41,252 bases of DNA from Methylocystis silviterrae (GTDB lineage: Bacteria > Pseudomonadota > Alphaproteobacteria > Rhizobiales > Beijerinckiaceae): the NCBI RefSeq assembly GCF_013350005.1, contig NZ_JABVWW010000023.1, positions 1-41,252 of the forward strand, written 5' to 3'. The position numbers and the translations under genes were made by a program. The notes below the pieces were generated by a model that saw only the letters and a list, made by a program, of their open reading frames with translations, was not told the DNA's origin and ran no database searches. Within the stretch, counting starts at the first letter, position 1. Each line of letters starts with the position of its first letter. Shown in pieces: positions 1-41,252 of this stretch.

Positions 1-446
1 TCATTGGCGCTTCCTTTCGGAAGCTGTGAATCACGACATCGCGCCCAAGCCAACAACTTTATAGGTCCGAGCCCTAGTTCGATCTTTCTGGCCCGAGCCG
101 CCTCGGCAGTCGCGCGAGCGGCGGCGAGCGCCTGCATATGATCATTGCGCGTGTCGGGGTTGCCATAGCCGTTCAAGGCGTGGCCGGTCGCTTTGCCCGC
201 GTCGCTGAACGCGAGCAACGCCTGCATTGCCAGTTCGGTCGGATACTTGCGATACTTGTCTCGCTTGATCTTCGCGGTATCGAGGACCTGCTTCGCACGA
301 TCGCGCGAGAGGCCCGCCGCTTCCGCAAGCTCGGTTATTCCCGCCTCGGCCGGGAGCGTGTAATCGTGCATGCAAGGTTTCCCGTCAGGTGGAGGCGTAA
401 CGCCAATGTCGCCAAGTAGTCTCTTCGCCGTATCGACCATAGTCAT
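1..446 (-). CDS. Partial phage-like protein, possibly a terminase small subunit (Nu1-like), 3' end outside window
   Basis: An open frame reads on the minus strand from ATG at 446 (a second ATG is at 440) for about 148 codons and leaves the window at its left edge without a stop. After about 25 residues there is a helix-turn-helix-like stretch (AEAAGLSRDRAKQVLD), then a lysine/arginine-rich segment (KIKRDKYRKYPTELA) and an alanine/arginine-rich helix (ARATAEAARARKIE). This order of a DNA-binding head and a charged helix resembles small terminase subunits of the Nu1 type, but this is a recollection of family style and not a match I could test. No strong ribosome binding site is visible. The last 25 codons coincide with the 75-bp terminal repeat, so the C-terminus may be chimeric. 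It is separated from the polysaccharide genes by about 870 bp of degraded DNA and is probably not part of that pathway. Confidence 0.5.
   Translation of the reverse strand, partial: MTMVDTAKRLLGDIGVTPPPDGKPCMHDYTLPAEAGITELAEAAGLSRDRAKQVLDTAKIKRDKYRKYPTELAMQALLAFSDAGKATGHALNGYGNPDTRNDHMQALAAARATAEAARARKIELGLGPIKLLAWARCRDSQLPKGSAN
2..76. repeat. Left copy of a 75-bp perfect terminal inverted repeat
   Basis: Positions 2-76 are identical to the reverse complement of 41178-41252, and identity stops at position 77. A small palindrome lies inside it at 9-24 (GCTTCC-TTTC-GGAAGC; on the minus strand the loop reads GAAA). In this copy the repeat falls inside the open reading frame that runs off the left edge on the minus strand. 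Because the two copies sit at the very ends of the window, a shared node in an assembly graph is a likely explanation. A genuine inverted duplication flanking the cluster is the alternative. Confidence 0.95.
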
Positions 447-1044
447 CGCAGTTATGTTAAAATTGGCGACAGAACTATCGTGTCCACCCGCCTCCTAATG
501 CCGCTGGATAGCGGCCTAATCCCACTGAACTTTCAAACTCCAGAGCAAGCAGCCGTCGCCCTCAAAGGTCTCCGAAACGGCACTTGGGCATTGTCAGTCG
601 GCGTTCACGATTAGCGGCCATAAGAATGCGAACGGTCAATGGAGCAACAGCGCCTCTTAAAAGAGTATCCATTTTCGCCGAAATGCGGATTTAGGGGCGA
701 ACGCCCTCAATAAAGAATGCGTCAAAAATCTTGAGTTTTGAATATGCGGGCGGCCTCGCAAAGCGCGCTCGTACATAGCGCTGTAGCCAGCGAGGCTGCG
801 TCGATCAGCCTAGGCATTGTCACTATCGAATTCGGGGGTGTTTTCAATGAAAATCATGCGGCAGCGGACCCGCGGCGCGTTTTAGGGCCTCGGGAAGGAC
901 CCGCTCACTCACCTTGTGAGGTGGTCGGGACTGTGCCACCCCCAAGGGTGACTCCAAGGTTCGCCGCAGCTTCGCGTCTCCGCCCGATTCAGAAAAGGCG
1001 GCCCTCAGCGAAGGGATACTCGGATGGCGCGATGATGCTAATTG
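447..1044. other. Non-coding or degraded stretch
   Basis: I see no convincing gene here. The plus-strand frame starting at 738 has neither a ribosome binding site nor a recognisable product. Two adjacent short hairpin-forming motifs occur at about 908-955: CTCAC-CTT-GTGAG, then CACCC-CCAA-GGGTG. The stretch lies directly upstream (plus strand) of the transposase remnant at 1045-1300, so it is best read as decayed mobile-element DNA at the edge of the cluster. Confidence 0.4.
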
Positions 1045-1300
1045 CAGGGGTTGATAGCGGCGCTGCGGACTTGGGCATCGTGTTCGATGTCGTGTTGCCT
1101 ACATTGGATGATGGACAAGGTTTTTTGCGACGACGAATGTCAGGTGCGCATCGAAGATGCGTCCGCCAATTTCAGCACATGCCAACAATCTGATCCGGCC
1201 CGCGCCGGGAACGGATTTTCACACGCCTCAAACGTATGACCGCTCTCTGGGACGCAGGACGAAATCGTTCAGCCGTTTCCCCTGGGCACGCCCAGCAGCC
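1045..1300 (+). pseudogene. Degraded C-terminus of an ISAs1-family (H-repeat type) transposase
   Basis: Plus-strand translation in two frames recovers the end of an ISAs1-type transposase. One frame gives LHWMMDKVFCDDECQVRIED followed by ASANFS, which matches the family pattern of LHWxxDxxFxEDxxRxRxxxxPxNF. A second frame continues with HANNLIRPAPGTDF, equivalent to the HMAxNLIRxAPGKDS end of the family. At least one frameshift separates the two blocks, and the usual W-G-I-E-N just before them has decayed. No start, upstream catalytic part or complete terminal repeats are visible. It is the only recognisable plus-strand coding trace in the window. It lies immediately beyond the last gene of the cluster and marks the boundary as a site of past insertion. 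Confidence 0.7.
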
Positions 1301-1317
1301 AAGGACGCTCTCGCAGG

Positions 1318-2298
1318 TCAAACTGGCCATCCATGCTCGTACCTGTGTTGATCGCGCTCTAATTTGGCGATGAAAGGATGAACCTGGTCGAAAGCTTTAT
1401 CGACATCTTTGGTTCTGATCGCGGCGACGGTCTCGATCGAAGGCCGCACATCCGCCAAGCGGAAGCCGCGCCCGTTCAGAACTTTCTGATAGCTGGCAAT
1501 ATGGAGGTCGGTGAAGCCGTCCGAAAACTCAATCTCCTCCCCGTCAATCGTAATAGAACGATAGGTCTTCCTGGACGTTGCAACAGCTTCGGGAAGATCA
1601 CGCGAATTAATCGAAAGGAACCAGTGAACCCGCGCCCGATCATACTCCAGGTAACCAGCGGCACAATCGATGGCACGATGATAAACGATATTCTCGCGCA
1701 GGTCGCCGAAAACGAAACTAAGCATGTCGTAGAAATGTACGCCGATATTGGTTGCGATGCCTCCCGACTTCGCCTCGTCGCCTTTCCAAGAAGCGAAATA
1801 CCACCGACCACGCGATGTGATGTAGGTTAACTTGACGTCGTGCAATTTCGATTTCGGTTCGCCGGCAATCTTTTCCTTAAGGGCTATGATCGATGGATGA
1901 AGTCGCAGCTGCAGTATCGTGAATACATTTTGACCCGTTTCCCTCTCCAACTCCTCCAAGCCGCCAATATTCCACGGATTGAGAACCAGCGGCTTTTCGC
2001 AAATTGCGTCGGCGCGCGAGCGCAGTGCGAACCGCACATGCGCGTCGTGGAGATAATTTGGCGAGCAAATCGACACATAATCGATCTTATGCCCCTTCCG
2101 CCGCATGAGATCGATGTGACGATCGAAGCGCTCGAATTCTGTGAAAAAGTGCGCATCAGGGAAATAACTATCGATCACCCCCACAGAATCGGAGCGGTCG
2201 ACAGCAGCCTTCAGGACGCCCCCGGTTTCTTTGATCGCACGCAGGTGGCGCGGAGCAACATATCCGGCCGCTCCGATCAACGCATAGCTTTTGATCAT
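1318..2298 (-). CDS. wbpB: Gfo/Idh/MocA oxidoreductase, WbpB-type UDP-GlcNAcA 3-dehydrogenase
   Basis: This 326-residue protein has the Gfo/Idh/MocA layout. An N-terminal Rossmann motif, GAAGYVAP, is at residues 9-16. The EKP signature with its lysine is at 101-103. The C-terminal half carries the family's GIATNIGVHFYDML segment at 180-193. The WbpB branch oxidises C3 of UDP-GlcNAcA to the 3-keto sugar, which WbpE then aminates. In known systems WbpB's NADH is reoxidised using 2-oxoglutarate. The length is close to the 316 residues of the Pseudomonas protein. It lies 34 bp downstream of wbpA, the usual wbpA-wbpB order, and is the last gene of the cluster. I see no strong ribosome binding site before the ATG. 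The specific substrate is inferred from the neighbouring pathway genes. Confidence 0.85.
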   Translation of the reverse strand: MIKSYALIGAAGYVAPRHLRAIKETGGVLKAAVDRSDSVGVIDSYFPDAHFFTEFERFDRHIDLMRRKGHKIDYVSICSPNYLHDAHVRFALRSRADAICEKPLVLNPWNIGGLEELERETGQNVFTILQLRLHPSIIALKEKIAGEPKSKLHDVKLTYITSRGRWYFASWKGDEAKSGGIATNIGVHFYDMLSFVFGDLRENIVYHRAIDCAAGYLEYDRARVHWFLSINSRDLPEAVATSRKTYRSITIDGEEIEFSDGFTDLHIASYQKVLNGRGFRLADVRPSIETVAAIRTKDVDKAFDQVHPFIAKLERDQHRYEHGWPV

Positions 2299-2332
2299 AT
2301 TAGTCTCGCGGTTTCATGTCCGTACGAGCCCG

Positions 2333-3688
2333 TCACGCTTTGATGATGTTTGCGCCAGACAGATTTTTTCGCTGGCAGACGTTGCGGGTATCGACGATTA
2401 GTTTGGCGGACTCGACCACGAGAGGCCAATCTAGCTCGTCGTGATCTGTCGATACGAGCACGGCGTCGTAGGCCGCGATCCGCTCTGCAGTCAGTTGAAT
2501 CGAGCGTCGGCCAGCGAGCTCGGGATGCTCGCGTGTGCGCGGTATTTCCGGAATGAAGGGGTCGTGATAGTCGACTAAGGCTCCGCGCTTCTCGATCAGC
2601 TTTGTTAGCTTGAGGGACGGGCTCTCGCGCATGTCGTCGATTTTCTTTTTGTAGGCCATGCCGATGATCAGAATGCGCGAGCCGTTGAGGGCGCGCTGGA
2701 AGCGGCGGTCAAGCGCTTCGGCGAGTCGCTCAACCACATAATGCGGCATCGAGGTGTTGATCTGGCCAGCGAGCTCAATGAAGCGAGTGGCGACCTCGTG
2801 CTCGCGCGCTTTCCAAGTTAGGTAAAACGGATCGATCGGGATGCAGTGGCCGCCGAGCCCCGGTCCGGGATAGAACGGCATGTATCCGAACGGCTTAGTT
2901 TTTGCCGCCTCAATCACCTCCCAGACGTCGATCCCCATCTTGTCGAAAACTATCTTGAGCTCGTTAACCAGCGCAATATTGACCGATCGGAAGATGTTCT
3001 CAGTGAGCTTGGCCGCTTCGGCTGTCGCGCTGGATGACACCGGCACGACCTTAACGACAAGCGCCTCGTAAACCGCCTTGGCGATCGCCAAAGAGGCCGG
3101 ATGATCCGCGCCAATGATTTTCGGGATGGTCGCAGTTCCGTAATCCACGTTGCCTGGGTCCTCGCGCTCGGGTGAGAACGCGAGGAAGAAATCCCGTCCC
3201 TCCCTGAGGCCACCAGCCTCGAGAATGGGCTTCATGATCTCCGTCGTCGTCCCTGGCCACGTCGTCGATTCCAGCACCACCAACTGGCCTGGACGAAGAG
3301 TCTTGGCCACATCGCGAGCGCTCTGTTCGATATACGTTAGATCTGGCTCGCGATACTTATTGAGGGGGGTCGGCACCGCGATCAAGATTGCGTCCGGCGT
3401 CGACAACTCTCTGACATCGGAAGTTGCGCGGAAATGTCCGCCGGCGCGAGCCGCCACGATCGCATCGATGGGAATGTGCTTTATCGACGTTCGGCCAGCG
3501 TTCAATTCCTCGACGCGCTGCTCGTCGACATCGAACCCGAGCACTTTGAAACCGGCTCGAGCTGCGACTAGCGCCAACGGCAGGCCCACGTAGCCAAGGC
3601 CAATGATACCGATCGTATAGTCGCGAGCGGAAATGCGCGAAATAAGCATTTCCAGATTTGCGGTGCTCGTCTCAAGGAGAGTGGTCAT
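2333..3688 (-). CDS. wbpA: UDP-N-acetyl-D-glucosamine 6-dehydrogenase (WbpA type)
   Basis: This 451-residue nucleotide-sugar dehydrogenase oxidises C6 of UDP-GlcNAc to the acid with two NAD+. The Rossmann motif GLGYVG is at residues 30-35. The central helix motif with the conserved lysine and asparagine (KLTENIFR) begins at 228. The catalytic cysteine is Cys282 in GPGLGGHCIPIDPFYL. The C-terminal nucleotide-binding domain has the RILIIGMAYKKKIDDMRESP segment. The sequence style is that of WbpA/TviB rather than the shorter UDP-glucose dehydrogenases. With wbpB just downstream it starts the route to UDP-ManNAc(3NAc)A. It follows a 146-bp gap after the carbamoyltransferase gene, so it could be read either from a local promoter or by readthrough. 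Confidence 0.93.
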   Translation of the reverse strand: MTTLLETSTANLEMLISRISARDYTIGIIGLGYVGLPLALVAARAGFKVLGFDVDEQRVEELNAGRTSIKHIPIDAIVAARAGGHFRATSDVRELSTPDAILIAVPTPLNKYREPDLTYIEQSARDVAKTLRPGQLVVLESTTWPGTTTEIMKPILEAGGLREGRDFFLAFSPEREDPGNVDYGTATIPKIIGADHPASLAIAKAVYEALVVKVVPVSSSATAEAAKLTENIFRSVNIALVNELKIVFDKMGIDVWEVIEAAKTKPFGYMPFYPGPGLGGHCIPIDPFYLTWKAREHEVATRFIELAGQINTSMPHYVVERLAEALDRRFQRALNGSRILIIGMAYKKKIDDMRESPSLKLTKLIEKRGALVDYHDPFIPEIPRTREHPELAGRRSIQLTAERIAAYDAVLVSTDHDELDWPLVVESAKLIVDTRNVCQRKNLSGANIIKA

Positions 3689-3834
3689 TAGAACTCCGTG
3701 GCCCTCTTAAAAGTCAGAATGCGTGGGAAGGGGGCAGAGACCTTTTTGGCCCTGTCCGCCGTTGGCTTGTGTTGCACCGAGTGTCACGATGCTGCGCATT
3801 ACTCGCAGGATGGCGCACAGCTTTCGATCGCGCT

Positions 3835-5643
3835 TCAGCTATTGGCGCGGTGCATGAACCAATCCCCCAGCACCAAAACATCCATTTTAGTGCGTAAAAA
3901 GCAGTCTAGCGCTTCGACGGGCTTGCAGACCACAGGCTCGTTCTCGTTGAATGAAGTGTTGAGCACCATAGGCACGCCTGTGATCTCCCGGAACGCCTCG
4001 ATCAAGCCCCAATATCGCCGATTTGTCTGTCGGTAAACCGTCTGCAGCCGACCCGACCCATCGACGTGGGCAACCGCCGGCACGAGCGTGCGTTTCTCAG
4101 CGCGGATCTGGTAGACCTGCATCATGAAAGGCACGTCGCCGTCCTCCTCGAACCACTCGAGCACATGGTCTTTCAGCACTGAGGGAGCGAAAGGTCGAAA
4201 GCTCTCGCGGCGCTTGATCTTCAGGTTCAGGACGTCCTTCATATCGGCACGCCGTGGATCACAGACGATCGACCGGTTACCGAGGGCTCGCGGGCCCCAT
4301 TCCATCCGTCCCTGGAACCAGCCGACAACCTCACCGCGAGCGATGGCCTCCGCCGTCATCTGGCAGAGGCGCGCCTCATCCGTGGCGCGTGTGACCCGGC
4401 AACCGCTGTCATGGATGTCTGCGCCTCGCTCCTTAAGCAGCTCTGCGATCTCGTCATCGTTTGCCGAAGGACCAAGGTACGCATGATCCATGACAGTACG
4501 TCTGATCAGCGCATCACCCGCCAGCACGCAGATTGGCGCGTCGGGGTTAGTAACGGTTGCTTCGGATTGCTCCCTTTGATGCCAAGCGTAAATCGCCGCG
4601 CCGATGGCGCCACCCGCATCTCCTGCAGCCGACTGCACGTAGAGGCGTCGGAAAGGCGATTGACGGACAACTTTGCCATTTGCCACCGAATTCATTGCGC
4701 AACCGCCGGCTAGCGTAAGGCTATCCAGCCGATGCTTATCGTGCAGATGATTAATGAGATGAAAAAAGGCTTCCTCATATACCGTTTGAACGGAGCGCGC
4801 GATATCCCGGTGTTTCTGCTCCAGCGGCTCATTCGTGTGGCGCGCCGGACCCAATAAGGCCTCAAGCTCTTGCGAGAAGAGCGTCCCCACGCGCGGGGCG
4901 CCACCCTCCCAGGCATAATCGATTTTTTCGCGATGATGCCGAAAGAAACGAGTGTCGATTTCGAAGCGGCCACTGTCACGGAGCTTCACGACGCGGCGCA
5001 AGGCGGCGACGTATTCCGGGCGGCCGTAGGGCGCGAGCCCCATGACTTTGTACTCATCGCCATAATGCGGAAAGCCAAGGTACTGTGTGAGTGCTTGATA
5101 GAACACACCGAGCGAGTGCGGGAAATGCACGCGCCCTTCGACGTTGATCGACTTATCGCGTCCGACGCCCCACGCGGCTGAGGAAAAATCGCCGAAGCCA
5201 TCGATCGACGCCACGCAGGCTTCCTTGAAGGGTGAGACCAGGAATGCGGAGGCAATGTGCGCGAGGTGATGCTCTACGCGCTGGAGCTTTCCCTTGAAAG
5301 GCGCTGCGGGAAATGCGGCAGAGAGCTCGCTCTCTATCGATTGACGCTTGGCGTGATTGCGCAGGCGGTCTACGACGAAGCGGAAGTCGGGCCTCTGCCG
5401 TAGGGTAAACTCAATCTTCTTGAGGAAGCTAGCAGAAGGTTTCGAATTAATGGCGACGATGTCGACGTCAGCGAGCGTCGCGCGCGCCTCGTTGAGGCAA
5501 TAGTGTATCGACTCGGACGGAAATCCGGCCCAGTGCTTGATTCGCCGAAACCGCTCCTCCTCCGCCGCCGCGACGATCACACCGTCGCGAACGAGACAAG
5601 CGGACGAATCGCCATGGTAGGCATTGAGGCCGAGGATGATCAT
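3835..5643 (-). CDS. NodU/TobZ-family O-carbamoyltransferase
   Basis: This 602-residue protein is a full-length member of the NodU/CmcH/TobZ carbamoyltransferase family, which transfers a carbamoyl group from carbamoyl phosphate (via carbamoyl-AMP) to a sugar hydroxyl. The N-terminal Kae1-like domain begins with LGLNAYHGDSSACLV. It has the metal-binding histidine cluster EHHLAHIASAF (about 124-134) and LAGGCAMNSVANGK (311-324). The C-terminal domain has the hallmark GRMEWGPRALGNRSI at 445-459. The ATG overlaps the stop of the upstream methyltransferase gene by 4 bp (ATGA), indicating translational coupling. The likely substrate is a sugar of the surface polysaccharide, either as a nucleotide sugar or lipid-linked. 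That assignment rests only on context. Confidence 0.92.
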   Translation of the reverse strand: MIILGLNAYHGDSSACLVRDGVIVAAAEEERFRRIKHWAGFPSESIHYCLNEARATLADVDIVAINSKPSASFLKKIEFTLRQRPDFRFVVDRLRNHAKRQSIESELSAAFPAAPFKGKLQRVEHHLAHIASAFLVSPFKEACVASIDGFGDFSSAAWGVGRDKSINVEGRVHFPHSLGVFYQALTQYLGFPHYGDEYKVMGLAPYGRPEYVAALRRVVKLRDSGRFEIDTRFFRHHREKIDYAWEGGAPRVGTLFSQELEALLGPARHTNEPLEQKHRDIARSVQTVYEEAFFHLINHLHDKHRLDSLTLAGGCAMNSVANGKVVRQSPFRRLYVQSAAGDAGGAIGAAIYAWHQREQSEATVTNPDAPICVLAGDALIRRTVMDHAYLGPSANDDEIAELLKERGADIHDSGCRVTRATDEARLCQMTAEAIARGEVVGWFQGRMEWGPRALGNRSIVCDPRRADMKDVLNLKIKRRESFRPFAPSVLKDHVLEWFEEDGDVPFMMQVYQIRAEKRTLVPAVAHVDGSGRLQTVYRQTNRRYWGLIEAFREITGVPMVLNTSFNENEPVVCKPVEALDCFLRTKMDVLVLGDWFMHRANS

Positions 5644-6287
5644 GTTAAGTCTGAACTACCATTCTGTTGTGGCCGTACCGCAATCGCCATCAGGGATTTG
5701 GCGAGCGGGGGAACGCGTCCAACCCTTAAGAACCTGATCGACTCGAAGCCGACGTCGGCCAATAGCTTGCCTAGTGTCGCGATGGAGAAAAATTTGATGT
5801 GCCCACCGACCCAGAGCGCGCCAAAATGCCTGTCCATCTGGCCGGTGAGAGCGAGCGCGACGTTCTTGATATATCCATGGTAGGGCGTCGATATGATCGC
5901 TGTCCCGCCAGGCTCAACGAGGTCGAACAGCCTGGTCGCATAGCCGTGCGGATCATATAGGTGTTCGACGACTTCAACGCTTACGACCACCGGAAATCGA
6001 CCATAACGTTTGGCGAGATCATCGTAAGCATTCGCAACCTCGAATCTGCAACGGGGGTGTGCGGCCGCGGCTTGAGCGATCCCGCTTTCGGACGTGTCAA
6101 CCCCGATAACGTCAAACCCGAGACCATCTAGCATTCCACTGATATAGCCATTGCCGCAGCCAAGGTCGAAAATCCGACCTTTGCCGTCCGCACGAAGCTG
6201 TTGCACTTCCCGCGACAATGCTGGCCAGAGATAGCTGTCCGACCAAGTCGATGAAGCATGAGTGTATCTGTACTCGTCGCTTTCCAC
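5640..6287 (-). CDS. Class I SAM-dependent methyltransferase
   Basis: This 215-residue protein has the class I SAM-binding motif IFDLGCGNGYISGML near residue 40, an acidic residue closing the second strand (VIGVDTSESG), and VVSVEVVEHLYDP, typical of the Methyltransf_11/23 (UbiG-like) group. The C-terminal part contains ALTGQMDRHFGALWVGGHIK, a segment I associate with methyltransferases in polysaccharide clusters. The start is GTG at 6287. Its stop overlaps the carbamoyltransferase start (ATGA). The most likely role is O-methylation of a polysaccharide sugar. The acceptor cannot be told from sequence. Confidence 0.85.
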   Translation of the reverse strand: MESDEYRYTHASSTWSDSYLWPALSREVQQLRADGKGRIFDLGCGNGYISGMLDGLGFDVIGVDTSESGIAQAAAAHPRCRFEVANAYDDLAKRYGRFPVVVSVEVVEHLYDPHGYATRLFDLVEPGGTAIISTPYHGYIKNVALALTGQMDRHFGALWVGGHIKFFSIATLGKLLADVGFESIRFLRVGRVPPLAKSLMAIAVRPQQNGSSDLT

Positions 6288-6602
6288 GTGATTTCCTAGC
6301 AGTCAGCGTTGGCCGTCGTCAGCATTTGCGACACGAAATTCGTAGCTTAAAGAATACTGCGTTTATATGGCTCATCTTTCTGAACCCAAGGCCAGAACGC
6401 CGCGCATTCTGTTGACGAAAACGACATTTCGTGTCCGCCGATTTCGAAGGTCATATCATTCGATTCGTCGAGCATTATGACGACATGATGATGATGAGAG
6501 CGATCAAGAAGGTTTGAAAGTCCTCCTCCTCCAATCGGCGGCTCTCGGTGTCTCAAAATTGCGACGACGAATGGTTCTTACTCCTACTGGCTCGTCTTCG
6601 CC
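6288..6602. other. Intergenic stretch, no recognised gene
   Basis: This gap of 315 bp separates the GT2 gene from the methyltransferase gene. A minus-strand frame at 6347-6556 could encode 69 residues containing a run of four histidines, but it lacks a ribosome binding site and resembles no family I know. The gap breaks an otherwise tightly overlapping series, so it may hold a promoter or the remains of a deleted gene. I see no clear -35/-10 pair or terminator. Confidence 0.4.
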
Positions 6603-7400
6603 TCAGTCACACCCCGAAGGTGGCCTTGTTGCATTAATCTTTCGGTCCACAAGCTCCAGCGCAATCATCGTCTCGGCCAGTGTGCGCTGTAGCACATAGA
6701 GCCAGCCCGGCCAGCCGTCGATCAGACAGCGCTTCAATATTAGGGTGTACAGGAATACGGCAATTGGAGCCGGCCAAGCCATCAGGCGGATACGGTCGGC
6801 CCAGCGTAGATCGCCTCGATTGCTAACCAGAAGATAGTCTGCCTCGCGCGCAGCATATCGTTGTTGCGATGAAAGCCAACGCGATAGCGGCTTACGATCA
6901 TCATGATGAATTTTGCCTTTGAGCCGCCCCACGGAACCATCGATCTCCACTCGGTGGCCGTGCCCTTCGTTCCGGTACCGCGCACAGTCCCGGCGATAGA
7001 GCACGCGGCGTGGAGGATAAAGCGTGCCGCCCAAGGGATTACCGCAAACACAGTAAACGAAGGATGCCTCGTAGGCGGCAAAAGTGCTGGCCCGAAGCGT
7101 GCTAAACTCCGCTTCCAAGGCTGCGCTCAACTCGTAGTCCGCATCGAGAGACAATACCCAGCGCGTGTCGATGCTCGATAGGCCAAAATTGCATTGGCTC
7201 GCAAAGTCATCGAACGGACGCTTGACGATATCCACGTTGGGATAACTTCTAGCAATCTCCAACGTCTCGTCGTTGCTGCCACTGTCGATGATCAACACTC
7301 GGCTGGCCCAGCCGAGGCGATCGAGACAGCGCGCGATATTCGGCGCCTCGTTAAACGTTATCACCATGGCGGTGACTTGGTGCGCGATGAGTTCACTCAT
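6603..7400 (-). CDS. GT2-family glycosyltransferase (WaaE/KdtX-like)
   Basis: Using ATG at 7400 gives 265 residues that begin directly with the family fold. AMVITFNEAPNIARCLDRL is near residue 11, VLIIDSGSNDET follows, and the metal/nucleotide-binding DAD is at 86-88 in WVLSLDADYE. The downstream GHGHRVEIDGSVGRLKGKIHH region, about residue 150, is typical of the WaaE/KdtX-like GT2 group. A longer frame exists to 7568 but would overlap the previous gene by about 175 bp with composition unlike a protein, so I reject that start. At 7400 the start overlaps the upstream GT4 stop by 8 bp (ATGAGTGA). It would add one sugar to the lipid-linked unit at the inner face of the membrane. Confidence 0.88.
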   Translation of the reverse strand: MSELIAHQVTAMVITFNEAPNIARCLDRLGWASRVLIIDSGSNDETLEIARSYPNVDIVKRPFDDFASQCNFGLSSIDTRWVLSLDADYELSAALEAEFSTLRASTFAAYEASFVYCVCGNPLGGTLYPPRRVLYRRDCARYRNEGHGHRVEIDGSVGRLKGKIHHDDRKPLSRWLSSQQRYAAREADYLLVSNRGDLRWADRIRLMAWPAPIAVFLYTLILKRCLIDGWPGWLYVLQRTLAETMIALELVDRKINATRPPSGCD

Positions 7401-8577
7401 CGATTGATGCCCGATGCGGCGCTTGACACACCAAATCTTGGTAAAGCGCCTCCATCCGCGCAGCCACGGCGGACCACGAGAAGTGCTCCCGAGCGGCCGC
7501 TCGACCGGCCGCTCCCATTTGCCGTCGCAAGGCCGGATCGGCGACGAGACGAGCGATAGCTCGGCCAAATTGCTCAGGATCGCCCTGCGCCACGAGCCCG
7601 GCTCCAGTCCGCTCCACCACGTCGGCCAATCCTACCTCCGGCGTCACTACAACGGGGATGCCGCATGCCATGGCCTCGAGCACGGCTATCCCAAAATTCT
7701 CCGAATAGGAGGCAAGTGCGAAGATGTCGGCCCTGGCGAACGCCTGCCATTTCGCGGGGCCCTGAACCGCGCCAAGGAATTGGGTGCGCGGAGCGACGCC
7801 ATGCTGCGCGATGAGCGCGTTGAGTTGGCGCGTATAACCCTCATCGTCGTTGCCGGCAATCAACAGGCGCGCGCCTGGCACATGCGCCATGGCCGGCACC
7901 AAGCGATCGAAGCCCTTGATCCAGCTAATGCGCCCTAGATGTAAAACGACGGCGCCATCGGTGCAAGACGGCTTAGCATCGGGCAAGATTGATACGGCTT
8001 CAGGCGGCAGATCGAAAGCATTGGGGATCATGTCAATCCGCTTGGGCTTTAACCCTAGACGGGTCAAGTTAACTCCCTCGATTTCCGCCGTGACGTGCAC
8101 GCTCGCGGCTTCTGCAATATTGTGGCGCTCGAACAAATTAATCCATGCTAATTTCAGAAGTCTACTCTTTCGCTCTATCAGTTCGGGGACGAGCATTCCT
8201 CGAGGTGAGATGACATAAGGTATGCCGGCGAGCCGGGCCGTTGCCGCACCCGCAGCAGTTGGCCAAAGGAAAACCGAGTGCAGATGAACCACGTCGAAAC
8301 GGCTCACGTTGCGTGACAGAACCGCAGCCATGTTTGGCGAGCGATAGAGTCGTCGTCCAAGGCCAGTCGCGAAGTAGGTGACGTTTACGCCATCGAGCAA
8401 CACTGGCTCATTGAGCGGCACGTTAGAGACGCTTGGGCCATCCACGTTCGTGGTGTAGACGTCGACATGGTGCCCGCGGCGCGCGAGCCCGCGGCACAAT
8501 CCGTGCACTGAGTAGATTGGTCCACCATATCGCCTCGCCGGCAGGTAGGTCGGGACGATGTGGAGTATCCGCATCAC
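7393..8577 (-). CDS. GT4-family glycosyltransferase
   Basis: This protein of about 394 residues has the GT-B fold. The N-terminal domain starts MRILHIVPTYLPARRYGGPI, with the glycine-rich acceptor loop. The C-terminal GT4 domain carries VLHLGRISWIKGFDRLVPAM and the E-x7-E nucleotide-sugar motif within SENFGIAVLEAMACGIPVVV. The start is either GTG at 8577 (GTGA overlap) or ATG at 8574 (TGATG), and both overlap the wzy-like stop. The donor and acceptor sugars are unknown. It belongs to the left-hand block of assembly genes and is translationally coupled on both sides. Confidence 0.9.
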   Translation of the reverse strand: MMRILHIVPTYLPARRYGGPIYSVHGLCRGLARRGHHVDVYTTNVDGPSVSNVPLNEPVLLDGVNVTYFATGLGRRLYRSPNMAAVLSRNVSRFDVVHLHSVFLWPTAAGAATARLAGIPYVISPRGMLVPELIERKSRLLKLAWINLFERHNIAEAASVHVTAEIEGVNLTRLGLKPKRIDMIPNAFDLPPEAVSILPDAKPSCTDGAVVLHLGRISWIKGFDRLVPAMAHVPGARLLIAGNDDEGYTRQLNALIAQHGVAPRTQFLGAVQGPAKWQAFARADIFALASYSENFGIAVLEAMACGIPVVVTPEVGLADVVERTGAGLVAQGDPEQFGRAIARLVADPALRRQMGAAGRAAAREHFSWSAVAARMEALYQDLVCQAPHRASIDE

Positions 8578-10043
8578 CGGCTTCCGCTCAAAGCGGGCGA
8601 TAGTCTTCGCAAGAGATTGGGCAACGCGAAGCGATTAAGCAGCCAGACAACGAGGACCGATACCGCTAGAGCACCAAGCATCTTTGCCGAGCTGTTGCCT
8701 ATGCCGGCAGCCGGCAGAAGAATTGCGGAGGAGAGTCCCATTCCAATAATGCCGCGAGAGCGACGACCGAATGTGAGCCAGAAATGGATCCTGCCAAGAG
8801 CTAGTCCAAGCGCGAACAGTGCCACCATCATTCCAAACTTGCCAAAGTCGATGTATGCCTCACCAATGTATCCAATGGACACCTGAGTACCCTGTTCTGA
8901 TCCAGCAACTCCAAGGCCGGTGTATTTATTAGTGAGAGTGGACTCATCGATGGCAGATTTCGAGGGAAATAAAATGCGCGGCATGAAGGGTCTTGAGATG
9001 GCGTCTAGCCATATTTCTCCGTAGGCATGGGGTATCACGCGCGGCACATAGTCCAAGCTGGCCCCGAAAATCTCTACGTAGGATATACGAAGGATTAACT
9101 GGTGCACAGCATCGGATATTTGTCGAGAGTCGATGTTAGTCGCGAGTTCGACGAGTTTCCCTACCTGCTCGGTACGGCTCACAGTAACCATTTGACCTTT
9201 TTGGTCGCCGGCAACAAAGGATCGATAGCCCGGCTTGATCGCGGTCCAAACAACGCCAAGTGAAAGAGCGGCGACAGCAACGAGGGCTAATCCGGCTATT
9301 TGTGCCGCCTTGAATCGCACCCCACTGGCAGCGATACCGAGGAAAGTGAAAATAAATACAAACTTAAAGGATGAAAAATATCCACCAACCGACGAAATCA
9401 ATTCTAGTAGAAACGCTATGAACCATGGGAATTTTAGACTCTCCGGTTTAACAAAAGTCGCAAACGTAAAGGCCACGAATGCAGCCCATTTTAAATTGAC
9501 CAGCACGAGGAAAGGCTGGGACAATCCAGGTATGATCGTTGCTAAGATCTGTGCTGTCCAAGATATGACGAATGCCACTACATAGAGAAGGATCCAGGCG
9601 CGCGCGGGAGTTCGCATTACCTGGTCCCGCGATAGAAGCGATATGGATAGCCGTGAACGTCCTGCTGCTAAGCGCATGCCGGAGGCAAGCGCGAGCAGCC
9701 CCAAAAGCGTGAGTAGTGTGGCATTGAACATGTCAGCGCCAGTCGACGCCAACAGACCAATATCGAGTTCGCGGACGTTCGCGTAAAATATGGCGATCGA
9801 TGCTTCAATCCATTGCATCACGAAAACAAAAAGAAGGATTGGCACTTCTCCCGGACGCCAAAGGAGTGCGGAACCAACAAGCAATATCAAAAGAGCAATG
9901 ATTGTCAGATCGGTATTTGGACCGAGGCCGACGGTGAAGAAAATAATGGCAACGAGCGGCAGTGTAAAAGGAGGCAGCCAGCCAGAAGCTGGCTGCGTCG
10001 TTCTGACCGGGTGGGCCGCCCATATACTGTTTGACGTTTTCAT
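8574..10043 (-). CDS. Wzy-like polysaccharide polymerase (multi-pass membrane protein)
   Basis: Taking ATG at 10043 gives about 489 residues with some ten or more predicted membrane segments, for example the stretch beginning LPLVAIIFFTVGLG and the C-terminal ALFALGLALGRIHFW. The long polar part before the last membrane segments (FPSKSAIDESTLTNKYTGLG, then GYIGEAYIDFG) is the pattern of oligosaccharide repeat-unit polymerases. The frame extends upstream to 10148, but that part overlaps an IS5 transposase remnant, which supports the later start. The gene is visibly more AT-rich than its neighbours, as is usual for wzy. Polymerases of this group have little sequence conservation, so the call rests on topology, the loop and context. 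Confidence 0.75.
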   Translation of the reverse strand: MKTSNSIWAAHPVRTTQPASGWLPPFTLPLVAIIFFTVGLGPNTDLTIIALLILLVGSALLWRPGEVPILLFVFVMQWIEASIAIFYANVRELDIGLLASTGADMFNATLLTLLGLLALASGMRLAAGRSRLSISLLSRDQVMRTPARAWILLYVVAFVISWTAQILATIIPGLSQPFLVLVNLKWAAFVAFTFATFVKPESLKFPWFIAFLLELISSVGGYFSSFKFVFIFTFLGIAASGVRFKAAQIAGLALVAVAALSLGVVWTAIKPGYRSFVAGDQKGQMVTVSRTEQVGKLVELATNIDSRQISDAVHQLILRISYVEIFGASLDYVPRVIPHAYGEIWLDAISRPFMPRILFPSKSAIDESTLTNKYTGLGVAGSEQGTQVSIGYIGEAYIDFGKFGMMVALFALGLALGRIHFWLTFGRRSRGIIGMGLSSAILLPAAGIGNSSAKMLGALAVSVLVVWLLNRFALPNLLRRLSPALSGSR

Positions 10044-10079
10044 TTGTTGCCAACAGAGGCTGAAGCAGTTCCGCTTACC

Positions 10080-10330
10080 GGTGTTTTCGTATTCACGAGC
10101 GACCGAATGAGGGCGTGCAGGATCGGGCGCAAGAAGGTCCTCAACCAAGCGAGGCTGATACGGAATTTGTAACCGCCGGCGGAAAGGACGACGTTCACGG
10201 CGTCGTCTTCGCCAACTTTAAGGCAGCAGCGGCGGGTATGGCGCTCATCCTTCACACTCCGATCACGCCTCGATAGAGGAGCGTCGCCTGAGCTCGCGCT
10301 TAATGACACCGGACACGCCGCGGGCTCGGC
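10080..10330 (-). pseudogene. Degraded C-terminus of an IS5-family transposase
   Basis: The minus strand encodes, in successive frames, GVIKRELRRRSSIEA and then VKDERHTRRCCLKVGEDD followed by AVNVVLSAGGYKFRISLAWL. This is the well-known IS5-type end (IKRELRRRSAIEPVIGHxK, then GDAxNAVLAAAGYNFxLLLxWL). A stop and at least two frameshifts separate the blocks near 10245-10270, so it is dead. The N-terminal DDE part and terminal repeats are absent. It sits between a GT4 gene and the wzy-like gene and may have supplied the sequence now preceding the wzy-like start. Confidence 0.75.
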
Positions 10331-10587
10331 AGTTGGATTGCTTGGCGTGGGGCGTAGCGCCCCGCCGCCTGCTGGGCTGCGCTGGCTGACGCAGGCGAAG
10401 CCCGCTCGACAACAACGATCTACAGTGCTCGCAGACGTGTTCGCTTCAGACAGCGCGAACATCTGCTTGAACAGCAACAGCGGCATCAAAAACTGGCTCC
10501 CGATACCCGCCGAACCTGTAGAGCGGCAATCTCGCCGTCGAGCAGTCCCAGGGGAGCCTTGCTCGGCAGGCTGTCCCAGTTCGTGCT
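10331..10587. other. Intergenic stretch next to the IS5 remnant
   Basis: I see no recognisable gene in this part. Open frames exist on both strands but have the low-complexity Arg/Pro/Ser composition of shadow frames. It may be further decayed insertion-sequence DNA, since the minus-strand frame leading into the transposase remnant begins here. Confidence 0.4.
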
Positions 10588-11850
10588 TCATTTAGAAGAT
10601 CTGGTCGAGCCGCGATCGGAAAAGATCGACCGCCCCCGTGGGCGCCGATTCTTCGGCGGCATCGCCCTCGCTCTCCGCATTCCGTATTCTTCACTGGCGA
10701 CTTGGTAAACATGCGCCCAGCGCTCAGCAAACTCGTGCACCCGCAAGTGTGCGAGCGACAGGCGCGATGCTTCACCGGCTGCCATGGCCTGATCGGGGAA
10801 GGTAAGATATGCCCTGAGTGCGCGGACAAGCGCTACCGCATCGGCGCTGTCACAAACAAGCCCGTCGACGCCATGCTGGATCAACTCCGGGATGCCACCG
10901 CGTGGGAACCCGATTACCGCCCGACCGGCCGCCTTAGCCTCCACTATGACGTTTGGCGAGGGGTCAGCGAACAACGATGGCACAACGACGAAAGCTGACT
11001 GAGCTAGGAAACAGGGCACGTCCTCGATCACCCCAAGAAATTCGACCCGATTTGCAAGCGGGGGATCCGCGAGCGTTCGGCTACGTAAGTCACGCGCCCA
11101 GGCGTCGCCCGCCCAATCGGAAATGCGGCCAGCTAGCGCAAGCCGCACATCTGGAAACTCCCCCGCGACATGTTTAAAGGCTTCGATCAACAGATGAGGG
11201 CCTTTATGTTCCGCAATCTGGCCCACGTAAGCGATGAGGCGACCAGCAAACGGCGCCCAAGCTGTCTGGTCTTCTTTTGCCATTTTCATGCGCTCGGGAG
11301 GCTTATTGTAAATAACTTCGATGCGATGCTCGGGAACACCGTTGGCAGCTAACGACTTTGCAACGAAGGACGAATTCGCCACAAACCTGTCCGTTCGGTG
11401 GACGACGTAACGCCACGCTGCCCGCCAAAACCAGTTATGCGTAGTCGGTTCGTCGCCCGCTCGGAAGACCAGTGGCCTGCGAAGCAGCGTCAGCCCGAGA
11501 AGGAAGTTCGCTACGAAAAACTGACTGTTGACATGGATGTGCGTCGGTTTGAAGTCGCGCACGGCGCGAAGGAAAGCGATGTTGGCCTGCACAAGGCGGC
11601 GTGCGTTTCCCCACAGCAATTTGTACCAAGTGAGTCCCTTGCCGATGCAAAGGTATGGAACCTTGCGCCACGCGAAGCCGCGTTCCTCAAGGGCTAGCGG
11701 GATGATCGTATTCCATCGCTCGTCCGATAATAGAAATAGAACCTCCGCACCTTGTCGCTTCAGAGCCACCAGCGCCTCAATATTACCGCGCTCGGCGCCG
11801 AACAGCGCGACGCCGCCAAACAGCACCAATATTCGCGGCGGGTCAGCCAC
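10588..11850 (-). CDS. GT4-family glycosyltransferase
   Basis: This 420-residue GT-B glycosyltransferase starts at GTG 11850. The N-terminal domain is RILVLFGGVALFGAERGNIE. The C-terminal donor domain shows LIAYVGQIAEHKGPHLLIEA and the E-x7-E region near DPSPNVIVEAKAAGRAVIGF. The first glutamate of the usual motif appears to be replaced (PSP-N-VIVEA), a variation also found in active members of GT4. The C-terminal 30 residues are unusually basic and may be spurious extension. The GTG overlaps the stop of the preceding GT4 gene by 8 bp. The sugar specificity is unknown. Confidence 0.87.
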   Translation of the reverse strand: MADPPRILVLFGGVALFGAERGNIEALVALKRQGAEVLFLLSDERWNTIIPLALEERGFAWRKVPYLCIGKGLTWYKLLWGNARRLVQANIAFLRAVRDFKPTHIHVNSQFFVANFLLGLTLLRRPLVFRAGDEPTTHNWFWRAAWRYVVHRTDRFVANSSFVAKSLAANGVPEHRIEVIYNKPPERMKMAKEDQTAWAPFAGRLIAYVGQIAEHKGPHLLIEAFKHVAGEFPDVRLALAGRISDWAGDAWARDLRSRTLADPPLANRVEFLGVIEDVPCFLAQSAFVVVPSLFADPSPNVIVEAKAAGRAVIGFPRGGIPELIQHGVDGLVCDSADAVALVRALRAYLTFPDQAMAAGEASRLSLAHLRVHEFAERWAHVYQVASEEYGMRRARAMPPKNRRPRGRSIFSDRGSTRSSK

Positions 11851-13018
11851 GTCTGGCTCTACTGCGTTCGGTTGGCTGGAAGGCGCTCATGGCTTCAACA
11901 ATGCCGTTGGCAGCTGTGTCGATGCTGTAGCGGTTAGCTTTGGCTGCGATAGCATCGTGCGACGGCGGCTGATCGATAAGTCGCCGCATCGATTGGGCAA
12001 GGTCGGCGACATCGCCACAATGAAAGACAGAGCCCGCAGTTCCGTCAGCCGCCAGGTCGTAAGCGCAACCACACCGATCAGATACGATCAATGGCTTGCC
12101 ACAAGCCAACGCCTCGTTCGCTACTAAGCCCCAGGTTTCACTCTCCGATGCGAGCACCAAAATATCCGCAGCGGCATAGACGCTCGGCATTCGAGATTGA
12201 TTACAGAAACCGAGTGCATGGTATGGGACGCCCGCCTCAGCAGCGACGTGCTGCAACGAGTCGTGAAGCTTCCCAGTGCCGGCTACCATCAGTTCAATGC
12301 GCTCGCCAGTCGCGCGGCACTGGGCCACTGCACCAACAATGTCGGCCACGCGTTTCAAGGGTTCGAGTTTGCCCGCAAACAGTGCCAGAGTAACGCCTTC
12401 CTCGACACCACAGGCCCGACGCAATTCTGCCCGAGCTCTCAACGTCGCGCGCTCGGCGAACCAGTCGTTATCGATGCAGTGCGGAGAGAAGTACATGCGG
12501 TCGGTTGGATAGCCGTAATGCAGCCAATAGCGGCGAGACTGCTCGCCTACATAAAGTGCTGCGTCAAATACTCTCAGCGCTAGCGGATAGACCATTGCCT
12601 TACCAACGCGCTTGATAAGTCGCCTCGGCGTATTCAGATGGCTGTCGCCCCGCACCATCACGGGCAGTTGTGCGCGGCGGCAGGCCCAAATGGACTGCCA
12701 ATAGCACTTCAAGTGCCAGCCCATCAGCAGCACAGCATCTGGCGCGTATTGAACGAGGGCGCCGCCGACGTCCGGGGTATCGCATCCGCTAAACGCTTCG
12801 AGACTGGGCTGGCTGGAAACGTTCCGCATGAACGTGGAAGAGTAGCCGCTCGTCAGATCCACGTCCCAATCAAATGGGACCTCGAAACCGGCGGCGGCTT
12901 GGTCTGCTTTCGTTGCGCGATGCGCAAAAAGCACATGGAGGTCGCAGCGCTGCGCCAGAGCACGGAATAGCGGCGCCTGATACTGGATGGGGTGCGACGT
13001 GACGACGGCGAGACGCAT
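11843..13018 (-). CDS. GT4-family glycosyltransferase
   Basis: This protein of about 391 residues has an N-terminus RLAVVTSHPIQYQAPLFRAL, the common SHPIQY opening of a GT4 subgroup. Its donor-domain motifs are ALFAGKLEPLKRVADIV and ASESETWGLVANEALACGKP (the E-x7-E region), followed by a short C-terminal helix. ATG at 13018 forms a TGATG junction with the upstream stop, so I prefer it to the TTG one codon earlier. It is part of three consecutive GT4 genes that overlap or abut and probably work in sequence on the same lipid-linked oligosaccharide. Confidence 0.9.
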   Translation of the reverse strand: MRLAVVTSHPIQYQAPLFRALAQRCDLHVLFAHRATKADQAAAGFEVPFDWDVDLTSGYSSTFMRNVSSQPSLEAFSGCDTPDVGGALVQYAPDAVLLMGWHLKCYWQSIWACRRAQLPVMVRGDSHLNTPRRLIKRVGKAMVYPLALRVFDAALYVGEQSRRYWLHYGYPTDRMYFSPHCIDNDWFAERATLRARAELRRACGVEEGVTLALFAGKLEPLKRVADIVGAVAQCRATGERIELMVAGTGKLHDSLQHVAAEAGVPYHALGFCNQSRMPSVYAAADILVLASESETWGLVANEALACGKPLIVSDRCGCAYDLAADGTAGSVFHCGDVADLAQSMRRLIDQPPSHDAIAAKANRYSIDTAANGIVEAMSAFQPTERSRARRG

Positions 13019-14349
13019 CAAGCACGTTTCCGTTCAGCGGCAATACGTTCGAAGATTGCCGCGAATTGGGCAGAGATCGCGCGTGCCGTGTAGGGAGCAT
13101 AAGTTGTCGGGACAGCACGACCGAGTGAGCCCGGATCAGTCACAAGACGCACGATGGCTGAACCTATCGCATCGCCCATCGCGGAGAGATCGTCGCTCGT
13201 TTCGAAAGCTAGCGAGATGCCTCCACCGGCAGCCGATAGGATCTCATGCGAGCTGCTGCGTTTGTGAAAAAGCGATAAGTACGGCCGGCCTGACATCAGG
13301 CCAGGGTAGATCTTGGATGCAGTATAGTGGACCTCGTCAGATCCAATAAGCAGAATGCCGTCCGAACGAGTAAGCGCGCCGATGGCCTCCATATAGGGCA
13401 GCCGCTGCGGTATTTCTCGGACGACGCCCCCGATGCCGAGCGCTTGCGCAATTGGCTGGACTCGGAAGTGGTCAGTATTATTTGGCTGGTTGCTGGTTCC
13501 GATGAACAAAAGCCTCACGTTGGCCATCGCGTTCGGCGATCTCCCGCGCGCCTCCGCGAAGGCGCTAAGAAACGCCCTCATCAGCGGCTCGGTGCGCGGC
13601 ATGAACGTGCCGACGTAACTCAGCGTCACCACGCTCGGATCGAAAAGGCCAAACCTATCGTTGGCAGAATGCTGCCGTAGCATCTCGTAATCGTCCGGAT
13701 CGCCGCCGATCGGAATTGGCGACAAGCGTGAGGGGTCCAGCCAGGGATAGCGTGCAGCCATCTGTTCATTCTGCGTTTCCGAAACCGATGTGATGAAGTC
13801 GGCTGCACGCACGGCCCTGGGTTCGAGGGCCACAGATAAGCGGTGCGATATGCCCGCCTTCGACCAGAGCGTCTGCTCGGCGCCCCACGCCGACACCCAT
13901 GGATCCTGGAAATCTAGCACGACGGGTACGCCGAATCGTCTCTTGATTTCCGCTGCGAACAGCATTGGGTAGTACGGCGAGCCGGTAATGAGAACTGCGT
14001 CCACAGAGCGGGTGGCGAGCAACTTCATGACTGCGGCGCGCAGCGGCCGCCAAGCGCGCAGGCCAATTTCGCCTAGCCCCAATGGGCGGCAATATTTCGA
14101 GGAAAGCGCAGCTGCCTTCACCACCTCCACCGAAGAGGGAACCAACGCAGCAAGATCCCGATCGAGCCGCTCCTCGTGAAAGGCTTCGTCTACCGTAACT
14201 ACAATTGGCGTCCACCCGCTTGCAGGCAGGTGCTTAGCCAAGTGCCGCGCACGATGCACGCCGGCTAGCGTCGAAGGCGGGAAGTAGGGAGATACGATGA
14301 TCGCGGTGCGGCTCAATAGATTCGACCTGATCGCCTCAATCCGCCCCAC
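13018..14349 (-). CDS. GT4-like glycosyltransferase
   Basis: The frame from GTG at 14349 gives 443 residues. TAIIVSPYFPPSTLAGVHRA (about residue 14) opens the N-terminal GT-B domain. DAVLITGSPYYPMLFAA and VVLDFQDPWVSAWG are typical of the WbuB/GT4 subgroup that includes the protein at 21020. The C-terminal domain (VTLSYVGTFMPR, then TRSDGILLIGSDE) is less canonical, with no clean E-x7-E. The start is uncertain because no good ribosome binding site is seen and in-frame TTG codons exist slightly downstream. It follows the frameshifted methyltransferase gene after 75 bp. Confidence 0.82.
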   Translation of the reverse strand: MGRIEAIRSNLLSRTAIIVSPYFPPSTLAGVHRARHLAKHLPASGWTPIVVTVDEAFHEERLDRDLAALVPSSVEVVKAAALSSKYCRPLGLGEIGLRAWRPLRAAVMKLLATRSVDAVLITGSPYYPMLFAAEIKRRFGVPVVLDFQDPWVSAWGAEQTLWSKAGISHRLSVALEPRAVRAADFITSVSETQNEQMAARYPWLDPSRLSPIPIGGDPDDYEMLRQHSANDRFGLFDPSVVTLSYVGTFMPRTEPLMRAFLSAFAEARGRSPNAMANVRLLFIGTSNQPNNTDHFRVQPIAQALGIGGVVREIPQRLPYMEAIGALTRSDGILLIGSDEVHYTASKIYPGLMSGRPYLSLFHKRSSSHEILSAAGGGISLAFETSDDLSAMGDAIGSAIVRLVTDPGSLGRAVPTTYAPYTARAISAQFAAIFERIAAERKRA

Positions 14350-14424
14350 GCAGCCATGCTGCTATCCCTTCCGCCAAACCAATCCATCAACGGCGCAAAG
14401 GTTCGAGGATATCCCGGCTGTTTC

Positions 14425-15092
14425 TCAACTTGCTTCAACATAGAGCGATTCCCCGCGTCGACTCGCTGTATCTCGAATCAGCATCGAGTCGGCGCCATCG
14501 CCATATGCGCGCTTCTCAACCTGCTTAAATCCACAGCTAAGCAATGCAAGCTTGAGCGTCGAAAAATCCCAAATGAACTGATGACCATGTTCTCTGAAAA
14601 CAAAATTCACATCAATCATCGGAGTCTCAAAAGGAAATTTCCCATGAATATCGCCAGCATTCGGCATTTCAACCGGATGACCGGCTTGGTTGCTAGCGTA
14701 CCGGGACAAATAAAGCTCCCCGTCGGGGACGACGATGCGAAGGACGGCGCCATCGCGCAAAACCCGCCGGAATTCCCCGAGTAGTTTGACGGCTTCTTCA
14801 AACGTAATGTGCTCCAACATGTGTTCGGTAAAATGCCCCCGAAATATTTGTCCGGAAATGGCAACCCGCGGGTGACATCCCAACACACGTCGACGCCGGG
14901 GCGCCACATATAATCCAGATTGCAAAAGGCCGCGTCAATGTTCGGACCACATCCAACATCCAAATAGGAACCCGAGGGCTTCCTCCTGGCAAAAATCGGT
15001 TTGTTGCGGATGATGGCGCTGATGGCGTACTGGACTTTGCCATAGCTAAAGATCGATCGCCCCAGGGAGATCCTTGTGTTCGAGAATTCCAT
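14425..15092 (-). pseudogene. Class I methyltransferase interrupted by a frameshift
   Basis: Two overlapping frames together form one methyltransferase. The N-terminal part from ATG at 15092 (AGGAG five bases upstream) has SGSYLDVGCGPNIDAAFCNL and GLPFPDKYFGGI. The second frame then supplies FTEHMLEHITFEEAVKLLGE and RIVVPDGELYLSRY, ending with SLYVEAS at 14425. The switch falls at about 14830-14840, where the plus strand reads AAAATGCCCCC. Restoring one base in the A/T run would rejoin FGGI to FTEHMLEHI. This may be a true inactivation or a homopolymer sequencing error. The fused product would be about 222 residues, of the SAM-binding group common in polysaccharide clusters. Its C-terminus resembles the fragment at 16061-16345. 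Confidence 0.85.
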
Positions 15093-15257
15093 CATCACTC
15101 CTGCCGTGAGCTGATTGATCACGAGCTGCACGGTCGGTGCGCAGCGAACAAAGCCAGCGTATATAGGCGCGCTGAAGTTATGGCGCCACACAACTGCCCG
15201 TTCGAGGCGGCAAACGGGCGAGACGATAATGCAGTCGCAGATGCAGCTAATGATGTT

Positions 15258-16013
15258 TTAACTGCGCCTTAAGTCTTCCGCGGCTCGCCATGCAATCGTG
15301 TCTCGACCGAACGCCTTTGTCCGGAATCCGAAGCTCGCCAGCCGATTCATCACCGACGCCATATCGACCGCTGTGAGATGCTTGTGTTCAAAAACGACGA
15401 AGCTCACACCTAACAGATTGAAGTCGATGTTACCCAGAACAGTCGCCTCGAGCCCCTCTATGTCCAACACGAGGCAGTCGACCAACTCACAACCGGCGGC
15501 CGTCAGTGCATCCGCGACCGTCAATGTCTCGATGACGATTGTCTCAATGAAAACACTGGGAGCATGCTTGACGATATTGTCGCGGTCGAACGAAGCAAGC
15601 TCCGCGTAGTATGCCGGTAGCCCGTCTCGCTCGATTGTCTCAGGCGATACGTAGTAAAACTCAGTTTTGCCGCCGGTGCTGGAGATCGCGCAGTTGACAA
15701 AGAATAGCCGATGCGACGCTTCCCGGTAGTTGGATTTCAAGCGCTCGAACGCCCAAGGCTGCGGTTCGACCAGGATGCCGCGCCAGCGCTCGTCTGCGAC
15801 CACGATGGGCCGGAGCGGATCGCCCGCGATTCCATCATACGCGCCAATTTGTAAAAACGTGACTTCTTCCCTGTCAGCGTAGAAGGCCCTCAACCGAGAT
15901 GTGGGAGTGTCGTGCCAGCTCTCGGGCAGATGACCGTACACCTTGCGAGCGAGGGGCCCGATTCCCGGCGCCCAGCGCACCAGCCATGTTCCTATGTCTC
16001 TTATCGTGATCAC
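15258..16013 (-). CDS. FkbM-family methyltransferase
   Basis: This 251-residue protein (GTG start at 16013) shows the FkbM pattern. EVTFLQIGAYDGIAGD replaces the usual VGANxG SAM motif. RGILVEPQPWAFERLKSNY is the second motif. VDCLVLDIEGLEATVLGNID is the hallmark of the family (xxDxEGxE). FkbM enzymes O-methylate hydroxyl groups, often of sugars. The variant QIGAYDG loop is also seen in members of the group. It is the first of three FkbM genes met from the left, and the others are at 26119 and 37329. The acceptor is unknown. Confidence 0.88.
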   Translation of the reverse strand: MITIRDIGTWLVRWAPGIGPLARKVYGHLPESWHDTPTSRLRAFYADREEVTFLQIGAYDGIAGDPLRPIVVADERWRGILVEPQPWAFERLKSNYREASHRLFFVNCAISSTGGKTEFYYVSPETIERDGLPAYYAELASFDRDNIVKHAPSVFIETIVIETLTVADALTAAGCELVDCLVLDIEGLEATVLGNIDFNLLGVSFVVFEHKHLTAVDMASVMNRLASFGFRTKAFGRDTIAWRAAEDLRRS

Positions 16014-16060
16014 AGTAAGACCAACCTCATCGCTTCAATGTGGCTAAAAACTGGCGGCCC

Positions 16061-16345
16061 TCAAAACCACGCTTCGACATACAAGGAGTAGGGACGATGC
16101 CGGTCGCGATCGATGAAGCCGCCTGGGAACCGCCCCTCACGGAATGCGCGCCGCGCAACTTCCTTGAATCCGGCCCGCTTCAAAGCAATTGCGAGCGTCT
16201 CAAAATCGTACCCGCCATAGTGCTCATGCTGCTGAACCATGACATGGTTCAAAGCCTGCATCTTGGTTTCAAAGCAGTCTCGCAGAGACGCTCCTGGCGC
16301 GGCAAGGGTCTCAAGGCCTGCCCAGCCTTCCTTGCACGTAAGCAT
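16061..16345 (-). pseudogene. Truncated methyltransferase, C-terminal fragment
   Basis: This 94-codon frame corresponds only to the end of a class I methyltransferase. It has YDFETLAIALKRAGFKEVA and ends in SLYVEAWF, closely paralleling the end of the frameshifted enzyme at 14425 (FSTLKLALLSCGFKQVE and SLYVEAS). No SAM-binding glycine motif is present, and the upstream 160 bp to the next gene holds no recognisable N-terminal part. It is probably the remnant left by deletion after a duplication. An independently translated fragment is possible but unlikely to be an enzyme. Confidence 0.75.
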
Positions 16346-16504
16346 AGCGTTCGTCGTCTGGTCGGTTTACAGGCATTTTCATGATCAATACTGGGCCCAG
16401 CGCCTGCTTCAGGGTCATGCTTGCTTAATCTTAGATCAACTGCCCCTAAAAGTTCGCGTAAGGATTATGCAAAATAATTGCATCGAGAGGAGTGTCGCGC
16501 CGTC

Positions 16505-17554
16505 TCAATTCACGAGTGCTGCTGTCTGGCCTTTTTCTGCGCGGACCAGAGAGCGGTAGGTCTTCTCATAGTCCCGCGCAATCACGTCGTCGCTGAAGTG
16601 GGTTTCGCAGCGCTGGCGGACCGCGGCGCGATCGATGGCATCGACTGCCGCGACTGCGGCCGCCAGTTCCTCGACGTTGTCGACGACGTATCCGGTCTCG
16701 CCATGCGTGACGACTTCCGGCACCGCGCCGCGTCGGTAACCGATGACGGGTGTCCCGCAGGCCATGGCCTCGGCCATCACAATGCCGAACGGCTCCTCCC
16801 ACAGGATCGGCATTAGGAAGGCCCGCGCGCCGCCCAGCAGCGCGCTCTTTTGTTCGTCGTTGACGGGGCCGACGTAGCGAATTAGCCGGTCATCGACGTG
16901 CGGGGCGACGTTGGCTTCATACCAATCCCTGTGCTCTTGCGGGATGTTGCCGGCGATAATAAGCGGGATGCCGGTGCGCTTGGCCACCTCAATGGCGATA
17001 TGCGGGCCCTTGATCTCCTCGACGCGACCGAGGAAGGCCAGTGGCGCATCGGGCGCCACAAAAGCTTTGAAGTCATAAGTCGCCATCGGCACGCCGTTGT
17101 AGACAAGGCGCCAGTCGCCGACGTCCTCGACATGCCGCATCATCCACCGGCTGATTGCCGAGAAATGCAGCGTGCCGCGCGAAAGCCGATGGCCAAGCTC
17201 GATCGAGCGCCGGCTGATCGCACGCTGGTAGGTCATCAGCTTCGGAATTGGCAGCGGCAGAATCGGCGCCATATAGGCAATGCGTGAGAACGAATGAACG
17301 AGATCATACCGTTCCATCAGTACGGCTTTGCCGAGGGTGAGCGCATTTCTGACGGTGTCTGCACGGGAGAGACTCGAGGCGCCGGGCCACGGCACGAGCC
17401 TGCAGGCCGGCTTGGAGTCGGCATGGGCGAACAGCGTCACGTCGTGGCCGCGTTGGACCAATGAACGAATGAGCATGTCGATGACGCGCTCGATGCCACC
17501 GTAGTGATGAGGCGGTACGGGAAGCTCGGGGTCGGCCGTGATCGCGATCTTCAT
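16505..17554 (-). CDS. GT4-family glycosyltransferase
   Basis: This 349-residue GT-B enzyme begins at ATG 17554 with KIAITADPELPVPPHHYGGI, the start of a GT4 subgroup with the P-x4-YGG-x-E acceptor loop. The donor domain has LAFLGRVEEIKGPHIAIEVA and the E-x7-E motif in WEEPFGIVMAEAMACGTPVI. The start overlaps the preceding GT4 stop by 4 bp (ATGA), so I prefer it over the frame extending to 17599. It is the last gene of a run that includes wbpE and wbpD upstream and lies next to the truncated methyltransferase. Confidence 0.91.
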   Translation of the reverse strand: MKIAITADPELPVPPHHYGGIERVIDMLIRSLVQRGHDVTLFAHADSKPACRLVPWPGASSLSRADTVRNALTLGKAVLMERYDLVHSFSRIAYMAPILPLPIPKLMTYQRAISRRSIELGHRLSRGTLHFSAISRWMMRHVEDVGDWRLVYNGVPMATYDFKAFVAPDAPLAFLGRVEEIKGPHIAIEVAKRTGIPLIIAGNIPQEHRDWYEANVAPHVDDRLIRYVGPVNDEQKSALLGGARAFLMPILWEEPFGIVMAEAMACGTPVIGYRRGAVPEVVTHGETGYVVDNVEELAAAVAAVDAIDRAAVRQRCETHFSDDVIARDYEKTYRSLVRAEKGQTAALVN

Positions 17555-18819
17555 TCGCTTGCATACGCCCTGTTGTTGCTCAAGACCGACGCAACGCAAT
17601 CAAGCAGAATCCGGCTTTCCCTCTCCCAATTGAAACGCTCCTGGCCCAGCGCAAAGCACCTGGCGCGCAACGAAGCAAGCCTCCCCGGAGCTTGCAGCGC
17701 CTCGTCCAGTCGGCTCGCCAACACCTCGGCGTTGTCGATCTCATAGACGAGAGCGTCCAGACCGCAACTGCGCGCAAAAGCACGTTGTGCCGGCGTGGCT
17801 GAAATCATCGGGGGCAGTCCGGCGAGCAGGAAAGAAAATATCTTGTTCGTCAAACAGATGGCGCGATTCTGTGTTTGCGCGGTCTCGGCGACGAGACCCA
17901 AGTCATAATGCGCCGCCAGCCGCTCCATTTTCTCCGGTGATTCGATCGGCAACACGTGGATCCGCGCAGCAACCTGGCTGCTGGACGCGGATGTACGCAG
18001 GTGATTGATGTAACCTGGCGTCTGGCGGCCCCTCAGGTAAAGATGAGGCTTGGAGCGCGCTTTACCGATTGCCGCCACCGCAGTTTCAAGGCCGCGATCG
18101 GGCCCGATCGTCTGCGAGAACCAATAGAGCGACGGACCAGGTTCAGCCGTGCCGCAAGGTGTGGGCCGCTCAGGTGCGTGGCTTAGCGGAAACGCGTTGA
18201 GAATCACGTTGGGGCGCATGATCCCGTATGCTCTTGCATAAGCGTCCGCTATGCCAGGAGACGCTGCGGTCACGTACGCGGCGCCAGGCAAATACGCGCC
18301 TTCAATCGCACGTAGGCGCTCTCTGTCATGCTCGTGCTCGGTTGAATCGGGCAGATCACCGAGATGGAAGTCTTCCGCGTCGAAGGCGTAACGCGCGCCG
18401 TGGCGTGCTGCCGCCTTTGCCGCTGCGGGAAGCGCAGCCGGATAATGCGCAATGTAGAGGTCCGCCTCGACGCCAAGCGCTGCAGCGGTGATGTCCGGCG
18501 AGGCGGGATGCCACTCAGCCTCACGCACGGTGTTGTTGCTACCAAACCCAATGGCCAATGCAGTGCGAGCGGCACGCTGGCGGACGATCTGCTTGATCCG
18601 AATGCGGGGAGACGCCAGGGGCCCGAACGGAATGCGCGCGGCGATCCGCCAAGGCCTTCCCACAATCGCTGCGTCGTGCTGCATCCCCCAATCGAGGAAG
18701 CTCGCGCAGATCACCGAAACCTCGTAGCCCGCTGCGCTCAATGCATCCGCCTCCTTGACCAAGCGCGGATTCGTGACCAAGTGACCCGGCGTAATCAGAC
18801 ATATGCGGCTAGGTCTCAA
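17551..18819 (-). CDS. GT4-like glycosyltransferase, probable TTG start
   Basis: From TTG at 18819 the product has about 422 residues and begins with the GT-B strand RICLITPGHLVTNPRLVKEA. Later segments include ADLYIAHYPAALPAAAKAA, RYAFDAEDFHLGDLPD, SLYWFSQTIGPDRGLETAV and a degenerate donor domain ending in ICLTNKIFSFLLAGLPPMIS. The frame extends to an ATG at 18897, but the extra residues are a low-complexity Ser/Arg run overlapping wbpE. The TTG lies 11 bases after the wbpE stop, with AGGG upstream. The protein belongs to a divergent GT4 group with the N-x-I-F-x-F-x-x-AG-x-P signature. Its stop overlaps the next GT4 start (ATGA). Confidence 0.8.
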   Translation of the reverse strand: MRPSRICLITPGHLVTNPRLVKEADALSAAGYEVSVICASFLDWGMQHDAAIVGRPWRIAARIPFGPLASPRIRIKQIVRQRAARTALAIGFGSNNTVREAEWHPASPDITAAALGVEADLYIAHYPAALPAAAKAAARHGARYAFDAEDFHLGDLPDSTEHEHDRERLRAIEGAYLPGAAYVTAASPGIADAYARAYGIMRPNVILNAFPLSHAPERPTPCGTAEPGPSLYWFSQTIGPDRGLETAVAAIGKARSKPHLYLRGRQTPGYINHLRTSASSSQVAARIHVLPIESPEKMERLAAHYDLGLVAETAQTQNRAICLTNKIFSFLLAGLPPMISATPAQRAFARSCGLDALVYEIDNAEVLASRLDEALQAPGRLASLRARCFALGQERFNWERESRILLDCVASVLSNNRAYASE

Positions 18820-18829
18820 GCAGGTCGCC

Positions 18830-20032
18830 CTAGCCTTCGAGCGCGCGCGCGAGGTTGTCGCAGACGCGGTCCTGATCGGCGGCCGTGAGATAGGCATGCA
18901 TCGGCAAGCTCAACACCTCTTCAGCCAACCGCTCCGAGTTCGCCAAGCCGGTCGCGGGAACTGGGCTCAAAGAATAGGGCATCTGGTGATGAAGCGGCTT
19001 GGGGTAGTAAACGGCGGTTGGGATACCTGCCGTCATCATCGTCGTAGCGATCGCGTCACGCCGTGTGGCGGGCAACCGCACCGTGTACTGCGCCCAGACT
19101 GACGTCGAGCCTTCGGGGACAGTGGGCGTCCGTAAGATTTTTGATAGCCGCTCCGAATAGCGCCGTGCAATGGCCTGGCGCGCGGCGATTTCCTCGGGAT
19201 AGATCGCCAGCTTCTCGTTGAGAATGGCGGCTTGGATCGTGTCCATCCGTCCGTTGATTCCTAAGCGAACGATATCGTATTTGTCATCGCCCTTGCCGTG
19301 CTGGCGGATTGAGCGCATCGCGTGCGCCAGCGTATCGTCGTCCGTGAAGATCGCACCACCGTCGCCATAGCAGCCGAGTGGCTTTGCGGGAAAGAAACTC
19401 GTCGCCGTGACCCGGCCAATGGCGCCGACTTTGCGGCCGCGATACGTGGCGCCATAGCTCTGCGCAGCATCACATATGATCGCGAGGCCGTGCTCGGCCG
19501 CGATCCGCTCAATCTCAATATAATCCGCCGGCAGCCCGAACAGATCCACCGGCATAACAGCTTTCGGCACAAGGCCACGCTTCCTTGCCTCCATGATCGC
19601 CTCTTGCAGCGAGGCAGGATCAAGGTTGAACGTCTCGGGGATCACGTCAGCCAGCACAGGAGTGCCGCCGATCAGCATGACCACCTCGGGCGTCGCGGTG
19701 AACGTGAATGCGGGACAGAAAACCGCATCGCCGGGTCCGACGCCGAGCGCCATCAGCGCGATCAGGAGCGCTTCCGTGCCGCTTCCGCAGCTCACGCAGT
19801 GAAGGGCGCCGGAGAAGCGCGCGAGCCGTCCTTCAAGCTCGACCACCTCCGGTCCCATTATATAGGCGCCGTGGTCGAGCACGCGGGCGATCGCCGCGTC
19901 GAGGCGTTCGCGGATGCGCGCTTGCTGCGCCCTGAGGTCGACAAACTCCATTCTTGCCGACGTGGAGCGAATCGTATGTGCAACACCAGCAGCGCTGGAC
20001 TGATGGAGTTTAAGCGACTCTGAGCTGGCCAT
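18830..20032 (-). CDS. wbpE: PLP-dependent aminotransferase, WbpE type
   Basis: This DegT/DnrJ/EryC1 sugar aminotransferase puts an amino group on the 3-keto sugar made by WbpB, using glutamate as donor. Counted from ATG 20032, CGSGTEAL (82-89) binds the cofactor phosphate, CDAAQSYGA (187-195) contains the PLP-stacking aspartate, and Lys217 in [15 protein letters not shown] forms the Schiff base. The core fold begins at [20 protein letters not shown], so an internal ATG at 19951 gives the usual family length of about 373. The upstream ATG at 20032 overlaps the wbpD stop and would couple translation. I cannot decide between them. It is adjacent to wbpD, as expected for the Wbp pathway. Confidence 0.92.
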
Positions 20033-20591
20033 CCGAGGTCTCTTTATAGCAGCTGCCGTCGATAGGACAGACGAGGTCGGACCCGAGTCGCGCGCCGGCC
20101 TTACTCATCCAACCGATTCGGCGCGCCGGCACGCCGGCCATTAGCGCGAATGGTTGAACGTCGCTGGCTACCAGGGCGGCGGCAGCAATGAATGAATACT
20201 CGCCAAGCGTGTGACCGCACACGATTGTCGCGTTAGCGCCGATCGTTGTCCCTCGTTTTATGAGCGTCTTGCGAAACTCAGTCTTGCGCTCGATCTCTGC
20301 CCGTGGGTTGTTGACGTTTGTGAACACGCAGGACGGTCCGCAGAACACGCCGTCCTCCAACTCGACGCCAGCATAGAGGCTGACGTTGTTCTGGATCTTG
20401 CAGTTGTCGCCGACAACCACATCGGGCCCGATCATCACGTTCTGTCCAATCGAGCAATGCGCGCCGATGTGGCAGCCCCTGAGGATGTGCACAAAATGCC
20501 AGATCTTCGTGCCCTCGCCGATCACTACAGGCGCGTCCACATAGGCGCTCTCGTGAATCGCAACTCCGGGAAAGCGCGGGTCCAGCCGCAT
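20010..20591 (-). CDS. wbpD: UDP-GlcNAc3NA N-acetyltransferase, WbpD type
   Basis: This left-handed beta-helix acyltransferase acetylates the 3-amino group from acetyl-CoA. From ATG 20591 it has 193 residues, close to the roughly 191 of known WbpD. The sequence is a chain of hexapeptide repeats starting at [15 protein letters not shown], with [20 protein letters not shown] and [19 protein letters not shown], which are distinctive of WbpD/WlbB. It continues through the coil [19 protein letters not shown] and ends with the [18 protein letters not shown] motif. The frame extends upstream to 20693, but those 34 residues do not match the family and no ribosome binding site supports them. It overlaps or abuts wbpE. 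Confidence 0.9.
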
Positions 20592-21019
20592 TTGGGCGGC
20601 GGCGTCAGGGCTAGCTAGGCCGGTCAATCTATCTATTCCGTTGGCGCCGACGATAGAGCTCGACAAAGGGACGAACGCGCAGACGGTCCCCATCGACGGC
20701 CGAACCGAGCCGCCGCTTCGTGTGTCCGCAATCCGCCGATCAGTGAGTTAAGCGCCAGCAGGCTTCGCATATATCGCTTCACCGTCCGACCGACGCGAAG
20801 CGCGAGCGTATGGTGACGCAATTCGGCGAGCGATCGAGACGTCGAGAACACACCCACGATAGCCGCCTCACCCGTTCACACCGGCGTCATTTCCGCCCAT
20901 AGCGCACCGCCCTATCCTTGATCATGCAGATATAACCGCACGCGATTTCAACCCATCGCCAAACACAGGCCGACGGCCATTGTCGCGTGGCCATCCACCA
21001 TTCCGTTGTGCGGCGATCG
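20592..21019. other. Intergenic stretch upstream of wbpD
   Basis: About 430 bp separate wbpD from the upstream GT4 gene. A minus-strand frame at 20633-20857 could encode 74 residues ([20 protein letters not shown] in the middle), but I recognise no family and see no ribosome binding site. This is one of the few large gaps in the series and splits the WbpI/WbpG/HisFH genes from wbpD/wbpE. A promoter for the downstream group could lie here, but I cannot point to a convincing one. Confidence 0.4.
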
Positions 21020-22363
21020 TCAACAACCTAGCTCGGCCGGCGCTCCGGATACCTGCCGAACTATCTCGGCGAGCTGGCGCGTCGTGGATAAGCTCGTATA
21101 AGCACTAAGATATCTGAGGTCGACTTTCTTAGTTAAACCGTGTTCGACGAGTTCACCGAGTTGCCGGCAGCTTCCCTCAGTGTCATCCGGGTCGAACAGC
21201 ACAGATATGCTGGACTTTTCAAGGAAGTCACGCTGCGTGCCCGGGCATACGAATCCTAGAACCGGCTTGCCTGCTGCGATGTAGTCAAAAGTCTTTGAGG
21301 CTAGACAGTAGTCCTCGCCATCGAGGACCTTGATCGATGTCGAAAGCAAAGCATCGCTACCTTCGAGGATCTCCTGTGTCTCCTGCTTTGGCTTTAAGCC
21401 GTGCCAAGTGCAGAAGCTACTAAGGCCGAAGGCATCCGCCATCTCGGACAACCAGTCAGGCAACTCGCCAACATAGTGGAATTCGAGCCTATTCCCCAGG
21501 TCTGGATTGATCTCGCGCAAACGGGCCCATGTTCGAAAAAAGAAGTACGGCGTGCGGTAGATCCAGCGTTGCCGAGTCGCGTAGTAGTGCAGCCAGCGGT
21601 GCGGTTTTTTCTTATACCATGGGATGATCCCATTAGCGTTCTCGTGCAGCGCGTTGAAGTAGAACTGCCCGGCATAGGAAATTCGCAGCCGCGATTTCGC
21701 TGGAGCGAGGCGCAACTCACTTGGTGGCGAGGTCTCGAAGTCAAAGGCGTTAGGGATCCAGTGAAATTGATCTTGGCGCTTACGCGTCAGCTGCCACTGC
21801 ATTCGCGTAAGCTGTGGCGTGACACAGATGATGGCGTCGGCCGCGTTCATCAGCTTGACTTCATCTCTCAGCACGCGGCGATAGTGAAGCCATGTGCGAA
21901 ACGGCGCCGATCCCCATTGCGACCAGGCATCTCGCATGTCGACAATCAGCGGCTTGTCAAGAGCATTGCGCGCGGCGAGCGCTAGACCAGCCACATTGAA
22001 GGGCGGGCATGTCGCCCAGATAGCGTCGATCGAATGCGTGGCTTTGAGGTGCGCAAACAATTCCTCGAATGATGCGCATCGTATGCCGTGAATGTCCGCT
22101 GCCGCGTCCTTCGATTCTGACAGCCTGTCCCGTTCGATAGCCCCCACGTCTAATATGTAAATCGGCGTATCATTGGGCACCTTCGCCGATAGTGCTGGGT
22201 TAAGAATGTGCACTTTCCCGTCGGCGAGCTGCACCGGATCGAACGTGACGACGATCGGGCGTATGCCGAACTTCGGCAGGTGTGTGACGAAGCGCAGCGG
22301 ACGGAACGCCCCAGCCGCCTGGATTGGCGGAAACTGAAGCGCGATGACGAGGAGGTTTATCAC
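21020..22363 (-). CDS. GT4-like glycosyltransferase (WbuB-like), GTG start
   Basis: This protein of 447 residues starts at GTG 22363, overlapping the wbpI stop by 4 bp (GTGA). The N-terminal domain is NLLVIALQFPPIQAAGAFRP. DAIWATCPPFNVAGLALAAR and LIVDMRDAWSQWG are the WbuB-subgroup motifs also found in the protein at 13018. IPNAFDFE links to the donor domain, where RISYAGQFYF and ALLSTSIKVLDGEDYCLASK replace the standard GT4 signature. In related clusters such an enzyme next to WbpI may transfer the mannuronic acid derivative, but that is only inferred from position. Confidence 0.84.
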   Translation of the reverse strand: MINLLVIALQFPPIQAAGAFRPLRFVTHLPKFGIRPIVVTFDPVQLADGKVHILNPALSAKVPNDTPIYILDVGAIERDRLSESKDAAADIHGIRCASFEELFAHLKATHSIDAIWATCPPFNVAGLALAARNALDKPLIVDMRDAWSQWGSAPFRTWLHYRRVLRDEVKLMNAADAIICVTPQLTRMQWQLTRKRQDQFHWIPNAFDFETSPPSELRLAPAKSRLRISYAGQFYFNALHENANGIIPWYKKKPHRWLHYYATRQRWIYRTPYFFFRTWARLREINPDLGNRLEFHYVGELPDWLSEMADAFGLSSFCTWHGLKPKQETQEILEGSDALLSTSIKVLDGEDYCLASKTFDYIAAGKPVLGFVCPGTQRDFLEKSSISVLFDPDDTEGSCRQLGELVEHGLTKKVDLRYLSAYTSLSTTRQLAEIVRQVSGAPAELGC

Positions 22364-23412
22364 GACAGTAGATGCTCGCGCATGCCGTCCGCAATGCGTA
22401 CGCTCGCCTTTCCGTCTCCGTAAAGGGGCCGCCAGGCCGTGGTCGGCTGTCTATCCAGAACCGATTGCAGGGGCTCGGACAATGGGTCCCAAAGCTGGTT
22501 CCAACCGCCCTCGAGGGTTTCTACCCACTCGGTCTCGCTGCGCGCGGTCACGCAAGGCTTTTTGGCCCAATACGACTCCTTCTGGAGGCCGCCAGAGTCG
22601 GTGATCACGCAACTACACGCCTCAAGCGCGGCAAGCATCTCGAAGTACGACAGCGGCGCCACACAGCGCACGTTGGCCGGGAGGTCATTTTGCTTCATTC
22701 GTTCGTCGAGACGTGGATGAACGGGCCAGACGCAGGGAAACCGGAGTTCGCCAAGTGCTTTCACAATGCGCGCGAGCCGCTCGCGATCGTCCGTGTTAGA
22801 TGGCCGGTGGATCGTCACGATCGCGAACGGCGAGCTTCCCGGGAAATGCGGTCGGACAGATTGCTGGGCGACGGGCATGAAGGTCTCGAATGCATCAAGC
22901 ATCACGTCGCCGACATCGATAACCCTCTTTGCGACTCCCTCCCGAGCGAGCTGCTCGACGCCCTGCCCCGAGCTGCAGAACAAAAGGTCCGATAGATGAT
23001 CCACGACGACGCGATTGACCTCTTCCGGCATAGAGCGGTTGAAACTCCTCAGTCCGGCCTCAACGTGTACAATAGGAATAGTTAGCTTGGCCGCCGCCAA
23101 TGCCGCTGCGACCGAGGAGTTGGTGTCGCCATAAACCAGCACGGCCTTGATGCGCCGAGCATGCTCTAGCATGATCTCCTCAAGACCGATCAACATCTGT
23201 GCGGTCTGTTTGGCGTGGGAACCTGATCCGCAAGCGAGGTTGGCAAATACGTTATTGATGCCTAGCTCTCGCAGGAAACGGCCGCTCATCGCATCGTCAT
23301 AATGCTGGCCGGTGTGAACGATCCACTCCTCGATCCCAGCGGCTGAGAATCCGCGTGAGACGACGGCCGCCTTGATAAACTGCGGGCGGGCTCCGACGAC
23401 GCTAATTATCAA
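22360..23412 (-). CDS. wbpI: UDP-N-acetylglucosamine-type 2-epimerase, WbpI
   Basis: This 350-residue enzyme of the WecB/WbpI family is expected to convert UDP-GlcNAc(3NAc)A to UDP-ManNAc(3NAc)A. Family motifs seen are VVGARPQFIKAAVVSR near the start, WIVHTGQHYDDAMS, VLVYGDTNSS, IPIVHVEAGLRSFNRSMPEE and the C-terminal ITDSGGLQKESYWAKKPCVT. The start is TTG at 23412, preceded at 8 bases by AGGAGG. This puts the conserved GARPQFIK at residues 7-14, whereas upstream ATG codons (to 23514) would add unrelated residues overlapping wbpG. WecB-type activity (UDP-ManNAc) cannot be excluded from sequence alone, but the neighbouring wbpG, hisF and hisH favour WbpI. Confidence 0.88.
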   Translation of the reverse strand: MIISVVGARPQFIKAAVVSRGFSAAGIEEWIVHTGQHYDDAMSGRFLRELGINNVFANLACGSGSHAKQTAQMLIGLEEIMLEHARRIKAVLVYGDTNSSVAAALAAAKLTIPIVHVEAGLRSFNRSMPEEVNRVVVDHLSDLLFCSSGQGVEQLAREGVAKRVIDVGDVMLDAFETFMPVAQQSVRPHFPGSSPFAIVTIHRPSNTDDRERLARIVKALGELRFPCVWPVHPRLDERMKQNDLPANVRCVAPLSYFEMLAALEACSCVITDSGGLQKESYWAKKPCVTARSETEWVETLEGGWNQLWDPLSEPLQSVLDRQPTTAWRPLYGDGKASVRIADGMREHLLS

Positions 23413-24592
23413 CGCGCCAGCCTCCTTTCTTGGCGATCGTTGTAATCGGCCTGATCCAGCCCATGAACTCGCGCAGCAATCTGAGATCTCGCTCGTCCGT
23501 GCCGAACTCCTCATGCCGCCGGCCGGGCAGTTTAAGGAGATCCTCGAACTCCGTCCCCGAGAAACCGAGCTTCTTCGCCACGTAAATCTTGTCTTCTTCC
23601 TGAAGCTGTGGATCGTAGGTGGGCTGCTGCAGCTCGGCGAGCGCCTGCTCGCGCGTCATCTGCTGCGATAGGATGAGATTCGACAGATGCGCTCTGCGTT
23701 TATCGATGCCGTACTTTCGCGGGAGGATGTAACCTTGGTAGAAGCGCGTGAAGATCGATTCGTAGTGCTTGCCGCCATAGTCGCGCCAGCCGAGTTCAGA
23801 CATCAGCAGGTCCTTGGCCTCCTGCTTCCTATAGTCGACGAGATCGAGCAACTTGATATCCTGCATGCGGAAGCGCATTTGGTACCAAGCCGACTGCCAC
23901 ACGCCGAGTGCCGGTAGGCGCTTCATCGGCAGCTCGCCGTAGCGGCGGTGGATGCCCTTGATGCTGACGAGATCGAATTTGCGATAGTACCACTCCCGCG
24001 GCAGCAGCCATTCGGTGCGGTGATTGTTACCTGATAGGATGAAGCGGATGCTGTTCTGCCTCGCAACTTTGTAAAGCGCGCCGAAGATCATGTGATCCGT
24101 CGGGACCTCGAGATCGAGCACCGATGCCTTAAAGTACGCGCGCTGCAAATCGCGGAACTCGGGCCAGTCCATCACGAATGTATGTAGCGGTAAGCGCAAC
24201 CGGCGGCAGATCTGCTCGATATTGGAAACGGCAAGCTCGCTGTTCCAACCATTGTCGAAATGGACGAGAAGGGGCCTGAGCCCGAGCTTGACGGCTAGCC
24301 AAGCGAGATAAGAGCTGTCTACGCCGCCACTGAGCCCTAGAATACAATCGTATTTCCTGCCCTGACCATAAGTGCGCAGCCGCTTAACCGTGGCCTCCAG
24401 CAGCGCCGCCCGCGACTCGGCGTTCGGCTGTTTTGCAAGGAAAGCCTGGTGCTCGTGCCAGTAATTCGACACGCCTTCTTCGTCGAAGGTCACCTCGGGG
24501 TCGCTCGTGTCGATGACGAGCTTCGTGCAGATGCGGTACCGCCGACGCGCGCTCCCGGGAATGTCGGTCTCGGCTGGAAATAGGTGCGTCAT
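23402..24592 (-). CDS. wbpG: N-acetyl sugar amidotransferase, WbpG type
   Basis: This ATP-dependent amidotransferase of the WbpG/PseA family is thought to form the acetamidino group at C3 of the mannuronic acid sugar, using ammonia delivered by HisH-HisF. From ATG 24592 (ATGA overlap with hisF) it has 396 residues. The PP-loop SGGVDSS is at 88-94. The family opening ICTKLVIDTSDPEVTFDEEG is at 21-40, and LSGNNHRTEWLLPREWYYRK lies mid-protein. Members normally carry two Cys-x2-Cys pairs around that opening. Here only Cys22 remains (C-T-K-L, then S-N-Y-W), so the presumed zinc site looks lost. All other landmarks are intact. Confidence 0.92.
   Translation of the reverse strand: MTHLFPAETDIPGSARRRYRICTKLVIDTSDPEVTFDEEGVSNYWHEHQAFLAKQPNAESRAALLEATVKRLRTYGQGRKYDCILGLSGGVDSSYLAWLAVKLGLRPLLVHFDNGWNSELAVSNIEQICRRLRLPLHTFVMDWPEFRDLQRAYFKASVLDLEVPTDHMIFGALYKVARQNSIRFILSGNNHRTEWLLPREWYYRKFDLVSIKGIHRRYGELPMKRLPALGVWQSAWYQMRFRMQDIKLLDLVDYRKQEAKDLLMSELGWRDYGGKHYESIFTRFYQGYILPRKYGIDKRRAHLSNLILSQQMTREQALAELQQPTYDPQLQEEDKIYVAKKLGFSGTEFEDLLKLPGRRHEEFGTDERDLRLLREFMGWIRPITTIAKKGGWRVDN
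23410..23427 (-). promoter_or_regulatory. Ribosome binding site and TTG start of wbpI
   Basis: On the minus strand AAAGGAGG is followed by eight bases and TTG at 23412-23410. The site lies inside the last codons of wbpG, whose stop is at 23402, so the two genes overlap by 11 bp. This strong Shine-Dalgarno sequence decides in favour of the TTG over the upstream ATG. Confidence 0.75.
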
Positions 24593-25359
24593 GCCGCGAG
24601 CCTTTTGTACAAGCCCTCGAGCTCGGACTCGGATGGATAAGAGATCAGAACGCCTCGCGCCGCTCCGTGAAAAACGAACATACTGCCCGCTGCGACAGCG
24701 CTGCATCCGGCGTCCGCCACCGCTGCATGGAAATCGTCGAGATCGCGCGCGCCGCCGAGCGCGATCACCGGCACTGCAACGCTGCGCGCGATCGAGGCCA
24801 GCAACGGCACGTCGTAGCCCCGGAACGTGCCGTCACGGTCGACGGATTGCACGATGATTTCGCCCGCGCCGGCCTCGACGGCACGGCGGGCGGCCTGCTC
24901 AGGCGACAATTTTATCTTACCCTTGGAGCCGGTAACCAGGCTAGGGCCGAACATCCCGCGCTTGACGTCGATGCATACGACAACGCTCTGAGCCCCGGAC
25001 TGCCGGGCTGTCTCGCGCACGAGCTCCGGATTCTCATGTGCCGCTGTCGACAGCACGACCTTTTCCAATCCGCAGCGTAACAGCCGTTGGATTTGTGCGG
25101 GGCGCGAAATCCCGCCGCCGTAGCCCACTGGCATGAAAGCCTCACTGGCAACGTCCTCGATCAAGGCGTAGTTGGGCTCACGTCCTTCTCGCGTGGCGTC
25201 AATGTCAAGCAAAATCAGTTCGTCGGCCCCCTTCTCGTTGAAGATGCGCACGGCGTTGATCGGGTCGCCGACGTAGGTGCGGTTGCCGAATTTGACGGTC
25301 TTCACGAGACCGGCAGCGGAGTCGATCAATAGGGTTGGGATGATGCGAAACCGCCGCAT
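24589..25359 (-). CDS. hisF: HisF-like cyclase subunit dedicated to WbpG
   Basis: This (beta/alpha)8-barrel protein of 256 residues starts at ATG 25359, two bases after the hisH stop, with AGGGG upstream. It has the features of the polysaccharide-cluster HisF branch: RIIPTLLIDSAAGLVKTVKF in place of the catalytic RIIPCLDVxxGRVVKG of histidine HisF, then YVGDPINAVRIFNEKGADEL and VGYGGGIS. The first catalytic aspartate of true HisF is not in its usual place, fitting a role as an ammonia-channel partner of HisH rather than a histidine-pathway cyclase. Longer frames to 25515 overlap hisH and are unlikely. It sits in the order hisH-hisF-wbpG, overlapping wbpG by 4 bp. Confidence 0.92.
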   Translation of the reverse strand: MRRFRIIPTLLIDSAAGLVKTVKFGNRTYVGDPINAVRIFNEKGADELILLDIDATREGREPNYALIEDVASEAFMPVGYGGGISRPAQIQRLLRCGLEKVVLSTAAHENPELVRETARQSGAQSVVVCIDVKRGMFGPSLVTGSKGKIKLSPEQAARRAVEAGAGEIIVQSVDRDGTFRGYDVPLLASIARSVAVPVIALGGARDLDDFHAAVADAGCSAVAAGSMFVFHGAARGVLISYPSESELEGLYKRLAA

Positions 25360-25361
25360 CG

Positions 25362-26000
25362 CTAGCGTTCCCCTCGCGCCAGCCCGTGCGTGCGTGCGAA
25401 GTTGTCGAGCAGCTGCTTGCCGAAGCGATGGCTTTTCTCCGGATGGAACTGGACCCCAGCTATGTTGCCGCGCTCTATGCCGGCCACGAATCGGTAGCCG
25501 TGCACGGCGTGGCATAACTCGTCCGTCTCCTCGTCGGCTACGATGTGGTAGGAGTGCACGTAGTAGAAGCGCGGTCTCGGTGCGGCGCCCGCGAACAGCC
25601 CGCTCGAAGCGCGGAACTCTGTGTCGGCCCAGCCCATGTGGGGCACGCGCAGCGAAACATCGAGCCGTGCCTCATCAAACCGCCGCGTATCAGCCGCAAT
25701 CCAGCCGAGACCCGGCTCTGTCCCTTCGTCACTGCCGCGAGTCAGCAGTTGCGCGCCGAGGCAGATGCCGAGCAGCGGGACCTTCTTCTCGAGCGCCATC
25801 TCATCAAGCACCCCGCGCAGATCGAGCTGCTTGAGGCTGCGCATGCCGAAGTCGAAGTGGCCGACCCCCGGCAGGATTAGCGCTGACGCAGTCGCAATTT
25901 CGGCCCGCGCGCTCGTGATGCGTGCGGCGACGCCGAGGCTCCGAAGCATGTTCTGCACCGAGCGTAAGTTCCCGGTGCCGTAGTCGACGATCGTCAGCAT
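25362..26000 (-). CDS. hisH: HisH-like glutamine amidotransferase dedicated to WbpG
   Basis: This 212-residue class I glutaminase starts at ATG 26000. The oxyanion strand region reads LILPGVGHFDFGM, the nucleophile is Cys80 in LGICLGAQLL, and the His186/Glu188 pair is in VQFHPEKS. HSYHI replaces the more common HSY-x-V at the interface. It would release ammonia from glutamine and pass it through the HisF barrel to WbpG. The complete triad shows that it is an active glutaminase. It is the first gene of the hisH-hisF-wbpG-wbpI-GT4 block and follows a 118-bp gap after the FkbM gene. Confidence 0.93.
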   Translation of the reverse strand: MLTIVDYGTGNLRSVQNMLRSLGVAARITSARAEIATASALILPGVGHFDFGMRSLKQLDLRGVLDEMALEKKVPLLGICLGAQLLTRGSDEGTEPGLGWIAADTRRFDEARLDVSLRVPHMGWADTEFRASSGLFAGAAPRPRFYYVHSYHIVADEETDELCHAVHGYRFVAGIERGNIAGVQFHPEKSHRFGKQLLDNFARTHGLARGER

Positions 26001-26118
26001 GGGTCGAGAGTCATTCGCCGCATCGCAACTACTTATCGATGCTCAACTGTCTCTACGACGAATAGCTTTACCAGCAGCGCCTGGTCATGCATTGCCGTCC
26101 AACTGATCATCGGGGCGG

Positions 26119-26994
26119 TCAAGATGCGGAGCAATTCTTCGTTTTTACCGCGGAAGCTAAGGCGTGCACATCGTCCTTCGGACAAAACACATAGTCAGAA
26201 AGCTCGAGGCTGCCGTGAATACCGATCTCTTGAATCTCGGTCAGGCCATGCAGTGCTCCGGACTGCGTTTTGAAGATGCGAAACATGACATATTGCTCGT
26301 CGCGCATCATGGCCTCGATCTTGCGCTGCCTGTCGAGCCTGGCGACATTGTTCGCGGTATAGCAGGGCAGGATCTCGACGATCAGCCACGGCTTGAATTT
26401 GGAGAGTGCGTCACGCATCGAACTTATGACTTCCACCTCGGCACCCTCTACGTCAATCTTGACGAGCCCGAGGTCAGGAAGGGCCACGAACTCCTCTACG
26501 TCGGCAAAGCGCATCACCGGGACGAGCTTGGTCGCGTCAATGGCCTCGCCGGGCCTGAAGCCCTCGACCAATGAGGCCGACGGATCGCTTGTACTGCCAT
26601 GATAGAGTTGCAATTTGCGTAGACCCGTAGCCTCGGCGAGTCCCACCGGGACGATCAGCACATCTGACAATCGATTGACCGCGATCAGTTTCTCGACATA
26701 TGCGACGCACTCGGCATTCGGCTCGAACCCGATGTAGCGGCGGGTCGGATCGGCGGCTTTGACGGCAATCAGCGTCTGACCGATGTTGACGCCGCAGTCG
26801 CAGAACATACCGGCGCGCGCAGGCAGTAGCCGGCCGAGCAGTTCCACCATCCAAGGCTCCGACACATCGCACATGGAGCCGTTGATCATCGGCGTCCGGA
26901 ACACTTGGCCGGAAAGCTCGATGGCTGCCGTGAAAAGACGCTCGTGCCTGGGCAGACGGCGAATTAGCTTCTTGTGTAGTGTCCTAAGTTTCAT
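26119..26994 (-). CDS. FkbM-family methyltransferase
   Basis: With ATG at 26994 the product has 291 residues. MFCDCGVNIGQTLIAVKA is the SAM motif, RRYIGFEPNAECVAYVEKLI is the second motif, and LGLVKIDVEGAEVEVISSMR is the FkbM hallmark. The chosen start overlaps the stop of the preceding methyltransferase (ATGA). A longer frame to 27279 overlaps that gene by nearly 290 bp and is rejected. It is likely an O-methyltransferase for the polysaccharide. It is one of three FkbM proteins in the window, which differ enough to suggest different acceptors. Confidence 0.9.
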   Translation of the reverse strand: MKLRTLHKKLIRRLPRHERLFTAAIELSGQVFRTPMINGSMCDVSEPWMVELLGRLLPARAGMFCDCGVNIGQTLIAVKAADPTRRYIGFEPNAECVAYVEKLIAVNRLSDVLIVPVGLAEATGLRKLQLYHGSTSDPSASLVEGFRPGEAIDATKLVPVMRFADVEEFVALPDLGLVKIDVEGAEVEVISSMRDALSKFKPWLIVEILPCYTANNVARLDRQRKIEAMMRDEQYVMFRIFKTQSGALHGLTEIQEIGIHGSLELSDYVFCPKDDVHALASAVKTKNCSAS

Positions 26995-27935
26995 GATCTC
27001 TTCGCCGGCGTAGATGTGCTCCTCGCGACAGTTTGCAGTCGCGTGAAACGTCCGACGATCCAGTAGCCCGGCGTCGTCTGCCTCGGCCAGCAACGCTTTA
27101 CGAGACCTCTTATTTTGCTGTTTCGCGGGCTGGTGGAGGCGGAGACGGCCGCGGATCGCTGCGCCGGGGTGGAATTTATTTGTGCTTGCTTTTCCTTCTC
27201 CGGGGTGTAGCCGCACAACGGGCAGAGCGGCGACATAAATAGCTCGGACCGATCGGGAACGCCCCGCAGCTTTCGCCATATACTATAATAGGTCCGAAAC
27301 CCCCAGTAGTGTGTGTTTACCACCGGAATTGAACTCTCCTCCATCCGAAATCCGAAATCGGAAAGGAGCTCAGCGAATGTGCTATCGTTGAACGATCGCA
27401 GATGCAGATCGCGATTGAAGACCGTGCGACATTGCGGGCAAGTATCGACTTCCTTCTCAATCGCCTCATTGTAAGGCACGCTGATGATGACAGTATTTTT
27501 GGCGATCCGCGCCAGTTCCGAGAGGGCGTTTTTGTAGTCCCGTACTGTCAGGTGTTCGATCACCTCCAGGCACGACACGCAATCGAATGATTGGTCATCA
27601 AACGGCAAACTAGCAAGCTCGCAGCACATCTTTTCGTCGGCGTCGCGCACTTGCTCTAGAGCGGCTGAGCTGCGGTCGACGCACGTAATCTGGATTGAAG
27701 GGAACTTCTGCCTCACTATCCGGGCAAACACGCCATCGCCGCAGCCGACGTCGATCAGATTGACGCATCCCTCTGGAATGAGCCGCGCAGTGCCCTCGAG
27801 TCGCTTTAGGTCGCTCGGGTCGTCGACTATCCCGTAGCTCCAGAACGACTCGTAGTAGTCAGTCTCGAAAGTCAATTCGCTCGTCCTGTTGAGTGATCGC
27901 TCCCGGCGGAGCGTGGTCCTTACGGATCTTCCCAC
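26991..27935 (-). CDS. Class I methyltransferase with two CxxC knuckles
   Basis: The 314-residue product starts at GTG 27935, sharing one base with the wzx stop. NLIDVGCGDGVF (60-71) is the SAM motif, ITCVDRSSAALEQV is the second strand, and CVSCLEVIEHL (119-129) is typical of Methyltransf_11. Unusually for a small methyltransferase it carries CPQC at 166-169 and CPLC at 238-241, a possible split zinc-binding site. The last 65 residues are basic and low in conservation but end with PGYWIVGRFTR, a pattern I recall from related enzymes. Coupling to both neighbours suggests co-production with wzx and the FkbM enzyme. Confidence 0.83.
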   Translation of the reverse strand: MGRSVRTTLRRERSLNRTSELTFETDYYESFWSYGIVDDPSDLKRLEGTARLIPEGCVNLIDVGCGDGVFARIVRQKFPSIQITCVDRSSAALEQVRDADEKMCCELASLPFDDQSFDCVSCLEVIEHLTVRDYKNALSELARIAKNTVIISVPYNEAIEKEVDTCPQCRTVFNRDLHLRSFNDSTFAELLSDFGFRMEESSIPVVNTHYWGFRTYYSIWRKLRGVPDRSELFMSPLCPLCGYTPEKEKQAQINSTPAQRSAAVSASTSPRNSKIRGLVKRCWPRQTTPGYWIVGRFTRLQTVARSTSTPAKRS

Positions 27936-29494
27936 TATGGCGAAGTCGCAAGCCCCGGTCTGGGGCTCGGCAACATCAACGCTCGCGCCAGCAGAGGTCC
28001 TCCAGGGACCACCTCGAGGAGCTCTGTCAGCTGAGTCGAAAACACGAGGCGCAGCGTGAGAACGTAGGTGGTGGCAAGAAACACACCGTCAAGCATTAGG
28101 CGAAACAGGATTGCAACGTCCTCACGAGGTGACGAGCGCATAGCGAGCGTGACCGCGGCGCCTGCCAAACTGGCCATAGCCGCCGGGACGATGGCCATGG
28201 TCACCCCCTTAGCGGAAACCGCCCCGCGTTGAAGCAGCACCACGATCGTTATGCTTGCGAATGCTAATGCATGCAAAGCGAGGCCGGCGAGATACGCTTT
28301 GGCGCCATATGGCACCAGCAAGAACACCAAGCCGATGGTGGTCACGCCCGCCACTGCGTCGATCGATAACGTGGCTCGACTGTCGTCGTTAGCCAGGAGC
28401 AGGCCCGACAGCGTGTTCCAGGCGCCGACCATTCCCGTCGCCATAGCGGCGTACGGCAAGAGCGGTACGACGCTCTCCCACTTCGTGCCGTAGAGGAGCA
28501 ACACAGTGTCGTTTGCGGTCAACGCGAGGAACGCCACCACCGGCATCGTCGTCCAGCATACGCCGCGCAAAACGAGGCTCGCGAGCCGCTGAAACCGCTC
28601 GGAGGCGCGCTCCGCCCGGGTAAGGACCGGGTGCAGCGCCGTAACGGTGGTCGCGCCAATCCGCCCAGCCAACAATACGGCGAGCCCGTTGGCGCGGGTG
28701 AAGATGCCGAGAGTGGCAACGTCGTAGATGTCGCTGACGAGTATGTTCTCGCTGAGGGCACGGGCGCGGCCAAACAGGCCGGAACCTATGCGATCCAACG
28801 CGAACCGTACGGTGGCCCGGTAGCGGGCCCAGCTCCACGTCCAGTCCGGCCTGAAGCGCTGCAAGACGAGCAAATCGAAGGCCGCAGGCAGTCCCAGCAT
28901 TGGTGGCTGCAGGATGAGCGCCCAAACTCCGCCGCCAAGCAGCGCGACGGCTAGCCCCACGGCCATTCCCAGCAGTGTTCCAATGATGAGCTGGACGCGG
29001 AAGCGCTTCCAGTCGTGATTGGCCTCAAGCATGCGGGCGCGTAGCGTCGCGGGAATCTCCAAGAGCAAGACAATCCCGAGCGCCGCGAGCGGAAGCGCCG
29101 CATCGCGGTAGGTTGCTGTGAACGTCAACCCAAATGCGAGCAGAAGCACTACGCCGAACAAAAGAGTATTGATCACGGCCGCGGCCGTGAAGTGGGCTTG
29201 CCAATCGATGCTTTCGGGATTTCGGATCTGCAGTGCGTGCAGGGAAAAGGTCGAATACGAAACTATCGACACCGCGCCGATGATCGATTGGACGAAGGCG
29301 GCCGTGCCATAGTCCGTAGGGCTCAATATCCGCACGAGGATCAGCATCACGCCGAACTGCGCCACGTCGCGTAGCAGAGTGAAGCCGCCACCCCACAGCA
29401 ATGACGCCCGCGCGGAGTGGCCGAGACCTTGCGCTTTAACAGGCGCAGAGAGTGGCTTCGCCGGCTCCAACAAATTACGAATCTCCCACCGCAA
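27935..29494 (-). CDS. wzx: Wzx-like flippase (lipopolysaccharide/O-unit translocase)
   Basis: This protein of about 519 residues has some twelve or more hydrophobic segments and the MVF/polysaccharide-transporter layout: SLLWGGGFTLLRDVAQFGVM, then LVRILSPTDYGTAAFVQSI, and the mid-protein RIGSGLFGRARALSENILVS. It would flip the lipid-linked repeat unit to the periplasm. The LSPTDYGTAA segment is the commonest signature of this family (LxPxDYGxxA). The start is uncertain. TTG at 29494 overlaps the preceding stop by 20 bp. TTG at 29473, with GGGAG upstream, is also plausible. It lies between methyltransferase genes rather than beside the wzy-like gene. Confidence 0.9.
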   Translation of the reverse strand: MRWEIRNLLEPAKPLSAPVKAQGLGHSARASLLWGGGFTLLRDVAQFGVMLILVRILSPTDYGTAAFVQSIIGAVSIVSYSTFSLHALQIRNPESIDWQAHFTAAAVINTLLFGVVLLLAFGLTFTATYRDAALPLAALGIVLLLEIPATLRARMLEANHDWKRFRVQLIIGTLLGMAVGLAVALLGGGVWALILQPPMLGLPAAFDLLVLQRFRPDWTWSWARYRATVRFALDRIGSGLFGRARALSENILVSDIYDVATLGIFTRANGLAVLLAGRIGATTVTALHPVLTRAERASERFQRLASLVLRGVCWTTMPVVAFLALTANDTVLLLYGTKWESVVPLLPYAAMATGMVGAWNTLSGLLLANDDSRATLSIDAVAGVTTIGLVFLLVPYGAKAYLAGLALHALAFASITIVVLLQRGAVSAKGVTMAIVPAAMASLAGAAVTLAMRSSPREDVAILFRLMLDGVFLATTYVLTLRLVFSTQLTELLEVVPGGPLLARALMLPSPRPGLATSP

Positions 29495-30233
29495 CGCCGC
29501 GACTTACCACGGTCATCAACCCATTGGTGGTCACCTTGAATTCATCGAATTCAGAGCCGACGTGCTGCGGAAGATTTCCATAGTCTTCGATGAAGTAGAC
29601 GAACCGGTCCGCCAAATGTGGCCGCACCGACCGCCAAGTCATCACAATCGCGTCAAGCGAGTGAAGCCCGTCGTCGATCACAACGTCTAATTTGGCGCCC
29701 TTCAGGATGTCCCCAAGCGCCGCTCCGCCGTCGACCAGCTGATCATACTCATGCACTTCAGGCGTCGTGCGCTGAAAGGCGCGACGTTGAATGAGTCGCG
29801 GCCGATTCTCTTCGAAGTGACTGAGATCGATATCGAAGCCCAGCACGCGCGCGTCGGCGAACAGATCGCACCAGATTGCGAGGCCGGTGCCCCTGAGAAT
29901 GCCAAATTCTGCGACGGTCAGGCCCGCTCGGCCGATGAACGGCGTCAAGAAGCGAGAGTAGGTTGCGCCATAGCCGTGATGCAGCATCCGGTCTCCGCCG
30001 GTCATGCCGCCAAATGCTAACTGTTCGGGCGTGCGCCCGTCGAGCGAACTGACGCGGCGGCGCGTGACGTTGGTGACAAAGCCACCGTAATACGCCTCGC
30101 GTTGAATGAGCCAGTCTCGGCTGCCAAGAGGCGGCCTCCGGAGCAGATAGGGCAGCTCGACGAGCCGTGTGCGTGCAGTCTCGACCATCCGGCGAACCGG
30201 GCGAAGCCTCTTGCGAATGGCTTTGAACGACAT
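29475..30233 (-). CDS. SAM-methyltransferase-like protein
   Basis: This 252-residue protein starts at ATG 30233. TVAEFGILRGTGLAIWCDLF is a SAM-type motif, VLGFDIDLSHFEENRP is the second strand, and LDVVIDDGLHSLDAIVMTWR resembles the D-D-G-x-H motif of the CmcI/Methyltransf_24 group. The YYGGFVTNVTRRRVSSLDGR and FGGMTGGDRMLHHGYGATYS segments before the SAM motif recur in uncharacterised polysaccharide-cluster enzymes. It lies 10 bp after the AsnB-like gene, with GGGAAG upstream. It is probably an O-methyltransferase, but the acceptor is unknown. Confidence 0.75.
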   Translation of the reverse strand: MSFKAIRKRLRPVRRMVETARTRLVELPYLLRRPPLGSRDWLIQREAYYGGFVTNVTRRRVSSLDGRTPEQLAFGGMTGGDRMLHHGYGATYSRFLTPFIGRAGLTVAEFGILRGTGLAIWCDLFADARVLGFDIDLSHFEENRPRLIQRRAFQRTTPEVHEYDQLVDGGAALGDILKGAKLDVVIDDGLHSLDAIVMTWRSVRPHLADRFVYFIEDYGNLPQHVGSEFDEFKVTTNGLMTVVSRGVAVGDS

Positions 30234-30243
30234 GGATTCTTCC

Positions 30244-32109
30244 CTACGTCGCCACTACTGTTGCAAGGGATGGCAGCAAAGCCCGCTTCCGACGCGCTTC
30301 GCATTCGCGCCAATGGCATAGCAATGTCATCAGGCGAAACAATTGATTGCCATCATTTCGCCAAACCTCAATGGGGCGTGACCAGTGGTCAGTTCCGGTG
30401 ATCAGCTCCATCCGGCACCGCTCCTCGGGCGAAATGCTATTCCACAAGCGCCGCAGCGTCTGACTGTGCACCGCGTACCAACCATAGTCTGGCCACGAAC
30501 CGCTTGGGGGCGGTCGGTCTTCCGGCATCGGCGGAGCCGGCGCAGCGCGCTTAAGGCGGCGTCCGAACCAGCCCGTCGCAAACACGATAGTTTTTTCGAG
30601 CGAACCGGCATCGACGCGCCAACCCCAATTCGCGTCGACAATCCGCCCAGCACCGGCGCAGATGCGTGCGGCGGACTTGCCCCACGCCTGACGATTCAGC
30701 TTCCAATCTGGATGCAGCCGACTATAGCAGTCCGCAACACGCGAATCGGCGAAAAACGTGTCGTACGGGAAGATACGATACATGATCTGGCCTGAGACTG
30801 AGACCGTGTAGCAAGCCGGCCGAATGCGACGATCCTCGACGAGCAGCCTGTCGCGCGGCGTCGCCAACCTATCGGGGCAGCCTGCGAACCACGCGTCCAT
30901 CCGCGCGTTGATGTCCTTGGCGAGAGCCGGCGGCGCCGGCAGCGGGACATTCGGCAAAAACCCCTCGCGACGGTGGTCGACATAGCGCAGAAAGGGCAAG
31001 CTTCTGCCAAGCAGCGGCACGTGCTCCTTCTCCATGCCGTAGCCCTTAAACACCCAATCTGTCGTGCAGGCGGTCATAACCAGATCTGGATCAAACTCGG
31101 CCAGACGCGCCTCCATGCCAGGATAGTGGCTATCCTCTGCCGACCACATGGCGCCTGACCAGCGTGCAATTTCAGGAAGATTACGGGGGTAATAGTCGTT
31201 GTCGCGTTGCAGGGCGATGAATTTGGCGCCGGCTGTCGCGCACAGGGCGCGCGCGATTTCGGTCTCCTGTTGCGCGTGTTCGAAGATGTTGACGCCCGCA
31301 ATCTTGTTGCGATCTTCCGTGCTGAACAGCATGACGCGTGAGTCGGCGCCCCCGCTTATGAAGAACAGCGGACGCTGAGCAATTGCCGTTCGCTCCGCGA
31401 TCGCGGATCTGACCGCCGCCGACAACGCATCAGCCGCTTCATCAATTGACGCGTAGAACGGCTGCTCAAACGGCGTCCAATAGGTCGAAGTCGAGATTTT
31501 GCTGGGGCGCAGCGCGACGGTGATGCATGTCGCGGCGCCAGCGTATTTCACCTCGTTGAAATAGGTGTGCGGAGGAGTCGTGCGCCAAGCGCGAACAAAT
31601 TCCGCCATCGACACGTGATCGTAAGTAACGGAGGCGTTCGGGTCTGCAAGCAGCGCGTCCGGGAATGTCGTGATGATGCAGTCGGATGGGCTGTCGCTCC
31701 GATAAATGAAGCACGGATGATAGCCGAACTGATCCGTATAGACGTGATGGTCTTCAGACCGAGGATCATGGACGACCACGATGGTCGAGCCGTTGTAGGG
31801 CGCAACGCCGTCTACGCCGCTTTCCAAATACCGCTCGAGCAGAAGGCGCGGCCCGAGCCCGCCCTCATAGGGCAATCCCTCGGCCCGAGCCCAATCGTGC
31901 GCCGACCAAGCCAGATGACCGGAGCAGATCACGCGCACGCCCGTCGCAGGATCATATGCAGGCCCGAACCTCCGCTGGTTCCGCCCGACCCACAGAAAAC
32001 CGCCCGAGCCCGATCTGATAATCGCAGTGTCGACTTCGCGCGCGATCTCTCGCGCGACGGATTTCAACCGCGCCTCGCTGATGTCGCGGGGGGAGTAGTA
32101 CAGCGACAT
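30244..32109 (-). CDS. Asparagine-synthetase-like protein lacking the glutaminase cysteine
   Basis: The 621-residue product starts at ATG 32109. The C-terminal half has the ATP pyrophosphatase loop ISGGADSRVM (251-260) and later motifs of the Asn_synthase domain. The N-terminal half resembles a GATase type 2 fold in its later part (STIVVVHDPRSEDHHVYTDQ, about 108-127), but the protein begins MSLYYSP, with no Cys2 nucleophile. It therefore cannot hydrolyse glutamine in the usual way and, like beta-lactam synthetase, may catalyse an ATP-dependent condensation or use another amine or free ammonia. The clustered methyltransferases on both sides suggest a sugar-linked substrate such as a uronic acid. 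I do not assign a reaction. Confidence 0.82.
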   Translation of the reverse strand: MSLYYSPRDISEARLKSVAREIAREVDTAIIRSGSGGFLWVGRNQRRFGPAYDPATGVRVICSGHLAWSAHDWARAEGLPYEGGLGPRLLLERYLESGVDGVAPYNGSTIVVVHDPRSEDHHVYTDQFGYHPCFIYRSDSPSDCIITTFPDALLADPNASVTYDHVSMAEFVRAWRTTPPHTYFNEVKYAGAATCITVALRPSKISTSTYWTPFEQPFYASIDEAADALSAAVRSAIAERTAIAQRPLFFISGGADSRVMLFSTEDRNKIAGVNIFEHAQQETEIARALCATAGAKFIALQRDNDYYPRNLPEIARWSGAMWSAEDSHYPGMEARLAEFDPDLVMTACTTDWVFKGYGMEKEHVPLLGRSLPFLRYVDHRREGFLPNVPLPAPPALAKDINARMDAWFAGCPDRLATPRDRLLVEDRRIRPACYTVSVSGQIMYRIFPYDTFFADSRVADCYSRLHPDWKLNRQAWGKSAARICAGAGRIVDANWGWRVDAGSLEKTIVFATGWFGRRLKRAAPAPPMPEDRPPPSGSWPDYGWYAVHSQTLRRLWNSISPEERCRMELITGTDHWSRPIEVWRNDGNQLFRLMTLLCHWRECEARRKRALLPSLATVVAT

Positions 32110-32117
32110 CGCCCGAC

Positions 32118-32702
32118 CTACCGCTTCTTCAACACAGTCAGGGAATCCTGCTGGTTCAAGATCTCGAAACGCGGATCGTGCCGGATGAAATCGCGAAAAT
32201 ATTCAATGCTGCCGAGCGTGTAACCGGGCGGCTTCTCTGGCGTCAGTACCGTGTCGTGCAAGGCGACAATGCCGCCTGGCGCCAAACGTTCGCTCCAATA
32301 GGCCCAGTCAGCCTTGATGCCGTCGAGCGAATGATCGCCGTCGACGAATACAAAGTCGACCGGCGTCGGCACATCTCCATCGACTTCCGTGCTCAGCTTG
32401 GACACGAAGCGGACTTTGTTAGCGAGATACTTACCATTGTAACTGCGCGCAATCCGTTCTCCCCAGGAGATGCCGAAGCGGCCCGCGAAGAACGGATCGA
32501 TCCCATATATTACTGCGTCTGCGTCGGCTCGCTCTGCAAGCATGCGCGTCGTGCGGCCCTCGAACACGCCGATCTCGACGATACGCTTTGCTCCCGGCAG
32601 GAAACTTGCCAGCAGTTCGCGCTCGGCGGCCGTGGTCTGTGTCTGCGGCTCATCAATGCCGAGCATGACCTTCGTATAATGCAGTGCTGAACGTCCAATC
32701 AC
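32118..32702 (-). CDS. Class I methyltransferase (Methyltransf_24 type)
   Basis: This 194-residue protein (GTG start at 32702) has AKRIVEIGVFEGRTTRMLAE as SAM motif, AVIYGIDPFFAGR as second strand, and VDFVFVDGDHSLDGIKADWA, the hallmark D-G-D-H of the Methyltransf_24 group. GGIVALHDTVLTP follows. An internal ATG at 32666 (MLGIDEPQTQTT) is possible, but the preceding residues also look conserved. It is 8 bp upstream of the AsnB-like gene and probably co-transcribed with it. Its target is likely a sugar or linked group of the polysaccharide, and nothing in the sequence fixes it. Confidence 0.85.
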   Translation of the reverse strand: MIGRSALHYTKVMLGIDEPQTQTTAAERELLASFLPGAKRIVEIGVFEGRTTRMLAERADADAVIYGIDPFFAGRFGISWGERIARSYNGKYLANKVRFVSKLSTEVDGDVPTPVDFVFVDGDHSLDGIKADWAYWSERLAPGGIVALHDTVLTPEKPPGYTLGSIEYFRDFIRHDPRFEILNQQDSLTVLKKR

Positions 32703-32917
32703 GCACGTCCTCCGACTACTGCCGATTCTGCATCAATCATCAGAAGCGTTTGAATTGTAGGCGTTCGTCTGCGATTTGGCGGCACAGCCGACTCGAGCTC
32801 GACCATTCTTGTACTGCGCGAGATGAGATTGGCGGCGCCCTGCGCAACTGCGCCAAATCCGCGCCAGACATGCATTGTTCCAGCCGAAAAACAGCCGATG
32901 AGCGTTTCGTTGCGCAA
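32699..32917 (-). CDS. Possible small ORF of unknown function (72 codons)
   Basis: A minus-strand frame starts with TTG at 32917, directly after the stop of the GT4 gene. It ends in a TGA that overlaps the following methyltransferase GTG (GTGA). I recognise no domain. The middle contains GFGAVAQGAANLIS and the end is Ala/Val-rich. Exact abutment on both sides is the only support, and the initiator TTG lacks a clear ribosome binding site. It may instead be spacer DNA or the remnant of an earlier gene. Confidence 0.3.
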   Translation of the reverse strand: MRNETLIGCFSAGTMHVWRGFGAVAQGAANLISRSTRMVELESAVPPNRRRTPTIQTLLMIDAESAVVGGRA

Positions 32918-34045
32918 CTAGACGAGGCCCGGCGCTACGTTAGAGAGCGCTGCCGCGAGGCGCTTTTCAAAATTCGCGAATGAGAAGTAGTCGAGGCCCG
33001 GCGGAATCGCCTTCGGCCGCGAGAGGGCGTCGAGGATCGCCCGTTCAAGGGAATCGGCGTCTTTTGGATCGACGAGCAGACCGAGTTCGCCGTTGCGGAC
33101 GGCCTCGCGGGTTCCGTCCTTCGTGCTCGCCACGACAGGAATGCCGCAGGCCAGCGCTTCCACAACGACGAATCCAAAGCCCTCCCAGCGGCTCGGCATG
33201 ATATAGGCATCCGACAAACGGAAATGATCGGCCTTCCGCGATTCAGAGAACCGGCCAGTAAAAACCACTCGATCGGCGACGCCGAGCGACTGGGCTTTCG
33301 CTTCCAGTCGCATGCGGTCGCCGCCATCGCCCGCACATAGGTACACAATTGCTGGTTCCCGCTCTGCCAAACGCGGCAAAAGCTCGATGATCTCGTCGAA
33401 GCCCTTCGCGCGCTCGTTCGGATCCATGCGGCCAAGGGTCATGATAACGCGCCGACCGGCCAAACGATATCTGGCAAGAAGATCCTCGGCTTTGTTTCCC
33501 ATGCCGTAGTCCGCGGCGCGAATTGCGTTCGGCACGATCGCAAGCTCGGCCCGTAAGGGCTTGGCCCAACTTTTGAAACGATCCAGCGTGAGCTGACTGA
33601 TCGAAATCACGACGTCGACGCATGCAAGCGCAGCGCGAGTTAGCGCGCTGGGCGGCTTCGACCAAGCATCGATGCCGTAAATCGCAAGAACAAGCGGACG
33701 CCGCCGGATCTTGGTGATCGAGGCGGCAAGGGGGAGCAGATTCAAGTGCGCGCAGTAAACAAGGTCGTACGACCCGCGGAAGAGCCCCTCGCGCAAGCTG
33801 CAGAAAATAAACTTCAACAGGACGCCACTGGCGGAACGCACATACCGGGTCTTTGGCGGCGAAGCGAACTCCGGCGACGAGATGATTCGCGGCACGACGG
33901 TGATTTCCGCGACCGATGGCAATCCCGAAAGCGCGTCGATAACGTCGCGATTATACTGCGCGATGCCGCCGAAGCCACCGTGGGCGTCGGTTGCTAGCAT
34001 AAGAATACGCAATCCACCTTGCCCGCTGTCACGATCTGATTGCAT
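32918..34045 (-). CDS. GT4-family glycosyltransferase
   Basis: From ATG 34045 the product is about 375 residues. LRILMLATDAHGGFGGIAQY opens a GT-B fold with the glycine-rich GGFGG acceptor loop. LVLAIYGIDAWSKPPSA, VISISQLTLDRFKSW and IVPNAIRAADY are linker-region motifs. The donor domain has VIMTLGRMDPNERAKGFDEI and the E-x7-E motif in SRWEGFGFVVVEALACGIPV. The frame extends to 34108, but the extra part looks unrelated and overlaps an unidentified frame. It lies at the end of a 386-bp gap after the AsnB gene, and its donor and acceptor are unknown. Confidence 0.91.
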   Translation of the reverse strand: MQSDRDSGQGGLRILMLATDAHGGFGGIAQYNRDVIDALSGLPSVAEITVVPRIISSPEFASPPKTRYVRSASGVLLKFIFCSLREGLFRGSYDLVYCAHLNLLPLAASITKIRRRPLVLAIYGIDAWSKPPSALTRAALACVDVVISISQLTLDRFKSWAKPLRAELAIVPNAIRAADYGMGNKAEDLLARYRLAGRRVIMTLGRMDPNERAKGFDEIIELLPRLAEREPAIVYLCAGDGGDRMRLEAKAQSLGVADRVVFTGRFSESRKADHFRLSDAYIMPSRWEGFGFVVVEALACGIPVVASTKDGTREAVRNGELGLLVDPKDADSLERAILDALSRPKAIPPGLDYFSFANFEKRLAAALSNVAPGLV

Positions 34046-34431
34046 CAGGATTCGCAGCTCATTTCTCGGCAACCAGAAGTGAACCCATGTGCAAGCACCG
34101 TTGGTCATGGCTCGCCACGGTCGACGGTAAAGTGCGCTCGAGGAACGCCTTCTTACGACCGAGCGGCAACGGGATAACGTCGTTTTTCAGAACGCAGATA
34201 CGAATCGGTTTGACATGAATAATCCGCTGCTTAAGGCGCCACTCTGCCGGAGTGTAAAGCCATCGGACTGACCTCCCCCACGATTTCTTCGCGCTTTTCC
34301 ATGAGGCAAGCTCAGCTTCGTTTGATGGCAACTGCGTCGGGCGCTGGATACCATCAACCTTGCTCGAGAAGTTCTGCCCTTTGAAGTTGGGCTGCGATTC
34401 CTTGGATGAACGATTCATGGTGATGACTTTG
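34046..34431 (-). other. Gap with an unidentified 119-codon frame
   Basis: Between asnB and the GT4 gene the minus strand holds an open frame from ATG 34418 to 34059, with a central WKSAKKSWGRSVRWLYTPAE and a basic, proline-containing tail. I do not recognise it. It overlaps the extended form of the GT4 gene, has no clear ribosome binding site and is more AT-rich than its neighbours. It may be a small unknown gene or a fragment of a lost one. No other feature is visible in the gap. Confidence 0.35.
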
Positions 34432-36281
34432 TCACACAGCCAGAGCTTGCTCGAAGTATACCGACGACTGCCGTCGCCCCACCTCCCGCGCCCATCCACG
34501 CGTATACCCATAAGCCGACGTCCGCTTGCCGAGCGTCACGCTAGGGCTTACGCGCGCGAGCCACGCGCCCACGGGAACTCCGAAACCCGTCTTGCCCCGT
34601 TGAATGACGCTCGAAGGCAGCGGCGCCGAAGGGGCCAGCGCCAGCTCGGCTTTGGCTTGACCGTCCGTATCAGGCGGGCCAAGGGCGGCGATCTGCTTCA
34701 GCAACACAGCGTCGACCAGAGGCGTCCTGACTTCGAGGGAATGTGCCATGCTCGCCCAGTCCGCGTCGCGCAGGAGCTGATTGCGCATGTAGAGTGAAGC
34801 TTCCATGCACGCGACCCGCGCGAAACCCGTCGCGGGCGTGGGGTTGAGGGCGGCGCCGATGATCGCAAGCGGAGTCAAGCGAGATAATCCGGCGCTTACA
34901 ATATCGCGATCGAGAACGCCCTCCAACTCCCACGGCATAAAGAGTCCCCGCCTGAGCAGCCAGGCGCCTTCGTAGGTTCCGCCATATTCCAGCATGCCCG
35001 CGACCTTGGGGCTGAGGTGAAAGTGGTCGGGACCGACAGCCATTAAGGCGCCGCGAACGAATTCGCCGAGACCGGGAATCGCCGCCGGCGCGGACAACCA
35101 CCGGACCCATTTTGGAATGTCGCGGAACGCTGGATAGCCGCCCAGCAGTTCGTCGCCGCCGATCCCGGAGATCGCCACTTTCAGGCCTCTCTCTCGCGCA
35201 GCCTTCGACACAAACCACATGTTGACGCCATCGACGCTAGGTTGGTCCATAGCATCCAGGATGTGGGGAAGGTCCGCGTCGAATTCGGCCTTCGTGACCA
35301 CACGCGTCGTGTGCCGCGTGCCGTAAGCCCGCGCAACTTCTTCAGCGATCGGCGCCTCGTCATTGGCGCTGCCTTCAAACTCTTTGAAAGCAAGTGTTAC
35401 CGTCTCGATTTCGCTCTGGCCGACGTCGCGCATCAAGCCAACGAGCGCACTCGAGTCGATACCGGCGGACAGAAATGCCCCGACCGGCACGTCGGCGACG
35501 AGATGATGCCGTACGCTATCAAGCAGCGCCTCACGCGCCACCGCTTGCCGCGCTTGTCCCGTCGCCTGCGGCATCGTCTCGGCGCCCACGTAGACCTCGG
35601 CTATGGAGTAATAGCTCCGCAGCGAACCAACTCCGGCCGCGTTGATGCTCATCATGTGGCCAGCGGGAAGTGCCTTGATCTGTTCATAGAGCGTCAATGG
35701 CTCAGGCAGGCTGCCGAATAAATAAAAACCGACATGGCCGGCTGGGTCGCTTCTATCGTCGATGCCGCCTCCAGCGAGCAGCGCTTTGACCTGCGAGGCA
35801 AATCGGAACGTCCGCCCGTCATCAGCGTAGTACAGCGGCTTGATGCCGTAGGGGTCACGGGCAAGGAAAAGCTCGCGCCGATTGCAATCCCAGATCGCGA
35901 AGGCGAACATTCCGCGTAGGTCGTACACCATCTCTTGGCTCTTCTCGGCGTAGAGATGCAGGAGAACCTCTGTGTCCGACGTGGTCCGGAATACATACCC
36001 CTTTGTTTCGAGCCGACATCTAAGCTCGCGATAGTTGTAGATCTCGCCGTTGAACGTGACAACGAGCGCACCATGGGCGTTCGACATGGGTTGCGCGGCC
36101 CCGTCTGATAGATCGATGATCGACAATCGCCGATGGCCGAAGCCGACCCGACCGTTGTCGGAGATCCACTCTCCCTTCCCATCCGGGCCGCGCGCGGCCA
36201 TGTGATCGCGCGTCCGCGCGAGTTCTGCGAGGTCGATCGGGTTAGCCTCGCGATAGGCGAGGATTCCGTTGATGCCGCACA

Positions 36282-36282
<1 letters not shown>
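34432..36282 (-). CDS. asnB: Glutamine-dependent asparagine-synthetase-type amidotransferase
   Basis: This 616-residue protein has the complete AsnB layout. Cys2 (MCGINGILAY) is the glutaminase nucleophile. RGPDGKG (31-37), RLSIIDLSDGAAQPM (52-66) and FNGEIYNY (77-84) form the glutamine pocket. The synthetase loop LSAGIDSSAL is at 271-280, followed by ISGIGGDELLGGYPAF. In polysaccharide clusters such proteins (WbpS-like) amidate uronic acids to uronamides, which is a better guess than free asparagine synthesis. The start shares one base with the galE stop (TAATG). The C-terminal segment after about residue 560 is basic and divergent. Confidence 0.9.
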
Positions 36283-37301
<1,019 letters not shown>

Positions 37302-37328
37302 TTCTGTCCAGCATCTGATCTCGCGAAG

Positions 37329-38189
37329 TCAAACAGCAACGCCCGCCACTTGCCGATATGCCGCGGTTTTTAGCCGCGCGTTGATCTGATCCAGGCGAAC
37401 AAACAGCGTATTGGGCGAGGAAGCCGAGTTGCCGGACGAGCCATGTGAAACGATTGACCTTTCGAAGGGCATATAAGCGGCGCTAACGAAGCCATGTTTC
37501 TCCATGACTGATCGAATCGTTGGATCAACTGTCTCCGTGATCACGGCAACAAGGGACGTCTTCATGAGGGTGTCAGAGGCGCCAGCGAAGACTTGTGGCT
37601 CGTAGCCCTCGACATCCATCTTGATCAAAACCGGGTCTTCCTTGGCCAAAATTTCGTCGAGGACGCGAACCGCGACCTCGCGAGTCTCAAAACTGGTATC
37701 GGCAGTCACCCGATTGGTCGTGTCCTGGCCAATCGTGAAGCGCTCCGTTCCCGCCGCAGCGCCAACGGCCGCCTCGATGATGGTCACGCGGTCGCCTATG
37801 CGATTGGCGTCAATGTTTCTCTTGAGCGATTGAACCGTGCCGGGGTCGGGCTCGATCGCAATCGAGCGAGCGCCGCACACCGCCGAAGCAAGAATCGTAT
37901 AGCTGCCGATGTTGGCCCCCACGTCGACGAACAGATCCCCTGGCCGCAGAAGGTGCAAGAGGAAAGCCATGTCCGTGAACTCATGAAGCCCACAATAGAT
38001 GTTGCCCGTTGCGCCGGCCATGCCGTTTCGTGCGACGAGCTTCGATCCTGCGATCCAATCGAAGACGACCTCATCGCGCAATCGACTCTCAAGCTGCCAA
38101 CGCACGTACCGCCAATAGGCGCCGAGTAGTCCTCGGGAGCTCAGCGGGTGGCGCGCGATGAATTGGAGGGTGGGAACGATCGACCGCAT
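37329..38189 (-). CDS. FkbM-family methyltransferase, first gene after the ops site
   Basis: The 286-residue product starts at ATG 38189. LFVDVGANIGSYTILASAVC (86-105) is a textbook FkbM SAM motif, SIAIEPDPGTVQSLKRNIDA is the second motif, and VLIKMDVEGYEPQVFAGA is the family hallmark. It is likely to O-methylate a sugar hydroxyl of the polysaccharide. It is the first coding sequence of the long unit that follows the ops element, with an untranslated leader of about 97 bases between ops and its start codon. Its stop is 27 bp from galE. Confidence 0.92.
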   Translation of the reverse strand: MRSIVPTLQFIARHPLSSRGLLGAYWRYVRWQLESRLRDEVVFDWIAGSKLVARNGMAGATGNIYCGLHEFTDMAFLLHLLRPGDLFVDVGANIGSYTILASAVCGARSIAIEPDPGTVQSLKRNIDANRIGDRVTIIEAAVGAAAGTERFTIGQDTTNRVTADTSFETREVAVRVLDEILAKEDPVLIKMDVEGYEPQVFAGASDTLMKTSLVAVITETVDPTIRSVMEKHGFVSAAYMPFERSIVSHGSSGNSASSPNTLFVRLDQINARLKTAAYRQVAGVAV

Positions 38190-38228
38190 CCGAACCTAAA
38201 GGTTATGCCCCTGCAGGGCGACGCCGAA

Positions 38229-38243
38229 GCTCGATGTTCGAGC
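38229..38243 (-). promoter_or_regulatory. Leader hairpin between ops and the first gene
   Basis: GCTCGA-ACA-TCGAGC on the minus strand can form a perfect 6-bp stem with a 3-base loop. It lies about 45 bases after the ops element, with a T-rich run (TTTCTTTTTTG on the minus strand, about 38262-38273) between the two. No U-tract follows the stem, so it is not a standard terminator. A pause or attenuator role is a guess. Confidence 0.4.
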
Positions 38244-38286
38244 GCCAATGAACCTATGCGAACTCAAAAAAGAAATCCTTGCTCGC

Positions 38287-38298
38287 CACGCTACCGCC
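38287..38298 (-). promoter_or_regulatory. ops element (operon polarity suppressor), exact GGCGGTAGCGTG
   Basis: The plus strand reads CACGCTACCGCC, so the minus (transcribed-sense) strand carries GGCGGTAGCGTG, identical to the 12-base E. coli ops consensus. In enteric bacteria RNA polymerase pauses here and RfaH binds the exposed non-template strand, becoming a stable antiterminator. The site is in the sense orientation for the downstream operon, about 98 bases upstream of its first start codon and about 160 bp after the stop of the RfaH-like gene. By eye I found no second copy in the window. Confidence 0.85.
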
Positions 38299-38454
38299 AT
38301 TCGGGTGAAGGCGCGCCTCCATCCGCTATCGTGCCGATGACGCCCCGCCTATCGCGCGACGCTTATCCTTGACGAGCTTACGGCGAAGGCGGACCAAATC
38401 GCTCCATAGCGCCGCCGCCCGCGAACATTCGAGCCCGCTTGCTCGCCTGCTCGC

Positions 38455-38964
38455 TTAAGCCGCTTCCAGGGCGGAGCGGTCCAAATAGGCCGATACTTTA
38501 CCGTTCATGATGTCCAATAGCACACGCACACGTCCATTGGCATCCAATCGTTCCAACACGCCTACGGCATGGGTGAAAGGACCCGCCAAGACGCGCACCG
38601 ATTGACCTTCGCACAGATCGCGGTCGAAACGGATCAGCCCATCTTCATCCACGAGGTCGAGCAGACTTTCAACGACGCCCACCGGAACTGGCACAGGCGC
38701 TTCTCCTTGCATGATCAAGCTGGCGACGCCGATGGTGCCATTGATGCTTCGCCAACGGTCTCGCCCAATGTCGAGCGCGACGAACATGTAGGAGGGGAAG
38801 ACCGGAGTAGGCGCGGTGCGCAGTTTTCGCGCGTGGCGAATCGTCTTCATGACTCGGGGCAGAAAGACTGAAAAGCCTTGCTGAAGGAGCTGAAATTCCG
38901 CTCTCGACTCCTGTCGCGGCAATGAGCGAGCCACATACCACTTCTTGCAGCTTTCAAAAGGCAT
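38455..38964 (-). CDS. rfaH: RfaH-type NusG paralogue (transcription antiterminator)
   Basis: This 169-residue protein has a NusG N-terminal domain (about 8-105: KKWYVARSLPRQESRAEFQL, then VFPSYMFVALD and WRSINGTIGVASLIM) and a C-terminal KOW-like domain (about 118-166: GQSVRVLAGPFTHAVGVLER and VRVLLDIMNGKVSAYLDR). The FPSYMFV and SINGTIGV motifs correspond to FPNYLFV and TINATRGV of RfaH. ATG 38964 has GGAG six bases upstream. It probably binds RNA polymerase at the ops element just downstream and suppresses polarity over the polysaccharide genes. That it is RfaH rather than another specialised paralogue such as LoaP or UpxY is supported by the exact ops match. The surrounding gaps suggest its own transcript. 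Confidence 0.88.
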   Translation of the reverse strand: MPFESCKKWYVARSLPRQESRAEFQLLQQGFSVFLPRVMKTIRHARKLRTAPTPVFPSYMFVALDIGRDRWRSINGTIGVASLIMQGEAPVPVPVGVVESLLDLVDEDGLIRFDRDLCEGQSVRVLAGPFTHAVGVLERLDANGRVRVLLDIMNGKVSAYLDRSALEAA

Positions 38965-39283
38965 TCGCTCGCTCCAATTTGGCCGAGGGAGAACGGATCA
39001 TCAGCATCGTCGTACATGTCCGCCAAATCGCAATATTTTTTGATTTACTGCCATGACTGAAACGGCAAGTCAGCAAAATTTTTCTGCGTTTAGCCCGCCT
39101 CGCTCCCAGGCGAGTGGCCCGGGCAACGATAGTTTAATCTCCGGTTAAAGGCTTTTTTTTGATTGCGCCTTTTTGTGTCTGATTGGCGGGTCGATTTCTT
39201 TGCCAGCCTTCGTCCCCGCCAGTGGACCTCCAAGCGACCTGAAATCAGATTTGCGCGCGAAAAAAATAGCAACTCCGTCGTTC
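38965..39283. other. Intergenic region upstream of the RfaH-like gene
   Basis: This AT-richer stretch of about 319 bp lies between the ligase stop and the antiterminator start. Just past the ligase stop on the minus strand, CGTCGT-CTAAGA-ACGACG can form a 6-bp hairpin with a T7 run about ten bases later, a weak terminator candidate. On the plus strand TTTAATCTCCGGTTAAA is followed by eight T. A promoter for the RfaH-like gene is likely here (minus TTGCCG near 39070 could be a -35 element), but I cannot fix it. Confidence 0.4.
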
Positions 39284-40678
39284 TTAGACGACGCTCATCG
39301 ATGGCTGCCGATGAACGCGCGCCCTCCGCGAACGCGTGACTGGCGGGTCGATCAACAGGCCGCAAGCGAAGGCAAATAGCGCCGTCATGGCGCTCGTGCG
39401 AAGCGGATAATCAAGGAGCGAGTGAGCGAGAAGGAGAAGGATAATGAGAATCGATGCGCGGACCAACGCTCGGTCGACAGGCAGCAGATCGGAGTTAGGC
39501 TTCGCAAAGACGGCGATTCCTTTACGTGTCAGCCAAAAAAGAAAGAGGATGAGCAAAGTTGGACCCACCACTCCTGTTTCAAGCCACATTTCGAGCAAGT
39601 CATTGTGCGCGTGATTGACGTATCGTCCGGCTAGGAGATCCGCCGGCTTTTCGACAGTCGCATAGACGGACGGAAAGCTTCCTATGCCTGACCCTGTCGG
39701 CATAACGTTCGTCGCGGCTACGACGGTGTTGTGAGCAAAAATCAGGCGGGCGTCGGCCAGGGCGTCAACGTCAAATCGATCGAGCAGGCGAAATAAGGCT
39801 GATTGGCCAAGAAGCAAGATCGCAAGCGCGAAGATGGCCGCCAATCCACGAAAAACGTTCACATTAGCGCGGGCGCGATGACTCTCGACGCCGGCGACGA
39901 TGCTCGCGAGCAAGGCGACGATCATCAAAAGGATGCCACCGCGCGAGCGCGCCATGGTTTCGCCGACGATGAGCGCGGCGAGCGCGACGCCCACGGCAAG
40001 GGCGCCTAAGGCGTATGTCGTCTCGACGCCTTTCCTTTGCTTGAACGACAGCCCCGTCAGTTGAGACACAAGCATCGTTGCGCTCAGTGCAATCGCGCAA
40101 TAAAGCAGCGCCGCGAAGTGATTGCGGTTCGCGAAAAATCCCACGGCGTCGTCCCGATTGGTATTTTCGAAAAATCTCAATGGGCTCGTCGGTCCTTGCG
40201 CCAGTTGGAGCAGTCCCAAGAAAACGCTGACGACGCCAAAAGCAACGAGCGCGAGGCTCATCACTCTGCGTTCCCGCCGGTCGAGCGTGAGAGTGGCAAG
40301 AAATATCGCCACAGGCGGCAATAGCGAGAGGGCGGCGAGCAAGGTCGCTTCGGGCGTCATGCTTATGGGAGCCCATGATGGCGAGCGTCCGAGAAGCTCA
40401 AATGATTCGACGACGATTTCCCGATGCCTCAGATGCGTCCAGATCCAAGGCGGCAATGGGATAAGCTGAACTAGGGGAACGGCGACGATCGCGGCGCAAA
40501 ACCCAAGCGCTAAAGATTTTTCGCGGCTTAGTGGCGCATCCAACACTCGCCAAAGCGCGGCCAAGAAAACTGGGATTGAAAGCAGCTGAAGAATGGCGTC
40601 AGAAAGAAAACCGTCTCTTGTCCCACCTCCCAAGAGGAGGCAGAACAAGAGTTCGGTGATAGAGAGCGAAAGGAACAA
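39284..40678 (-). CDS. O-antigen ligase/polymerase family membrane protein (Wzy_C domain)
   Basis: This protein of 464 residues has ten or more hydrophobic segments. A large periplasmic loop holds GSGIGSFPSVYATVEK and then NHAHNDLLEMWLETGVVG, the conserved H-x-N-D/E signature of the O-antigen ligase (WaaL) and Wzy_C family. FANRNHFAALL earlier in the protein is also typical. It would join polymerised chains to lipid A-core or act as a second polymerase. The start is TTG 40678, with GGTAGG close upstream and a 34-bp gap after the FecR-like gene. It lies upstream of the ops-containing unit, so it is probably expressed separately from the Wzy-like protein at 8574. Confidence 0.85.
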   Translation of the reverse strand: MFLSLSITELLFCLLLGGGTRDGFLSDAILQLLSIPVFLAALWRVLDAPLSREKSLALGFCAAIVAVPLVQLIPLPPWIWTHLRHREIVVESFELLGRSPSWAPISMTPEATLLAALSLLPPVAIFLATLTLDRRERRVMSLALVAFGVVSVFLGLLQLAQGPTSPLRFFENTNRDDAVGFFANRNHFAALLYCAIALSATMLVSQLTGLSFKQRKGVETTYALGALAVGVALAALIVGETMARSRGGILLMIVALLASIVAGVESHRARANVNVFRGLAAIFALAILLLGQSALFRLLDRFDVDALADARLIFAHNTVVAATNVMPTGSGIGSFPSVYATVEKPADLLAGRYVNHAHNDLLEMWLETGVVGPTLLILFLFWLTRKGIAVFAKPNSDLLPVDRALVRASILIILLLLAHSLLDYPLRTSAMTALFAFACGLLIDPPVTRSRRARVHRQPSMSVV

Positions 40679-40712
40679 TTCGACCTACCCAGGCGAGGCC
40701 GAAATCTCTTCC

Positions 40713-41150
40713 TTAGGGACTTGCTGCAAGAAACAGGGCTAACGCCGCTGCGTTGTTGTTATCGCCGCCGCCGCTAGAAAGAACCCCCGCGCCGGCAAGG
40801 GCGCCGCCTACCAGCGCCGTGCCTCCAACGCCAAGCATCAAATTTCCGCCCAAATCGCCATCGGCTCCGCCGACTTGGGCGCTGAACGAACACGGAGAAT
40901 GTTTAGCGACCGTGGCCAGGGAGTTCGCTTTAACAGTGACGCTGCATCCATCAGGATAGACGACGCGCGCAACACTCTTGCTGCCAACTTTCACCTTGTC
41001 TCCCGGGGAGAGCTCAGCGGCCCCCTGGACCAGATCGAATCCCTTTTCGCGACCAACCCAAACCTGTCCCTTAGCGTCCACGAGTGAGGCCGCCTGAGCG
41101 GAGCCGCTAGCGACCATTGCCGCTAGAATGAAGATTTTGCCAACTTTCAT
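40713..41150 (-). CDS. FecR-domain-like secreted or envelope protein
   Basis: This 145-residue protein has a Sec signal peptide (about residues 1-20, ending SGSAQA). A FecR-like fold follows: GQVWVGREKGFDLVQGAAEL, then LSPGDKVKVGSKSVARVVYP and DGCSVTVKANSLATVA. Two cysteines (DGC and SPC) may form a disulfide. The C-terminus is a glycine-rich hydrophobic segment (LMLGVGGTALVGGALAGAGV) followed by SSGGGDNNN, perhaps a membrane anchor. Such proteins often sit beside polysaccharide genes but have no defined role. ATG 41150 has GGAGGG eight bases upstream. The 75-bp terminal repeat begins 28 bp further upstream, so its promoter may lie in or beyond the repeat. Confidence 0.8.
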   Translation of the reverse strand: MKVGKIFILAAMVASGSAQAASLVDAKGQVWVGREKGFDLVQGAAELSPGDKVKVGSKSVARVVYPDGCSVTVKANSLATVAKHSPCSFSAQVGGADGDLGGNLMLGVGGTALVGGALAGAGVLSSGGGDNNNAAALALFLAASP

Positions 41151-41177
41151 GATCGCAACCCTCCTTCATTAAGCCTT

Positions 41178-41252
41178 TAGGGCTCGGACCTATAAAGTTG
41201 TTGGCTTGGGCGCGATGTCGTGATTCACAGCTTCCGAAAGGAAGCGCCAATG
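41178..41252. repeat. Right copy of the 75-bp perfect terminal inverted repeat
   Basis: This is the exact reverse complement of positions 2-76, reaching the last base of the window. The palindrome copy is at 41230-41245 (GCTTCC-GAAA-GGAAGC). Here it lies upstream of the FecR-like gene on the minus strand, whereas the left copy lies inside a different open frame. The sequence therefore occurs in two unrelated contexts. Confidence 0.95.

Follow-up and report, generated by a model that had tools for sequence, protein, structure and literature searches.

We propose that the minus strand of a 41,252-nucleotide stretch of the Methylocystis silviterrae genome (contig NZ_JABVWW010000023.1, the whole of which is referred to here as the window) encodes an RfaH-like factor that is loaded in cis at a hairpin-ops pause and serves the polysaccharide gene cluster downstream, a reading which we consider probable. 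An exact-match search of the window placed the ops 12-mer GGCGGTAGCGTG, with zero mismatches, at 38287-38298 on the minus strand. The parts on which the proposal draws are the following.

38455..38964, minus strand: RfaH-like NusG paralogue of 169 aa with NGN and KOW domains (open reading frame; TIGR01955 and Pfam NusG scores)
38302..38325, minus strand: predicted RNA hairpin, 9 pairs around 1 mismatch, loop of 4 (fold -11.6 kcal/mol)
38287..38298, minus strand: ops element, identical to the E. coli 12-mer (exact match; core kept in relatives)
38286..38330, minus strand: complete hairpin-ops leader element (covariance model R2, E 1.8e-7)
37329..38189, minus strand: FkbM-family methyltransferase, first gene after the element (family model matches)
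1318..37301, minus strand: collinear polysaccharide cluster, the presumed target transcript (open reading frame list and Pfam)

The preliminary description had placed an exact ops just downstream of an RfaH-like gene and ahead of a unit of roughly 37 kb, and the spacing agrees with this: the stop of the paralogue is followed by 156 nt, the ops element and a further 97 nt before the start of the FkbM methyltransferase, from which minus-strand genes continue to about position 1318, giving a cluster of about 37 kb. The 1318..37301 region encodes GalE, an asparagine-synthase-like protein, glycosyltransferases, a flippase, a UDP-GlcNAc 2-epimerase, a DegT aminotransferase and a UDP-sugar dehydrogenase, and polysaccharide, sugar or methyltransferase families make up the majority among the 27 cluster reading frames scanned against Pfam. 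The contig ends where the window ends, so the transcription unit may extend further. No sigma-70-like promoter was found within 38150-39400. A Wzy_C/O-antigen ligase-like gene (39284-40678) lies upstream on the same strand, 319 nt ahead of the paralogue, and a HisF-like gene is present at 24589-25515 within the cluster; a HisF-like gene with a HisH-like partner is typical of acetamidino-sugar synthesis.

According to the favoured reading, the paralogue would be an operon-specific RfaH-type elongation factor, encoded at the start of the very transcription unit on which it acts. Once RNA polymerase had moved past the paralogue gene, the RNA hairpin would fold and the enzyme would pause at ops, where the non-template strand would expose the GCGGTAGC core. 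Freshly made factor could then bind at the paused ops, displace NusG and ride with the polymerase through the polysaccharide cluster, preventing early Rho termination. We infer this series of events, from a shared transcript through pausing and binding to the exclusion of NusG and antitermination, from the arrangement and conservation of the sequences set out below.

Conservation of the arrangement was examined in a set of 61 genomes, those of M. silviterrae and its relatives, in which a homologue of the paralogue was found at a threshold of E 1e-8 in 24 genomes and at 27 places. These places together with L034 make up 28 homologue loci, one of which (L030) has only 70 nt of downstream sequence. 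Seventeen of the 28, the window included, carry the core GCGG[TC]AGC downstream of the gene and in its orientation, at a distance of 57-197 nt; on the other strand of these 400 nt it occurs at 0 of the 28. Four homologue loci bear names, two being Methylocystis MAGs, one an alphaproteobacterial MAG and one Roseinatronobacter. Genome G034 gave three homologue matches. Six loci from the same genus as the window (L013, L014, L017, L019, L021 and L028) have no recognisable ops behind the paralogue, and such factors may recognise a different site or work in trans.

A wider set of 385 alphaproteobacterial genomes was searched with a profile of the paralogue, which returned 92 matches of at least 100 bits and, after a gap, matches of at most 84 bits that are ordinary NusG by score. 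Ninety of the 92 were fetched with their surroundings (the exceptions being G242 and G386, the latter at a contig end), three of them with less than 300 nt downstream. A search of the 400 nt downstream gave the core GCGG[TC]AGC in the orientation of the gene at 33 of these 90 paralogues, the window being one of the 33, compared with 3/90 on the opposite strand downstream, 3 and 5 on the two strands upstream, and a mean of 2.4 (largest 7) in 200 shuffles. The reversed core was found downstream at 8/90 on the same strand and 15/90 on the opposite one, and upstream at 12 and 6, so the background of a GC-rich 8-mer may exceed the shuffle estimate and some single core matches may be due to chance. 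Fifty-seven of the 90 lack an ops core right behind the gene. Covariance models and a relaxed hairpin scan, judged by eye, gave altered or displaced elements for 12 further paralogues: altered cores behind the gene (L134 and L194), an element 1.2 kb downstream (L201), and elements on the opposite strand, as for a divergent operon (L156, L167, L169, L177, L178, L180 and L184). In the other two of the 12, L172 (2419-2466, minus strand) and L190 (same strand as the gene), the element precedes the paralogue, a position that would suit the leader of that gene, with the factor serving its own transcript. No credible element was seen in the fetched stretch for 45 of the 90, and a search for shared 9-, 10- and 12-mers gave no convincing second conserved site among the paralogues without an adjacent ops. 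Viral contigs yielded no relative.

The leaders in which ops adjoins the gene have in common an RNA hairpin immediately before the element, which is new here and goes beyond the preliminary description. Forty-eight adjacent leaders were compared, 33 from the class set and 15 from the relatives (16 of the 17 relative-set loci with a core were used); a 49th, L026, with its core 76 nt behind the gene and a weak hairpin of -5.0 kcal/mol, is absent from all counts of 48. When the most stable fold was taken from the 40 nt upstream, the hairpin ended 0-5 nt before G2 of ops and contained 6-12 pairs, with a mean z of -2.3 against mononucleotide shuffles and 42/48 leaders below -1; the pairing at L126 is long-range and unconvincing. 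The 3' arm often reads CACCCG, and in the window it falls within the conserved TTCACCCG just upstream of ops. The pairs below it vary and compensate, one column holding C-G 23, T-A 10, T-G 9 and A-T 1 times and another G-C 14, C-G 9 and T-G 1 times, although these column pairs arise partly by construction because they were taken from each sequence's own fold.

Independent evidence for the hairpin is the arm-swap test. Exchanging 5' arms among the 48 loci changed the summed folding energy from -618.8 to -431.7 (sd 13.7, 100 swaps; z -13.7), and the difference held for the 33 class loci (z -9.4, 200 swaps) and for the 39 loci left after similar ones had been dropped (z -10.4, 200 swaps). The thinned test upholds the hairpin across loci, its two arms changing together. 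At the AT-rich loci L198-L201 a stem of unrelated sequence occupies the same place. The window hairpin itself folds no better than shuffles (-11.6 kcal/mol, z -0.1), and its 3' part pairs equally well with the 5' arms of 10 out of 47 other loci, so the case for it comes from the family as a whole. When RNAalifold was run on the ungapped alignment A2, the only two pairs predicted lay within the ops core; the upstream hairpin was missed because loop lengths vary among loci. A reading of the hairpin as a terminator was rejected, as no T run stands behind it; two terminator-like sites (shuffles mean 1.6) lie further upstream. Elsewhere in the phylum, a hairpin and ops were seen by eye behind an RfaH-type gene at 4 of 13 loci (L210, L215, L216 and L217), their stems being unrelated both to that of JUMPstart and to the alphaproteobacterial one, which hints that the hairpin-ops combination is phylum-wide.

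According to PMC5995543, E. coli RfaH uses K10, H20, R23 and R73 to read G5 and T6 of ops, and the window protein has L, Q, Q and I at these positions, so the E. coli mode of recognition cannot be transferred contact by contact. Across the 48 ops-linked proteins, position 10 is Q in 20, L in 13, H in 6, R in 4 and K in 2; position 20 is N in 20, H in 17 and Q in 9; position 23 is R in 23 and N in 10; and position 73 is R in 14, I in 13 and F in 9. The E. coli residue is accordingly kept at these four positions in 2/48, 17/48, 23/48 and 14/48, and K10 is commoner in paralogues without an adjacent ops (19/66) than in those with one (2/48). Conserved in the ops-linked proteins are Q24 (46/48), T72 (47/48) and G74 (47/48), but all three are also kept in most paralogues without an adjacent ops, and positions 24 and 72 partly in NusG. 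Position 67 is R in 39/48 ops-linked proteins and in 52/66 without an adjacent ops, and T in 8/14 RfaH-type rows. Either these bases are read by a different set of residues, then, or the signal works in another way. The positions involved in RfaH autoinhibition (the E48-R138 pair, I93 and F130) are changed in part: the window has T, R, V and L at 48, 138, 93 and 130, glutamate stands at position 48 in 4/48 ops-linked proteins and 5/14 RfaH-type rows, and arginine at 138 in 46/48 ops-linked proteins and also in 14/14 NusGs. Free RfaH has an alpha-helical KOW domain, and an AF2 model of the window protein from a five-sequence alignment gave a beta KOW, at low confidence (pLDDT 61.7, pTM 0.49).

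LoaP is loaded by reading a nascent RNA hairpin, and the factor in the window, or some other protein, might do likewise, the ops core then being mainly a pause sequence. Compensating changes preserve the hairpin as its sequence diverges, and the base-contact residues of E. coli are missing, both of which suit such a mechanism. We nevertheless regard it as unlikely, since the LoaP model gives the window protein 50 bits only and since stem sequences that vary as they do at L198-L201 fit a structural role better than specific reading of the RNA. Furthermore, PMC5995543 assigns the central ops bases in E. coli to RfaH and not to pausing, yet GCGGTAGC is what recurs in these leaders.

The link between element and factor was also examined away from the paralogue gene. 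A DNA pattern derived from the leaders of the relatives, CACCCGNNNNGCGGTAGC, was searched over the 385 genomes and occurred at 47 places in 43 genomes; since its reverse matched 25 times, chance surely accounts for some of these places. In membership tallied by hand from the match lists, the paralogue is present in 37 of the 42 genomes with the pattern (M. silviterrae excluded) against 88 of 384 overall (Fisher p 7e-22). Thirty of the places include 17, the window among them, at which a paralogue ends 43-210 nt upstream on the same strand, and the remaining 17 include 2 with a paralogue right upstream. This leaves 28 of 47 without a paralogue right upstream, and ten of these, having a good element and no paralogue in the fetched stretch, were chosen by eye. 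Eight of their first genes had a Pfam match and two had none, the families being DegT aminotransferase (3), polysaccharide biosynthesis/epimerase (2), ABC transporter (2) and cytidylyltransferase (1). Ten further genes near other gene-distant places comprised an epimerase, oxidoreductases, methyltransferases, a radical-SAM protein and a flippase, with three lacking a match. Behind the adjacent elements, of which 10/32 were sampled, 8 first genes belong to nucleotide-sugar, glycosyltransferase or transporter families and 2 to none. Element and paralogue share a single contig about 3.4 kb apart in G358 and about 8.7 kb apart in G443; they are on different contigs in G075, G073 and G398, which are draft assemblies, so that distance is not proven there. 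Given these placements, the alphaproteobacterial factor may act both in cis and in trans.

The association also bears on a reading in which the leader signal works independently of the factor, as a hairpin-aided pause, a processing site or an attenuator, and the two are neighbours through shared membership of a cluster. A hairpin with a pause-like sequence is a known pause design. Shared membership accounts poorly for the excess of the paralogue among genomes with the pattern, which takes in the kilobase-apart cases of G358 and G443, and the lack of a T run after the hairpin also speaks against this reading, which we judge to be very improbable.

The paralogue is best described by the RfaH model among the NusG-family models, with 92.0 bits against TIGR01955, but this is below the equivalog cut-off of 144.5; UpxY (66.5 bits, cut-off 100), LoaP (50.0 bits, cut-off 125) and NusG (49.4 bits) score lower, and the Pfam NusG match is 60.8 bits. 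The genome has one other PF02357 match, an ordinary NusG on another contig. In a quick tree of 142 proteins with SH-aLRT supports, 14 NusGs are split from all paralogues and RfaH with a support of 100, while deep forks on the side of the paralogues and RfaH have low supports (e.g. 26, 7 and 71). A first tree with one NusG had nested RfaH inside the alphaproteobacterial family; it was not relied on. The pairing of an RfaH-like factor with ops in the preliminary description holds. The best-scoring model and the position on the RfaH side of the NusG split agree with it, and the tree does not place the protein away from RfaH. By its sub-cut-off score and its replaced base-contact residues, the protein is nevertheless no strict RfaH.

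Two explanations had been offered for an ops of this kind in an alphaproteobacterium, namely an RfaH-ops mechanism that spans a deep divide or horizontal transfer of the pair, and the evidence favours the first, as the pair recurs throughout the class and is not an isolated transfer. Acquisition from enteric bacteria in particular would explain why the exact 12-mer equals that of E. coli, and homologues of the paralogue do occur on 67 plasmid records (Mesorhizobium, Bradyrhizobium, Sulfitobacter and others). On plasmid MesoLj131b2 of Mesorhizobium sp. 131-2-5 a NusG-family gene is followed by a hairpin-ops and then by a nucleotide sugar dehydrogenase gene; among the five plasmid loci examined of the 67 records this one is clear, L204 and L206 are probable, and L202 and L205 have no convincing element. 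Four of these five loci adjoin polysaccharide genes or are unannotated. The window protein, however, shares only 26% identity with E. coli RfaH across 158 columns, and related elements and paralogues are found class-wide with a stem unlike that of JUMPstart, so that we give enteric transfer hardly any weight. These comparisons are most simply explained by common descent of factor and element, with separate origins and transfers also possible.

The 3,853,673-base genome contains a single exact copy of GGCGGTAGCGTG and five of the reversed pattern. One copy is in itself unremarkable, because a first-order model expects 0.65 genome-wide, but the same model expects 2e-5 in the 265-nt gap that holds ops. 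With at most one mismatch, 28 places match ops and 77 the reversed pattern, so ops-like words are without genome-wide enrichment. Covariance model R2, which was built from seven Methylocystis-type leaders of relatives with the window leader excluded, recovered the window element at E 1.8e-7, the next match in the genome being at E 0.15; with one significant match, M. silviterrae seems to hold a single target. Model R1 did not recover the window element at E <=1. That the 12-mer is a chance match can be dismissed, even with 0.65 copies expected per genome, on the gap expectation and on the conservation of the element at the homologous place in relatives. The view of the preliminary description that chance was very unlikely at exactly this place was thus borne out, and the many unrelated genomic matches that it had feared did not appear.

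The system in the window shares with RfaH-ops/JUMPstart of E. coli (RF01707) a NusG paralogue, an identical ops 12-mer and polysaccharide targets, and like the waaQ and rfb leaders of E. coli K-12 it belongs with hairpins that end close to ops, 2 nt before G2 in the case of those two leaders. It differs in having the factor gene immediately before the presumed target, in the replacement of K10, H20, R23, R73 and the autoinhibition residue E48, and in the sequence of the hairpin. JUMPstart is listed for gammaproteobacteria, with a conserved stem-loop, in Weinberg et al. 2010. An Rfam scan of 16 leader loci, the window included, gave no JUMPstart match at E up to 10 and three other weak matches; at the gathering score, rfb and waaQ of E. 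coli match JUMPstart with 60 and 55.2 bits, while the window (L004) and a Mesorhizobium locus (L203) are unmatched. In the literature searched, which took in few subscription papers, we found no report of an ops or hairpin element in Alphaproteobacteria, and a single paper, Wang et al. 2020, that brings together RfaH, ops and Alphaproteobacteria. What the window encodes is best described as a variant of RfaH-ops with an operon-encoded factor, a leader with a covarying stem and changed reading residues.

Factor genes in or beside envelope or other long operons are likewise described for UpxY, TaA, LoaP and the RfaH clusters CL2-CL8 in Wang et al. 2020 (PMC7593976), where 18% of rfaH genes are alphaproteobacterial, recruitment of these paralogues is called unknown and E. 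coli RfaH is the sole detailed case; here ops is the candidate site. The putative monomorphic beta-RfaH proteins of PMC13015549 are also encoded beside long operons and thought to act in cis, and the window KOW is modelled as beta too, at low confidence, but they reportedly behave like an ops-independent variant, whereas the window keeps ops beside the gene. The occurrence of the same pair before sugar-coat operons in many alphaproteobacteria makes the recruitment system look wider than the E. coli picture. More tentatively, it is possible that factors of the RfaH lineage are recruited throughout Pseudomonadota by hairpin-ops, with the enteric JUMPstart as one local form; that operon-encoded factors used it before autoinhibition, fold switching and trans action had evolved; that ops reading arose early, through contacts other than K10 and R73; and that the nascent hairpin is a working part of the signal. 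The finding bears on the order of RfaH evolution put forward in PMC7593976, in which ops contacts and autoinhibition arise late and together. A mechanistic point concerns the E. coli ops pause, called biochemically distinct from the hairpin-stabilised pause in PMC11001881, since natural elements keep a hairpin close to ops despite this distinction. As operon-encoded NusG paralogues are widespread, the element is a candidate for the site at which factors of a large alphaproteobacterial group are recruited and, being searchable, would predict the operons served by each factor, also away from its own gene.

The base composition of the 48 adjacent leaders, whose lack of variation at ops positions 2-5 and 7-9 follows from how they were searched for, shows T in 43 and C in 5 at position 6, T in 39/48 at position 11 and TG at positions 11-12 in 28/48, the exact 12-mer being present in 7/48. 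The loci with C6 are L127, L146, L159, L015 and L029; at this position E. coli RfaH takes a flipped-out T into its pocket, and these variants could be matched with residues of the factor.
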